From Idiomarina seosinensis (GTDB lineage: Bacteria; Pseudomonadota; Gammaproteobacteria; Enterobacterales; Alteromonadaceae): DNA of 64,000 nt. The position numbers and the translations under genes are program-made. Below the pieces are notes generated by a model. It worked only from the letters and a program-made list of their open reading frames with translations, ran no database searches and was not told the origin of the DNA. This document shows, piece by piece, positions 1-64,000 of the stretch; position 1 is the first letter of the stretch, and the number at the start of each line of letters is the position of its first letter. Location: assembly GCF_003987275.1 (NCBI RefSeq), contig NZ_PIQF01000003.1, positions 321,171 to 385,170 of the forward strand, read 5' to 3'.

Positions 1-1569
1 CATAATGGCCACAAAAACCGCGGAGATAATGGCCAACATAATACTGATAGCCATGGGCTCAAATAATTTAGCTTCAACACCCTGAAAACTAAACAGTGGC
101 ATAAAGACCACCAAGATAATCATGGCGGCAAAGAATACCGGTCGTGCCACTTCGTTCGCCGCTTCCTTAACTCGCAGCTTGATACCATGGCTATCGAGTT
201 TGGCTGCCTGAGGATCCGGGTCGCGGTGCTCTGTGCGTTGCTCGGCGTCGTCTTGGTGTTCACTATCCGGACGACTTAAGTGCTTAAAGATGTTTTCAAC
301 CATCACCACGGAGCCGTCGACCAGCATACCAATGGCAACAGCAATCCCGCCCAGCGACATCAGGTTAGCTGACATGCCCATCGCGGACATTACCATCAGG
401 GCAATGGCGATAGAAACGGGAATGGACAGTAACACTAAAAAAGTAGCGCGTATGTTGAGCAAAAACAGTGCTAATACTGCGATAATAAAGACAAAGGCAA
501 TGAGCAGTGAATACGCGACCGTAGATACGGCTTTTTGTATTAAATCGGCCTGATCATAATACGGCTCAAAGGTGACACCCTCGGGTAATGCTTGCTGAAT
601 AAGCGGAATGCGCTTTTTAATACCGTCGATGGTGGCTTTGGTATTCGAGCCCATGCGTTTGAGCACAATACCCGACACCACTTCGCCCAGCTGGTTGACC
701 TCGCCGTCGACTTTACGCGACATTGAGACCGCCCCCTGGCGAATTTCACTACCGATTTCGACGTCGGCAACCTGGCTCAGTGTTACGGAAACGCCGTCAA
801 CGGTTTTGAGCGGTATTTGTCGTATTTGTTGCAGGCCTTTTTTACCGCTATCCAACCAGCCGGTGCCGCGAATAACCAACTGCTCCTGACCGCGGGGCAT
901 ATACCAACCACCAACGTTACCGTTATTCTTGTTGACCGCGCTCATCACATCTTGCTGTGTGAGTTCGTAAGACAGTAACTTCGCGGGATTTAGGTTAACC
1001 TGATATTGCTTAACCTTACCGCCAAAGGACAAGACTTCGGTAATTCCCTCAACGGGCATCAGTAGCAGTTTAACCACATAGTCGTTAAGACTGCGTAGCT
1101 CCATACTGCTGACACCGGAGCCCGGTTCGGCAAGTAGCAGATACTGATAAACCTGGCCGAGGCCGGAAGAGTTAGGACCCATTTCGGGTGTACCTACGCC
1201 TTCGGGTATCAACTCCTTTGCCGCCTGCAGTCGTTCAAACACCAGTTGCCGGGCAAAGTAGATATCGACACTCTCGTCAAACACTACGGTAATGCCCGAT
1301 AAACCTGTTTTTGAGATTGACCGAACCTCTTTGACGTCGGGCAGAGCATACATCACCGACTCTATCGGATAGGTAATCAGCTGCTCGACTTCGGTCGCTG
1401 CTAACCCGGGGGCCTCCGTATTTACCGTTACCTGAACGTTGGTAACATCGGGGAAGGCATCCAGATTAAGTTTGGGAATAACAAAAAATGACGCAATGCT
1501 GATGCTGAATAAAGCCAATACCAATAACAGGCGATTAGCGACAGCAAACTGAATAATGCGCTGAAACAT
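1..1569 (-). CDS. czcA: HME-RND heavy-metal efflux inner membrane transporter, CzcA/CusA family (truncated by window edge)
   Basis: Minus-strand reading from the ATG at 1567-1569 gives MFQRIIQFAVANRLLLVLALFSISIASFFVIPKLNLDAFPDVTNVQVTVNTEAPGL..., a typical CzcA start. It lies in an operon with czcB/czcC. Absent from the ORF track because it runs off the left edge. Confidence 0.93.
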   Translation of the reverse strand, partial: MFQRIIQFAVANRLLLVLALFSISIASFFVIPKLNLDAFPDVTNVQVTVNTEAPGLAATEVEQLITYPIESVMYALPDVKEVRSISKTGLSGITVVFDESVDIYFARQLVFERLQAAKELIPEGVGTPEMGPNSSGLGQVYQYLLLAEPGSGVSSMELRSLNDYVVKLLLMPVEGITEVLSFGGKVKQYQVNLNPAKLLSYELTQQDVMSAVNKNNGNVGGWYMPRGQEQLVIRGTGWLDSGKKGLQQIRQIPLKTVDGVSVTLSQVADVEIGSEIRQGAVSMSRKVDGEVNQLGEVVSGIVLKRMGSNTKATIDGIKKRIPLIQQALPEGVTFEPYYDQADLIQKAVSTVAYSLLIAFVFIIAVLALFLLNIRATFLVLLSIPVSIAIALMVMSAMGMSANLMSLGGIAVAIGMLVDGSVVMVENIFKHLSRPDSEHQDDAEQRTEHRDPDPQAAKLDSHGIKLRVKEAANEVARPVFFAAMIILVVFMPLFSFQGVEAKLFEPMAISIMLAIISAVFVAIM

Positions 1570-1580
1570 ACAACCTCCTG

Positions 1581-2726
1581 TTAGTGGTTATGTGGGTCAA
1601 AACCGCCTTTAGCGATTTGTGAGCGAACGAAAAACGCGCCGTTGTCTACGTATTCTGTGCCTTCCTTAACGCCTCGAATAACTTTCCACGGACCCTTTTG
1701 ATCAACCAATTCGACTTTCTTCGGTTCAAATTTTCCGGGTTCGTGCTCAATGAATATCTGCCAGTCACCATCAGGTGCCCGCATCAAGGCAGAGTCCTTA
1801 ACTGCAAGCACCGGTCCATCCGACTTGACTGAGAAATAAACATCCGCAAATAAACCGGGATGTAATTGGTCCTTTTCGTTATTTACCGCAAGTCGTACCG
1901 TTCGGGTGCGAGTTTTATGGTCTATTGTGTGGCCTTCCTGAATGACTTTTGCCGCAAAGCGGTGATTGTCGACACTCACTGCAACAGGATCACCAAACTG
2001 CACATTAAGGTCAGCTGAGCCTGGTAGCCGAGCATTAACCCACAAGGTTTCTTCTTGCAGAACTTCAACCAAGTGGTTACCGGCATTGACTTGCTGGCCC
2101 TGCTTGAAGTTATCGCTAACCACAATTCCGCCAATTTCTGAGGTCAGTTGGTATTCGCCGATAGGGTAATTAGCTTTACTTAAACGCTTAATATCACTGA
2201 CCGACATACCAAATGCTTTGAGTTGCGCGTGCGCTGAGGTAAAGGCATTTTTCGCTTCGACAAAGCGTTTTTCACCCACCGTTGACTCACCGAGTGACTG
2301 CACGCGTTGCCATTCGTTAAGTGTGACTAAATACTGACTTTGCGCCTCTGCCATAGTTGCGCTGAAGAGTGTGGCTAGTGGTTCACCTTTTTCGACGTGA
2401 TCGCCAATACTGACAAAACGTTTGAGTACGGTCGAATCGATGCGCGGACTCACGATGTAGCTGTTAAAGTCGTTAGCAACCACCTCGCCCGGGGCATAAA
2501 CCGGGTATTCAATGACTTGAGTTTGCAAGGTTCGCGTGGTGATATCTGCCATGGACAGCTGCTTGCTGGATAGCTCCACGCCTGCACTTTCCTTATGTTC
2601 ACCTTGCTCGTGTTTGCCTTCTTCCTTGTGGGTATCTTCTTTTTCGTCGTGTCCGTGTTCATCCTGCGCCATAACCGAAAAGCTCAGCGCAAGTGCTATT
2701 GCTGCGTATAAAGGTTTTACTGACAT
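1581..2726 (-). CDS. czcB: HME-RND periplasmic adaptor (membrane fusion) subunit, CzcB/CusB-like
   Basis: Signal peptide, His-rich N-terminus (DEHGHDEKEDTHKEEGKHEQGEH), HlyD/MFP-like body; between czcA and czcC. Confidence 0.9.
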   Translation of the reverse strand: MSVKPLYAAIALALSFSVMAQDEHGHDEKEDTHKEEGKHEQGEHKESAGVELSSKQLSMADITTRTLQTQVIEYPVYAPGEVVANDFNSYIVSPRIDSTVLKRFVSIGDHVEKGEPLATLFSATMAEAQSQYLVTLNEWQRVQSLGESTVGEKRFVEAKNAFTSAHAQLKAFGMSVSDIKRLSKANYPIGEYQLTSEIGGIVVSDNFKQGQQVNAGNHLVEVLQEETLWVNARLPGSADLNVQFGDPVAVSVDNHRFAAKVIQEGHTIDHKTRTRTVRLAVNNEKDQLHPGLFADVYFSVKSDGPVLAVKDSALMRAPDGDWQIFIEHEPGKFEPKKVELVDQKGPWKVIRGVKEGTEYVDNGAFFVRSQIAKGGFDPHNH

Positions 2727-2729
2727 CGT

Positions 2730-3980
2730 TTACTCTCCAATCTCTGCGTTTGTTGGCTGGCTTAACGGCGATAACGTCAGTGCTTTACTGAGTTCGCCCG
2801 AACGGTACAACCATTCAATGGCGGCCAACCGATATTGTGTTTGCAGCGCTATCCCTGCAAATTGGCTATCGAGCTGCTGTTGCACAGCGGTGAGGTAGTC
2901 TGTGGTGGATAGGTCACCGGCGAGCCAGGACTGTTCAATCACCTGCATCGACTCATCCTGCCGAGATTGAAAGTCTTTTTGCCAGCTTTGCCACTGTTTT
3001 TTCACAAAACGATAATTGTTAAGAGATGATTTCAGTGCTGCTTGCCATTGTTGCTTTAGTGCAATCAAACGTTTTTCTTCAGCAACAGCTTCGCTATTGG
3101 CTGCGCGTACTGCATCGCTGTAGTTATTGCGAATCTGTAGTGGAATGCTGAATGATAAGCCAACTACTGTTTCGTTATCGCTCTCGCCCGCTTCGACGCC
3201 TATGGTTGGGTTGGCGGTGGTTAACGAGCGTTTCCAGTCGACATTGGCGCGCTTTAATTGCCATTGCAGGTAAGCGGCTTTTAACGCTGGATGTTGTTGC
3301 CAACGAGCCGTTAACGCAGGTTCAACGTTAAATAGCTCCTCGTTAATGGAGAGTTGACCGACATCAGATGTTGTTAGCAGAGCGTTTAACTCTGCTTCAG
3401 CGGATTGCAGTTGTTGATAAGCCGCTGCCGTTTGTTGCAGTTGCCGACTTAGCGCGAGTACCGTCAGTTGTTCGTCGACGGCACCTAAGTCACCGGCTTT
3501 ACGTCGTTCGGCAACCAGGCTTATCGCCTGTTTAACGATGTTCTCTTGCTGCTTGGCCAGTGCGTAACGCTGTTTTGCATCAAGCCATTGCACATAGGCA
3601 TTCAGCAGAGTTTTAGTATGCGATGTCGCCGACTGGCGATAAATACTCACTGCCATAGCCGTCATGGCGTCACTCTGACTGGCTCGTGCTTCATTGCGAG
3701 TGCTCCAGTCCAGCGTTTGGCTTAGACCAACGCCGTAATTATTGATATCACCTTCGCGCTCTAAGCGTGAGGATAGGCTAGGGTTGTACAAAGGCTGATT
3801 TAATTGCTTGCCCTGTTGGATCAGCGCTTCAGCCTGCTGTTGAGCGGCTTCAACACTGGGGTGTTGCTGCACAGTTTGTTGCCATTGCTCGGGCAACTGT
3901 TGTGCATTGGCGTAGCTTGAACTTATTGCCAGACTTACGGCAATAAACAAGCGTTTGCTATGTGTCGAAAACGGACCCAT
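2730..3980 (-). CDS. czcC: TolC-family outer membrane efflux protein, CzcC-like
   Basis: Signal peptide, long coiled-coil repeats typical of the TolC/CzcC family, operon position. Confidence 0.88.
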   Translation of the reverse strand: MGPFSTHSKRLFIAVSLAISSSYANAQQLPEQWQQTVQQHPSVEAAQQQAEALIQQGKQLNQPLYNPSLSSRLEREGDINNYGVGLSQTLDWSTRNEARASQSDAMTAMAVSIYRQSATSHTKTLLNAYVQWLDAKQRYALAKQQENIVKQAISLVAERRKAGDLGAVDEQLTVLALSRQLQQTAAAYQQLQSAEAELNALLTTSDVGQLSINEELFNVEPALTARWQQHPALKAAYLQWQLKRANVDWKRSLTTANPTIGVEAGESDNETVVGLSFSIPLQIRNNYSDAVRAANSEAVAEEKRLIALKQQWQAALKSSLNNYRFVKKQWQSWQKDFQSRQDESMQVIEQSWLAGDLSTTDYLTAVQQQLDSQFAGIALQTQYRLAAIEWLYRSGELSKALTLSPLSQPTNAEIGE

Positions 3981-4053
3981 AGATAGACTCCTCAGTCATA
4001 TTACTGCGTAAAATAATGATTTTTTTGCGCTGCTATAGCAGCTTATTAGGCAG

Positions 4054-4398
4054 TTATGAGGAGATGGGAGGCCGGAACAGTGGTGATGACAGTGGATTAG
4101 TGTAGAACTGGGTGTACCCAGGGCGCATTGTTCCCATTCGTGGTAACGCGAGAGTTTTTTCAGTCTTCATGGCATATAAATGAAATGAGCCATGGCAGTG
4201 ACAGCAGTGATGGCAGTCAAAGCTGATTTCTCCACTTTTAGGGAGATTGCGCTTATCGATGTGGGATTCGTCATGCTCAAAATTGAGGTGTTGCTCAGAA
4301 GAGGACTGGTGAGATTGGTGCACATCAGCAACCGCCTGACTGATTTGAGTCAGAACAGCAACAAGCACCAGTATTAAAAATCCGAGTCTAAGCATCAT
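4054..4398 (-). CDS. Small exported His/Cys-rich protein upstream of czcCBA (CzcI-like)
   Basis: N-terminal signal sequence, FDCHHCCHCHGSF metal-ligand cluster, proline-containing C-terminus; first gene of the czc operon. Confidence 0.6.
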   Translation of the reverse strand: MMLRLGFLILVLVAVLTQISQAVADVHQSHQSSSEQHLNFEHDESHIDKRNLPKSGEISFDCHHCCHCHGSFHLYAMKTEKTLALPRMGTMRPGYTQFYTNPLSSPLFRPPISS

Positions 4399-4564
4399 TA
4401 TCTTACAGTTCTAAATAAGCAGCTTAACGGTACATTAATTAAAAATAGTTCTCAACTAGTGCATTCTGAATCGCCACTAGTTCACTAGACACTCAGTAGC
4501 CTAACGAAGCTCCGCTGGACAACCTTAAAAAATTGTGTAAGTACGTTGTGTAACCTCCGGAAAT

Positions 4565-4984
4565 TTAGACGTCTCGGTTACAACTAACAGATTCTATTTC
4601 ATCAATTTTATTAAGAATTGTACACGCAATAACTTTGCTTTGGCCAGTACAACTTGTTCTAATTGAAGTGAGTTGCTTCTCAAGATCTTGCAAAGAAGTA
4701 ATTTGAGAGCGTATGTGCATTATGTGTTCATCAATCAGGGTATTAACGGCTGAGCAAGGTTGATGTGGATTGTCTTGATAATCTTGTAATCTGCGGGTTT
4801 CAGATAATGAAAGGCCTATAGCTCTGCAGCTACATACAAACTTAAGTCTTTTGTAATGTTTTTCAGTGTATACTCGATATCCGTTATAACTACGAGCTGG
4901 TAAAGGTAACAAACCCTTTTTTTCATAGAACCTTATTGTCTGGGTTTGAATTCCTAATAAGTCTGCTAGTTGACCAATACGCAT
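4565..4984 (-). CDS. MerR-family metal-responsive regulator (CadR/PbrR/ZntR-like)
   Basis: MRIGQLADLLGIQTQTIRFYEKKGLLPLPARSYNGYRVY..., with C-terminal cysteines (CSAVN, CTGQSKVIACTIL, SCNRDV); divergent from the transporter. Confidence 0.9.
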   Translation of the reverse strand: MRIGQLADLLGIQTQTIRFYEKKGLLPLPARSYNGYRVYTEKHYKRLKFVCSCRAIGLSLSETRRLQDYQDNPHQPCSAVNTLIDEHIMHIRSQITSLQDLEKQLTSIRTSCTGQSKVIACTILNKIDEIESVSCNRDV

Positions 4985-5015
4985 AAGAAAATTTCCTATC
5001 TAGTTAAGTAATTTC

Positions 5016-5046
5016 TTGACCTTATAGTAACTTTATAGTTTTTAAT
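5016..5046 (+). promoter_or_regulatory. MerR-type promoter: TTGACC - 19 bp - TTTAAT
   Basis: TTGACC (5016-5021), 19-bp spacer TTATAGTAACTTTATAGTT, TTTAAT (5041-5046). The overlong spacer and central TATAGTAACT are typical of MerR/CadR/PbrR operators. Confidence 0.65.
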
Positions 5047-5174
5047 TGTGAAACTATATATTTAAGGTAAGTAATACGATGGCTAGTTCCTTTGATACGG
5101 TTTGAACAAATGGCGACTCAAAAAATGCCTACGAAGAGTCAGGTAAACGGCTCATCGTTTACTCTGTAGCAAAA

Positions 5175-5957
5175 ATGGATTGCCCATCAGAAGAACGAAT
5201 GATTCGCTTGGCACTGAATGGGTTTGAGGAAATTCATTCATTATCCTTCGACTTGTCAAACCGTCGGCTGAAGGTATTACATGATGGTGAGACAGCCTTT
5301 ATTACTTCTAAATTAGAGACTCTAGGTTTGGGTGCCTCGCTTGAAAGAGACACTGCTGCGGACTCCGAGGCAATCAAAGCTGAGGAGTTTTCGGCAAGTT
5401 CGGATAAGCAGGAGTCCCGCACCTTGTGTTGGTTGCTCACCATCAATACTCTTCTGTTCTTGGTGGAAATGACTGCCGGACTGCTTTGGCAGTCTGCTGG
5501 TTTGATTGGGGAATCTTTAGATAATTTTGCCGATGCGGCAGTTTACGGGCTTTCTCTTTATGCCGTAGCGCGTAGTGTTAATATGCAAATACGTGCTGCG
5601 CACCTAGCTGGCGTACTACAACTGGTTTTGGCTCTGGGTGTACTTGCAGAAGTTGTGAGACGCTTCGTATTCGGGAGTGAACCTGAGTCACTTGCGATGA
5701 TGGGGATTGCATTTGTCGCGTTGATTGGCAATACCATCTGTCTTCTACTTATCTCCAAACATAGAGGAGGTGGTGCGCATATGAAAGCAAGTTGGATTTT
5801 TTCAGCTAATGATGTAGTGATTAACCTTGGCGTAATCATCGCTGGCATCCTCGTTGCGTTGACCGGGTCGAATTACCCAGATCTTATTATAGGTAGCATA
5901 GCAGGTTTAATCGTGCTTAACGGGTCAAGACGCATTTTTGCACTGAAGGGGAACTGA
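5175..5957 (+). CDS. Cation diffusion facilitator-like heavy-metal transporter with HMA-like N-terminus
   Basis: MDCPSEERMIRLALNGFEEI HMA-like segment followed by a multi-TM CDF-like domain (ESLDNFADAAVYGLSLYAV...). The N-terminus may extend upstream (see finding). Confidence 0.82.
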   Translation: MDCPSEERMIRLALNGFEEIHSLSFDLSNRRLKVLHDGETAFITSKLETLGLGASLERDTAADSEAIKAEEFSASSDKQESRTLCWLLTINTLLFLVEMTAGLLWQSAGLIGESLDNFADAAVYGLSLYAVARSVNMQIRAAHLAGVLQLVLALGVLAEVVRRFVFGSEPESLAMMGIAFVALIGNTICLLLISKHRGGGAHMKASWIFSANDVVINLGVIIAGILVALTGSNYPDLIIGSIAGLIVLNGSRRIFALKGN

Positions 5958-6461
5958 ATGTCCTGCGTTGATAAAGGATTTTCGCCCTATATTTCTCTGT
6001 TAATTTCTGGTTTAACTGTAGTCTTTGACCAAGTGATCAAGTGGCAGACGCAGCAATCAATAGCTTACGGTGATTCGATTTCATTGACCCCTTTTTTCAA
6101 TTGGGTACACACTTGGAACACTGGTGCGGCATTTGGCCTGCTTTCAAATGGTGGAGGTTGGCAGCGCTATTTTTTTATTGGGGTTGCTCTGCTAATGTCT
6201 GTGGCTTTAACGAGGTTGATCTTTAATAAAGTAAGTAAACGGGATGGCATTAGCTACGGGCTGATTCTTGGGGGGGCGGTTGGGAACCTCATTGACCGAC
6301 TGTTTCGTGGCTATGTTGTCGACTCCTTTCATCTAGGTTGGCAAACGTGGCAATTGCCAGTTTTTAATATTGCCGATATTGCAATTACCCTAGGAGTTAT
6401 CCTATTACTGTTAAGCAACTTGCAGGTCTCAATGATACCGAATCTACCGGGTTCTAAGTAA
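5958..6461 (+). CDS. lspA: Signal peptidase II (LspA), metal-island type paralogue
   Basis: Conserved FDQVIKW, NTGAAFGLL, GGAVGNLIDRLFRGYVVDSF and FNIADIAITLG motifs; immediately follows the CDF gene. Confidence 0.93.
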   Translation: MSCVDKGFSPYISLLISGLTVVFDQVIKWQTQQSIAYGDSISLTPFFNWVHTWNTGAAFGLLSNGGGWQRYFFIGVALLMSVALTRLIFNKVSKRDGISYGLILGGAVGNLIDRLFRGYVVDSFHLGWQTWQLPVFNIADIAITLGVILLLLSNLQVSMIPNLPGSK

Positions 6462-6536
6462 ATAGTAAGTATAATAATTAATATGGCCGAGCTTATTTTG
6501 GATGGATTAGGAATTTATATTGAGTAGGGTAATTGA

Positions 6537-6860
6537 ATGAAAATATCTTGGTTTTTAATACTGACTGTGCTCATTCATAGCTCTTTTGCCTGTGCTCCTG
6601 TGGCTGGTACTTTCAGTCAGTCTTCAATAAAGAGTGCAGGAGTTGCGTATGACTTAGTCTTAGAAATTGAGCGTGAAAATCAAGACTTAAATAAATCAAT
6701 ATATGATAGTAAACAACAAACACAACCTCATATTAGTTGCATTACTGGTTATAACCTCTTAATTTCAGCCGTGCCTGTTATTTTGGCACCCAACTCAAAC
6801 TCGGTAGGTTTTGACCAAAGCCTGACTCACCAACCCCCTGTACCTCCACCAAACGCGTAA
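6537..6860 (+). CDS. Small putative exported protein preceding the second czcCBA operon
   Basis: N-terminal hydrophobic signal, proline-rich C-terminus (QPPVPPPNA), operon position; no domain recognised. Confidence 0.5.
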   Translation: MKISWFLILTVLIHSSFACAPVAGTFSQSSIKSAGVAYDLVLEIERENQDLNKSIYDSKQQTQPHISCITGYNLLISAVPVILAPNSNSVGFDQSLTHQPPVPPPNA

Positions 6861-6907
6861 CCGTTAACTTAGACTTTTTAAAACCTATAAGTTAATGGAG
6901 AAGCAAC

Positions 6908-8155
6908 ATGAAGTATTTATACTTCGTGGCAGCCTTTTGCTTAGGTGCGCTAGTGCCTGTGGCGACGGCTGCGACGACAGATTTAAAGCTGAAAGAAGCG
7001 TTACAAAAAACGATCAAGAATAACCCTGAGTTACTGGAGTATGATTATAAAATACGAGCTGCAGGAGCACTGATAGAGCAGGCTGAGTTTTCAGCGAACC
7101 CAAGGGTATCTGCGGAAATAGAAAACTTTGCCGGCTCAGGACGGCTAGAAGGTATCAGTAACTCACAATTGACCGTATCCTTTTCTCAGCTCATAGAGTT
7201 AGGGGACAAACGGCAGTTACGAGTTAAAGCTGCAACCGAAAAAGAGAAAGCTCAGCGAGCAGAGTTTGAGTATCGTCAAATTGAGGTTTTGGCAGAAACC
7301 ACACAGCGTTTCTATGACATTTTAAAACTTCAGCAAGTCGCGCATACCAGCGAGCGTCAAATTCAGCGAACTGAGCGACTGATAAAAGTGGCACAGGAGC
7401 GTGTAGAAGCTGGCGCGGTGCCTAAATCCGAGGTTATTCGCATTAAATTACAGTTAGAGCGCCAATACGCTTTCTCTGACGAGTTGAACGGTAAACTGAA
7501 AAAGCAACAAGCTGAACTGGCTTCAATGTGGGCAGGCGAGCTCAATTTTACGCGCGTCTCTGGAGACTTTACTTTTCCGCTAAGCCTCCCGGAAAAAGCC
7601 AACGTGTTATCGGCTGTTAATCGGGCGCCGGAGTATTTGCGTTTACTGGACTCTGAGCAACTTCTACAAGCGCAAGCCAGAGCGTTAGCAGCGGACTCAA
7701 AGTCGGATATTACCGTTGGTGTCGGGGCTCGCTACAATAATGAGTTCGATGATGTAGGTTTAATCGTCCAGGCATCGATGCCATTGCAGTTCACTGACCC
7801 TAACGTCGGTCGCATAAAACAAAGCCGATTACTGCATCAGTCTATCCTGGCGCAGCAAAAACAGGTTCGGCAGCAACTAAAATCACTGGCTTTATCGCTA
7901 GTGCACAGTTTGCAAACTCACCAAAGTTATCTGCAAAAGATAAACCAGCGACTGATGCCGCTATCTGAACAGTTACTCGCACAAACTCAACAGGGTTACG
8001 CACGCGGAACGCACTCTTTGTTGCAAGTGTTAGACGCGCAAACAGAGTTAGCAAAACTCGAGTATGAAAAAATCTCCCGTCAACATGCGATTTACAGCGA
8101 CATCATCGAATTAGAGCGCATGACCGGACAGCCGTTTTTAGGAGTACAACAATGA
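6908..8155 (+). CDS. czcC: TolC-family outer membrane efflux protein, CzcC-like
   Basis: TolC/CzcC architecture, operon with czcB and czcA. Confidence 0.88.
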   Translation: MKYLYFVAAFCLGALVPVATAATTDLKLKEALQKTIKNNPELLEYDYKIRAAGALIEQAEFSANPRVSAEIENFAGSGRLEGISNSQLTVSFSQLIELGDKRQLRVKAATEKEKAQRAEFEYRQIEVLAETTQRFYDILKLQQVAHTSERQIQRTERLIKVAQERVEAGAVPKSEVIRIKLQLERQYAFSDELNGKLKKQQAELASMWAGELNFTRVSGDFTFPLSLPEKANVLSAVNRAPEYLRLLDSEQLLQAQARALAADSKSDITVGVGARYNNEFDDVGLIVQASMPLQFTDPNVGRIKQSRLLHQSILAQQKQVRQQLKSLALSLVHSLQTHQSYLQKINQRLMPLSEQLLAQTQQGYARGTHSLLQVLDAQTELAKLEYEKISRQHAIYSDIIELERMTGQPFLGVQQ

Positions 8156-9054
8156 AACTCAACACATTGATTACAATTATCTGCATTGCCAGTTTTTCAC
8201 TGCCCGTATTGGCTTATGAGAAAAAACACGAAGAGCATGAAGCACCCCATACCAATTTAAGTGATGCAGCAATAGAAAACGCGAAATTAACGTTGGCAAC
8301 AGCGAGCGCTCAAAGCATTCGAGTAAAGCAAACAATTTTCGGTGTAATAGCCCCCAATAATAACAATATTGTGCATATCGGAGCGAAGTACAAAGGTATT
8401 GTTACGTCACTAAAGGCCAATATCGGCGATGACATAAAAGCCGGGCAAACTCTTGCTGTTGTTGAGAATGTTACGACAGGCACGGCATTTGAAGTCATCA
8501 GCCCAATTAGCGGAGAGGTAACTGCACGTTTTACCAATGTTGGTGAAGTGGTTGAGCAAAAGCCATTATTTGAAGTCCTGGATCCATCATCGGTCTGGGT
8601 AGAGCTTTCAGCGTTCCCGGAGAACATTGAGTCGTTAGAAGAAGAGCAAACGACCTATGTGTACGACTTGCATCATCATAAAACCGTCGAAGGAACTGTG
8701 TCTTATATCTCGCCACAAATGACTGGCGGACACATTGCACGCGCACTTATCGAGTTGCCCAATCAGTCGGGGCATTGGCGACCGGGAATGCACGTAAAAG
8801 CGGATGTCGTTACAGACAGCTTTAACGCGAGCTTGGCGATAAACAATGATGCTGTTCAACGTTTAGAAGATAACCCCGTTGTTTTTATTAAAGAGGGTAA
8901 TCGTTTCGAAGCCAGGGAAGTTGAGTTAGGCCGAACTGACGGTGAATACACCGAGGTGTTATCGGGTATTGAGAATGGCGAAAGTTATGTCGTTGAAAAC
9001 AGCTACTTGATAAAGGCTGACATTCTAAAACAAGGCGCAGGCCAAAGCCATTAG
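8152..9054 (+). CDS. czcB: HME-RND periplasmic adaptor subunit, CzcB-like
   Basis: Signal peptide, KKHEEHEAPH, MFP fold; 4-nt overlap with czcC. Confidence 0.88.
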   Translation: MKLNTLITIICIASFSLPVLAYEKKHEEHEAPHTNLSDAAIENAKLTLATASAQSIRVKQTIFGVIAPNNNNIVHIGAKYKGIVTSLKANIGDDIKAGQTLAVVENVTTGTAFEVISPISGEVTARFTNVGEVVEQKPLFEVLDPSSVWVELSAFPENIESLEEEQTTYVYDLHHHKTVEGTVSYISPQMTGGHIARALIELPNQSGHWRPGMHVKADVVTDSFNASLAINNDAVQRLEDNPVVFIKEGNRFEAREVELGRTDGEYTEVLSGIENGESYVVENSYLIKADILKQGAGQSH

Positions 9055-9066
9055 GGAGAGTAAACA

Positions 9067-12000
9067 ATGATAGATGCACTCATTCGCTTTGCGGTTGATC
9101 GTCGATGGCTGGTGCTTGCCGCAACCTTGTTAGTAGCAGCTGCGGGCGTTTATAGCACATTAAAGCTACCCATCGATGCTGTGCCGGATATTACCAATGT
9201 TCAGGTACAGATAAATTCAGAAGCGCCAGGCTATTCGCCATTAGAAACCGAACAACGTATTTCTTATCCGGTGGAAACCGCGATGGCAGGTTTACCAAAG
9301 CTGGACTACACCCGCTCGATCTCACGCTATGGGTTGTCGCAAGTTACCGTGGTGTTTGAAGAGGGCACCGATATTTACTGGGCTAGACAGCAAATCAGTG
9401 AGCGATTGCAAAAGGTAAGGGGAGAAGTACCCGACGGTATCGAGCCGACGATGGGGCCAATAGCCTCCGGCCTTGGTGAAATTGTTAATTATGTAGTACG
9501 CGCGAAAGAGGGGGCTACCAATGCCGATGGCGAGGCGTATACGCCCGAGCAGTTGCGTACCATCCAGGATTGGATCATTAAGCCGCAACTGGTCAAGGTG
9601 CCCGGTGTTACCGAGATTAATAGTGTGGGGGGTTATGAAAAGCAATACCAGGTGGCTCCCATCCCCGGTCGTATGCTGGCCTATAAAGTGACCATGCAGG
9701 ACCTTTTGGCAGCATTGGATCTTAACAATAGAAACGCTGGTGCCGGTTATATCGAGAAAAATGGTGAGCAATGGTTGGTGCGTTCGCCTGGACAGCTTAA
9801 GACACTTGACGATATTCGTGATGTGGTCGTGACAAAACGTGATGATGCACCGGTGCGCGTGAGTGACGTGGCTGAGGTCAAACTGGGAGAACAATTACGC
9901 ACTGGCGCTTCAACCTCGGGCGAGAGCGAGGTGGTATTGGGCACGGCCATGATGCTTATTGGCGAAAACAGTCGCATCGTTGCACAGAATGTCGCCAATA
10001 AAATTGAGGAGGTGCAACGAAGCTTGCCAGACGGGGTGGTGATTGAAACGGTGTATAACCGTACTTCTCTCGTTGATAAAACTATTGCAACGGTCGAGAA
10101 AAACCTGTTTGAAGGTGCGGTGCTGGTTATTGTGGTGCTTTTCATTCTGCTTGGAAATGTCCGTGCAGCACTGATTACGGCGTGCGTTATTCCCTTGAGT
10201 ATGCTGTTTGCGGTAAGCGGCATGGTCGCCAACAAGGTGTCTGGTAATTTAATGAGCCTGGGCGCAATTGATTTTGGTATTATCGTCGATGGTGCGGTCA
10301 TTGTGGTTGAAAACGCTTTGCGACGGCTTGGAATTGCACAGCAACGCTTAGGCCGGGTACTTACCACTAAAGAGCGCTTAATTGAAGTAACCCATAGTAC
10401 TCGTGAGGTATTTAACCCTGCGGTATTTGGTGTGCTTATCATTATGCTGGTGTACTTGCCCATATTTGCGTTAAGTGGTGTTGAAGGCAAAATGTTTCAT
10501 CCCATGGCGTTTACTGTCGTAGCCGCGCTTTTAGGGGCTCTGATTTTCAGCGTTACCTTTGTACCCGCTGCTATTGCAATATTTGTCCGTGGCAATATTA
10601 AGCACGGTGAAAACCGAATAATGCGAGCCGCCCGCAAAGTGTATCAGCCGGTTTTACGGCAAACACTGAAGCTTCCAGTTGTCATTATTTTGCTTGGCTT
10701 TGGGCTGTTTGCGGTATCAATGTTTCAGGCGAGTCGCATGGGAACTGAGTTTTTGCCACAGCTTGATGAAGGCGATATTGCCATGCAAGCCTTGCGCATT
10801 CCGGGGACTGGCTTGCAGCAATCTATAGCAATGCAAAAAGATGTCGAGTCTGTGGTGTCACGCTTTGACGAAGTTAAACTGGTATTCTCAAAAATTGGTA
10901 CCCCGGATGTTGCGACCGACCCTATGCCACCGAGCGTCGCTGATACCATTATTATTTTAAAGGAGCGTGAGGACTGGCTAAACCCAGAAAAAACCAAAGA
11001 GCAACTGGTTGCTGAAATACGAACTGCTGTGCAAGAGCTTCCCGGTAATAAGTACGAGTTCACTCAACCGATTGAAATGCGGTTTAACGAACTTATTGCA
11101 GGCGTTCGAGCTGACTTGGGGGTTCGTATTTATGGCGATGACTTGCAAACGCTTAAACGGTTAGGCGACTCAGCCGCCGCAGTCATTCGCACCGTTAATG
11201 GCGCTGCTGATGTTCGGGTTGAACAAATGACGGGTTTATCGACACTCTCAGTGATACCTAAGCGTGATCATTTAGCGTTATTAGGCCTAACAGTCGCTGA
11301 TGTACAGCGAGCAGTTCAAGCTGCGGTTGGTGGAGTTCAGTCAGGGATTATTTACGAGGGGGATAAACGCTTCAAGCTAATGGTACGTCTCGACAAAGAA
11401 TGGCGTAAGAGCATTGAACAGCTTAAATCACTGCCTATTGATCTGCCTGCCGGCAACCCTGAGCTGCGCTATGTGCCGTTGGGAGAGGTCGCCGAATTGA
11501 GTTTGGAAAGTGGACCGAACCAAATTAACCGAGAAAGCAGCAAACGCAATGTTATTGTGAGTGCGAATGTTGAAGATCGTGATTTGGGCTCTTTTGTGGC
11601 AGATGTTCAGGATGCGCTAACGACTGAGGTTGATTTGCCAGCAGGTTATTGGGTTAACTACGACGGTACCTTTGAACAGCTGCAATCAGCTTCCCAACGG
11701 TTGAGTTTGGTTGTGCCATTAGCGCTGCTATTAATTATTGGCCTGCTATACAGTGCGTTTAATTCGCTGAGCAGTGCACTCGTCATATTCACAGGCGTTC
11801 CCTTAGGGCTGACCGGCGGGATATTCGCATTAGCGCTGCGTGATATGCCGCTATCAATTTCCGCTGCAGTCGGCTTCATTGCACTGTCGGGCGTGGCGGT
11901 TTTGAACGGCGTGGTCATGCTGACATTCATACGGCAACTGCTGCGCGACGGACTGCCATTGAAAGATGCGGTGTTTGAAGGCGCGCAACAGCGGTTAAGA

Positions 12001-12198
12001 CCTGTACTGATGACTGCTCTCGTAGCTAGCCTGGGCTTTGTCCCTATGGCATTTAATACCGGTGTCGGCGCTGAGGTACAGCGACCACTGGCTACTGTGG
12101 TAATCGGCGGCATTGTCTCGTCGACATTATTGACTTTGGTGGTGCTGCCAGCGCTTTACTACTTAGTGCAGCGCTTCAATGGAACTGCAAAAGCCTAA
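9067..12198 (+). CDS. czcA: HME-RND heavy-metal efflux transporter, CzcA/CusA family
   Basis: 1043 aa, CzcA-type start (LKLPIDAVPDITNVQVQINSEAPGYSPLETEQRISYPVE), RND helices (AIDFGIIVDGAVIVVEN). Confidence 0.95.
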   Translation: MIDALIRFAVDRRWLVLAATLLVAAAGVYSTLKLPIDAVPDITNVQVQINSEAPGYSPLETEQRISYPVETAMAGLPKLDYTRSISRYGLSQVTVVFEEGTDIYWARQQISERLQKVRGEVPDGIEPTMGPIASGLGEIVNYVVRAKEGATNADGEAYTPEQLRTIQDWIIKPQLVKVPGVTEINSVGGYEKQYQVAPIPGRMLAYKVTMQDLLAALDLNNRNAGAGYIEKNGEQWLVRSPGQLKTLDDIRDVVVTKRDDAPVRVSDVAEVKLGEQLRTGASTSGESEVVLGTAMMLIGENSRIVAQNVANKIEEVQRSLPDGVVIETVYNRTSLVDKTIATVEKNLFEGAVLVIVVLFILLGNVRAALITACVIPLSMLFAVSGMVANKVSGNLMSLGAIDFGIIVDGAVIVVENALRRLGIAQQRLGRVLTTKERLIEVTHSTREVFNPAVFGVLIIMLVYLPIFALSGVEGKMFHPMAFTVVAALLGALIFSVTFVPAAIAIFVRGNIKHGENRIMRAARKVYQPVLRQTLKLPVVIILLGFGLFAVSMFQASRMGTEFLPQLDEGDIAMQALRIPGTGLQQSIAMQKDVESVVSRFDEVKLVFSKIGTPDVATDPMPPSVADTIIILKEREDWLNPEKTKEQLVAEIRTAVQELPGNKYEFTQPIEMRFNELIAGVRADLGVRIYGDDLQTLKRLGDSAAAVIRTVNGAADVRVEQMTGLSTLSVIPKRDHLALLGLTVADVQRAVQAAVGGVQSGIIYEGDKRFKLMVRLDKEWRKSIEQLKSLPIDLPAGNPELRYVPLGEVAELSLESGPNQINRESSKRNVIVSANVEDRDLGSFVADVQDALTTEVDLPAGYWVNYDGTFEQLQSASQRLSLVVPLALLLIIGLLYSAFNSLSSALVIFTGVPLGLTGGIFALALRDMPLSISAAVGFIALSGVAVLNGVVMLTFIRQLLRDGLPLKDAVFEGAQQRLRPVLMTALVASLGFVPMAFNTGVGAEVQRPLATVVIGGIVSSTLLTLVVLPALYYLVQRFNGTAKA

Positions 12199-12221
12199 GT
12201 GGAGGCCTTAGCTAATTGCAA

Positions 12222-12250
12222 AGCACGCCCCGACTTGGGCGTGCTTTTTT
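12222..12250 (+). terminator. Rho-independent terminator after czcA
   Basis: AGCACGCCC-CGACTT-GGGCGTGCT followed by a T tract. Confidence 0.85.
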
Positions 12251-12377
12251 ATTGCTATATCGATGAGGAAGGTAAGAAGTTTTTGGCGACTCAGTGCTTA
12301 GAGTTGTGTCGTTCAGGTAATACTGATGTGTAATATTCTTAAATATATATTATGCCGAGTGAGCCTCAATTGCTAAT

Positions 12378-12402
12378 GTTCCCAAATTGCAATAACGGGA
12401 AC
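12378..12402. repeat. Inverted repeat GTTCCC-N13-GGGAAC (left copy)
   Basis: GTTCCC AAATTGCAATAAC GGGAAC; same arms and spacing as 16740-16764. Confidence 0.85.
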
Positions 12403-12549
12403 AAGCAAACTCACTAAAAACGGGCTATTTCCCCCTTTATACCCCCTTAAGTACTCAAAATCACGTTTTACAGCAAAAAAAGGAATTCGGAAATGGCCGA
12501 AGTACAAGCGCTTAAACAGCCGGATACCGTGAAGCTGACTAGCTACCTT
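12378..12549 (+). repeat. Left direct repeat: promoter plus truncated 5' end of the small recombinase gene
   Basis: Aligns closely to 16740-16910 from GTTCCC through ...GATACCGTGAAGCTGA(C/T)TAGCTACCTT; similarity ends abruptly on both sides. Confidence 0.85.
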
Positions 12550-12576
12550 TGTTACCAACGGAGTAAAATTTATCTA
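12493..12576 (+). pseudogene. Truncated remnant of the small tyrosine recombinase (MAEVQALKQPDTVKLTSYL...)
   Basis: ATG at 12493 with a product matching the first ~19 codons of the 16854 ORF, then divergence and a stop. Confidence 0.7.
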
Positions 12577-12949
12577 AGTTAAGATGAGCCTAAAAACTTG
12601 GACCACCTCGGAGCTAGTCTGATGGTTTCATATGGAATGCTACTTTGAGCGCCAGCGTGGTAATACGCAGATTTTTGTAGAGTAAAGGAAGCTGCTAGGC
12701 AAGCTGAAGCTACCAGCCGCCACAAAAGAGTGGTGGTGAAGGAAACTGATAATGATAATTAGTAGATGTTATATAAAGCTAGTGAGTACCTCTAGTCATC
12801 ATGATTTAAAAGATATATCACTGTGTTGATATCCAATCGAAGTATTCTTCTTTGTAATAGAAATCAGGATAAAACCAAAAATTTTAAGGATTTGCCTTGG
12901 GATTTTTTCTTGGAGGAGTATACTGTATGAATGAACAGTAGAGGTGTAT

Positions 12950-14479
12950 ATGATAGATAATACAGCCATGTTGCTACAGCCTAATGCCCTAGAAAGTCTA
13001 GTTGACACGGTTGATCAGTATAGGACTGATGCTAACCAGTTGCTTGACCAAAGTACACGCGGGCAGAAAGGTCAGTTTATGACTCCTGCTTCTGTTGCTC
13101 AAATCTTGTCTGGGATGTTTAGAAATCTAGATGGTGAGGTTCGGGTCCTTGACGCCGGTGCTGGTGTTGGTTCATTAACTGCATCATTGGTGGCGAGAGC
13201 GTTGACCGAGTTCGCTCCAACTTCAATTAGCGGCAACGCATGGGAGCTGGAGAACGTTTTAGTGGAGCGCTTGGAGGATTCGTTTGGCCTATGTGAGGAA
13301 GCTAGCCAGGAATCCGGCGTAGCTTGGAAGTCACATATAAACCAAATAGACTTTATCGAGCATGCCGTAGAAATAATAAATGCTCGAACTAGCGGTAAGA
13401 CAACCCCTGCTTTCAATAAAGCTATTCTAAACCCTCCTTACCTAAAAATTGCGGCGTCTAGCCGAGCTCGTGCAAGTTTACGAAGTGTCGGTGTTGAAAC
13501 CGGAAACTTGTATTCATGCTTTGTAGCACTTGCTTTAATGCTTTTGGAGGACGGTGGCGAGTTGGTCGCTATAATTCCGCGCAGTTGTTGTAATGGCCCA
13601 TATTTCAAAGATTTTCGTCGGGTGTTGCTTGATGGTAATAACTTGAGCAAGATTCATATCTTTGAAAGCCGCACAAAAGCCTTCAAAGGCGATAAAGTAT
13701 TACAAGAAAACGTTATCTTTCATATCGTGAAAGGTGAAGAGCAAGGGGATGTTGAGATCACTTCAAGCACCTGCGCAGAAGACTCGGATCCGGTCGTTCG
13801 AGAAGCTGATTTCAGTGAGGTTGTGAACCCGACTAATCCAGATCGCTTTATACATATAGTGACCAATGACGAGCAGGCTAAAATAGCTACTCGTGTTGGG
13901 GGAATGCCTTGCTCATTAGATGAACTTGGTGTTACTGCTAGTACAGGGAAGGTGGTTGATTTTCGGACTAAACCGAACCTACGACATTATCCTAGCTCTG
14001 GTACTGTGCCATTAATTTATCCAATGCATTTTAAAAATGGCCTTATCGAATATCCAGTAGAGAGCAAGAAAAAGCCAAATGCCCTCGAGCTTAATTCCGA
14101 TACACAGAGGCAGTTGGTTCCAAACGGCACCTACGTATTAACGAAGCGTTTAACATCGAAAGAAGAAGCTCGTCGTATTGTTGCTGGCTTATATACAGCG
14201 GATATAGCGGAAGTAGATTTAGTTGGCTTTGAGAACAAAACTAATTATTTTCACGCAAACGGCCACCCCTTAGACAATGACTTTGCAAAAGGCTTATGGG
14301 CTTATCTGAATAGCAATATAGTGGACCAGTATTTCAGGCAGTTTAATGGACACACTCAAGTAAATGCGGCTGACTTGAGGATGCTTCGTTATCCAAGCAG
14401 AGAGCAATTAGTTGCTATGGGTAAACAGATCTATGATTTTGACCAAGAACTCTTCGATGAGCTTGTGAAGAAGTTGTAA
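12950..14479 (+). CDS. Type II DNA adenine methyltransferase, BsuBI/PstI-like (Eco57I-methylase fold)
   Basis: RVLDAGAGVGSLTASL SAM-binding motif and ILNPPYLKI (NPPY) catalytic motif; convergent with a PstI-like REase. ATG 12950 preferred over the tracked 12944 because of the GAGG at 12941-12944. Confidence 0.9.
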   Translation: MIDNTAMLLQPNALESLVDTVDQYRTDANQLLDQSTRGQKGQFMTPASVAQILSGMFRNLDGEVRVLDAGAGVGSLTASLVARALTEFAPTSISGNAWELENVLVERLEDSFGLCEEASQESGVAWKSHINQIDFIEHAVEIINARTSGKTTPAFNKAILNPPYLKIAASSRARASLRSVGVETGNLYSCFVALALMLLEDGGELVAIIPRSCCNGPYFKDFRRVLLDGNNLSKIHIFESRTKAFKGDKVLQENVIFHIVKGEEQGDVEITSSTCAEDSDPVVREADFSEVVNPTNPDRFIHIVTNDEQAKIATRVGGMPCSLDELGVTASTGKVVDFRTKPNLRHYPSSGTVPLIYPMHFKNGLIEYPVESKKKPNALELNSDTQRQLVPNGTYVLTKRLTSKEEARRIVAGLYTADIAEVDLVGFENKTNYFHANGHPLDNDFAKGLWAYLNSNIVDQYFRQFNGHTQVNAADLRMLRYPSREQLVAMGKQIYDFDQELFDELVKKL

Positions 14480-14492
14480 TCCGTTATAAAGG

Positions 14493-14527
14493 AAGAGTTG
14501 GCCCCGTGAGGCCAACTCTTCTATTTT
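14493..14527. terminator. Bidirectional terminator between convergent M and R genes
   Basis: AAGAGTTGGCC-CCGTGA-GGCCAACTCTT followed by CTATTTTTT. Confidence 0.85.
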
Positions 14528-14536
14528 TTGTCAGCT

Positions 14537-15535
14537 TCACTGCTTGATGAAAAAGTTGCGAGAGGTATCTTCATGTATCCAAAGATAGGTTCCATCAGCC
14601 AAGTTTTTTTGTGATGACTGACGAGCAGCGGCTGCTTTCCAGGTTAAATAAGTTGTTGTAAAACCAACTCCCGATTTGCCGTTGCGTTTCGCAAACGCCT
14701 CTAAGCTCTCCTTTTTATGAATATCAACCTCACCATCACTGGTAACAGCTTCAATGACCCAAAGGTGTTCAGTTTCTTTGTTAATTAGTAATACGTCAGG
14801 CATGGAGTCATTGATCGTTATCTCAAGTCCAGCCTCTGAGAGGGCTTGTCGTTCTTTTTCAGTAATTCTGTCACCATCCCCATCGTCAACATAGATGACA
14901 TCATAGCCCTTCAAAAACCTTGGTGCATAAACTTTATGGCTTACACGAATTAAACGACTGTGCGGTGTCTCAACTGATTCAGCTGTATATCGAGCCTGTT
15001 CCGCTTGAACAGCTAAACGCTCGCGCTTTACATCTTCCTGCATCCATTTTTCGGCTAAGTCTTGCCATTCGTTTTCCGGGGCCTTGAGAATTTTTAAAAA
15101 CTCTGGTGCGATTCTGTATGCCGAGTTTGCCGACTTTGCAACCGGATGGCCAGGGTTGAATTCAGCCTTTGAGTTTAAATAAACTTTCTCGACGGCACCT
15201 ATCTCCCAGAATGGCTTCAACCAATAATCTCGACCCTCACGATCAAGTTTTATATTCCTTTCTCTCTGTAAAATTCCGACATGAGTGCCTATGTGAGCAA
15301 CAGATGCTCCATCACAAAATTCTAGTCCCTTCTTGGCTGCCTTTTTATACCAACTAGGCTCATCACACAGTAAAGCGAAAATAACGTCTACTTTGTTATC
15401 ACTGGACTGATCGACTTTAGATAGAACGTCTCTCACCCTCTGTTTGGTTACGCCTTGATAACTGTCGGGGACAACTATTTTGTCTTGAGCTATAGCCTGG
15501 TCCCTCAATGCTATTTTGTCATCTTCGATGCTCAT
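14537..15535 (-). CDS. BsuBI/PstI-like type II restriction endonuclease
   Basis: PDVLLINKETEHLWVIEAVTSDGEVD(I)HKK core resembling the PstI/BsuBI REase C-terminal domain; partner MTase adjacent. Confidence 0.88.
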   Translation of the reverse strand: MSIEDDKIALRDQAIAQDKIVVPDSYQGVTKQRVRDVLSKVDQSSDNKVDVIFALLCDEPSWYKKAAKKGLEFCDGASVAHIGTHVGILQRERNIKLDREGRDYWLKPFWEIGAVEKVYLNSKAEFNPGHPVAKSANSAYRIAPEFLKILKAPENEWQDLAEKWMQEDVKRERLAVQAEQARYTAESVETPHSRLIRVSHKVYAPRFLKGYDVIYVDDGDGDRITEKERQALSEAGLEITINDSMPDVLLINKETEHLWVIEAVTSDGEVDIHKKESLEAFAKRNGKSGVGFTTTYLTWKAAAARQSSQKNLADGTYLWIHEDTSRNFFIKQ

Positions 15536-15762
15536 CTAATTTTCCTTTCCAAGCTCGTATTACAATCTATTATTATTATCCTGCCTGATAGCTAGTTTTT
15601 AGCATCCATATCTTTTATTATTTTTTGACAAGTAAAAAGGGCCCCGGTTATTGGTAGAAATCTTGCCTATAATTTTCCCCGATTCATTAAGTAAAGCTGG
15701 AGCATTTCAGAGCGTATCCATACGCTTGCTTACTCAAGTCACGTTTCTCCCTGTGTAAATAA

Positions 15763-16275
15763 CTACAAATGACGCGATACGAATTTTTCTAGGATACTTA
15801 GTTGCTCACTACTCATTGTAAACTCTGTGGAGCCAACTCGGCCTGAAATCGATTTTCCCTGGGAGAGTTTTCTAATAAACTCGGGTTTTACTTGGTAGCT
15901 TAGCGTTTCTAAAGCATATGGGCTACCGGAAGACGTTGTCATCACGTTTCCATCATGAGAGCCAGAGCCGACATGATAACTTTGGTTATCGATAAGAAAG
16001 TAGAGCTCGTGATTTTCGAGATACAGCCAGTCAGTACTTTGGCTGTCTAATGCGCCATTTCGCGTGAAATAGATTAGATATACAGAATCGCCGTCAGACG
16101 TTCCTTTATTAACGTCCCAAGACAGTGCGTAACTGATATCAAATGGACCCGCAGTGATCATCTCTGTCTCAAGGTAGGGGTCATAGGTAGTTTCTATTGT
16201 GGGAGTTGCAGGAGTGAACGCGCAGCTTGATAAAAAGAGGATTATAGGGGCTGATGAAAACCATAATTTATTCAT
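15763..16275 (-). CDS. Putative lipoprotein of unknown function
   Basis: Internal start MNKLWFSSAPIILFLSSC gives a lipobox (FLSSC) within the tracked 15763..16365 ORF. Confidence 0.55.
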   Translation of the reverse strand: MNKLWFSSAPIILFLSSCAFTPATPTIETTYDPYLETEMITAGPFDISYALSWDVNKGTSDGDSVYLIYFTRNGALDSQSTDWLYLENHELYFLIDNQSYHVGSGSHDGNVMTTSSGSPYALETLSYQVKPEFIRKLSQGKSISGRVGSTEFTMSSEQLSILEKFVSRHL

Positions 16276-16324
16276 AAATGCCTCACTTAAAAAGCGGACT
16301 ATTAAGTTCGCCGAAAATATCGAA

Positions 16325-16603
16325 TTAAATTTTAGAGTAGATTTTTGAAGCAAACTCGCGAGCACTTAGCTCTAAATCTTTTGGAGTGCCCAACATTGTT
16401 GGCAGCGATTTGACTCTACCGTAAATGACATCTGAAAGCTCTTCTACGCTAAATTTAGTAGGTACTTTTTTCAAGTTCGATACCGCTTGACTCAGGTTTT
16501 TTTTATCAATGGGGTGAGAACTAAACCAAGTAGGTCGTGACGCCCAACACTCTATTGCTTTTTGTATTTCCTCAGTTGTCATAACGAGCCTCCTTATTAC
16601 CAC
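16325..16603 (-). CDS. Hypothetical small protein
   Basis: 92-aa ORF (likely start MTTEEIQKAIECW); no family recognised. Confidence 0.45.
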   Translation of the reverse strand: MVIRRLVMTTEEIQKAIECWASRPTWFSSHPIDKKNLSQAVSNLKKVPTKFSVEELSDVIYGRVKSLPTMLGTPKDLELSAREFASKIYSKI

Positions 16604-16739
16604 TGTAGTTATTGAATAAAACCCTTCACAAGCAAAAGCTATCTAGCTGTTCTGGCTTTAGTCGATAAGGTCTAAGTTAAACCTTCAAATTTTGAAACAT
16701 AGATAATAGTAATTGATTACTAGCACAGCATACTAGTGT

Positions 16740-16764
16740 GTTCCCAAAATATTGAAATGGGAAC
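16740..16764. repeat. Inverted repeat GTTCCC-N13-GGGAAC (right copy)
   Basis: GTTCCC AAAATATTGAAAT GGGAAC, ~90 bp upstream of the recombinase start. Confidence 0.85.
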
Positions 16765-16910
16765 AAGCAAACCCACTAAAAACGGGCTACTTCCCCCTTT
16801 ATACCCTCTTAAGTACTCAAAATCACGTTTTACAGCAAAAAAGGAACTAGACTATGGCCGAAGTACAAGCGGTTAAAGATCTGGATACCGTGAAGCTGAT
16901 TAGCTACCTT
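16740..16910 (+). repeat. Right direct repeat: promoter plus 5' end of the intact recombinase gene
   Basis: Near-identical to 12378-12549 apart from the palindrome spacer and scattered substitutions. Confidence 0.85.
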
Positions 16911-17414
16911 CTCAAACGAACTTATGGTCAGCAAATTGCTGATGTTTGGGATGTGGGCTTGAACTTGGCATTACGGATCTCAGATTTACTATCCATCAAG
17001 TTTGAAAATATTCAAGACGAGCGTCTCACCCTGGTTGAAGGGAAAACCTCGAAACAAGCAACCATTAAATTGAACGACAAAGCGCGGTCGATTATTGCTC
17101 GCATTAAAGAGGAACACCCAGACCATATTTACCTGTTTCAGTCCTATCGCAACCAATGGTCCAAAGGTTTGGACGAGGCCCCGATTAGCCGCCGTTACGT
17201 TTCGCGGGCGTTCGCCGCGATAGGGGAGGAAGTTGGTATTAAACTGGGAACTCACTCAATGCGGAAAACACGAGGTTATCATCTTTACAAGAACACCAAT
17301 GACATCGCCAGGGTAATGAAGATGCTACGTCATAGCTCTGAGGCTGTGACGCTGCGTTATATTGGCATTACTCAGGAAGATGTTGACCGTGACTTTGCTG
17401 AGTTAGAGCTATAG
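16854..17414 (+). CDS. Small tyrosine recombinase (catalytic domain only, 186 aa)
   Basis: NLALRISDLLSIK (Arg I), TKxxK region, GTHSMRKTRGYH (HxxR), LRHSSEAVTLRYIGI (His/Tyr); no separate core-binding/arm domain. Confidence 0.92.
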   Translation: MAEVQAVKDLDTVKLISYLLKRTYGQQIADVWDVGLNLALRISDLLSIKFENIQDERLTLVEGKTSKQATIKLNDKARSIIARIKEEHPDHIYLFQSYRNQWSKGLDEAPISRRYVSRAFAAIGEEVGIKLGTHSMRKTRGYHLYKNTNDIARVMKMLRHSSEAVTLRYIGITQEDVDRDFAELEL

Positions 17415-17437
17415 GGGCTGAGTGCCCCTATTTTTTG
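17413..17437 (+). terminator. Rho-independent terminator after the recombinase
   Basis: AGGGGC-TGAGT-GCCCCT then ATTTTTT. Confidence 0.75.
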
Positions 17438-17484
17438 TTTCGTATACCTAGAGTAACAACCAAGCGAGATTAAAACCTATATCA

Positions 17485-17529
17485 CCTAATGGCAGTTACG
17501 GCTGCAGTTAATTAACTGTCAATTAGGAG
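17485..17529 (+). promoter_or_regulatory. Leader inverted repeat overlapping the Shine-Dalgarno of the 17537 gene
   Basis: CCTAATGGCAGTTA (17485-17498) pairs with TAACTGTCAATTAGG (17513-17527); perfect palindrome CAGTTAATTAACTG at 17505-17518; SD AGGAGA starts in the right arm. Confidence 0.6.
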
Positions 17530-17536
17530 AATATTT

Positions 17537-17914
17537 ATGTCGAATGTAACGGTCGTATACACCAAGTCAGAGCTCGAACGTGCTATTGAGAGACAAGACA
17601 AAACAATAGCTGTAAAAAGCGCGTCGTTGGCTGATGACGTGAAAACATTGAAGTCAGCATCATCTGGTGCCTTTGCGTTAGCTGTCGGTTCAGCTGGAGT
17701 CTTTGCTACCAACTTCTGGAATCCGCTGGGATGGGGCTCAGGTATTATCGGAACCTTATCTACCGGCTCACTGATCACCGCCATAGTGGCGATAGGGCTC
17801 AGCACAACGTTGCTGTTTGCTATTTACAATGACTACTCAATAAAAGGGCGAACGTCGATTCGACTGGCTGGTGGTAATAGCATCGATGCCGACCTGGTTA
17901 TGGAGAGGGACTAG
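17537..17914 (+). CDS. Small membrane protein (about two TM segments), partner of the LytTR gene
   Basis: Charged N-terminal helix, then hydrophobic stretches (GAFALAVGSAGVFATNFWNPLGW, GSLITAIVAIGLSTTLLFAIY); followed 2 nt later by the LytTR gene. Confidence 0.6.
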   Translation: MSNVTVVYTKSELERAIERQDKTIAVKSASLADDVKTLKSASSGAFALAVGSAGVFATNFWNPLGWGSGIIGTLSTGSLITAIVAIGLSTTLLFAIYNDYSIKGRTSIRLAGGNSIDADLVMERD

Positions 17915-17916
17915 TT

Positions 17917-18258
17917 ATGGGTAGCATGAGACGAAACATTATTGCCGTTAAAACGCGTCCTGGTGAGGTTCGTTTTGTTGCCGTTGCTTCCATCGAGCGT
18001 GTGGAAGCGTTTGGTAATTACGTGAAGATTCACTTCGGTAACGAGCGGGTGCTTCATCGAGCAACGCTATCGGATATGGAAGAAATACTGGATGATAGAT
18101 TCATTCGAATCCACCGAAGCCATATTGTAAAACGCGAGCATCTTCGAAAGCTTCTTTCCGAGCTGGGTCGATACCAGGAAGTCGAACTAGCTGATGAAAC
18201 AGTGCTTCCGCTTGGAGGTAACTATAAGCGCCAACTAATGCTCGAAGTTGGTTTGTAG
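17917..18258 (+). CDS. Stand-alone LytTR DNA-binding domain regulator
   Basis: VASIERVEAFGNYVKIHF...LHRATLSDMEEILDDRFIRIHRSHIVKREHL..., characteristic LytTR motifs with no receiver domain. Confidence 0.88.
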   Translation: MGSMRRNIIAVKTRPGEVRFVAVASIERVEAFGNYVKIHFGNERVLHRATLSDMEEILDDRFIRIHRSHIVKREHLRKLLSELGRYQEVELADETVLPLGGNYKRQLMLEVGL

Positions 18259-18264
18259 TGAGTT

Positions 18265-18300
18265 AGCTCAGGGTGTGTCGATCCTGGGCTTATTTTTTTT
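18265..18300 (+). terminator. Probable Rho-independent terminator
   Basis: AGCTCAGG...CCTGGGCT followed by TATTTTTTTT. Confidence 0.6.
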
Positions 18301-18560
18301 GGGAGCCTTAACGATAGCGTTGTCTCTCATGATACCAGCATTAGTGGATGCGTCGCATCGGGCTCGGCACTTTTATCTCTGCAATATTGCAACTTTACGT
18401 TTTTTATTGTGTAGTTTATTTAAGTCGTTTACTGTCAACTACATAGTGGAAAATTAAAGCTGAAAGTTGTGTGTCTGGTAGGAGAATGCAACTATCGATT
18501 AAACGAGTTACACAGTGCGCAAGCACAATACTCAAACGTTACGCAATATGAGAAATAGCC

Positions 18561-19127
18561 ATGGAAGTTAGTGTCGAATTACAAAAAGAGCTTATCGCAG
18601 CTATTGCTTCACTTGGGGCAAGCAAGCCATTTTGGGAAAGCCCTTTCGCTGTCGGACTTCTAACTGCAATTGCTGCAATCAGCGCAGCCTTGATTCAGCG
18701 TTGGCAAGCATTTCGGCTTCAAGAACGTCAATCACAAGTTGAGAGACAGTTGAGAATTCACGAGGTTCAGATGGCAGCATTAAAAAGTTTAGCTCTTATT
18801 GAGCACAAAGTTACACCGAATGAAGAACCTTCTCCTGGGGCAGATGTGCACGAATGGCTAAGCCCAATTGTACACTCTTTAAGTAATGTGGTTTCAGAAC
18901 TCGATCAGTTTCTAAAGGAGTACAGCTATGTATCCCCAACGGAAGTTATTGTTCATATAAGAGCTTCCTTAAATATTGCAAATGAATATAAGTGGGCATC
19001 AATAATGAATGACGCCCATGACTACGAGCCTACTGCAGAAGAGATTGATGCTGTCGTAGCTTTGATAGGGGAGCTCTCCAAGGCAACAGAATCATTCAAA
19101 GTCAACTTGGGAGTGACTGATGTATAA
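18561..19127 (+). CDS. Hypothetical membrane-anchored protein
   Basis: One N-terminal TM helix (FAVGLLTAIAAISAALIQRW) followed by a coiled-coil/helical domain; no family recognised. Confidence 0.55.
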   Translation: MEVSVELQKELIAAIASLGASKPFWESPFAVGLLTAIAAISAALIQRWQAFRLQERQSQVERQLRIHEVQMAALKSLALIEHKVTPNEEPSPGADVHEWLSPIVHSLSNVVSELDQFLKEYSYVSPTEVIVHIRASLNIANEYKWASIMNDAHDYEPTAEEIDAVVALIGELSKATESFKVNLGVTDV

Positions 19128-19205
19128 GAAGTTACTCTACTCGGAAAATTACTCGCTGTTCTCCTAACGTTGCCGTGAGTACTGTGTTGTGCGGATCTAT
19201 CAGTA

Positions 19206-20204
19206 ATGAGTTACATATCAAATAGCGTTCTTGGTCGTGATGCCAAAATAAAGGCTGTCAAAGAGGCAATTGAGTTGCTTGGGTATGTGCGTCTCCGGAA
19301 GGAGTTCAATACTCAAAACTTGGTTGGAGATTACATGTGGACCTCGGAAACTGAATATCAAAGCTATGTCGGCGTTGAGCTTCAGGTTTATAGTGAAAAA
19401 AGCAAGGGCCAGATTACCGTAAATACGAGATCCCGACTGGGAAGAAGCTACTGGGACCTACAACACCAGAATAAGACTCTCAAAGTGCTTCGTGACTTTT
19501 TTGGGGGCTATTTTGAGACTGATGCTGGACGAAATAGATATTGGCACTCTGAAGGTAAACCACCCAGTGCAGTAGCTGCTGGTTGCTACTTGGCTCGCTG
19601 GCGACTTCATAATGCTTTGATAAAGCCAAGAATTTATCTGCAGCAAAGAGGAATGACCCAGCCACATGCTAAAGAAGAGCCAACTGGAATTGGCTTTATC
19701 GACGAAACCAATCCTAGGTTATTTTCCAACAACTTGGTTCTTCCCTATATGTTTGCTGTTTGGGAAGCTTACTTTCGAGATTCGTTCATCTCAGTGTTGT
19801 CAAGCTCAAACTCCCGAGAGAAGGCCTTAAAAAAAGCAAATTTGAATGTTGCTCAGCTTGAGGAGGTTGCGTCCAGCACAGTCAGCGTCGAACAGGCTGT
19901 AGCAGAGCATTTTTCGTTTCAGCGGCCACGCAGGATATCTGAAAATTTTCGTATGGTCGCCTCAGATTTGGACTTGTCGTCAGTTCTTAAGAAGCCATAT
20001 AAGCGGAGAAAAAAGAGTCTATATGCTGAAATTGATGAGTTAGTAAGCGCTCGAAATGAGTTTGTGCACACTGGCAGCATGAATACCAAGTTCACTGATA
20101 AAAAACTACTTCGACTGATATCAGATATCGAAGCTGCCGTCGATAGGTGCTATCAAGAGTTTGGTCGTACACTGGGTTTTAAGCCCGATGATGGTTTTCG
20201 ATGA
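19206..20204 (+). CDS. HEPN-like (RiboL-PSP-HEPN/MAE-type) protein
   Basis: LPYMFAVWEAYFRDSFISVL and C-terminal SARNEFVHTG (R-x4-H) as in HEPN RNase domains. Confidence 0.6.
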   Translation: MSYISNSVLGRDAKIKAVKEAIELLGYVRLRKEFNTQNLVGDYMWTSETEYQSYVGVELQVYSEKSKGQITVNTRSRLGRSYWDLQHQNKTLKVLRDFFGGYFETDAGRNRYWHSEGKPPSAVAAGCYLARWRLHNALIKPRIYLQQRGMTQPHAKEEPTGIGFIDETNPRLFSNNLVLPYMFAVWEAYFRDSFISVLSSSNSREKALKKANLNVAQLEEVASSTVSVEQAVAEHFSFQRPRRISENFRMVASDLDLSSVLKKPYKRRKKSLYAEIDELVSARNEFVHTGSMNTKFTDKKLLRLISDIEAAVDRCYQEFGRTLGFKPDDGFR

Positions 20205-20318
20205 AAAACCATACAACAAGGCGAACCACAGCTACCGCTTTTCGTTGCGGTTTAGCCTTGCTTCCGCAACATGTTTTGCCCCCGAAAGGGGTTGCTCATC
20301 CCTAAAACTTTTTTGATT

Positions 20319-20915
20319 TTATTTCGAAAAGCTTAGGTTCTGTTCGTTACTATCTCCTAACTTGAAACTCTCAGCGAGCCGGGACGCAGCATTCGCCAAC
20401 TCATGACAGTGCATTGGCTCCCTAACCGAACTGTCGGCAACTTCAAAATTTAGGTTTGTACGACAATGCTGATTGTACTTGGCAGCGATGCTGTTTAAGT
20501 ATTTTTTGAGCGTATGAACCGCAAGTTTGTTTGGTTGGGTCCAGCTGTCTCGAATCATAAGAAGCAAATCGCGGTGAGAGCAGTCCATATCGATGCCGTA
20601 ACGATTCAAATGCAGCACACAGGTTAGGTATGCTGTTTCGGCGGCTTTGTCTGAATTCGGGTGCCAGTTGCTATGCGCCAGCTGAGTAGCGTATTCAGCT
20701 GCAATCTGAAAGATGGTCTCGAGACTGACGTCGAAGCCATCGTACTTTCTGCCGATAACGATAGTAATTTTTATCAAGGCTGAAGTATTCACCGCAGGCT
20801 CTACCTTGCCGTGTAATGCTAAGTGCGCTTTGACGATATCGCTTGCGTTGAGGAACGAGAGCTTCATTGTGAGTTCCTCTTTGTTAAGGCGTTTAAATAG
20901 CCCTGGCAGACTCAA
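20319..20915 (-). CDS. Hypothetical island protein, co-transcribed with an AlpA-like gene
   Basis: 198-aa ORF overlapping the AlpA-like stop by 4 nt. Confidence 0.6.
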   Translation of the reverse strand: MSLPGLFKRLNKEELTMKLSFLNASDIVKAHLALHGKVEPAVNTSALIKITIVIGRKYDGFDVSLETIFQIAAEYATQLAHSNWHPNSDKAAETAYLTCVLHLNRYGIDMDCSHRDLLLMIRDSWTQPNKLAVHTLKKYLNSIAAKYNQHCRTNLNFEVADSSVREPMHCHELANAASRLAESFKLGDSNEQNLSFSK

Positions 20916-21142
20916 TACTTGATTTTTGGGACTGACAAACCGCGCTTTTCATCAATACGATCCATCATCCACTCATCAACTTCCGAGTCTAACCAGGCGA
21001 CGTTTCTTCCCAGTGTGTTAACAGGTTTGGGGAACTTGCCTTCCCCCATCATTTTATAAATTGAGGTGCGCCCCAGCCCGACGCGTTCTTGAACCTCGCT
21101 TAATCGTAGAAACCGCATGAGCTTCTCCTTATTCTGTGTCAT
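20912..21142 (-). CDS. AlpA-family regulator / excisionase-like
   Basis: MRFLRLSEVQERVGLGRTSIYKMMGEGKFPKPVNTLGRNVAWLDSEVDEWM. Confidence 0.92.
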   Translation of the reverse strand: MTQNKEKLMRFLRLSEVQERVGLGRTSIYKMMGEGKFPKPVNTLGRNVAWLDSEVDEWMMDRIDEKRGLSVPKIKY

Positions 21143-21252
21143 AGGATTAGTAGGAATTGAGATGAATTAAGGCGAATAAAGAACCTACCGAATTTCAGGC
21201 CTATATCACGCACGTGCATTCAAGAATCGAAAACAAAACATGGAGACACAAA

Positions 21253-21726
21253 ATGCACGAGCAAAATGCCGAGTATGTAACGAATGGGCCAATGACTGAG
21301 GTTGATGTGCTCAACAAAGCGTCTGAGATACTGGAGACGAAGTTTTTGAAGGGGGAGGGTTTTACCAGTCCGTCTGCGGCAAAAGACTTCCTGAGGTACA
21401 AGCTGGCGCATCAAAAGCGTGAGGTGTTCGCCATCTTGCTAATGGATTCACAGCACCGGCTGATTGAGTACAAAGAACTGTTCTTCGGCACGATCAACGC
21501 GGCACCGGTGTATCCCCGTGAGGTGATGAAAGAAGTGCTTCAGCAAAACGCCGCTGCCATCATCCTGGCGCACAACCATCCGTCGGGTGTGACCGAGCCA
21601 TCGGAAGCTGACAAGCGTGTGACGACGCGTATCAAGGATGCACTCAATCACATCGACGTCCCCGTGCTTGACCACATCGTAGTAGGCCAAGACACGGTTT
21701 CGTTTGCTGAAAGGGGGCTGTTGTAA
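21253..21726 (+). CDS. radC: RadC-like JAB/MPN domain protein
   Basis: AHNHPSGVTEPSEAD JAMM motif; short island-type RadC. Start MHEQNAEY preferred over the tracked 21214. Confidence 0.92.
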   Translation: MHEQNAEYVTNGPMTEVDVLNKASEILETKFLKGEGFTSPSAAKDFLRYKLAHQKREVFAILLMDSQHRLIEYKELFFGTINAAPVYPREVMKEVLQQNAAAIILAHNHPSGVTEPSEADKRVTTRIKDALNHIDVPVLDHIVVGQDTVSFAERGLL

Positions 21727-21815
21727 TTGTAATGCCGCTAAGCGCGTAGAGGAGGTTTTCCCTGGGCCTCTGCTACGTTGCTTGGTGCCTTATGCTGGCG
21801 CTTTATTTTTTTGTC

Positions 21816-22505
21816 TTACTTACGGCTTGTAGTAAACGAAGGGCGGCCACGTTGATAAAGCGTTGTACTCTCCTTGCATAGGTAGCTGTAATGCCTAAAA
21901 GCCTCTCGAATTTCCTGACTGGATGAATTAAACGGGCCTTTTAAGCGACGGTATGACGGCGTTGAGCCATGAATTAAATACTCGGTAGGGCCAGCGTTAA
22001 CGCCACCCGTACTATACCAGGCATCTCTAATGATTTTCCCTAACTCTGAGTTATCACCAGGTCCCAAGTTGCCTACCTGCCTAAATACATCGTTATTAAC
22101 GAAAATAACAATATGGTAATGCTCGTATGGTGACTGTATGCTTTGCTCGGCCTTACGGGCATATCTCACAGTGCAAGGATGTGCATAGCCTTTGAGTAAC
22201 CTTTCTCTGTCATATTTCGCCTTAACTTTCCGGTTAACAGCTCTGATGAAATGCTCCATTGGCGGTTCAAGGTGTAAAGGAATACCGGCTACAGGCACTC
22301 TCAAATCAAAGCGAACAGCCAGCGTACGTGGATGTTCATCAAGCGCTCTGGTCATTGTGTCATGCAGACCATCTAAGGGCTCCTGAATATACGGTACATG
22401 CTGAGGCCAAAGAGGAAGGCCTCTGTATGAGCTGTCGTAGTAGAGTGTTTGGTTGTGGTTCATTGGATTACGTATTGGTAAATTCATAATTAGCTCCATG
22501 ATCAT
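21816..22505 (-). CDS. Inovirus Gp2-like / YagK-YfjJ C-terminal domain protein
   Basis: Rep-like pattern: YEHYHIVIFVNNDVF, KAKYDRERLLKGYAHPCTVRYARKAEQ, GGVNAGPTEYLIHGS. Confidence 0.65.
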   Translation of the reverse strand: MIMELIMNLPIRNPMNHNQTLYYDSSYRGLPLWPQHVPYIQEPLDGLHDTMTRALDEHPRTLAVRFDLRVPVAGIPLHLEPPMEHFIRAVNRKVKAKYDRERLLKGYAHPCTVRYARKAEQSIQSPYEHYHIVIFVNNDVFRQVGNLGPGDNSELGKIIRDAWYSTGGVNAGPTEYLIHGSTPSYRRLKGPFNSSSQEIREAFRHYSYLCKESTTLYQRGRPSFTTSRK

Positions 22506-22588
22506 TAAATACTCATAACTGATCTGAACTTGTAATCTTTAACCATGAGTCAGACGGTAAGCTTTGGGCTTACCTATCACTGGCTAAG

Positions 22589-22612
22589 CATTGGTTACTT
22601 GACGTACCAATG
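22589..22612. repeat. Inverted repeat CATTGGT-N10-ACCAATG
   Basis: Perfect 7-bp arms in the intergenic region upstream of the Gp2-like gene. Confidence 0.6.
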
Positions 22613-22718
22613 AATGATGTACACAGTGGTAGTTATAAGTATTACTATTACCGAGAAAACGAGTGTCGGCATACACGTCACTTTTTGATCCTAGGTGACA
22701 GCATGCTCGACGATTTTG

Positions 22719-22745
22719 ACTAACTCTCGTTGTTCGGAAGTTAGT
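22719..22745. repeat. Inverted repeat ACTAACT-N13-AGTTAGT
   Basis: Perfect 7-bp arms in the same intergenic region. Confidence 0.55.
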
Positions 22746-22850
22746 ATTTGATTGGCAAAAAAATTGCCGGTTGGGCAATGCTACGAGGCTGATCAATTCC
22801 TCGTAGCGAGTGCCGTTATCGAGCCGATTTCAAATCGAAATGGTCGAAAA

Positions 22851-22880
22851 TCCTGATACTTCTGATACGGTGTATCAGGA
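22851..22880. repeat. Iterated half-sites TCCTGATAC-TTCTGATACGGT-GTATCAGGA
   Basis: Perfect 9-bp inverted arms plus a third direct CTGATAC (22862-22868) inside the spacer. Confidence 0.75.
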
Positions 22881-22979
22881 ATATCCGTTTTATAGACCTA
22901 GTTCGTTTTGGGGGCGGCCTTGTTTTGATTCATGACCGCCCGCTAGGCCATTGATATGAATTAAAAGAAGCTTCCTTGA

Positions 22980-24557
22980 CTACCGCCAACGTGAAAACGT
23001 TTGAGCTTGCAGAGGCGTTTGGCTCAAAGGTGGATTCATCAGGTAGAATTGAGACAGCTTTTCTTTATTGCAGAAGTCAGACCACATATAAGGGTCATAA
23101 ACAAGCTTTGGCTTCAAGTCGATAACAACTAGGCCAGTATTTTTAAATGTAAAGACTGTTATTTCCCCCCAATTAATAAGTAAATCCAAAACTTGGTCTC
23201 TGACGTCTATATCGCGTAAAATAGCTAGTCTGCTTCTACGAAGATCGGCAGCCCTATAATACCTTTCGCCATTGTCGCGAACCTGTTGAAAATAGCTGAG
23301 AACGCTTAAGGTATTTTTTATATAATCAGGGTATTGCTGAAAATATTGTAGAAAATCGTCAGAGCAGTGAAAGACTATTCGTTCTGCGTCTTGAAGAATA
23401 CCCACACTTATGAGGGCCTCAGAGCCTAGCTCAAAATAAGTCAAAAGAGCGGCCAAGCGTGTTATGTTTTCAAATAATTTACTGCCATGATCCGTCGCAT
23501 ATTCTAATCGTCCTCCTGGGTTTTGCGAATTCTCGATTTCATTGTATAAGTCTATTGCGTACTTTCGTGCCTCGTCAGAAAACTTAATTAGCTTACGAGA
23601 TCCTGAGTCATAGTTCTGTCGCACCTGCTTCAGTTCATCAAGAAGCTCTTCGAGCCTTGCGGTAAAATTGCGTTCTCCTTCCTTGTCTTGTGTTATTAAG
23701 TTATTAGACTCTATGAATCTAGAGCCTTGATTATTAAGTGGGCAGCTGAAAAGAAATCTAGCCCAGAAGCCAATACCTGCGGCTTCATCACCATGTTTAT
23801 CGTTGAACTTTTTGATAGCAGCATCTTGAACCAAAAGTGATAGCGTTAGTCTCGTATCTTCAATAGACTGATTGCCAGATGTTTTTCGATGTTTTAAAAG
23901 TGATTCGCCTGACCATTGAGCGTTAAAAAACGGAAGATGTCTAAGGGTATGGCCGTTAAGTGCAATACCTCCTTCACTGGATAACACTGCTATGCAGCCA
24001 TATCCAGCATACATTTCCTCTTGGATTGCTTCTCCGGTTGAATCCTCTACAAGCATTGTTTCCTTAGCCGGAGGCTGCGGTTTCTCAGCTATGAATTTGT
24101 TTAGTTCATCTTGGGCCGTTTCTATGCGTTGTGCATTACCGGATACCAGCGCTGCTTTTAGCTTATTTCTCTTGGCTTCTTGTTGCTCCTTAAAGACCTC
24201 TAGTTTTACCTCATAAATTTCTCTATTCTTCTCGTACTCTCTCCTTTGCTCTTTTTCAAAGTTATAAATTGGCTTGTTAACTCGCGCCGCAACAGCAGAC
24301 TTTCTGAGTCCTGATTCGCCTTTAGTGCATATATACATCGATGTCGGTATTCGACCACCATATACTGGTTCAACATCGGCCAGGCATTGGACGACAGTTG
24401 AAATTGCGCCGAGTAAGACATTCAATGTCAATAAATTCGGCGCTTGAACAGTATTTCCAATTGACTCTACCCCCGCGTGTATTATCGGGCAATTCGGGAC
24501 CCCTCCCTCTAAACTTCTACCCGAAGTAGGTGGTGTCATCATTAAATCATGATGCAT
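22980..24557 (-). CDS. DUF3987/YfjI-like primase-helicase-type protein
   Basis: Motifs resembling DUF3987 proteins (PTSMYICTKGESGLRKSAVAARV, EEMYAGYGCIAVLSSEGGIALNG, ARFLFSCPLN). Start MHHDLMM preferred over the tracked 24605. Confidence 0.75.
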   Translation of the reverse strand: MHHDLMMTPPTSGRSLEGGVPNCPIIHAGVESIGNTVQAPNLLTLNVLLGAISTVVQCLADVEPVYGGRIPTSMYICTKGESGLRKSAVAARVNKPIYNFEKEQRREYEKNREIYEVKLEVFKEQQEAKRNKLKAALVSGNAQRIETAQDELNKFIAEKPQPPAKETMLVEDSTGEAIQEEMYAGYGCIAVLSSEGGIALNGHTLRHLPFFNAQWSGESLLKHRKTSGNQSIEDTRLTLSLLVQDAAIKKFNDKHGDEAAGIGFWARFLFSCPLNNQGSRFIESNNLITQDKEGERNFTARLEELLDELKQVRQNYDSGSRKLIKFSDEARKYAIDLYNEIENSQNPGGRLEYATDHGSKLFENITRLAALLTYFELGSEALISVGILQDAERIVFHCSDDFLQYFQQYPDYIKNTLSVLSYFQQVRDNGERYYRAADLRRSRLAILRDIDVRDQVLDLLINWGEITVFTFKNTGLVVIDLKPKLVYDPYMWSDFCNKEKLSQFYLMNPPLSQTPLQAQTFSRWR

Positions 24558-24780
24558 TCCGCTCCTCCTTACGCGCATTAATCCAGTCAATAACTTCTTG
24601 CTCAATGTAACGAACCGACCGCTCTCCTAGGCTAATCGGCTTTGGGTAAGTGGGATCGTACTGTTTCGAGTTTTTATCTAACTTCGCAAAGTGGTACGAT
24701 TTGGAAATCGACAATAAATCAAGTACCTCTTGAAGTCGCAGCACCTTTCCAGGTAACTGTGCTATGTTGTGTTCTTGCAT
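24547..24780 (-). CDS. AlpA-like helix-turn-helix regulator
   Basis: LRLQEVLDLLSISKSYHFAKLDKNSKQYDPTYPKPISLGERSVRYIEQEVIDWINAR. Confidence 0.85.
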   Translation of the reverse strand: MQEHNIAQLPGKVLRLQEVLDLLSISKSYHFAKLDKNSKQYDPTYPKPISLGERSVRYIEQEVIDWINARKEERNAS

Positions 24781-24913
24781 ACTTCCTCCTTCTGAATAAA
24801 ACTGCGGAACACGCGACTAATTACAGCGAAGAATCTAGACTTGGTAAAGGTTCAAGAAGTGGGAAATAGATTTTTCAAAAAGTTATTTAAAATCATATAT
24901 TTAATAAGGCTTT

Positions 24914-26458
24914 ATGAGTGCACTGCAATTGGAAGAATTAAAGCTTGAAAAAGAGCGTCGCTATCAAGAATGGTGGGCATATGTTTATGCAAGTTGCAGT
25001 GTTGTAGATAGACTGCGTGGGGATGAAGGTCTTTTAGTTGAGACCAAAAAGATCCTTCCGTGGCTGAGACAGATAGACTACAAATACCATCTTATATCTA
25101 CTTATGAGCGCGATGACGAAAGTAGGTATCTAGGGAGCTTAGTAAAGTTGGCTAACTGTCTTGTCTACTCTCATCATAAAACCGTAATCAAGGACGGGCT
25201 AGATCATCGGGTCTATGAGCAAATGGTTCTCGAGTTGAGAAATCCATTTCGAAAGTTGAACAATGATGAGAAAGCTATCGTCGAACAGTTACACCAAGTG
25301 TCCTTGAAGTTCGGGTTTCTTATAGTTGCGCTACTAATAAGTCCAAGAGTCAAAACAAACTGGCGGGCTTTTGTCGAATCAAAAGATGAAGATTTAAAGC
25401 TTATTAAAGATTGGTCGTGCTTCCCTTATCGTTCTATAGAAGAATCTCCTGAAAACTTCCAAATTGCAGTTCCTCCTTACGGGGCTATTATAAAAGAACC
25501 TTGGGATGTGGTCATTTTTTATGATCTTGAACATGATGAACCTGAGGAGATAGCGCTAAAACTCGAAGGCATATTTTTCGAGAATAAGACTGGTAAGCTC
25601 AATAAAAAAAGAAAGCCAAAAAAAATCGAAGTCGGCAACAGGAAAAAATATAGCTTCGCTTTGTATTTCGAGAAAAGCAAAGTGAACAAAACACGTGTAA
25701 TGAACATACTGAATAGTCAAATACAGGTACTCAAAAGTTACTTGAACGGGAGCGGATTGCTATTAAAACAACCTTTAAAGCCTATAAACTTTAATGAGTG
25801 GTTAGCTGGTTACAAAAGTGTGCGCAAGCTACCTCCATTTCGTGATAAGTATACGCTCAAAACCAAGTATCCCAGCGAGTTTCTGTTGTCCTCTTTCCTC
25901 GCTCCATTTCACTATGAAGACATGCCTCAACTTAAAGTCCAAATAGAAAAGTACAACGAAAAGGTAGAGAAACGGAACTATAGTGCTAATACTGTTTACA
26001 GGCGCATAACGAACGCTAAAAAATTGAGTGAAGGCTTGTTAGGCCGAAAAAGAATGCTGGATAAAGATAACTTTAGAAGAGCCGTTGCAATCGAGATTTG
26101 GCAAAACTTACCTCAAGCTACCTCCTTGAGGAAAACGGGAAAATCAAAGGCAGTTAAAGAAGTTATAGACTGGCTTTTGGCAAATAAAAAGGCAGCCATC
26201 GAATATTACAGGCCTAACTATTTTCATTATATTCTAAAAGAGGGAGTTGACGCACATGATAGTGAGGTGAAGAGAGACCCAGTTGAAGGTTATCCCCCCG
26301 ATGATTTCAAAGATGAGAGATACTGCGATGTTCCTGGTGAGCAAGAGCTGCTAGAGCGAGAGTTTTACACCGATTTAGAACTTACTGAGAATTGCATCGA
26401 ACAGGCTGATTACCTTCGAGTTGGCAGTATTAGGAAAGCCAAAAGAGTCAAGAATTAA
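24914..26458 (+). CDS. Hypothetical protein, 514 aa, island cargo
   Basis: Long ORF with coding-like composition between the AlpA-like gene and the integrase; no domain recognised. Confidence 0.65.
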   Translation: MSALQLEELKLEKERRYQEWWAYVYASCSVVDRLRGDEGLLVETKKILPWLRQIDYKYHLISTYERDDESRYLGSLVKLANCLVYSHHKTVIKDGLDHRVYEQMVLELRNPFRKLNNDEKAIVEQLHQVSLKFGFLIVALLISPRVKTNWRAFVESKDEDLKLIKDWSCFPYRSIEESPENFQIAVPPYGAIIKEPWDVVIFYDLEHDEPEEIALKLEGIFFENKTGKLNKKRKPKKIEVGNRKKYSFALYFEKSKVNKTRVMNILNSQIQVLKSYLNGSGLLLKQPLKPINFNEWLAGYKSVRKLPPFRDKYTLKTKYPSEFLLSSFLAPFHYEDMPQLKVQIEKYNEKVEKRNYSANTVYRRITNAKKLSEGLLGRKRMLDKDNFRRAVAIEIWQNLPQATSLRKTGKSKAVKEVIDWLLANKKAAIEYYRPNYFHYILKEGVDAHDSEVKRDPVEGYPPDDFKDERYCDVPGEQELLEREFYTDLELTENCIEQADYLRVGSIRKAKRVKN

Positions 26459-26504
26459 GAAACAAGCTACTAAGTCAAGAGTCAATCAGCTTCGATCCTT
26501 GGGG

Positions 26505-27824
26505 CTAACTTCTTATCGAAGCTGATAAACTCAAAGACCCTTTAGACGCCTCTTCAATATGCCCAGACCACCATTCCATCATTTCCCTGCGCTGCTTCAG
26601 ATAAGTAGAGCGGTTATATGCCGCTCGAATTTTGTCTTTGTCCTTGTGCGCTAGCGCAACTTCAATCACGTCTCTGTCAAAGCCTTGCTCGTTCAGTGTG
26701 GTGCTGGCTAGTGCTCTGAGTCCGTGAGCAACTAAACGACCTTCAAAGCCCATGCGCTTGAGTGCCCTGTTAGCGGTTTCTTTATTAGCATGCCTTAGGG
26801 GAGCCCTATCGGAAGGGAATATAAACTCTCTATGGCCACTCAATGGCTGCATGAACTCCAGCAATGCTAGTGACTGCTTAGTTAATGGTACTTCGTGAGG
26901 GCGTGCCATTTTCATTCGTTCAGCGGGGATCGCCCATATGGCTTTATCGAAATCGATTTCTTCCCAGCGGGCTTGCACGGCCTCACCTGGACGGACCATT
27001 GTATGCAGTTGCCATTCAATCAAGCAACGTGTCACGTATTTAATATTGGCAAAGTTTAAAGCTCGCATGAGCTCCGGTAGCTCATCAGGAGCCAGTGTTG
27101 GCATGTTCTTAACATCTGATGATGGGATCACCTTTTTAATCCCTGTAAGAGGGTTATGTTTGATGTAACCGACGTTACAGGCGAAAGACATTACGTTATT
27201 CATCCTGCGAGCGACCTTACGCGCCATTTCAAAGCTATTGCGTTTGGTAAGTGCCTCAATGGCTTCTATGGCTTTCGGTGCCGTTAACTGCTTAATGGGT
27301 ATTGATCCGATTCGTGGGAACACGTCATTCTCTAGCGAGCGCCAGAGCTTTTGAGCTGTGCCAGGCTTTAAGTCCTTGCTGTGTATCTCGAACCAACGCT
27401 CAGCTACTGCTTTGAATGTATTGCCAGCGGCAGCCCGCTTTGCCTCGAATTGCTCGTCACGATGAGATATGGGATCGATATCCTGGGCGAGTAGCTCCCT
27501 ATTTTGCTGGCGCTTTTCTCTCGCTAACTTTAAAGAAAGATCAGGATAGTTACCCAGTGTTAGGTTTTTTCGACGTTTAGTAAACGGCTCCGAGTAGTTA
27601 AAGATCCATACCTTTTTACCCGAGGGTTTGATTCTCAAGAACAGCCCTTGCCCGTCAGAAAGATTATATTCTTTATCTTTTTTCTTCGCAGCATCGATCT
27701 TCTTGGGAGTGAGTGGCTCAGGGATTTTAGGCATTTTTGTAACACACCTTAAGTACATTTCGTTCCGTGTTACATAACAGTGTACAAAAAGTTGTGGATA
27801 GTAAGAAACTAAAAAGGACTTCAA
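26505..27824 (-). CDS. P4-type tyrosine integrase
   Basis: N-terminal PEPLTPKKIDAAKKKDKEYNLSDGQGLFLRIKPSGKKVWIF (DUF4102), catalytic HTMVRPGEAVQARWEEID, HGLRALASTTLNE, ALAHKDKDKIRAAYNRSTY; next to tRNA-Phe. Confidence 0.95.
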   Translation of the reverse strand: MKSFLVSYYPQLFVHCYVTRNEMYLRCVTKMPKIPEPLTPKKIDAAKKKDKEYNLSDGQGLFLRIKPSGKKVWIFNYSEPFTKRRKNLTLGNYPDLSLKLAREKRQQNRELLAQDIDPISHRDEQFEAKRAAAGNTFKAVAERWFEIHSKDLKPGTAQKLWRSLENDVFPRIGSIPIKQLTAPKAIEAIEALTKRNSFEMARKVARRMNNVMSFACNVGYIKHNPLTGIKKVIPSSDVKNMPTLAPDELPELMRALNFANIKYVTRCLIEWQLHTMVRPGEAVQARWEEIDFDKAIWAIPAERMKMARPHEVPLTKQSLALLEFMQPLSGHREFIFPSDRAPLRHANKETANRALKRMGFEGRLVAHGLRALASTTLNEQGFDRDVIEVALAHKDKDKIRAAYNRSTYLKQRREMMEWWSGHIEEASKGSLSLSASIRS

Positions 27825-27899
27825 AAGACCTTAATCAAGCTAAAGCTATTGATTAATAAGGGATTAAAGTACAAATGAGGACCACTTAGGAGGGGGAAG

Positions 27900-27975
27900 T
27901 GGTGCCCGGAGGCGGAATCGAACCACCGACACGAGGATTTTCAATCCTCTGCTCTACCGACTGAGCTATCCGGGC
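27900..27975 (-). tRNA. tRNA-Phe (anticodon GAA), CCA encoded
   Basis: Reverse complement GCCCGGATAGCTCAGTCGGTAGAGCAGAGGATTGAAAATCCTCGTGTCGGTGGTTCGATTCCGCCTCCGGGCACCA folds as a canonical cloverleaf. Confidence 0.97.
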
Positions 27976-28065
27976 GACGAGGCGTATTAAACGTTTTTTT
28001 CAGTTCTGAGTCAACCGCTTTTCTAAGGTTTTTTACTGTTTGCTCAGTAAATCGCCAGTTTGTGC

Positions 28066-29976
28066 TTAATCAACACTCAAATAGGTGCTGCCGGCCAGGC
28101 ATTTTTCGTAAAAGTTTGTCCAACGCACGCCTTCACGCGGTGCCAGGCTGCCTTTTCGAACTTGCCGGTCGATTTGCTTCTTAATCGTTTTCGCCATCGA
28201 TTCGGTGTTGTATTGCATGGTCTGCAACACTTTTTCGGCGGATGTGCCGGGAACCACTTCTTCGATATAAAAATCACCGGGTTCGTCGTCGTGGCAGTAC
28301 ACATGAACCTCGGTTAAACGACCAAATAAGTTGTGCATGTCGCCCATTACGTCTTGGTAAGCACCGGTAAGGAACAGTCCCACATGGTAGTCCTCGCCCT
28401 TATTGAGCGAATGCATTGGAATGTTGTCACTGATTTCGGTGCCTTCAATGTATTTGCTGAGTTTACCGTCACTGTCACAAGTAATATCAACAATTGAGCA
28501 ACGTACTTCCGGCTTTTCATTGAGTCGGGCGAGCGGGACAATCGGTAGTACTTGGCCGATGGCCCAGGTGTCCGCGGCTGACTGAAAAATAGAGAAGTTA
28601 CACAGGTATTGGCTGGCCAGCATATCCTCGAGTTCTTCCAGCTCCTGAATAAACTGATTTTCTTCGTCCAGCGAATGGTGGATGTCAGCCAGAATTTGCC
28701 AATACATGGTATCTAACCGCGCCATCTCAGGCAGTGACAGGATGCCTAATTTAAAGGCTTCGTAGGCGTTTTGTTTGTAACCCGCAGCGTCGTTGTATCG
28801 CTCTTGTGGGTGATACTGGTCGCCGGACAGGTAGAGTTCGCGCATGTTCTTGACCAGAATATGCTCGTCATCGGTCGGGCTAACATCAAAAGTGGTTCCG
28901 GCAGGCTTAATTTCACCGACAATATTGGTCACCACACAGCTATGGTGGGCGGTCATTGCCCGGCCACTCTCACTGACAATGTTGGGGTGTTTGACCTTTT
29001 CCAGATCGCATATTTGCTTAATGCCCCAGACAACGTCGGCAACGTATTCTTCGGTCGAGTAGTTACGCGAGGAGTCGGTGGTGGAGCTGGTGCCGTCATA
29101 GTCGATACCAAGGCCGCCACCAATGTCTAAATACTCAAGCGGTACGCCTTCCTGCACCAGTTTGGCATACAAGCGTGCGCCTTCGGTAACCGCTTCTTTA
29201 ATTTTGCGAATGTCCGACAGCTGACTGCCAATATGAAAGTGCAGCAACTTGGCGCAATGCAGCATGTCTTCCTGACGTAAGCGCTCGACCACATTCAGGA
29301 TTTCGGCAATGCTTAGCCCAAACTTGGCCCGATCACCGCTGGAGCCTGCCCATTTACCGGAGCTGCGTACCATCATTTTTGAGCGCAGACCGATCATCGG
29401 TTCAACGCCAAGCTTTTTCGCCAGTGGGATCAGCATTTCTAATTCTGAATATTTTTCGATGACAATGATCATCTTGCGTCGTAGCTGACGACCGAGTAGG
29501 GCGAGTGTCAGGTAATCTTTGTCTTTGTAGCCATTCAAAATGGTTAGCGCATCGGGATTGTCGTTATAAGCCAATACCGCCATTAGTTCCGGCTTAGAGC
29601 CGGCTTCCAGACCATAATTATAGGGTTCGCCGGCGTCCATGATCTCTTCGACCACTTCGCGCATTTGGTTTACTTTAATTGGGAACACACCGGAGTATTC
29701 GCCGTTATAATCAGCCTCTTTGATGACCTTTTGAAAGGTCTCGTTGATGATTTCAACTTGCGAACGCAGAATGTCGTGAAACCGAATAACCGCGGGGAAT
29801 TCAATGCCCTCGGATTTGATTTCGTCGATTACTTCCTGCATATCAATGGTAATGTCAGGATAACGGTGGTTCGGCGCTATTTTAATATTGCCATTGTCGC
29901 CAATCGAAAAATAGCCAGCTCCCCAACGGTTAACGCCGTAAAGCTCCTCCGCTTGTTCAATATTCCAATCTGACAT
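28066..29976 (-). CDS. speA: Biosynthetic arginine decarboxylase
   Basis: 636 aa; SpeA signatures (FPIKVNQMREVVEEI, LLHFHIGSQLSDI, LDIGGGLGIDYDG). Confidence 0.96.
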   Translation of the reverse strand: MSDWNIEQAEELYGVNRWGAGYFSIGDNGNIKIAPNHRYPDITIDMQEVIDEIKSEGIEFPAVIRFHDILRSQVEIINETFQKVIKEADYNGEYSGVFPIKVNQMREVVEEIMDAGEPYNYGLEAGSKPELMAVLAYNDNPDALTILNGYKDKDYLTLALLGRQLRRKMIIVIEKYSELEMLIPLAKKLGVEPMIGLRSKMMVRSSGKWAGSSGDRAKFGLSIAEILNVVERLRQEDMLHCAKLLHFHIGSQLSDIRKIKEAVTEGARLYAKLVQEGVPLEYLDIGGGLGIDYDGTSSTTDSSRNYSTEEYVADVVWGIKQICDLEKVKHPNIVSESGRAMTAHHSCVVTNIVGEIKPAGTTFDVSPTDDEHILVKNMRELYLSGDQYHPQERYNDAAGYKQNAYEAFKLGILSLPEMARLDTMYWQILADIHHSLDEENQFIQELEELEDMLASQYLCNFSIFQSAADTWAIGQVLPIVPLARLNEKPEVRCSIVDITCDSDGKLSKYIEGTEISDNIPMHSLNKGEDYHVGLFLTGAYQDVMGDMHNLFGRLTEVHVYCHDDEPGDFYIEEVVPGTSAEKVLQTMQYNTESMAKTIKKQIDRQVRKGSLAPREGVRWTNFYEKCLAGSTYLSVD

Positions 29977-30896
29977 TAGGCGTCTGCTCCCGCTTGCTCT
30001 AACGTTAATAAAATTTCCCGGACGATTTTGGCAGCAAATACGTCGGAGTTTCCGGTGGGATCAATTTTGGGCGACAGTTCGACCACATCAGCACCAATAA
30101 AATTTTTCTCGCGCAGAATTTTCATCAGACTGACAAACGAATGAAAATCTTCGCCGCCGGGCTCGGGGGTACCGGTGCCCGGTAAAAATGAGGGGTCGAA
30201 GTAATCTAAGTCGAGCGTCAAGTAAACAGGGCGGTCGCCGGCAATGTCTTTGACGCTTTGCAAAAAGTCCTGGCGTGAATTTCTGACGGTGCCGTTCTCT
30301 TTCATCCAACGATATTCGTCGCGGGTGCCGGAACGGATACCGTACTGGATCAGCTGGTGGCCGCTGCCGAAATGGTCGTAGACGCGGCGGATGATCGACG
30401 CGTGTGAATAATGGTAGCCGAGAAAACCATCGCGCAGGTCGGCATGCGCATCTAAGTGCAGTAACACCAGCTCGGGATACTGCTGCAAGTGCTTAACAAT
30501 AGGTGCGTAGGAAATGGAATGCTCACCGCCTAAGGTCAGCAGTCGGGTTTTTGTCTGCTGCAGGTCCAGTGGTTCAAAAATCGCATTAAAATCGCTAACC
30601 GCGTGATGCCATTGCTGCTCTACGTCCTCGTCAAAACCGAGCCGTAAGTTACCTAAGTCAAAAAACTCATGGTCTTCTAAGTCGGCGTCCAGGTAAGGGG
30701 AATATGACTCAATGTCTTCAGAAACGGCGCGTAGCCCATCAGGCCCTTCGCGGGTGCCTTTTCGAAAGCAGGCGGTTCCATCAAACCCAAAGCCGATAAT
30801 ATGGGTGTGTCCGGGAGTAATTGTGAATGCCCGGTCAGCCCCAAAAAATGGACGACTTGGATCGTTCGTTGGCACCGGTAGTGGGATCTGAGACAT
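29976..30896 (-). CDS. speB: Agmatinase / ureohydrolase family
   Basis: GGEHSISY, LHLDAHADLRD, LDLDYFDPSFLPGTGTPEPGG motifs; adjacent to speA. Confidence 0.93.
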   Translation of the reverse strand: MSQIPLPVPTNDPSRPFFGADRAFTITPGHTHIIGFGFDGTACFRKGTREGPDGLRAVSEDIESYSPYLDADLEDHEFFDLGNLRLGFDEDVEQQWHHAVSDFNAIFEPLDLQQTKTRLLTLGGEHSISYAPIVKHLQQYPELVLLHLDAHADLRDGFLGYHYSHASIIRRVYDHFGSGHQLIQYGIRSGTRDEYRWMKENGTVRNSRQDFLQSVKDIAGDRPVYLTLDLDYFDPSFLPGTGTPEPGGEDFHSFVSLMKILREKNFIGADVVELSPKIDPTGNSDVFAAKIVREILLTLEQAGADA

Positions 30897-30909
30897 AGAT
30901 TGTCTTACC

Positions 30910-31956
30910 TCAATGTTGTTCTTTCTGTACCGCCTTGTGGCGCTCTTTCTTGACCGGGTTAAATAACTTGGTCTGAATATCGATTAATTCCTGGCTGAGT
31001 TGCTTGCGCTGCATCCAGGTTTCCGGGAGCGGGGTGCTGGACAAGTCATTATTGCTGACTCCTGCCATTACGCCCGTTTTACCCTGACGTACTAATTCTA
31101 CCGCATGTACGCCTAATCGAGTAGCCAGTATCCGATCCATGGCAGTGGGGCGTCCGCCCCGCTGCACGTGGCCAAGCAAGCATGGCCGACATGGAAAGTT
31201 TAACCGATCTTCTAACTGCTCAGCTAATCTTACGGCGCCACCGGGCCATTGGTTTTCACAAAGTACCATGACATAGCTGGAATCGCCGCGAACCCGGTGA
31301 ACACCTTCGATGTGTTTAACCAGTGCATCAACGGTCAAAGGTTTGTCTTTTTGCAACTCTGGTAGAATCATACGTTCGGAGCCGCAGGCCATGGCGCTGC
31401 TAATGCCGATGTAGCCGGCATTACGGCCCATAACTTCGACGATAAACACGCGATCCATGGCTTCGGCTGTATCGCGAATCTTATCCAATGCGTCCATTGC
31501 GGTTTCCACGGCCGTGTCATAGCCAATGGTGTTGTCGGTGCCAAACAAATCATTGTCGATAGTTCCTGGCACGCCAATAATGGCACCTTGCCAGAATTTC
31601 GCCAGATGTTCAGCGCCACGAAATGAGCCGTCCCCGCCAATCACGATAAAACCATCAATTTGATGGGCATCCAGGTTTTCTGCTGCCTCACGTCCGCCGT
31701 CGTCGGTTTTGAAGCGTTCGCTGCGGGCACTTTTAATAATGGTGCCGGAATACTGCAATATGTGTTCTACGTTTTCCCGACCTAACTTTGTAAAGTCGTT
31801 GGTGAGAACGCCTTCGTAGCCATGACGAAAGCCGATAACTTCTATTCCGTAGTTTTCTGCGGCCAGTACGACGGCGCGGATCGCCGCATTCATACCTGGT
31901 GCATCACCGCCACTGGTGATGACAGCAATTCGGTTAATAGTATCAGTAGATGACAC
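30910..31956 (-). CDS. pfkA: ATP-dependent 6-phosphofructokinase
   Basis: TSGGDAPGMNAAIR, IGGDGSFRGA, PGTIDNDLFGTD, EVMGRNAGYI. Confidence 0.94.
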   Translation of the reverse strand: MSSTDTINRIAVITSGGDAPGMNAAIRAVVLAAENYGIEVIGFRHGYEGVLTNDFTKLGRENVEHILQYSGTIIKSARSERFKTDDGGREAAENLDAHQIDGFIVIGGDGSFRGAEHLAKFWQGAIIGVPGTIDNDLFGTDNTIGYDTAVETAMDALDKIRDTAEAMDRVFIVEVMGRNAGYIGISSAMACGSERMILPELQKDKPLTVDALVKHIEGVHRVRGDSSYVMVLCENQWPGGAVRLAEQLEDRLNFPCRPCLLGHVQRGGRPTAMDRILATRLGVHAVELVRQGKTGVMAGVSNNDLSSTPLPETWMQRKQLSQELIDIQTKLFNPVKKERHKAVQKEQH

Positions 31957-32028
31957 GATCCCTACTCCTTGATAATGTCTTAGCGCTAAGCTTACCTATA
32001 GAGTCTCGGGTTACCAAGAGGAAATTTA

Positions 32029-33093
32029 ATGTCGAGCGCAGTTAAACGGTTTGATTATCAACAATTATTGCAATGGTCGAACGATTGTCTGGAGCAGGCA
32101 GGAGCTTCCGGAGAAATCGCACGTAATGTCAGTTTTTACTTATTAGAAGGGGATTTACTGGGATTTTCTACTCATGGTCTGATTCGGTTGCTGAATAATT
32201 GTCAATGGTTGCGTGATGGCAGTAGTCGGGCAAAAGGGCAACCTGTGGTCATTAGCGAGCGGGCTGCCGTGGCGCATTGGGATGCGCAATTATTGCCGGG
32301 TCCTTATGTGGTGCCCCAGGCTATTGAGAGTGCTATTAACATGGCTAAGCAAGCTGGTACCGGCACTGTCGTTATGCGGCGCAGCCAGCATGTTGCAGCG
32401 CTTGCTTCCTATTTAAGTATTGCAACGGAGCAGGGCATGGTGGTCAGTTTAATGTGCTCGACACCCGGGCAGCGTGCGGTTGCTCCGTTTGGAGCCAAAC
32501 AAGCAGTGTTTTCGCCCAACCCTTTTGCGGTGGGAGTGCCAAGCTCTGCTCAGCCATTATTATTAGACATTAGCTTCTCGATGACAGCGGCTGGCAAAGT
32601 ACGTCAGGCCAAAGCTGACGGGGTTAATTTGCCTTATGCGGCACTGATTGATAGTAACGGGCAGTGGACTGATGATCCTACTACGTTTTTTGCGAAGCCG
32701 GGCAGCGCTATAGGTCCTTTAGGCGGCGAGCAGCTTGGCTATAAAGGTTATGGGTTAACTTTATTCAGCGAGATCTGGACCATGGCGCTAAGCCAGTTTG
32801 GTCGCCGTCAGGGTAGTGCGGACGGGGATGCTAACTCCGTTTGGGTGCAAGTCATCGACCCCACCGCCTTTGGTGACGAAAAGGAGTTTCTGCAGCAAGT
32901 GGATGATTTGTTAGAGGATTGTCGTACCGCGACGCCAATAGACCCGCAGCAACCAGTCAGAATTCCCGGTGAGCGGGCGTTGCAGAAAAAGCAGCAACAG
33001 TTACAGCAGGGGCTCGAATACAGTGAGTCGACCCTAAAAGTGCTTAACCGCTGTGCCGAGTTTACCGGTATTCCGTTACCGGCGGCTCTTTAA
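32029..33093 (+). CDS. Ldh/YlbC-family malate/L-lactate dehydrogenase-type oxidoreductase
   Basis: HGLIRLLNN, SPNPFAVGVPSSAQPLLLDISFSMTAAGKVR, LGYKGYGLTLFSEI. Confidence 0.88.
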   Translation: MSSAVKRFDYQQLLQWSNDCLEQAGASGEIARNVSFYLLEGDLLGFSTHGLIRLLNNCQWLRDGSSRAKGQPVVISERAAVAHWDAQLLPGPYVVPQAIESAINMAKQAGTGTVVMRRSQHVAALASYLSIATEQGMVVSLMCSTPGQRAVAPFGAKQAVFSPNPFAVGVPSSAQPLLLDISFSMTAAGKVRQAKADGVNLPYAALIDSNGQWTDDPTTFFAKPGSAIGPLGGEQLGYKGYGLTLFSEIWTMALSQFGRRQGSADGDANSVWVQVIDPTAFGDEKEFLQQVDDLLEDCRTATPIDPQQPVRIPGERALQKKQQQLQQGLEYSESTLKVLNRCAEFTGIPLPAAL

Positions 33094-33094
33094 G

Positions 33095-33739
33095 TTAAGG
33101 CTGTAAGCGCTCTATAGCCCACTGGCCATCTGCCAGTGTATAGGTAAAGCGGTCGTGCAATCGGTTGCGGCCGCCTTGCCAGAATTCAAACTGGCTGGGC
33201 TTAATTAAGTACCCACCCCAGTGCTCGGGTCTTGGTACTTCGCTATCACGATACCTTTGCATGAGTTGTTCAAACTGTTGGTCGAGCAATTCGCGGCTGG
33301 CAATAGGCGCGCTTTGGTTAGAGGCCAATGCACCAATCTGGCTAGCCTTCGGGCGCGATCGAAAATAGGCATCGTTTTGTTGCTCTGATAACGGTTCGAC
33401 AGAACCGGTAATCTGTACCTGCCGCTCCAATGGCAGCCAGGAAAAGTGTGCCGAAATGTTAGGGTTGACGGCCAGATCGCGCGCTTTGTGCGAGTTTTTA
33501 TTGGTGAAAAACCGGAGTCCATTACTGTCATTGCTTTTTAGCAACACAACCCGTTGGCTAGGGACGCCCTTGGCGTCTACGGTTGCGATTGTCATCGCGG
33601 TAGGATCGGCGCTTAGCTTTGCATCGATGGCTTGTTGCAGCCACAGCGCAAATTGCTCATGTGGCGATGCCGCCAGTTGTTCGCGCGGCAGGCTGCCAAG
33701 CTCATAGTCACGACGAATTTGTTCAAGATCCATGGTCAT
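33095..33739 (-). CDS. pdxH: Pyridoxamine 5'-phosphate oxidase
   Basis: MTIATVDAKGVPSQRVVLLK, FFTNKNSHKARDL, PEHWGGYLIKPSQFEFWQGGRNRLHDRF. Confidence 0.96.
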   Translation of the reverse strand: MTMDLEQIRRDYELGSLPREQLAASPHEQFALWLQQAIDAKLSADPTAMTIATVDAKGVPSQRVVLLKSNDSNGLRFFTNKNSHKARDLAVNPNISAHFSWLPLERQVQITGSVEPLSEQQNDAYFRSRPKASQIGALASNQSAPIASRELLDQQFEQLMQRYRDSEVPRPEHWGGYLIKPSQFEFWQGGRNRLHDRFTYTLADGQWAIERLQP

Positions 33740-33753
33740 TCCTCAACAGTCAT

Positions 33754-35316
33754 CTACTGTTTATCCGGAAAGCGCTGACGAATTTTCTCTATTGCGTCTA
33801 AATTATCAAGCATCAGCCCTGCAAGCTCGGGGTCAAAAAATCGACCGTTATGCTGCAATATGTAGTCCGATGCTGCCGTCACTGGTTGAGCTTCACGATA
33901 GCTGCGTTCACTGCGAATCGCATCGTACTGGCTGGTAATCGACAAAATTCTGGCGTAAAGATCGATGTCAGCGCCATGTTTTTGGTTAGGAAAGCCGCTG
34001 CCGTCCCAGCGTTCATGGATATCCTGGGCTATTTTGGCGGCTAACTGCGCAATTTCGGTATCGGTCTGATTCAGGTAATCATGTCCTTTGATAACCTTCT
34101 GCATAATTTCTTCGTAGTCATGAATACTGAGTGCGTCGGCGCTTTGTGCTAACTCCATTTGCACCGATACCTTACCAATGTCGTAGACCGACGCTGCTTG
34201 CTTGAGTTTTTCGGCAGTGGTTACAGATGCACCGGTTAAGATGGCCAGGTAACCGGCCATTTCGGCCGAGCGTTTAACGAGATGACTAGTGTGCTCGATG
34301 GAACGCTTTTCTATGGCTTCACCGACGCTGTATAGCAGTTCACGCTGTGCTTCTCGCTCAGAATCACGACTGTGCAGATTATCAATAGCGATAGAGCTAT
34401 TATTCACAAATAACCCGAGCAGGTTTTGATCAAGCTCAGAAAGTTCGCGGACTCCCTTTATAAACAGTAAATACTGTCGTTCACCCTGGGTCTTATAGAG
34501 TCCATAATAATTGTTATTATGGATACGAAACTCGACATGATTGGCACTGCTTTGTAACTGCTGAATCAGTTCCCAGTCGATATTTTCTTCAACCGGCTTG
34601 CCTGCAGACTTTTCGTAATCCCCGGTTCCGCCGATGATCTCAAACTTACTATTACCTTCGTTTGTCGCGGTTAAACCCTCGGTTTTGTCGTTTGCTGAAC
34701 GACAATATAACGCGTCGTCCGAGTGGGTAATTAAAGCGACCAACTGCTCAAGAATTCCCTGACACAAACCTTGCATCGACTGAGCGGTAAAAACTTCTGC
34801 AGAGGCGTTGATGACCTTTTCTAAGCCGCGCTTGTTACGCTCTATCGCGTTCAGATCGCGATAGGCACGTAGACAAGAGTACATTAAGGTAACCAGTTTG
34901 CGATAAGTAAGTTCGGTCTTCTCCTTGTAGTCATCGATGTCATAGCGCGCGATAACGTCTTCCTCTGGTGCTTGTCCTGGCTGTCCGGTGCGCAACACGA
35001 TGCGGATTAACTTATTTTTTAAGTCCTGGCGTATCCAGCGGGCGACCTCAAGTCCAGCATGATCGGTCTCCATCACTACGTCCAATAAGGTCATGGCAAT
35101 ATCGTCTCGTTCGCGCAAAACCTTTTTTGCTTCGCTGCCAGAATAAGCCGAATTAAACGACAGAGGATGACCGTCAAGTTTAAAGTCACTCAGTGCCATT
35201 TTCGTGATGGTGTGGATCTCTTCGTCATCATCAACGATCAGAATTTGAAAAGGCGCAGCCTGCTCAGGCTGATCAACTTCTGGTTCATCTTCTGAGAATA
35301 AAAAGTCATCGTTCAT
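33754..35316 (-). CDS. Response regulator with DUF3369 and degenerate HD-GYP domain
   Basis: Receiver (ILIVDDDEEIHTIT...TLLDVVMETDHAG), DUF3369-like middle, C-terminal YDIGK...HERWDGSGFP. Confidence 0.85.
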   Translation of the reverse strand: MNDDFLFSEDEPEVDQPEQAAPFQILIVDDDEEIHTITKMALSDFKLDGHPLSFNSAYSGSEAKKVLRERDDIAMTLLDVVMETDHAGLEVARWIRQDLKNKLIRIVLRTGQPGQAPEEDVIARYDIDDYKEKTELTYRKLVTLMYSCLRAYRDLNAIERNKRGLEKVINASAEVFTAQSMQGLCQGILEQLVALITHSDDALYCRSANDKTEGLTATNEGNSKFEIIGGTGDYEKSAGKPVEENIDWELIQQLQSSANHVEFRIHNNNYYGLYKTQGERQYLLFIKGVRELSELDQNLLGLFVNNSSIAIDNLHSRDSEREAQRELLYSVGEAIEKRSIEHTSHLVKRSAEMAGYLAILTGASVTTAEKLKQAASVYDIGKVSVQMELAQSADALSIHDYEEIMQKVIKGHDYLNQTDTEIAQLAAKIAQDIHERWDGSGFPNQKHGADIDLYARILSITSQYDAIRSERSYREAQPVTAASDYILQHNGRFFDPELAGLMLDNLDAIEKIRQRFPDKQ

Positions 35317-35355
35317 TGACGCATCTCTCCTTGACCTTAAAGCAATTTTAGCGAC

Positions 35356-37017
35356 TTATTTAGCATATACCTGTTCGCCGGCAATATAGGTTTGCTCAAC
35401 TTCTACCTTCCAGAGGTCGCTTGGCGGGATATCGAATAGGTCCCGGTCGATCACAATAAAGTCTGCCCATTTCCCCGGTTCTAGTGAACCCAGTTGCTGC
35501 TCTTGCCAGGCGGCATAGGCGGCATCGATAGTGAATGCTCGCAGAGCCTGCTCGGTTGACATGGCTTCATCGGCATACCAGCCACCGTCGGGTTGATTCT
35601 GACGGTCCTGACGTGTGACCGCGGCGTGCAGGCCATAAAACGGGTTTGCTAGCTCAACCGGAAAGTCTGAACCCGCTGCAATAATGGTTCCCTGATCAAG
35701 CAATGTCTGCCAGGCATAAGCACCCTGCATACGCGCTTTGCCGAGTCGATCTTCTGCCATGTTCTTATCGCTGGTGGCATGAGTCGGCTGCATTGACGCA
35801 ATAATATTGAGCTCTTTAAAGCGCTGTAAGTCATCCGGATGCACCACCTGAGAGTGCTCAATGCGGTTGCGTAAATTGCGTCCGCCGAGATTTTCAAAGT
35901 GAGTAGCGAATGCGTCTAATGCAACGCGGTTAGCTCTGTCGCCGATAGCGTGTGTGTTAATTTGAAAGCCGTGCGGAATAATCAATTTGTAGAGCGAATC
36001 GATATCATCGGGTGAGGTTACCATTAAGCCATGATTACCGTGATCGTCGCTATAGTCTTCAATTAATGCGGCTCCGCGACTGCCAAGGGCGCCGTCGGCG
36101 TATATTTTTACGCTGCGGATGGTTAATTTATCGTCATCGGACTGATAAGGACCTTGGTCCAGCAGTTGTGGTAGTTGTGGCTCAGTTGCAGCGACCATTG
36201 CGTATATGCGCAATGGTAGTTGGCCCTGGTTTTGCAACCCTTTGTAGATGGATAAGTCTGTGGCCGGGACGCCGGCATCGTGAACACTGGTGATCCCGCG
36301 TTTTAGCAGGTGTTTGAAGGCCAGTGCGAACGCTTGCCGTTTTTCTTGCGCCGATGGTTGTGGAATGACTTCCTCGACCAGACCCATGGCATTGTCGATT
36401 AGAATGCCGGTTGGCTCGCCATTTTCATCTTTTACAATTTCGCCACCATCGGGCGATACCGTGCTGGCATCAATACCTGCTAGCTCTAGTGCCTTTTGAT
36501 TTGCCCAGCCTGCATGAGCATCAACGCGGGTTAAGTATACGGGTTTGTCATTGACCACTTCATCCAGCTGGCTAGCGTTAGGAAACGCTCGGCTCGGCCA
36601 TTGTTCCTGATTCCAGCCGCGACCTGTAATCCAGCTTAAATTAGCTTGTTGATCGGCGTAGCGGGCGACACGACTCACCGCATCGTTCACTGAGCTCGTG
36701 TCTCGTAAGTCAACTTGCAACAGGCTCATTCCTAAACCCAGCACGTGACCATGCGCGTCGGTAAGACCGGGGATCACTGTTTTTCCGTTCATGTCGACCC
36801 GGTTAAAATCTGGATAATGATCCACCAGAGACGCATCACCAATGGCCAGAACGCGACCATTTTGCGTTACCATCGTTTGAAACTGTTGTAACACAGCGTC
36901 CTGACCGGCAGGACTTGCTAGGGTATAACCATTAATATTGCTGTAAACCGTTTGTGCAACGCTCGACGTACTAAAGAAGGCGAATGATACAAGCAGTACG
37001 AGTGTTTTTTTAAACAT
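35356..37017 (-). CDS. Exported amidohydrolase family protein (YtcJ-like)
   Basis: Signal peptide MFKKTLVLLVSFAFFSTSSVAQ, PGLTDAHGHVLGLG, INTHAIGDRAN, AAGSDFPVE. Confidence 0.88.
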   Translation of the reverse strand: MFKKTLVLLVSFAFFSTSSVAQTVYSNINGYTLASPAGQDAVLQQFQTMVTQNGRVLAIGDASLVDHYPDFNRVDMNGKTVIPGLTDAHGHVLGLGMSLLQVDLRDTSSVNDAVSRVARYADQQANLSWITGRGWNQEQWPSRAFPNASQLDEVVNDKPVYLTRVDAHAGWANQKALELAGIDASTVSPDGGEIVKDENGEPTGILIDNAMGLVEEVIPQPSAQEKRQAFALAFKHLLKRGITSVHDAGVPATDLSIYKGLQNQGQLPLRIYAMVAATEPQLPQLLDQGPYQSDDDKLTIRSVKIYADGALGSRGAALIEDYSDDHGNHGLMVTSPDDIDSLYKLIIPHGFQINTHAIGDRANRVALDAFATHFENLGGRNLRNRIEHSQVVHPDDLQRFKELNIIASMQPTHATSDKNMAEDRLGKARMQGAYAWQTLLDQGTIIAAGSDFPVELANPFYGLHAAVTRQDRQNQPDGGWYADEAMSTEQALRAFTIDAAYAAWQEQQLGSLEPGKWADFIVIDRDLFDIPPSDLWKVEVEQTYIAGEQVYAK

Positions 37018-37215
37018 AAACAACCTCTTTGTGACAGATTTTGCCACTATAAACGGGTTTGCGGTAAATTTGTATCAAAGGATGTTAATACAAGCTGTTA
37101 TTTTTTTAACGTTTTATCATAAAATCATAGATAGTTCGGTGATGCTACTTGCTGAAAAAGTGAATTCAGGTATGCTAAAAGTTAGTATTGTAGTCGCCGA
37201 AGTTGGGACAAAATA

Positions 37216-37839
37216 ATGAAGATATTAATCATTGATCCGTCGTTTTACATGCGCGCGGGACTTATACAAGTTCTTACAAACTATGCGGCGCAGCCCTCTA
37301 TTTTCGAGGCGGAATCATTTGCTGTAGCGGAAACCTATTTAGCGGCTGACGAGTACGACCTTATTTTTATTGAAATGAACTTACCGGACGAAGAAATTCG
37401 CCCGGCATTGCAACGCTTAAAACGGTTGGCCCCGCGAGCTCACAACGTGTTATTTACTCAGGCTCGTTCGTTGAGTGATGTTAGACAAGTGCTGGCCGCA
37501 GGAGTCAGAAGTTATTTACCCAAAGACGCTTCGGCAGAACATGCGAAACTAGCGATTAAAAGTTTGCTCAACGGCGATCGCTATATTCCGGATGACCCAA
37601 CGTTAAATGAACCTCGCAGTCACTCTAGCGGCGTTGAAACCTTCTTGTCGCCCCGACAGCTGGAGATTATGCAATTGTTGGCACAAGGGCTTTCGAATAA
37701 AGAAATCGCGAATATATTAGGCATTACAGAAGGCACCATACGTGTGCATTTATCCGCAATTTTCAAAGCCATTAAAGTGTCTAACCGTACAGAAGCCACT
37801 TTGTGGTATTTGTTAAGACAGAAAAAGTTAGTTGATTAA
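37216..37839 (+). CDS. NarL/LuxR-type response regulator with atypical receiver
   Basis: C-terminal LSPRQLEIMQLLAQGLSNKEIANILGITEGTIRVHLSAIFKAI; receiver with E53 at the phospho-acceptor position. Confidence 0.88.
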   Translation: MKILIIDPSFYMRAGLIQVLTNYAAQPSIFEAESFAVAETYLAADEYDLIFIEMNLPDEEIRPALQRLKRLAPRAHNVLFTQARSLSDVRQVLAAGVRSYLPKDASAEHAKLAIKSLLNGDRYIPDDPTLNEPRSHSSGVETFLSPRQLEIMQLLAQGLSNKEIANILGITEGTIRVHLSAIFKAIKVSNRTEATLWYLLRQKKLVD

Positions 37840-37845
37840 CGCTCT

Positions 37846-38370
37846 ATGTCCTTGAATCGACTTTTTGAACAGCTCGAGTCGCACAGTCACGCCCCGACTG
37901 AGCAGTGGGACCCTCCTTATTGTGGTGAGATCCCGTTGCGGATTAAAAGTAATGGTGACTGGGAATACCAGGGAAGCAAAATAGAACGCCCACAATTGGT
38001 TAAACTTTTTGCTTCGGTATTGGTAAAAGAACAACAGGATTACTTTTTGGTAACGCCGGCGGAAAAGGTTAAAATAGCGGTCGATGATGCGCCGTTTGTA
38101 ATAACCGGCTGGGAACAAGTCGAAGTAGATGGTGAGCGGGCAGTACAAGTCATTACCAATATTGGTGAGCGCTATGTTTTGTCGCAACAAACGCCGCTGG
38201 TCGTGATTGGCGACCTGCCTTATGTGCGTCTACTAAGAGGTATGACCGCAAAAGTACACCGAAATGTATATTATCAATGGGCAGAGATGGCTGAGCCTGG
38301 CTCAGATAAAGCTGATAAAGAATTTGTTATCCACAGCGCAGGTCAGGCGTTTTCGCTTGGGCATGCTTGA
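37846..38370 (+). CDS. DUF1285 domain protein
   Basis: PPYCGEIPLRIKSNGDWEYQGSKIERPQLVKLFASVL... Confidence 0.8.
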   Translation: MSLNRLFEQLESHSHAPTEQWDPPYCGEIPLRIKSNGDWEYQGSKIERPQLVKLFASVLVKEQQDYFLVTPAEKVKIAVDDAPFVITGWEQVEVDGERAVQVITNIGERYVLSQQTPLVVIGDLPYVRLLRGMTAKVHRNVYYQWAEMAEPGSDKADKEFVIHSAGQAFSLGHA

Positions 38371-38398
38371 TCAATAGGAAAGAGTCGGTTAAGCCTTT

Positions 38399-39826
38399 AT
38401 GAGTAACGGCAAAACAATTTACCTGCTGGAGCAAGATAAACAGCGTCAACAACGTTTAGAAACAGTGCTGACTTTTATTGGCGAACGGGTATCGACGCTT
38501 ACATCGATAAGCAGCGGTGCGCCATTGTCAGATGCTCTGTGCGTTATCGCAGGTAATGGCATTGATGATTTAGAACTGCACGCGAGCGAAAATCCGGCGA
38601 TTCCTTTTATTTGTGCAGCGGAGCAACACCAGGCGGCATTAAAGCGCGCCAACGTTATTGGGCCAATTGATGACACGGTCGACTATCAGGAGTTGTCGCG
38701 CTGGCTGCATTACTGTCATACCTACCACCGTAATCTGGTCCAGCATCACGGCTCACATAATCAAAAGGCAGGCGTTTTAGAATCCATGCTGGTGGGTCAA
38801 AGCGACGCGTTGCAAAATATTAAACGGATGGTCGCGCAAGTCTCCGGCAGTGACGCCAATGTTTTAGTATTAGGTGAGTCAGGAACCGGTAAAGAAGTTG
38901 TCGCTCGTGGTATTCACCAAATGTCCGAACGTAAACAAGGGCCCTTTGTACCGGTTAACTGTGGTGCGATCCCTGGCGACTTGCTTGAGAGTGAGCTGTT
39001 CGGCCATGAAAAAGGCGCCTTCACAGGCGCTATTGGTACGCGTAAAGGGCGCTTTGAACTGGCGCAAGGCGGCACACTGTTTTTAGATGAAATCGGTGAT
39101 ATGCCATTAGCCATGCAAGTTAAGCTTTTACGAGTGCTGCAAGAGCGAACCTTTGAGCGGGTAGGTGGAGCCAAAAGTCTAAAGGCTGACGTAAGAGTTG
39201 TCGCCGCTACGCATCGGCATTTAGAGACGATGATAAACGAAGGAAAGTTCCGCGAAGATCTGTACTATCGATTGAACGTTTTCCCGATCGAAGTGCCTTC
39301 CTTGCGCGAACGACAGGACGACGTGCCGATACTGTTGCGGGAACTTACCGCACGCTTTAAGAAAGAGCAGGGCGTTGGTGTTCGTTTTACGACGGAAGCA
39401 CTGGACTCATTGTCCAAACATCACTGGCCGGGTAACGTACGCGAGCTGACCAACCTAATTGAACGGTTGACGATTATGCACCCGGAGCAATTAGTTGATG
39501 TGCAGGATTTGCCGCCGAAATATCAACACGTTGAGCACCAACCAGTGGCCCCGGATTATCCCGATGAGTTGTTAGAGCGGGAGGCGTTAAACTCTATCTT
39601 TGGCGACGATGATTTAGAAGATGAGACTGACGTGCAGACACCGGTCAGCTCAGAGTTAACGGATGACGGTGTTAACCTTAAGGATATGCTGAGCGAACTT
39701 GAAATTGAAATGATCCGTCAGGCACTGCAGAAAGCCGACGGTGTTGTGGCGAAGGCTGCCGAATTGCTCAGCATGCGTCGTACCACGCTGGTTGAAAAGA
39801 TGAAGAAATATCAAATAAAGCAATAG
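38399..39826 (+). CDS. flrA: Sigma-54-dependent flagellar master regulator FlrA/FleQ-like
   Basis: AAA+ GESGTGKE, GAFTGA, C-terminal Fis-like HTH; upstream of flrBC and fli genes. Confidence 0.9.
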   Translation: MSNGKTIYLLEQDKQRQQRLETVLTFIGERVSTLTSISSGAPLSDALCVIAGNGIDDLELHASENPAIPFICAAEQHQAALKRANVIGPIDDTVDYQELSRWLHYCHTYHRNLVQHHGSHNQKAGVLESMLVGQSDALQNIKRMVAQVSGSDANVLVLGESGTGKEVVARGIHQMSERKQGPFVPVNCGAIPGDLLESELFGHEKGAFTGAIGTRKGRFELAQGGTLFLDEIGDMPLAMQVKLLRVLQERTFERVGGAKSLKADVRVVAATHRHLETMINEGKFREDLYYRLNVFPIEVPSLRERQDDVPILLRELTARFKKEQGVGVRFTTEALDSLSKHHWPGNVRELTNLIERLTIMHPEQLVDVQDLPPKYQHVEHQPVAPDYPDELLEREALNSIFGDDDLEDETDVQTPVSSELTDDGVNLKDMLSELEIEMIRQALQKADGVVAKAAELLSMRRTTLVEKMKKYQIKQ

Positions 39827-39885
39827 GTGTCGGTTTATTGACACCTCTAATCCTCATAAGTCTTTGAAATACAAGCAATAAAAGT

Positions 39886-39900
39886 AGGCATGTTGTTTGC
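39886..39900 (+). promoter_or_regulatory. Sigma-54 promoter upstream of flrBC
   Basis: AGGCATGTTGTTTGC (GG-N10-GC), 44 bp before the flrB start. Confidence 0.7.
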
Positions 39901-39943
39901 ATAATATTGGCTAATTCTTTTTTGGGTTAGCACAGAGGATATT

Positions 39944-40957
39944 ATGCAGGCTCATCGTTCACTAATAGACGCGATGCCTAATGCCGTCATCTTGTTGGAT
40001 GATCAAGGCGTGGTTGAGCATTGTAACGACAATGCCCGGCAACTGATGAATGCCTCACTGGTCGGTCAACTGTGGCGGGATTGCGTCGCTACCTGCTTTT
40101 CACCACAAGAAGACGACTGGCACGAAGTTTCCTTACGCAATGGTCGACGTGTAAAAGTTGATATATCGGGGCTGGAGGATGGCTCCGGACAGCTTATCGT
40201 ACTCACGGATCTGACCGAAACTCGACATTTACAACAAAAAATTAGTCACCTACAACGCTTATCGGCCATGGGTCGCATGGTTGCATCGCTGGCGCATCAA
40301 ATACGCACGCCACTTTCGGCGGCCTTATTATATGCACAAAACCTTGCGACTCCGGGGCTGGATGAAAGTCGCCAACGGCGTTTTTCGGACAAACTGATGT
40401 CCCGACTTAACTCCTTAGAGCAGCAAGTTAACGACATGTTGTTGTTTGCCAAAAGTGGCGATAAGCAGGTGCTTGAACAGATGCCCGCCGAACAGCTGAT
40501 GCAGTCTGTGCTGACATCGGTGCAGCCGTATGCGGACAGTCGCCAGATTGAACTCAAGCAAGTAACTGCCACCAATAGCCCAGATCCAATTATTTTAAAA
40601 GCCAGTCAGGTAGCTTTAAGCGGTGCTATTCAAAACTTAATTACCAACGCCGTAGACGCCAGCAGTTCCGGCCAAACCGTGGTTATTGAAACAGGCTATA
40701 GCGAGACCGACTGGTATTGTTCGGTAACGGATGAGGGGGAAGGCATTCCGGCCGAGCTTAAAGAACAGCTATTAACACCTTTTGTTACTAGTAAACCGAA
40801 CGGCACGGGCTTGGGTTTAGCCGTGGTCAATACGGTCGTTAAGGCGCACCAAGGACAACTGCAATGGCAGAGCGAGGCGGGTCAGGGCACTCAATTTAAG
40901 CTGTCACTGCCGATCTTCGAAATTCAAACGGCTGCCAAGGAGGTGTGTTATGGCTGA
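39944..40957 (+). CDS. flrB: Flagellar sensor histidine kinase FlrB/FleS
   Basis: PAS-like N-terminus, MVASLAHQIRTPLSAALLYAQNL, HATPase motifs. Confidence 0.9.
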   Translation: MQAHRSLIDAMPNAVILLDDQGVVEHCNDNARQLMNASLVGQLWRDCVATCFSPQEDDWHEVSLRNGRRVKVDISGLEDGSGQLIVLTDLTETRHLQQKISHLQRLSAMGRMVASLAHQIRTPLSAALLYAQNLATPGLDESRQRRFSDKLMSRLNSLEQQVNDMLLFAKSGDKQVLEQMPAEQLMQSVLTSVQPYADSRQIELKQVTATNSPDPIILKASQVALSGAIQNLITNAVDASSSGQTVVIETGYSETDWYCSVTDEGEGIPAELKEQLLTPFVTSKPNGTGLGLAVVNTVVKAHQGQLQWQSEAGQGTQFKLSLPIFEIQTAAKEVCYG

Positions 40958-42311
40958 AGCCAATGTACTGATCGTTGAGGACGATGCGGCACTGCGCGAA
41001 GCTATTGTCGACACGCTGGAGCTAGCTGACTATCAGTGTTTACAGGCGGATTCAGGCGAAAGCGCGCTGGTCGAACTTAAAGCTAACACGATTGATCTTG
41101 TTATCAGCGATGTACAAATGCCCGGCATTGATGGGCTGCAGTTACTTCGCAGTATGAAAAATCAGGGTTATGAGCAACCGGTGATTATGATGACGGCGTT
41201 TGCTAAGGTGGATGATGCGGTAATTGCGATGCGCGAAGGTGCTGTCGATTATCTGAGTAAACCCTTTTCAACCGAAGCATTATTGAAGTTGGTACAGCGC
41301 CATTTACCGCTGCAACCAGAACCGGAACAATCGGTGGTTGCTGAAGACCCGAGTAGCCTGGCGTTGCTGGAGATGGCAAAAAAAGTAGCTGCAACCGATG
41401 CCACAGTAATGATTAGTGGCCCCAGTGGTACCGGTAAAGAGGTTTTGGCGCGGTTCATTCATGAGCAGTCAAGTCGCTGTGCTGAGCCCTTTGTCGCTAT
41501 TAATTGTGCGGCGATTCCTGAAAACATGCTGGAGTCTATTTTATTTGGCTACGAAAAGGGCGCCTTTACCGGAGCGACACAAGCATCACCCGGTAAGTTC
41601 GAGCTCGCGCAGGGCGGTACGTTGTTATTGGACGAAGTTACCGAAATGGATATCAACCTGCAGGCCAAACTGCTGCGAGTGTTGCAAGAGCGGCAGGTTG
41701 AACGGCTGGGTGCGCGTAAGTCTATTCATCTTGACGTGCGGGTCATCGCGACCTCTAATCGTCAGTTGCAACAAGCCGTCAGCGACGGCTTATTGCGCGA
41801 GGACTTGCTTTATCGGTTAAATGTATTCCCGTTACAGTGGCGTTCGCTGCGTGACCGGCCGAAAGATATCGTACCAATTGCACAGGCGTTATTGCAGCGC
41901 CATCAGGCTCGACTGGGTATTAAAGGCCCAATTGAGTTTGCAGAGAACACCTGCTCGGTAATGGAAGAATATGAATGGCCGGGCAATATTAGAGAGTTGG
42001 AGAACGTTATTCAACGGGCCCTAGTGTTGCAGTCAGGGGGGATTATTCAGCCTGCAGATTTAATGCTGGAACAGGCCTCAGGGCAGAGTGTTTTGCCTGA
42101 ACAGGTACAGCCCGAGACTACCATAACAACGGCTGCTGACAGTAACGATGACTTAGGTGAGTCGATGTTTCATCAGGAATACCGAATTATCAAACGCGCT
42201 TTGCAAAAGCACAATGGTAAACGTAAACCGGTTGCTGATGAGCTCGGTATTTCGCCGCGGACATTACGCTATAAGTTAGCGAAAATTCGTGAAAACGGTT
42301 TATCTATTTAG
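40950..42311 (+). CDS. flrC: Sigma-54-dependent flagellar response regulator FlrC/FleR
   Basis: Receiver ([14 protein letters not shown]...VISDVQMPG), AAA+ GPSGTGKE, Fis-type HTH. Confidence 0.92.
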
Positions 42312-42333
42312 TAAGAAACTCGTCAATAAAAAG

Positions 42334-42350
42334 TTGGCATCCGATTTGCA
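42334..42350 (+). promoter_or_regulatory. Sigma-54 promoter upstream of fliE
   Basis: TTGGCATCCGATTTGCA, a strong -24/-12 match. Confidence 0.85.
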
Positions 42351-42398
42351 TTAACTCTGTTAACGAATCCAATTGCGGAAATTTTGACGGAGACCAAG

Positions 42399-42731
42399 AT
42401 GAAAGTCGATGCCAACGCAGCCTATCAACAGTGGCAAGCCTTATCTGGTGCAAGTGCAAGCCAGGATAAAGCGACCAATGTCAACGCGCTACCGGGTAAC
42501 AATGCCCAAGCCGACTTCTCTAACATGCTGAAAAATGCCATTGATAACGTTAATGAGCTACAGCAAACCTCGGGTGACTTAAAAACTCGCATGGAGTTAG
42601 GCGATCCGAACGTGACGCTGGAACAAACCATGATCGCCAGTCAAAAATCCAGTATCGCTTTTGAAGCAACCGTACAAGTAAGAAACAAGGTTGTTGAAGC
42701 GTATAAAGAAATTATGTCAATGCCGGTCTAA
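42399..42731 (+). CDS. fliE: Flagellar hook-basal body protein FliE
   Basis: MKVDANAAYQQW...QTMIASQKSSIAFEATVQVRNKVVEAYKEIMSMPV; ATG start preferred to the tracked TTG. Confidence 0.94.
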   Translation: MKVDANAAYQQWQALSGASASQDKATNVNALPGNNAQADFSNMLKNAIDNVNELQQTSGDLKTRMELGDPNVTLEQTMIASQKSSIAFEATVQVRNKVVEAYKEIMSMPV

Positions 42732-42756
42732 CCGGACCTGATTAGGGAGTTAAATT

Positions 42757-44469
42757 GTGGCTGAATCAACTGACCTGATGGTAACCGAGCCCGGCACCAA
42801 TACCCAGGGCAACGACACTGAATCAACCGAGAAAAAATCCGGCATTATGGATATGATCGGCAACTTTGACATGTTACGTCAGGTTGTAGTGGTGTTAGCG
42901 CTGGCGATTTGTGTGGCGATAGCGGTATTCATCATGCTGTGGGCACAAGAGTCAACATATCGGCCACTGGCAAAGATGGAAACTGAGCAGTTGGTGAGCA
43001 CCCTCGACTACCTGGACGCCAATGGCATTGAATACAGCGTAGAAGGCAACACCGTCTCAGTCCCTGAAGAAAACTACGACGCGATTAAACTGCAATTAAC
43101 CCGCGCTGGTGTAGATTATGGTCAAACTGAAAGTACGGGTTCAGAGATTTTAATGAGCGAACCCGGCTTTGGTGTGAGCCAAAGGTTAGAACGCGAACGC
43201 TTATTGCACTCACGCGAAGTTCAACTAGCGCGTGCTATCGAAGAAATGAAAGCCGTTACGGCAGCAAGAGTACTGTTAGCCGTACCAAAAGAAAATGTCT
43301 TTGCTCGCCGTGAAAAGCAGCCAAAGGCATCGGTGATGCTAAAGGTTCGTGGAACTCAGTCGCTGGGTGAGGAAGAGGTTGCGTCGATAGTCGATATGGT
43401 CGCTTCGTCTGTTACCGGTCTACAGACTGAACATGTCACCGTAACGGATCAAAATGGTCGCTTATTAAACTCCGGCTCACAGAGTGCGCTTGCCGCACAA
43501 AGCAGCCGAGAATATCAGTTAGAACTTAAGCGCGAACAAGAGCTACGCCAGAAAATTGACAGCATTCTAATTCCAGTTCTGGGTTACGACAATTACACCG
43601 CTGAAGTCGACGTTACTATGGACTTTACCCGTAAAGAAACGACCCAACGGCAGTATAATCCTGATATGCCTGCTATTCGCAGCGAAATGACCAGTGAAAC
43701 TCGTTCTAACGGGACTGCGATTGGCGGTATACCGGGCGCATTGAGCAACCAGCCACCACTGGAATCGGATATTCCTGAGCAAGCTAATGGTAGTAGTGCG
43801 CAGCGCCAAGGCAGCGGCAGCATGAGCCGCGAGGCGACCCGCAATTATGAGTTGGATAACTCGGTGAGTTATACTCAAAGCCAAACCGGCGTCATTGATC
43901 GCTTGAGCGTGTCGGTCGCCGTGAATCAGGAAACGACTCAGAATGCCGAAGGCGAGTCTGTGCAGCAGCCGCACTCTGAACGAGAACTAGAAAACATTCG
44001 TCGCTTGCTGCAGGGCAGCCTTGGCTTCAGTTTGAACCGCGGAGACTCGCTGGAAGTGGTTTCTGTACCATTTGCGCAGCTGCCGGACCTGGGTGAAGCA
44101 GAGCCTGCAGTTTGGGATCAACCATGGTTCTGGCGCGCATTACGTTTAGTGATGGGTGCTCTGGTCATCATCGTATTGATTGTTGCTGTCGTTCGACCCA
44201 TGCTGAAGAAACTAATGAACCCAACGCAGGATCTCGAAGACGATGCACATGCGTTAATGGACGATGACGAGGCGATGGGCGATGAGACGATCGATCTGTT
44301 ATCCTCTCAGTTTGATGAAAGCTCAATCGGCTTTGGTGCTGACGGTAGCTTGCAGTTACCGGACTTACATAAAGATGAAGATCTGCTGAAAGCGGTTCGC
44401 GCGCTAGTTGCAAACGAGCCAGAGTTGTCTTCTCAAGTGGTTAAAGCGTGGTTAAACGAAGATGCCTAA
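42757..44469 (+). CDS. fliF: Flagellar MS-ring protein FliF
   Basis: YRPLAKMETEQLVSTLDYLDANGIEY... and FliF C-terminus. Confidence 0.96.
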   Translation: MAESTDLMVTEPGTNTQGNDTESTEKKSGIMDMIGNFDMLRQVVVVLALAICVAIAVFIMLWAQESTYRPLAKMETEQLVSTLDYLDANGIEYSVEGNTVSVPEENYDAIKLQLTRAGVDYGQTESTGSEILMSEPGFGVSQRLERERLLHSREVQLARAIEEMKAVTAARVLLAVPKENVFARREKQPKASVMLKVRGTQSLGEEEVASIVDMVASSVTGLQTEHVTVTDQNGRLLNSGSQSALAAQSSREYQLELKREQELRQKIDSILIPVLGYDNYTAEVDVTMDFTRKETTQRQYNPDMPAIRSEMTSETRSNGTAIGGIPGALSNQPPLESDIPEQANGSSAQRQGSGSMSREATRNYELDNSVSYTQSQTGVIDRLSVSVAVNQETTQNAEGESVQQPHSERELENIRRLLQGSLGFSLNRGDSLEVVSVPFAQLPDLGEAEPAVWDQPWFWRALRLVMGALVIIVLIVAVVRPMLKKLMNPTQDLEDDAHALMDDDEAMGDETIDLLSSQFDESSIGFGADGSLQLPDLHKDEDLLKAVRALVANEPELSSQVVKAWLNEDA

Positions 44470-45508
44470 TACACAGATGCAAACCCAAAAAGGTCAGTCA
44501 GACTTTGACGTTCACAGTCTTGAAGGCGTTGAAAAAGCCGCCATTTTGCTGCTGAGCTTGTCAGAAGAAGACGCGGCGCAGATCCTTAAACACTTGGAAC
44601 CTAAGCAGGTTCAAAAAGTGGGAATGGCGATGTCGAGCCTACAGGACTTTAATCAGGATAAAGTGAATGCGGTGCATAACTTATTCCTGGAAGAGATTCA
44701 GAAATTTACCAATATTGGCTTTAAGAGCGAAGAGTTTGTGCGCAAGGCACTCACTTCTGCTCTGGGTGAAGACAAAGCTGGTAATCTGATCGAGCAAATT
44801 GTAATGGGCGGCGGCTCGAAAGGTCTTGATTCGCTTAAATGGATGGACTCGAAGCAAGTAGCCACCATTATTCGTAACGAGCACCCACAGATTCAGACAA
44901 TTGTTATGTCATACCTGGATGCCGACCAGAGTGCCGAAATCATGTCGCAGTTCCCGGAAAAAGTGCGGCTGGATCTGATGATGCGAATTGCCAACTTAGA
45001 AGAAGTACAACCGGCGGCGTTGCAAGAACTGAACGAAATTATGGAGAAACAATTCGCTGGTCAGGCTGGTGCGCAAGCGGCGAAGATGGGTGGTCTGAAG
45101 GCTGCGGCCGATATTATGAACTACCTGGATACCAATATCGAAGGCCAGCTGATGGATGCTATCCGCGAGCAGGACGAAGAAATGAGTCAGCAGATTCAGG
45201 ACTTGATGTTTGTGTTCGAAAACTTAGTAGAAGTAGACGATCGTGGCATTCAGGCGCTATTGCGTGAAGTCGAGGGTGATGTTCTGCAAAAAGCTCTGAA
45301 GGGCGCCGACGATAATGTCAAAGAGAAGGTCTTTAAAAACATGTCAAAACGAGCTGGAGAAATGCTTAAAGACGATCTTGAAGCTATGGGACCTGTTCGT
45401 ATTAGTGACGTGGAAGCTGCACAAAAAGACATTCTGGCTGTGGCTCGTCGGTTAGCGGATGCTGGCGAAATTATGCTCGGCGGTGGCGGCAGTGACGAAT
45501 TCCTATAA
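44462..45508 (+). CDS. fliG: Flagellar motor switch protein FliG
   Basis: GVEKAAILLLSLSEEDAAQILKHLEPKQVQKVG; MFVFENLVEVDDRGIQALLREV. Confidence 0.97.
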   Translation: MPNTQMQTQKGQSDFDVHSLEGVEKAAILLLSLSEEDAAQILKHLEPKQVQKVGMAMSSLQDFNQDKVNAVHNLFLEEIQKFTNIGFKSEEFVRKALTSALGEDKAGNLIEQIVMGGGSKGLDSLKWMDSKQVATIIRNEHPQIQTIVMSYLDADQSAEIMSQFPEKVRLDLMMRIANLEEVQPAALQELNEIMEKQFAGQAGAQAAKMGGLKAAADIMNYLDTNIEGQLMDAIREQDEEMSQQIQDLMFVFENLVEVDDRGIQALLREVEGDVLQKALKGADDNVKEKVFKNMSKRAGEMLKDDLEAMGPVRISDVEAAQKDILAVARRLADAGEIMLGGGGSDEFL

Positions 45509-45531
45509 GCGTTAACAGGTAACGAGCAACT

Positions 45532-46281
45532 ATGAGCGATGGTCAAAAAACAACGGAAAAATGGCAGTTTCCGGATATTACGTCCGACGAACATTTAACA
45601 GGTGGTAAGACCAACGTTCTAAATAAGCCGACTCGTTGGCAGTACGAACCGCCTGAAACCGAGGATGACGAAGAGCCAGAGCTACAGCCTCTGACGGCTG
45701 AAGAACTTGAACAGATTCGTGAAGCGGCTCGTGAAGAAGGGTTTAAAGAAGGTTACAACGCGGGTCATGAAGAAGGCCAACAAGCGGGCCATACCGAAGG
45801 TCTGGAAAACGGTCAACAAGAAGGCTTCGAAAAAGGCTTCGAACAAGGGTTAGCTGACGGCAAGGCAAAGATGGATGTACAGGCTAAAGAGCTTATAAAA
45901 CTATTGGACAGCCTGTCCTATCCTGACCGTAAGCTGACGGATGATATTCAGGCAGAATTAATCGATATGGTTACTGAGTTAACTCAGGCGATATGTCTTG
46001 ATGTTCCGTATTCGCAGCCAGAAATTATAAAGAAAGCTGTACGTGAGGCTCTTGAGGTGCTGCCGGTGACTGATCAACGAGTAGTGATTCATCTAAATCC
46101 TGATGACTTAGAAGTCATTCAGGATATGTACAGCGAAGAAGAATTGAAGCAACACGGCTGGCTATTAAGCAAGGATGAATTGTTGGAGCGCGGAGGTTGT
46201 CGGGTAACGACAGAAAGCTCGTCGGTGGACTACACCCTTAGTAGTCGCATCAAAAGTGTTTTCGACAGTATCAAGGGTTAA
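45532..46281 (+). CDS. fliH: Flagellar assembly protein FliH
   Basis: GxxxG-like repeats (EGFKEGYNAGHEEGQQAGHTEG) and FliH C-terminus. Confidence 0.93.
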   Translation: MSDGQKTTEKWQFPDITSDEHLTGGKTNVLNKPTRWQYEPPETEDDEEPELQPLTAEELEQIREAAREEGFKEGYNAGHEEGQQAGHTEGLENGQQEGFEKGFEQGLADGKAKMDVQAKELIKLLDSLSYPDRKLTDDIQAELIDMVTELTQAICLDVPYSQPEIIKKAVREALEVLPVTDQRVVIHLNPDDLEVIQDMYSEEELKQHGWLLSKDELLERGGCRVTTESSSVDYTLSSRIKSVFDSIKG

Positions 46282-46284
46282 GCC

Positions 46285-47625
46285 ATGAGTGACTCGATAC
46301 TCGCTGGATTAAAGAAAGCACGCGAACGTATTAATCCGCCACCAGTGCTGGTGTCTGGTTATTTGACCCGAGTGGTTGGTTTGATGTTTGAGGCGGTGGG
46401 AGTACGAGCGCCTATTGGCTCTAGCTGTTCGGTTGAGTCTGCTCACGGTGACATTGAGGCGGAAGTTGTGGGCTTTGAAAATAACATTAGTTATTTAATG
46501 CCAACCCAGGACGCGCATGGCGTAGTGCCTGGGGCCAAAGTAAAGCCGCGCTCATCGAAACAAGAACTACCGTTTGGAATGGAGCTGTTAGGAAGGGTTA
46601 TCGACGCCCGTGGTAACCCACTCGACGGTCGCGGCCCTATCTTTTCCGATCAGAAACGCCGTTATCGTAGCCAACCTGTAAACCCTTTAAATCGGCGGCC
46701 GGTTAAACAGCCATTGGACGTGGGAGTTACCGCAATAAACGCCTGCATTACTGTCGGTCAGGGGCAGCGCATGGGGCTTTTTGCCGGTAGTGGTGTTGGT
46801 AAAAGTGTGTTGTTAGGAATGATGACCCGCGGTACCGACGCTGACGTGATTGTGGTTGGCCTTATTGGCGAACGGGGCCGTGAGGTTAAAGAGTTTATCG
46901 AAGAGATACTGGGCGAAGAGGGGCTGGAGAAGTCGGTAGTGGTTGCTGCTCCCGCTGACCAATCACCGCTAATTCGGCTGCGTGGCTGCGAAGCTGCTGC
47001 AGAAATTGCCGAATACTTTCGCGATCAGGGCCTTAATGTATTGCTGTTGATGGATTCGTTGACGCGTTATGCAATGGCACAACGTGAAATTGCGCTGGCC
47101 GTTGGTGAACCCCCGGCAACAAAAGGTTATCCGCCTTCAGTATTTGCCAAATTACCGGCACTGGTGGAACGCGCCGGTAATGGCGGCGAAGGCCAGGGTT
47201 CGGTGACCGCATTTTACACGGTACTTACCGAGGGCGATGATTTGCAGGATCCGATTGCGGATTCGTCACGAGCAATTCTCGATGGCCATATCGTATTAAG
47301 CCGTGAGTTGGCCGACTCGGGGCACTATCCAGCGATAGATATCGAGGCATCGATTAGCCGGGTTATGCCGCAGGTCGTGTCTGATGAACATATGAAACAG
47401 GCCGTTCAGGTTAGAAAGTGGTATTCAAATTATCGTCGGAACCGTGACTTGATTGCGATTGGTGCTTACAGCAAGGGTTCTGATCCCGCTATTGATCAAG
47501 CGATTGCGATGCAGCCGCGGGTAGAACGGTTTTTACAGCAACCGATGAAATCTGTGGTTAGTTATGACGAGAGCCTGATTCAGTTGGCTCAAGTTATTAA
47601 CCCACAGTACCAAAAACAAGGTTAA
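46285..47625 (+). CDS. fliI: Flagellum-specific ATPase FliI
   Basis: [17 protein letters not shown] Walker [14 protein letters not shown]. Confidence 0.97.
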
Positions 47626-47636
47626 TGTAATCGCGT

Positions 47637-48101
47637 ATGGCTGAGTTACGACAAATGCACATGTTGCTGGAAATGGAGCAGCGTAAAACTGACGATGCTG
47701 CTGCTCAGTTTGCACAAGTACAGCAACAAGTTAATGAAGAACAACAGCGTTTAGAAGGGCTGTCTCAATACCGTCTGGATTATTTGACGCAGTTACAGCA
47801 GCGCGGCACAAATGGCATTATCTCGCGCCAGTTCGGTCAGTACCACGCGTTTGTTGGTAAGCTCGACGAAGGCGTTGAGCAATTGCACAAATCGGTTGTC
47901 CGACTGCAAGAGGTGGCTAACCAGCGCAAGCAACAATGGTTTGAACAACGCCGTAAGAAAGAATCGATTGAACATTTAATTAATGAACAAAAGAAGCGTG
48001 AAGCTAAAGATGTAGCGCGGCGCGAGCAAAAAAATCTCGATGATTTCTCCAGCCAACGCTTTATTCGCGAAACAAAACTTAGAGCCAGAAAGGGCAGTTA
48101 A
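47637..48101 (+). CDS. fliJ: Flagellar export protein FliJ
   Basis: Coiled-coil protein, position after fliI. Confidence 0.85.
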   Translation: MAELRQMHMLLEMEQRKTDDAAAQFAQVQQQVNEEQQRLEGLSQYRLDYLTQLQQRGTNGIISRQFGQYHAFVGKLDEGVEQLHKSVVRLQEVANQRKQQWFEQRRKKESIEHLINEQKKREAKDVARREQKNLDDFSSQRFIRETKLRARKGS

Positions 48102-48164
48102 GTCTTTAGTTGGTACAGTTATTGCTTTACCAATGGAAGATAATGTCAACATTGAGAGTCTATT

Positions 48165-50006
48165 ATGCATCAGTTGCTAACACTTACAGGTCAGTCGGAG
48201 TTATTCCAAAAAGGAACACCAGAGCTAAAGCTCAATGGTGATGCCGCCAGCAGTGGCGAAACCGGTGATTTTGCTAAGGCGCTGTTAAGTGGTTTAAAAC
48301 TGAATGAAAAAGGTAAAGAAGGACAGGGCTTTTCCTGGATATTACCCATTGAAGAACCTCCTAAGCAAGTAGCAGCTGATGATGGCAAGTTATTGCAGGC
48401 TTTAACCGGTGGTGGAAAAAGTGAGTTAGGCGAGAGCCAGGATAATTCTAAAGAAGCGCCAATATTAGAAATGTTAGAGCAGATGCAGGCGTTACTGGTC
48501 GGGACCACAGAGTCCGGCGAATCCTCGGAGTCTGGTGAGCCAACCGATGATCTTAGTGCTGAAGAGCTGACTGAAAAGGTCAGTGCTTTATTGCAAAAAA
48601 TGGGCACCGATGAACTGTCGGCTGAGCAGCGGCAACAACTTGCCACAGAATTTGTTGGACGACTGTCGGATCAGCAAAAACAACTGCTCGCGGATATTGA
48701 ACTTGATCAGTCGGGGCTCGATCAAGTTGAAAATAACGAACTATTAAGCCGATTGCAGCTAGTTGGCAAGCTTGCTAATGCCGCAGTCAACGCAGTGGAT
48801 CATGGTGTAACACAAACGACTGAGACTGCAGGTATCAGTCAGGGGGCCAGTTTATTGACCAACGACGGTGAACAGGCAAACATCGACGAGCAATCGCTGG
48901 CCTGGTTACAGCAACAGTTAAAAACGCTAACCAACGAAAATAGCGGGCAAACCAGCGGTGCTGAGCAATCTCAATCTGCTGCGAATCAAGGCCGGCAGGC
49001 GGCGGAAGATTTAATCGCGCAAATTAAATCGAAGCTGGTCGACGCTGAACAATTAAATCAGGAACAAAAACAAAATCTGAAAAAGTTTGTTGATACGTTG
49101 GATGCACAGCTTAATAAGCAACTAGCACAACAGTCGGCAGTAGCTCAGCAAAAAAGTTCTAGCGATAAAAACGCGTTGGCTCAGTTAACTCAGCTGGTTG
49201 ATAACGCGACAAACTCGAATAAGCAGGCTCAGAGTAAACCAACGCCGGTGCTAGCTGCTACTGCTGACGTTGTTGAGCAAGCTAAGACAGAGACGAACGG
49301 CTCACAAAAGCTATCAGCAGACGCTGAGGCTAACTCCGCTAAAGCTGACTCCCGGGTTGAGGGAATGCTCGACGGAAAGCTCGCGGGAAAATCTGATTCT
49401 TCCACTGAGAGTAAGTTGATGAATGCATTTACTAACAGTCAGAACCGGGAAGCCAGCGAAACGGCTAAATCCTTTAGTGAACAATTAAACAACACGCAGA
49501 GCTCAGTCGTTTCCACTCAGTCTGGTGCAATGAAGTCGAGCGAAGCCTCGTCAACATTGCAAAGCAGTATGCAGGCAATTCAAAAACCATTTGATCCACA
49601 GCAGGCTGAAGCTTCGCAGAAGTTGCAAGAACGTATCAATATTATGCTTAGCAAAAATATTCAGCGGGCTGATATTAGACTGGATCCTCCGGAGCTGGGA
49701 CAGTTGCAAATACGGGTTAACATGAATGGTGAGCAAGCCAGCGTACAATTTCAGGTGCAATCTCAACAAGCTCGAGAGGCTGTAGAATCGGCATTGCCGC
49801 GTCTAAAAGAAATGTTAGAACAGCAGGGAGTGGCATTGGCCGACACTAATGTGAGCGAACAGCAGCAGGAGTCTTTAGCTGGCGATAACCGTGGAACAGG
49901 TAGCAATGGCAGTGCAAATGAGTCCACCGAAGTGGTTGATGAACACCAGATTGCGGTCGATAATGGAAAACCACTGGCGCTTGGTGCGGTCGATTTCTAT
50001 GTTTGA
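48165..50006 (+). CDS. fliK: Flagellar hook-length control protein FliK
   Basis: C-terminal LRLDPPELGQLQIRVNMNGEQASVQFQVQSQQAREAVESALPRLKEMLEQQGVAL-type domain. Confidence 0.92.
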   Translation: MHQLLTLTGQSELFQKGTPELKLNGDAASSGETGDFAKALLSGLKLNEKGKEGQGFSWILPIEEPPKQVAADDGKLLQALTGGGKSELGESQDNSKEAPILEMLEQMQALLVGTTESGESSESGEPTDDLSAEELTEKVSALLQKMGTDELSAEQRQQLATEFVGRLSDQQKQLLADIELDQSGLDQVENNELLSRLQLVGKLANAAVNAVDHGVTQTTETAGISQGASLLTNDGEQANIDEQSLAWLQQQLKTLTNENSGQTSGAEQSQSAANQGRQAAEDLIAQIKSKLVDAEQLNQEQKQNLKKFVDTLDAQLNKQLAQQSAVAQQKSSSDKNALAQLTQLVDNATNSNKQAQSKPTPVLAATADVVEQAKTETNGSQKLSADAEANSAKADSRVEGMLDGKLAGKSDSSTESKLMNAFTNSQNREASETAKSFSEQLNNTQSSVVSTQSGAMKSSEASSTLQSSMQAIQKPFDPQQAEASQKLQERINIMLSKNIQRADIRLDPPELGQLQIRVNMNGEQASVQFQVQSQQAREAVESALPRLKEMLEQQGVALADTNVSEQQQESLAGDNRGTGSNGSANESTEVVDEHQIAVDNGKPLALGAVDFYV

Positions 50007-50077
50007 TGGCTGCAATCCTTAGGGAAATCAAGCTATAGTGACAGGCAGACAGCGAAATAATTAATTAGGAACAGCAA

Positions 50078-50605
50078 ATGGCAGAAGAAAACGACCAGGA
50101 ACAACAAGACAAACCAACAGGAAAGCGTAAAAAGCTACTGTTTATTGGTGGCGGAGCAGCAATCATTATTATTGCTGTTGTTGTTATTTGGTTGTTTTCA
50201 GGGTCATCAGAGAGTGGTCAAGGCCAGTCTAATGGCGGTCAGGCATCACAAGTCTCAGCTGATAGTAGTGATGCGCCTGAAGTGGGCAATGCGCTTTATG
50301 TTGGCATGCCGCGGCCCTTTGTTTTTATTGTACCGGGCGATGCGCGAGAGAGAACTGTGCAGATAAAAGTACAGTTGATGGTACGTGGCGAAGAAAGCGA
50401 AGAGCAGGTAAAGCGACATATCCCTTTAATAGAAGGCACCCTGCACGAGGTATTTAGTTCTTCAACTGCGGAAGAATTAAAAACGGTTGAAGGAAAAACG
50501 AAATTACGAGAACTTGCTTTACAGGAAGTCCGCAACGCATTAGAAAGCGTTGCCGGACCAGGCCTGGTTGAGCAAGTGTTATTCACCAGCATGGTCATGC
50601 AATAA
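50078..50605 (+). CDS. fliL: Flagellar basal body-associated protein FliL
   Basis: N-terminal TM, FliL domain, gene order. Confidence 0.92.
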   Translation: MAEENDQEQQDKPTGKRKKLLFIGGGAAIIIIAVVVIWLFSGSSESGQGQSNGGQASQVSADSSDAPEVGNALYVGMPRPFVFIVPGDARERTVQIKVQLMVRGEESEEQVKRHIPLIEGTLHEVFSSSTAEELKTVEGKTKLRELALQEVRNALESVAGPGLVEQVLFTSMVMQ

Positions 50606-50621
50606 CAGAGCGATATTGGTT

Positions 50622-51686
50622 GTGAGCGATTTATTATCACAAGACGAAATTGATGCGCTACTGCACGGCGTAGACGATGTCGAAGAAGAGGACGCTGAAT
50701 CTTCGGTGTCGGCATCCGAGGCTCTCGATTACGACTTTTCATCTCAGGATCGAATTGTCCGCGGTCGTATGCCAACGCTGGAAATTGTGAACGAGCGCTT
50801 TGCCCGACACATGCGTGTGAGCCTGTTTAATATGATGCGGCGTACTGCAGAAGTATCAATTAACGGTGTACAAATGCTTAAGTTTGGCGAATACGTACAC
50901 ACATTATTTGTCCCGACCAGTTTAAACATGGTGCGTTTTAGACCGTTAAAAGGTACTGCGTTAATTACCATGGAAGCGCGACTGGTATTTATTTTAGTGG
51001 ACAACTTTTTTGGCGGTGATGGACGTTATCACGCGAAAATAGAAGGCCGCGAATTTACCCCGACAGAACGCCGAATTATTCAAATGCTGCTCAAGTTAAT
51101 CTTTGAAGATTACAAAGAGGCTTGGGCACCGGTGATGGACGTTGGTTTCGAATACTTAGATTCGGAAGTGAATCCAGCGATGGCCAATATAGTTTCGCCG
51201 ACCGAAGTCATTGTTATCAGCTCGTTTCATATTGAACTTGATGGTGGCGGCGGCGACTTCCACATTGCCTTACCGTACTCCATGCTAGAACCGATTCGTG
51301 AGTTACTGGATGCGGGTGTACAGTCGGATAAAGAAGACACCGACATGCGTTGGAGTAAAGCTCTGCGCGATGAAATTATGGATGTTCCGGTAGAAATGAT
51401 CGCCAAGCTGGCGAATTTGGATCTATCACTGCGTGAAGTAATGGACTTGCAGGCTGGCGATATTATTCCTCTGGAGTTACCTGATAATTTGACGGTAATG
51501 ATAGAGGATTTACCCACTTTCCATGCCAAGTTAGGGCGTTCCAGAGAGAATATTGCCCTTAAGGTGACAGAAAAAATAAAACGGCCAGAGACGGTCAAGT
51601 CCGATATTCACATGTTAACGCGAGGCGGTCGTCGGATTGGCGGCGACGCAGAGCTGAAACAGCTTGAAGAAGATATTGATTTATAG
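50622..51686 (+). CDS. fliM: Flagellar motor switch protein FliM
   Basis: GTG start VSDLLSQDEIDALLHG; the tracked ORF is extended upstream. Confidence 0.96.
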   Translation: MSDLLSQDEIDALLHGVDDVEEEDAESSVSASEALDYDFSSQDRIVRGRMPTLEIVNERFARHMRVSLFNMMRRTAEVSINGVQMLKFGEYVHTLFVPTSLNMVRFRPLKGTALITMEARLVFILVDNFFGGDGRYHAKIEGREFTPTERRIIQMLLKLIFEDYKEAWAPVMDVGFEYLDSEVNPAMANIVSPTEVIVISSFHIELDGGGGDFHIALPYSMLEPIRELLDAGVQSDKEDTDMRWSKALRDEIMDVPVEMIAKLANLDLSLREVMDLQAGDIIPLELPDNLTVMIEDLPTFHAKLGRSRENIALKVTEKIKRPETVKSDIHMLTRGGRRIGGDAELKQLEEDIDL

Positions 51687-51718
51687 CGGCTAGCGCTAAG
51701 TACTGATGAGGTTACCTG

Positions 51719-52165
51719 ATGAGTAATGATGATAAAGATATGGACGATTGGGAAGCCGCGATGGCGGAACAAGCGGCTGCTGAAGATGAAGACTCTGGCG
51801 ATGCGAAAGAAAAAAAAGCAGGCGCTGAGCATTCGGGCATGGAAGGTGTGCAAACAGCCGAACTCGAGGAGCTTAGTGAAGACACTGACGTCAGTGATGA
51901 CGATCGGCGTAAGCTTGATGCTATTCTCGACATTCCAGTCACCATTTCGATGGAAGTAGGGCGCAGTCAGATTAGTATTAGGAACTTGCTGCAGCTTAAT
52001 CAGGGCTCAGTGGTTGAGCTAGAACGGGTCGCGGGTGAACCCCTCGACGTATTGGTCAATGGCACACTGATCGCCCATGGCGAAGTGGTCGTGGTAAACG
52101 ATAAATTTGGGATACGCTTAACCGATGTTATCAGTCAAATCGAACGTATTCGTAAATTGCGCTAG
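51719..52165 (+). CDS. fliN: Flagellar motor switch protein FliN
   Basis: LDIPVTISMEVGRSQISIRNLLQLNQGSVVELERVAGEPLDVLVNGTLIAHGEVVVVNDKFGIRL. Confidence 0.96.
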   Translation: MSNDDKDMDDWEAAMAEQAAAEDEDSGDAKEKKAGAEHSGMEGVQTAELEELSEDTDVSDDDRRKLDAILDIPVTISMEVGRSQISIRNLLQLNQGSVVELERVAGEPLDVLVNGTLIAHGEVVVVNDKFGIRLTDVISQIERIRKLR

Positions 52166-52502
52166 CGGTCTTTTACTGCTGTTTAGCCCGTTGGCAGCAG
52201 CACAAAAAACCGCAAGCGAGTCACCGCTTGCCGGAGCAGACATAGGCGCCATGTTATTGGCGCTTATTGTCGTTTTAGCGGTCATTATTATTTTGGCAAG
52301 CATTGTTAAGCGGTTTAACTTAAAGCTACAAGGCAATGCAGACATGAAAGTGTTGAGCGCTATGTCATTAGGTACCAAAGAGCGTTTGATGATTGTCGAG
52401 GTTGCCGGACAAAAATTACTGCTCGGAGTAACGGCCGAACGTATTGACTGCTTAAAAGAATTGCCTGACTCGGTCGAATTAAAAGGACAACAAAAACCAT
52501 GA
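52125..52502 (+). CDS. fliO: Flagellar biosynthetic protein FliO
   Basis: Membrane segment plus [25 protein letters not shown]; between fliN and fliP. Confidence 0.88.
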
Positions 52503-53242
52503 TTCGAGGGCTGTTGATTTTTGTTGTGTTGCTGGCATTAATGCCGGACACAGCTTACGCCTTGCAAGACATCAGTGCTGTTACTGTTAAAACTAACCCT
52601 GATGGTAGTGAAGAGTACTCAGTAACATTGCAAATTCTTGCCATAATGACCGCGCTGACGTTTATTCCGGCGATGGTGATTATGATGACGTCGTTCACAC
52701 GTATTATCATCGTGTTGGCGATACTGCGGCAGGCTATTGGTCTACAACAGTCACCGTCTAACCAGATACTGATTGGGATAGCGCTGTTTTTATCATTTTT
52801 TATTATGAGCCCGGTGCTGAATGAGGTTAATGACAAAGCTTTGCAGCCTTACTTAAATGAAGAAGTGACCTCCATGGAAGCTTTGGATCGCGCTAAGGCT
52901 CCGGTTAAAGCATTCATGCTGGCGCAAACTCGGCTAACCGATTTGGAAACTTTTATCGAGATCTCTGGCGAAGAGAATATTGCGGAGCCAAACGATGTGC
53001 CAATGTCTATTTTAATCCCGTCGTTTATAACATCCGAATTAAAAACCGCGTTTCAAATTGGTTTTATGGTATTTATTCCGTTTCTGATTATCGATTTGGT
53101 GGTCGCCAGCGTATTAATGGCGATGGGTATGATGATGCTATCGCCAATGATCGTGTCTTTGCCGTTTAAGTTAATGCTATTTGTGCTCGTTGATGGCTGG
53201 AGCTTAACCATGAGTACACTGGCCGGAAGCTTTGGAATATAG
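52499..53242 (+). CDS. fliP: Flagellar export protein FliP
   Basis: FliP family motifs ([31 protein letters not shown]). Confidence 0.97.
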
Positions 53243-53250
53243 GTGCTGCT

Positions 53251-53520
53251 ATGAGTCCCGAGGTATTTCTAGACGTATTTTCAGAAGCATTAAAGACCAT
53301 TGTTATTATGGTATCTTTTATTATTGTACCAAGCTTGCTGGTAGGGCTGGTGGTTGCCGTATTCCAGGCCGCAACGTCGATAAACGAACAAACCTTAAGC
53401 TTTTTGCCTCGATTGATAGTAACCCTTGCTGTGATTGGCTTGGGTGGTCACTTTTTAACCGAAACTATCATGGACTTTACCATTGAGATGTATAACCGAA
53501 TTCCGGAAGTGGTTGGCTAA
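53251..53520 (+). CDS. fliQ: Flagellar export protein FliQ
   Basis: 89-aa membrane protein, ATSINEQTLSFLPRL. Confidence 0.96.
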   Translation: MSPEVFLDVFSEALKTIVIMVSFIIVPSLLVGLVVAVFQAATSINEQTLSFLPRLIVTLAVIGLGGHFLTETIMDFTIEMYNRIPEVVG

Positions 53521-54302
53521 TGGATCTGGTCACTGCCACAGTCATTGGGTGGCTAGAGCAGCATCTTTGGCCGCTAACCCGTGTATCCTCAATGATTATG
53601 AGTATGGCGCTGTTCTCGGGAACTTTGGTCAATGCCCGAATTAAAACCTTATTGTCATTAGCTATCATCTTCGCTGTGGCACCGGCGCTACCCGAAATTA
53701 ATACACCTTACGAAATGATGTCTGCCGGTGGTTTTGTGGTTACCGCACAACAAGTTTTGATAGGTGTTGGGCTAGGACTACTTTCTGTTATTTTCTTACA
53801 GACTTTTGTACTTGGCGGGCAAATTATTGCGATGCAAATCGGCCTAGGTTTTGCGTCCATGGTCGACCCCTCAAATGGCCAGCAGGTACCGGTAGTGGCG
53901 CAGTTTTTTTTGATGTTATCGAGCTTGATATTTTTATCGTTGGATGGGCATTTGATGATGATTCAAATGGTCGTTGCAAGCTTTGATTCAGTGCCGGTGG
54001 GCTTTACCGGACTGGATGCTGACGCCTTCCGCATGATTGCCGATTGGGGCAGTTATATGTTTTCAGCTGCATTAACGGCGATGCTCTCAGGTATTATCGC
54101 GTTGTTGTTGATTAATTTGAGTTTCGGCGTGATGACGCGGGCTTCGCCACAGTTAAATATATTTGCGATTGGTTTCCCGATTACCATGGTCAGTGGTCTC
54201 ATTGTTATGTGGCTGACGTTAGGCGGGTTTATTTTTCACTTTGAAAATCAGTGGGCACGGGTAGTACAAACCATGTGTCGTCTGATTGGCAGTCAGTGCT
54301 AG
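53520..54302 (+). CDS. fliR: Flagellar export protein FliR
   Basis: FliR family sequence and gene order. Confidence 0.95.
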   Translation: MDLVTATVIGWLEQHLWPLTRVSSMIMSMALFSGTLVNARIKTLLSLAIIFAVAPALPEINTPYEMMSAGGFVVTAQQVLIGVGLGLLSVIFLQTFVLGGQIIAMQIGLGFASMVDPSNGQQVPVVAQFFLMLSSLIFLSLDGHLMMIQMVVASFDSVPVGFTGLDADAFRMIADWGSYMFSAALTAMLSGIIALLLINLSFGVMTRASPQLNIFAIGFPITMVSGLIVMWLTLGGFIFHFENQWARVVQTMCRLIGSQC

Positions 54303-54310
54303 GGTGAAAA

Positions 54311-55438
54311 ATGGCAGAAACTGATCAGGAACGCACAGAAGAACCCACAGAGAAACGAAAACAGCAGGCCCGCGAGAAGGGTCAGGTTGCCCGTTCCAAA
54401 GAAATGGGTACAGCGTTCGTATTAGTAAGCGCCGCCGTGGCTTTCCTCTGGTTTGGTGATGGGTTGTACGAGGGTATGCGTTCCGTATTCCGGCAGTTTT
54501 TTGAGTTAGATCGGCAACAAGCCTTTGACCCGACTCAGATGTCTAAAGCTTTCGCTATCGCTTTTGGCGAAATTATTACGCCACTGCTGATTATCTTTTC
54601 CTTTATTTTAGTTTTTACCTTTTTTGGTAACAGCTGGCTTGGTGGCATTAACTTCTCCTGGAAAGCGATGGCACCTAAGTTTTCGCGGATGAATCCGCTT
54701 AATGGCTTTAAACGCATGTTTGGCACGCAGGCACTGGTTGAGCTGGTAAAAGGTTTGGCCAAGTTTTTAGTGGTGGCGGTTAGCGCCTTTCTGCTGCTTA
54801 GTTGGCAGTACGACAATATATTACAGATATCGATGGGGCAGATGCCCAATATGATGGAAAACGCCGTCGATATCTTAATGTGGATGTTTCTGTTGATGTG
54901 CTGTTCTATCTTTCTGATTGTCGTTATTGATGCACCGTTCCAGCTATGGAAGCATCAAAAAGACTTAAAAATGACCAAGCAGGAAGTAAAAGATGAGAAT
55001 AAAGACAGCGAAGGTAGCCCGGAAGTGAAAGGTCGTATTCGCCGTTTGCAAATGGAAATGGCAAATCGGCGGATGATGCAGGATGTGCCGAAGGCGGATG
55101 TTGTGGTCACTAACCCCACGCATTATGCGGTTGCTTTAAAGTACGACGATGGTGGGCCGAAAGCGCCGGTACTGCTCGCTAAAGGAACGGATGAGACCGC
55201 GGCAAAAATCCGTGAAATTGCTCTTGAATACGATATTCCGCTGATACAGTCACCAGCCTTGGCACGCTCGGTATACCATACGACAGAGCTTGAGCAGGAA
55301 GTTCCACAAGGGTTATTCGTCGCGGTCGCCCAAATTCTTGCTTATGTTTACCAGTTACGCATGCACAAGAAAGGCAAAGCAAAAAGACCGAAAAAGCCGG
55401 CCAGCGATTTACCAATCCCCGACGATTTAAAATACTGA
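54311..55438 (+). CDS. flhB: Flagellar export switch protein FlhB
   Basis: EEPTEKRKQQAREKGQVARSKE and VVTNPTHYAVAL autocleavage site. Confidence 0.97.
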   Translation: MAETDQERTEEPTEKRKQQAREKGQVARSKEMGTAFVLVSAAVAFLWFGDGLYEGMRSVFRQFFELDRQQAFDPTQMSKAFAIAFGEIITPLLIIFSFILVFTFFGNSWLGGINFSWKAMAPKFSRMNPLNGFKRMFGTQALVELVKGLAKFLVVAVSAFLLLSWQYDNILQISMGQMPNMMENAVDILMWMFLLMCCSIFLIVVIDAPFQLWKHQKDLKMTKQEVKDENKDSEGSPEVKGRIRRLQMEMANRRMMQDVPKADVVVTNPTHYAVALKYDDGGPKAPVLLAKGTDETAAKIREIALEYDIPLIQSPALARSVYHTTELEQEVPQGLFVAVAQILAYVYQLRMHKKGKAKRPKKPASDLPIPDDLKY

Positions 55439-55514
55439 CCACGATTTGCCCTACGGCAGCCGCTACTATATTATTCGCAGCCATTATTTAGTTTATTAGT
55501 CGGAACCGTAGTTT

Positions 55515-57511
<1,997 letters not shown>

Positions 57512-57540
57512 GTCGCGTCCAGGACGCGACCCCACGGGGA

Positions 57541-58299
57541 TTAATCGACAAGTGAGTTATTTGGGTAGTTAGCACGTAATACCGCGAGTGCGTCATCGCG
57601 CAACTCATTTAAGTCAAGTTGGTCGTAGCTTTCGGCCATTATAGCGAGGGCATTTTCTACTTCTGGCATGCCGGCAAAGTTTTCTACCACATAGCGTCCT
57701 CGGTTGGCCGCAGCCAAATAGGCTTGACGATCCATATAATACTGGGCGATAGCCAATTCTTTTTGGGCGAGTCGACTTTTTAATGCAACCATCCGCTTTT
57801 TAGCGTCAGCTGCGTACTTGCTGTCCGGAAATTTCCGTAACAACTCAGCGAAATCTTTAAACGCTTCTTTTGCCATTGAAGAGTCACGATCAGAGCGGTC
57901 GACACCGGCTAGTTCTTGAATGGTGTTATGTTCAGCTCTTTGATTAACCAGCCCCCGCATGTACAGCGCGTAATCAACATCTTTGTGATTCGGGTTCAGG
58001 CTAATAAACCGATCAATAGCAGCCAGTGCCTCGTCGGTGTTATCTAACTTGTAATGAACGTAAATTAAATCCAGTTGCACCTGATGCGCAAAAGGTCCGA
58101 ACGGGTAACGGGTGTTTAGTGTATTTAACCGCTCCTGAGCCAAACTAAAGTTGCCAATTTCAAGTTGCTCTTGCGCTTCTTGGTACATTAGTTCTATTTG
58201 TGAGTACTGCAGATTATCCTGTGGGGAGTCGGAATTACTCGAGCAACCCGCTAAGGCAAAACTGAGTAGCGCTGAAACCATTAAAAGACGACGTTTCAT
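57541..58299 (-). CDS. bamD: Outer membrane protein assembly factor BamD
   Basis: Lipobox (FALAGCSS), TPR-like YfiO architecture. Confidence 0.94.
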   Translation of the reverse strand: MKRRLLMVSALLSFALAGCSSNSDSPQDNLQYSQIELMYQEAQEQLEIGNFSLAQERLNTLNTRYPFGPFAHQVQLDLIYVHYKLDNTDEALAAIDRFISLNPNHKDVDYALYMRGLVNQRAEHNTIQELAGVDRSDRDSSMAKEAFKDFAELLRKFPDSKYAADAKKRMVALKSRLAQKELAIAQYYMDRQAYLAAANRGRYVVENFAGMPEVENALAIMAESYDQLDLNELRDDALAVLRANYPNNSLVD

Positions 58300-58450
58300 A
58301 AAACCTCAAATTGTGACGTAGCACGTTATAGCGTTAATTTGAATGACCAGTTTGAGTGCAATTGCACTAGCAAACGGTTACACTAGCATAGATTATATTG
58401 TTAGGCATTCTAACGCAGCGCAAAGGGCTTTCACAGCAAAAACCAAATTT

Positions 58451-59419
58451 ATGAGCGAAACTATTCAACTAGAATCCATTGTACCGGAAGAGCTTGCCGG
58501 AAAACGTTTAGACCAGGCGTTAGCCGAGATGTTCCCGGATTATTCGCGATCGCGAATGAAGACTTGGATCACAGCGGGTAATGTGTCGATCGACGCAGAA
58601 ATTGTCACCAAGCCGCGAGAAAAACTTGAGTTGGGAGCGCTAGTAGCAATCGATGCTGAACTTGAGTCGGAAGAGCGTCACCAGGCACAGCCGATAAAGC
58701 TGGATATCGTTTATGAAGACGACGATATTTTGGTTATTAATAAGCCAGCCGGTTTAGTTGTTCACCCCGGCGCTGGTGCGCCTGATGGCACTCTATTAAA
58801 TGGCTTGTTGCACCATTATCCCAAAATTGATCAGGTGCCGAGAGCGGGTATTATTCATCGACTGGATAAAGACACTACAGGTTTGATGGTGGTTGCCAAG
58901 ACAGTCCCGGCGCAGACACAGCTGGTCGATATGATGCAAAAGCGTGAAATTCGACGTGAGTACGAGGCGATATGCAATGGCGTGATGACAGCTGGCGGCA
59001 TGGTTGAAGAGCCAATCGGTCGTCACCCGACTAAGCGCACTCATATGGCAGTTGTGGCATCGGGCAAGCCGGCGGTCACTCATTATCGCGTTATGGAGAG
59101 GTTGCGTGCGCATACCCTATTGAGACTGAGGCTAGAAACTGGCAGAACTCATCAAATTAGGGTTCATATGGCACATATTCGTCATCCCCTGGTTGGCGAC
59201 CTAACTTACGGTGGACGCCCGCGCCCACCGAAGCAAGCCTCGGATACATTTTTGGCAACTCTGAGAGGGTTTAGTCGTCAAGCATTGCACGCGGCACAAC
59301 TGTCGTTGCACCACCCGGTCGAAGGTGAATGGATGACCTTTGAGGCACCACGTCCGGCTGACTTTGAGCAGCTGTTGGATGCGATGAGAGATGACTTACA
59401 AGAACATTCTAGTTCCTGA
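58451..59419 (+). CDS. rluD: 23S rRNA pseudouridine synthase RluD
   Basis: S4-like domain, GIIHRLDKDTTGLMVVAKT; start MSETIQLE preferred. Confidence 0.95.
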   Translation: MSETIQLESIVPEELAGKRLDQALAEMFPDYSRSRMKTWITAGNVSIDAEIVTKPREKLELGALVAIDAELESEERHQAQPIKLDIVYEDDDILVINKPAGLVVHPGAGAPDGTLLNGLLHHYPKIDQVPRAGIIHRLDKDTTGLMVVAKTVPAQTQLVDMMQKREIRREYEAICNGVMTAGGMVEEPIGRHPTKRTHMAVVASGKPAVTHYRVMERLRAHTLLRLRLETGRTHQIRVHMAHIRHPLVGDLTYGGRPRPPKQASDTFLATLRGFSRQALHAAQLSLHHPVEGEWMTFEAPRPADFEQLLDAMRDDLQEHSSS

Positions 59420-60110
59420 TTGGTCGCTTCCTGCTAATGTCGGGGCAGCTGTTACATTGCGCTCATTTGGCAATGTTGCTGCTCATGTCGGCGATGACCC
59501 CGCTCTAGTTATCAGGCGTCGCCGACAATTAGCTCGTCAACTTAAGCTGCCGGTAGTGCCGCAGTTCTTGCAACAACAACACACCAATGAAGTCTCTATT
59601 TGGCCCAATATCCAGACGCCCAGCGATGCAATTGTTGCTAACTCTGTCGCCAGCTGCGCGGTTTTAACGGCAGACTGTTTGCCTGTTTTAATAAGTAGTC
59701 ATAGCGGTGACTGTATTGCTGCTGCGCATGCTGGTTGGCGAGGGCTAGAGCGAGGGGTATTAAGCAATACGATAAGCCGGATACCGGTCGCCGCGAATCA
59801 ACTGACGGCATGGATAGGGCCAGCCATTTGCCGTCGTTGTTTCCAGGTTGGCGATGAAGTTAAGCAGGCTTTTGCAAAAAGCTTTCCGCAACAAACTATT
59901 GAGGCAGCCTTTAGCGCAGATGGCGATAGATGGTTGGCTGACCTTCCTTTATTAGCTGAATTTCAGCTACGCGAATTAGGTGTGTCCCAAGTTACGCAGA
60001 GCCACTTGTGCAGTTACTGCCAACCTCGCGAATTCTTTTCGTACCGTAGACATCAGGACACAGGTCGTTTTGCGTCAATAATTTGGCGAAAAAACCAATC
60101 AAACACTTGA
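59391..60110 (+). CDS. pgeF: Peptidoglycan editing factor PgeF / YfiH polyphenol oxidase family
   Basis: QQQHTNEVSIWP, LTADCLPVLISS, AAAHAGWRGLERGVL, CSYCQPREFFSYRR. Confidence 0.94.
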   Translation: MTYKNILVPDWSLPANVGAAVTLRSFGNVAAHVGDDPALVIRRRRQLARQLKLPVVPQFLQQQHTNEVSIWPNIQTPSDAIVANSVASCAVLTADCLPVLISSHSGDCIAAAHAGWRGLERGVLSNTISRIPVAANQLTAWIGPAICRRCFQVGDEVKQAFAKSFPQQTIEAAFSADGDRWLADLPLLAEFQLRELGVSQVTQSHLCSYCQPREFFSYRRHQDTGRFASIIWRKNQSNT

Positions 60111-60135
60111 ATTCGCCTAAAAAGTACCCACTTAT
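60106..60135 (+). promoter_or_regulatory. Sigma-32 heat-shock promoter for clpB
   Basis: CTTGAA (60106-60111) - 15 bp - CCCACTTAT (60127-60135); start of clpB 33 nt later. Confidence 0.7.
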
Positions 60136-60167
60136 CTGTTAACTGAACAGAATTAAAGGAAGTACTC

Positions 60168-62741
60168 ATGCGACACGATAAATTTACCAGCAAATTTCAG
60201 ATGGCGATTGCTGACGCGCAGTCAATTGCGTTAGGTCGTGATCATCAATTTATTGAACCACAGCATTTAATGCAGGCAATGCTCGATCAAAATGGCGGGG
60301 CTGTGCGTCCGCTATTTACTATGATCGGAGCCGACATTACGCAGTTTCGCTCTGGTCTGGGCAAGGCACTTGATGCACTGCCGCAGGTCGAGGGTGCTGA
60401 GGGTGAAGTACAGCTCTCCCAGCAGACTGCGCGATTATTAAATCTGTGCGACAAGTACGCGCAAAAACGCAATGACAGTTACATTTCCTCGGAGTTGTTT
60501 TTACTCGCGGCGACAGAAGACAAAGGACCGCTCGGAGAGCTATTTAAGAAGCAAGGAATTACCAAAGAACAACTGGAAAAAGCGATTAACGACATTCGCG
60601 ATGGTGAGAAAGTCGATGATCCTAACGCGGAAGATAAACGCCAGGCGCTGGATAAGTATACTCTTGACCTGACTGAGCGCGCGGAACAGGGCAAGCTTGA
60701 TCCAGTGATTGGCCGGGATGAAGAAATTCGTCGGACCATTCAGGTATTGCAGCGCCGAACCAAAAATAACCCCGTGCTAATTGGCGAACCGGGCGTTGGT
60801 AAAACGGCTATTATCGAAGGCCTGGCGCAACGCATTATTAATGGTGAAGTTCCGGAAGGCCTAAAACACAAGCGGGTTCTTTCCCTTGACCTCGGTGCTT
60901 TATTAGCAGGCGCGAAATACCGTGGTGAGTTTGAAGAGCGGTTGAAAGCCGTATTAACGGAACTCTCTAAAGAGGAAGGCCGAATCATTCTCTTTATAGA
61001 TGAGCTGCATACTATGGTTGGTGCTGGCAAAGCAGACGGAGCCATGGATGCTGGCAATATGTTAAAACCGGCGTTGGCACGTGGCGAGCTGCATTGCGTG
61101 GGTGCTACTACGCTGGATGAATACCGTCAGTACATAGAAAAAGACGCAGCGTTGGAACGCCGTTTCCAGAAAGTGTTGGTGGATGAACCGACGGTGGAAG
61201 ACACTATTGCGATTCTGCGTGGCCTTAAAGAGCGTTACGAAATTCACCACTCGGTTGAAATAACCGACCCGGCGATAGTTGCCGCAGCATCTTTATCACA
61301 TCGTTATATCAGCGACCGTAAGCTACCCGATAAAGCGATTGATCTGATTGATGAAGCGGCCTCAAGTATCCGCATGCAAATTGACTCTAAGCCGGAAGAC
61401 CTGGATCGTTTGGAACGGCGCATCATTCAGTTAAAGCTTGAGCGGCAGGCATTGCAGAAAGAGAAAGATGATGCCAGCAAGAAACGACTGGATATTTTGC
61501 ACGAGGAGCTTGCTGATCTTGAACGCAAGTATCAGGAACTGGAAGAAATCTGGAACACCGAAAAAGCGGCAGTACAGGGTACTCAACATATTAAAGCGCA
61601 GTTGGACCAAGCGCGCACCGAAATGGACATTGCTCGGCGAGCCGGTGATTTAAATCGGATGTCGGAATTACAGTATGGACGTATTCCAGAACTGGAGCGT
61701 CAGCTTGATTTAGCACTGCAGGCCGAGATGCAGGACATGAGCTTGCTGAAAAACCACGTTAGTGAAGAAGAGATAGCGGATGTGCTGTCGCGCTGGACAG
61801 GTATTCCCGTTAGTAAAATGCTTGAAGGTGAACGCGAGAAGTTAGTTCAGATGGAAACTAATTTGCATAAACGGGTGGTGGGTCAGAACGAAGCCGTTGA
61901 TGCAGTTGCTAATGCTATTCGCCGCTCGCGTGCGGGTTTAGGTGACCCGAATCGTCCCATTGGTTCATTTTTATTCCTTGGCCCAACCGGTGTTGGTAAA
62001 ACTGAACTGTCTAAGGCGTTGGCTAACTTTTTGTTCGACACTGACGACGCCATGGTGCGGATCGATATGTCAGAGTTTATGGAAAAACATTCGGTGTCAC
62101 GTTTAGTCGGTGCACCTCCGGGTTATGTTGGCTATGAACAGGGTGGCTACCTGACAGAAGCGGTAAGACGTAAGCCGTATTCTGTGATTTTGCTGGATGA
62201 GGTGGAAAAAGCACACCCCGATGTCTTTAACATACTTTTGCAAGTACTGGATGATGGGCGTTTGACCGATGGTCAGGGGCGTACGGTGGATTTTAAAAAT
62301 ACCGTTATCATTATGACCTCTAACTTAGGTTCTGATTTAATCCAGGAACATGCTAAAGAAAATACCTACGAACAAATGAAGTCGATGGTAATGGATGTTC
62401 TGGGACAACACTTCCGGCCTGAGTTCATTAACCGGGTTGACGAGACCGTTGTGTTCCATCCATTAGGTCAGGCAGAAATTCGTTCAATTGCCGAGGCGCA
62501 GTTACAGTTGCTTTATCAGCGCCTGGAAGACAAGGAGTTTTCGCTGGAGCTGGACGATGCATCATTAGATCATCTTGCCAGAACTGGTTTTGATCCGGTG
62601 TTCGGTGCACGGCCACTGAAACGGTCAATTCAGCAAGAGCTGGAAAATCCATTAGCGCAGAAAATACTGTCGGGAGCCTTAGTCCCCGGTAAACCCATAA
62701 AAGTAACACTGGCCAATGAACGGTTGGATATTAGTCAGTAA
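60168..62741 (+). CDS. clpB: ATP-dependent chaperone ClpB
   Basis: Two AAA+ modules ([30 protein letters not shown]), ClpB middle domain. Confidence 0.97.
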
Positions 62742-62751
62742 TAGGTGGTAT

Positions 62752-62780
62752 AGCCCGCATCCATATGCGGGCTTTGTTTT
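62752..62780 (+). terminator. Rho-independent terminator after clpB
   Basis: AGCCCGCAT-CCAT-ATGCGGGCT followed by TTGTTTTTT. Confidence 0.85.
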
Positions 62781-62854
62781 TTCTTGATTTCCAAGGCTGA
62801 ATGACTCTGTGCTAAACTCAGCGATATTAATTTGGAGAAAGAGGATGCCTTTAT

Positions 62855-63679
62855 ATGGCTACAGAAAGTAATAAACGCCGCGGAATTTATTTGTTACCGA
62901 ACCTATTTACTACCGCCGGCCTGTTTTCTGGCTTTTATGCCATTGTTGCCTCAATGAACGATCGCTATATAGAGGCAGCGGTCGCCATTTTCATCGCAAT
63001 GATCTTTGACGGCGCTGATGGTCGTGTAGCTCGGATGACCAATACCGAAAGCGATTTCGGCGCCGAATATGACAGCATGGCGGACATTGTGTCATTTGGT
63101 ATGGCGCCGGCTCTAGTAATGTATAACTATGCTCTGGCTGATCTAGGTAAGTTCGGTTGGTTGGCTGCCTTTATTTTTGTTGCCGGTGGTGCGCTACGGC
63201 TGGCGCGATTCAATACTAATCTGGGAACCACGGATAAGCGCTACTTTCAGGGGTTAGCGATTCCAAGTGCAGCGGCTGTGGTCTCCGGGCTGGTCTGGGT
63301 TGGCACAGAATACGATATTGACGGTAGCGACATTGAGATTTTTGCCGCGCTAGTGACTATTTGCGCAGGCTTATTAATGGTTACCAACTTTCGTTATCAT
63401 TCATTTAAAGAAGTTGACTGGAAAGGCAAAGTATCTTTCTTAGTTATCCTCATTGTAGTGCTCGCATTTGTGATTGTTGCGACACAGCCTTCATTAGTGC
63501 TGTTTGGTATATTCTTTTTATATGCGTTGTCAGGACCCGTGTTAACGATTAAAAACGTTAAGAAGTTAAAGCTGGAACATGTGGTTGGTGACGACGATAG
63601 TGATGACGCTGAATTCGATGAGGATAAAAAAACATCGGAAAAAGGTCAGAAAGAAGACAAAAAAGGCACAAGTGACTAA
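62855..63679 (+). CDS. pssA: CDP-diacylglycerol-serine O-phosphatidyltransferase
   Basis: DGADGRVARMTNTESDFGAEYDSMADIVSFGMAPAL CDP-alcohol phosphatidyltransferase motif. Confidence 0.95.
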   Translation: MATESNKRRGIYLLPNLFTTAGLFSGFYAIVASMNDRYIEAAVAIFIAMIFDGADGRVARMTNTESDFGAEYDSMADIVSFGMAPALVMYNYALADLGKFGWLAAFIFVAGGALRLARFNTNLGTTDKRYFQGLAIPSAAAVVSGLVWVGTEYDIDGSDIEIFAALVTICAGLLMVTNFRYHSFKEVDWKGKVSFLVILIVVLAFVIVATQPSLVLFGIFFLYALSGPVLTIKNVKKLKLEHVVGDDDSDDAEFDEDKKTSEKGQKEDKKGTSD

Positions 63680-63716
63680 TAACTGAACAAACGATCAGTT
63701 TATTTAAAAAAAGATC

Positions 63717-63744
63717 TTGCACGGCGCAATAAGATCTCTATAAT
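63717..63744 (+). promoter_or_regulatory. rRNA operon promoter (upstream)
   Basis: TTGCAC - 16 bp - TATAAT, followed by GC-rich TCGCCGCCG. Confidence 0.65.
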
Positions 63745-63819
63745 TCGCCGCCGTTGTCAGGGAGAAAGCCAACAGGTGATTACTGACAACGGGTTGATTA
63801 GAAAGTTGCAAAAAAGCAC

Positions 63820-63847
63820 TTGACGATTGGCCAAAGGGATGTAGAAT
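63820..63847 (+). promoter_or_regulatory. rRNA operon promoter (downstream)
   Basis: TTGACG - 16 bp - TAGAAT, followed by ACGCCTCCC. Confidence 0.7.
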
Positions 63848-63876
63848 ACGCCTCCCTGCTTCGGGAAAGAAGCAAC

Positions 63877-63889
63877 GCTCTTTAACAAT
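63877..63889 (+). promoter_or_regulatory. rrn leader boxA-like antitermination element
   Basis: GCTCTTTAACAAT, the typical gammaproteobacterial 16S leader boxA; implies a 16S rRNA gene just beyond the window. Confidence 0.8.
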
Positions 63890-64000
63890 ATATCAAGCCA
63901 AGCAAACTGTGTGGGCACTTGCAGAAGTAAGCAAACAGAAATATTTGTATTGCAACTTTTGAATGAGTGTTCAGCAAGGTTTCGAAAGAAGCCAAGCAAA

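Follow-up and report, generated by a model that had tools for sequence, protein, structure and literature searches.

Within a 64,000-nucleotide stretch of the Idiomarina seosinensis genome (the window, analysed here as a whole), a restriction-modification (R-M) system lies between two copies of a palindrome, each followed by the start of a gene for a small tyrosine recombinase. This arrangement raises the question of what the palindromes are for. A preliminary description took them for the crossover sites of a self-contained mobile unit, with the R-M genes as its cargo. The reading favoured here, with a probability of roughly 0.55, is that a minimal recombinase and its own composite site serve to resolve multimers of the island that carries them, and that the same sequence acts as a homology anchor for island accretion. 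The R-M pair would then best be explained as ordinary island cargo and not as a circle bounded by palindromes.

The palindromes and the recombinase

Both palindromes read GTTCCC-N13-GGGAAC, with the same arms and different spacers, exactly as first described. Behind each of them follow a shared leader of about 90 bp and about 19 recombinase codons, the right copy leading into an intact gene of 186 codons and the left one being truncated at about 12549. In self-alignment, positions 12377-12549 and 16739-16910 are 88% identical over 172 bp, in a match that begins at the palindrome and ends at codon 19. The BsuBI/PstI-like R-M pair announced between the palindromes is also complete, its endonuclease domain adjoining an N6-methylase as in type II systems of this kind; compared with plasmids, the endonuclease gives distant matches only. 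The features of this segment are as follows (strand in brackets).

12378..12402 (+), left palindrome (site I), arms GTTCCCAAA/AACGGGAAC, core TTGCAAT at 12387-12393
12403..12492 (+), leader of the left copy, holding a degenerate accessory site; mosaic breakpoint at about leader positions 83-97
12493..12549 (+), recombinase stub, first 19 codons, truncated (self-alignment); same truncation in G148, G186 and G233
12944..14479 (+), type II N6-adenine DNA methyltransferase, 511 aa, Eco57I domain (PF07669)
14537..15535 (-), BsuBI/PstI-family restriction endonuclease, 332 aa (PF06616)
15763..16275 (-), small lipoprotein-like ORF of no family, lipobox-like LSSC read by eye
16325..16603 (-), 92-aa ORF of no family (ORF listing, domain search)
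16740..16764 (+), right palindrome (site I), arms GTTCCCAAA/AATGGGAAC, core ATATTGA at 16749-16755
16812..16848 (+), site II, imperfect inverted repeat of wider span (AGTACTC...GGAACT) that overlaps the ribosome-binding site; weak in the window copy
16854..17414 (+), tyrosine recombinase of 186 aa, intact, consisting of the catalytic domain only (R41, K64, H134, R137, H160, Y169)

The 186-aa protein carries the Phage_integrase domain (PF00589, E 1.5e-20 in the domain search) with the R-K-H-R-H and Y residues of tyrosine recombinases, all six of which are invariant in 34 sequences. Its structure is predicted with confidence to have a fold close to those of XerA, lambda Int and Cre, with just two helices before the catalytic domain and no core-binding domain.

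In the complete 2.69-Mb genome, the exact pattern GTTCCC-N13-GGGAAC occurs four times, and still at only four sites when a spacer of 12-14 bp is allowed, each of them directly upstream of a recombinase copy. Two of these are the palindromes at 12378 and 16740 of the window and two belong to other loci, on contig C1; all four front copies of the 186-aa recombinase, one of which is truncated. The reversed control pattern gave no match across the whole genome, and the linkage between palindrome and recombinase is more than chance. With two mismatches, the motif is not significant in the 64-kb window taken alone. Among 19 congeneric genomes, the exact palindrome is confined to those having recombinase copies, and of its 19 occurrences 16 adjoin the gene or a remnant of it, two are solo remnants and one is apparently due to chance. 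The two solo palindromes (L201, 1501-1525; L173, 3490-3535) are intact and keep about 20-30 bp of leader, the recombinase being gone; they are possibly remnants or target sites. At another locus (L158, about 12494) an apparent IS30-family element ends within the palindrome, whose left arm has been lost.

The Idiomarina copies give the consensus GTTCCCRAA-N7-AAYGGGAAC for site I, in which the arms hardly vary and the 7-bp centre takes about ten forms.

Conservation and covariation in the family

For a wider comparison, 80 loci with relatives of the recombinase (60-99% identity) were retrieved from Idiomarina, Aliidiomarina, Rheinheimera, Shewanella, Pseudoalteromonas, Vibrio, Psychromonas and other genera. 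In most of these homologues from marine Gammaproteobacteria a palindrome of 25-29 bp with TTCCC-type arms starts 104-118 bp upstream of the gene. With a threshold of at least 7 of the 9 arm positions paired, 72 of 87 loci have such a palindrome. The expectation that it would accompany the homologues was thus borne out for most of the 80, but about a fifth of them lack a recognisable one. Upstream of distant homologues on Gram-positive plasmids there are inverted repeats without shared arms. Homologues of about 36% identity stand at one end of Streptococcus satellite phages (e.g., MK448537, 9496-10035).

The homologous loci have a further inverted repeat at the start codon (site II), wider at about 38 bp and with the arms of site I. 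Its mean match to the site I arm of its own locus is 11.2 of 14 positions, against 8.0 for shuffled leaders. Between the two sites, the presence of C or G at one position of the arms co-varies (Fisher p 1e-6, relatedness ignored), and divergent arms are altered jointly at both, as in ACTTTCC (L022), CTACTAC/CTATTAC (L029) and GGTGCCC (L104). The score of site II in the window copy is 9, which the best shuffle also reached, and the Shine-Dalgarno sequence overlaps with the right half of this repeat. We infer that the recombinase binds both sites.

Taking into account the linkage at fixed spacing among homologues, the covariation of the arms with site II, and the palindrome as the exact left limit of the module against no fewer than 14 unrelated flanks, this sequence is very probably the DNA site of the adjacent recombinase. 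This part of the earlier proposal, in which the palindrome was its recombination site, can be kept, and strand exchange would take place there.

It might be argued that the palindrome is a mere operator of the recombinase gene and that recombination takes place elsewhere. Palindromes at a fixed distance upstream are typical of operators, and site II overlaps the start region of the gene; nevertheless, the arms co-vary with the recombinase clade as well as with site II, the arm-7-arm geometry suits the core of a tyrosine recombinase site, and the homology of copies with different flanks breaks at the palindrome, which makes a purely regulatory role quite unlikely.

The module as part of an island backbone

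To the right of the intact recombinase, the window continues into a genomic island with the following features.

17473..18298 (.), block B, a 125-aa ORF and a LytTR-domain ORF; several Idiomarina islands have it conserved on the right-hand side of the module
20912..21142 (-), AlpA regulator (PF05930)
21214..21726 (+), RadC-like JAB protein (PF04002)
21816..22505 (-), YagK/YfjJ (inovirus Gp2-like) protein (PF11726)
22980..24605 (-), DUF3987 protein (PF13148)
26505..27824 (-), P4-type island integrase with an Arm-DNA-bind_3 domain (domain search)
27900..27975 (-), tRNA-Phe, the island integration site, adjoining the integrase

Read from the integration site, the order is tRNA-Phe, P4-type integrase, DUF3987, YfjJ-like gene, RadC, AlpA, block B and the module. 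I55-type islands are defined by the same set of backbone genes (PMC12595487), and an integrase beside a tRNA gene together with AlpA, RadC and YfjJ/Gp2-like genes is what the window contains. A repeat of the tRNA-Phe 3' end at the far end of the island was not found within the 64-kb window. At the same locus of genome G029 (L172), a 1.4-kb insertion at tRNA-Phe has a direct repeat of the tRNA 3' end on either side (about 6250 and 7640, reverse orientation), which gives the attachment sequence of the island. In genome G125 the same site has no island, and 200 bp separate czcA from tRNA-Phe.

The two other islands of this genome with the module (L009 and L010) carry Gabija and DarTG, and Lamassu, a type I R-M system and a Sir2-like protein. 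Copies of block B are found at 17473-18298 of the window, at 5770-6595 of L009 and at 18384-19209 of L010; the block-B protein gave no match on plasmids. In some Idiomarina islands inserted defence cargo separates the module from block B; in others there is none. To the left of the palindrome, the window holds two stacked metal-resistance clusters (1-4455 and 4650-12180), either of which can adjoin the palindrome in other genomes.

The same surroundings recur among the 80 homologous loci: in 58 the first gene upstream is DUF2787 or RadC, and 57 have a YfjJ-like gene, nearly always downstream. RadC precedes the palindrome by at most 4 kb in 62 of the 80, so in the family the palindrome is not an element boundary; outside the Idiomarina copies it is an intergenic site of the backbone and not the end of an element. 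The module is part of the backbone of tRNA-inserted defence islands with P4-type integrase, AlpA, RadC and YfjJ.

A composite history

The arrangement around the R-M genes is a composite. Positions 1-12549 of the window are 98.2% identical to genome G128, and shorter tracts of the same flank are 99.1% identical to G131 (6180-12549) and to I. baltica (6854-12549). The 25 bp of the left palindrome are identical in the three, behind the same left flank. At this junction, the recombinase of G131 and I. baltica is intact and no R-M system follows, while an apparent IS3-family insertion interrupts the G128 gene at codon 36. On the other hand, the segment formed by palindrome, 19-codon stub and methylase is found in three genomes of another genus (G148, G186 and G233), 97.4-97.5% identical over 923 bp; the metal-resistance cluster beside it is a different one there, the methylase is broken and the right palindrome is missing. 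As far as roughly leader position 83-97 the left copy of the window matches G128 and G131, and beyond it the other genus, which places an exchange within the leader; this would most simply be homologous recombination. A crossover in the 7-bp core was considered as the cause of the left junction and rejected, the breakpoint being in the leader.

Further to the right, the window island is 91-93% identical to G131. From the right arm of its palindrome onwards, the leader of the right copy is about 99% identical to G128 and G131, while the 7-bp core and the left flank differ. Such an edge of homology fits site-specific exchange, and gene conversion running to the edge of homology would fit it too. 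Mosaic breakpoints are also present inside the recombinase gene, so homologous recombination acts as well. The idea that cores and their left flanks always move together was discarded: the cluster-1 flank has two types of core, and one core is found with several flanks.

These data bear on two accounts of the double copy. The 88% identity of the two copies over 172 bp could suggest that the left one arose from the right one by simple local duplication; this is contradicted by the orthologues, since the left copy belongs to a tract of 12.5 kb that is 98% identical to G128 (and, where compared, 99% identical to G131 and I. baltica), the module at the orthologous junctions is intact or broken differently, and the 3' part of the left copy matches the genus of G148, G186 and G233 rather than the right copy. 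This account is hardly credible.

According to the preliminary description, the 4,362-bp segment would excise and integrate as a circle through the palindromes. In its favour, the segment is flanked by two intact palindromes in direct orientation, the palindrome is the left edge of the module in unrelated flanks, and G131 shows the layout expected after deletion. However, the junction of truncated recombinase and methylase is shared at 97% with genomes that lack the right palindrome, the left flank exists at 98-99% identity without R-M genes, and a search of 399 genomes of the family gave no second locus in which palindromes bound the R-M segment. Recombinases that require homology in the core would be hindered by a mismatch at six of seven positions, and this is the difference between TTGCAAT and ATATTGA. 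Excision as a circle is therefore very improbable. Nor do the palindromes mark the borders of an element against empty sites, given the junction shared with the other genus, the breakpoint in the leader and their position in the backbone. Most of what the preliminary description had itself named as counterevidence was found, as far as the mobile unit is concerned. What stands of its tandem accumulation is that module copies accrete in islands and decay: the decayed copies in tandem at L035/L161 and L162 show that accretion recurs, but not as a palindrome-bounded, excisable unit.

In the window, segments of islands would have been joined by homologous recombination through the palindrome and leader (about 100 bp) and adjoining shared sequence, which would be the reason why two copies of the module flank the R-M genes. 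The left copy would already have been dead at the time of joining.

Resolution or conjugative transfer

In the favoured reading, palindrome, leader and recombinase would constitute one module, with a composite site immediately upstream of the gene. Strands would be exchanged at site I, in the 7-bp variable centre between its 9-bp arms, and site II would probably be both an accessory site and a means of autoregulation. The most likely task of the module would be the resolution of island copies, excised or replicating, that have formed multimers or fused, by analogy with TnpI at the irs of Tn4430. This task is favoured by an anatomy that is most like TnpI/irs, namely a core inverted repeat, an accessory motif and a site upstream of its own gene. 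In Tn4430 and Tn5401, the core inverted repeat and accessory motifs of irs lie directly upstream of the recombinase gene, and in Tn5401 binding of the recombinase to the site also modulates expression (PMC7157771). The module shares the inverted-repeat core site immediately upstream of the gene, but its accessory motif is a wide inverted repeat with the arms of site I instead of direct repeats, its protein has no core-binding domain, and a Tn3-type transposase was not recognised among the ORFs read.

The minimal tyrosine recombinases of the FimB/FimE type are proteins of about 200 aa, with the catalytic domain only, acting at short inverted-repeat sites. The module resembles them in size, single catalytic domain and short inverted-repeat sites, although an inverted pair of sites and an invertible segment were not found at it.

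The strongest rival explanation is that the protein is a tyrosine-recombinase-like conjugative relaxase, with palindrome and leader as its oriT, and that the islands are mobilizable by helper conjugation systems. Its strength derives from MobK (pIGRK), TcpM (pCW3) and MpsA (SGI1), which by description likewise consist of a catalytic domain without the core-binding domain and have inverted-repeat oriTs directly upstream (PMC9299015, PMC8152469, PMC6414798). MpsA is encoded on a genomic island, as the module is, but a partner like MpsB was not identified. Related islands are reported to be without recognised transfer genes (PMC12595487). Inverted repeats upstream would be equally expected of a res site and of an oriT. 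Nevertheless, site I is a symmetric arm-spacer-arm structure with an unconserved centre, while a nick site should be conserved, and over half of the plasmids with distant homologues are typed as mobilizable or conjugative, so that a recognised relaxase is already there. The relaxase reading is consequently unlikely; its corollary, that a large marine family of defence islands thought to be without transfer genes has an overlooked mobilization unit of minimal relaxase and oriT, is likewise unlikely.

No description of this module of recombinase plus site was found in the literature searched. The window island resembles the I55/CP4-57-type islands in its insertion at a tRNA/tmRNA gene, tyrosine integrase, AlpA, RadC and Gp2-like genes, and defence cargo including type II R-M systems, and the accessible part of their description contains nothing on a further small recombinase that has a palindromic site (PMC12595487).

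Significance

A gene of about 190 codons with a site of about 115 bp, present across marine Gammaproteobacteria, would give defence islands a second DNA-processing function beyond the integrase. The small recombinase and its site offer clear arm specificities (GTTCCC, GCTTCCC, ACTTTCC and GGTGCCC). As regards R-M genes, the window calls for caution, in that repeated palindromes linked to a recombinase need not bound a mobile unit. Whether the module resolves multimers or starts conjugation, the distinction would help to explain how defence islands persist and spread.
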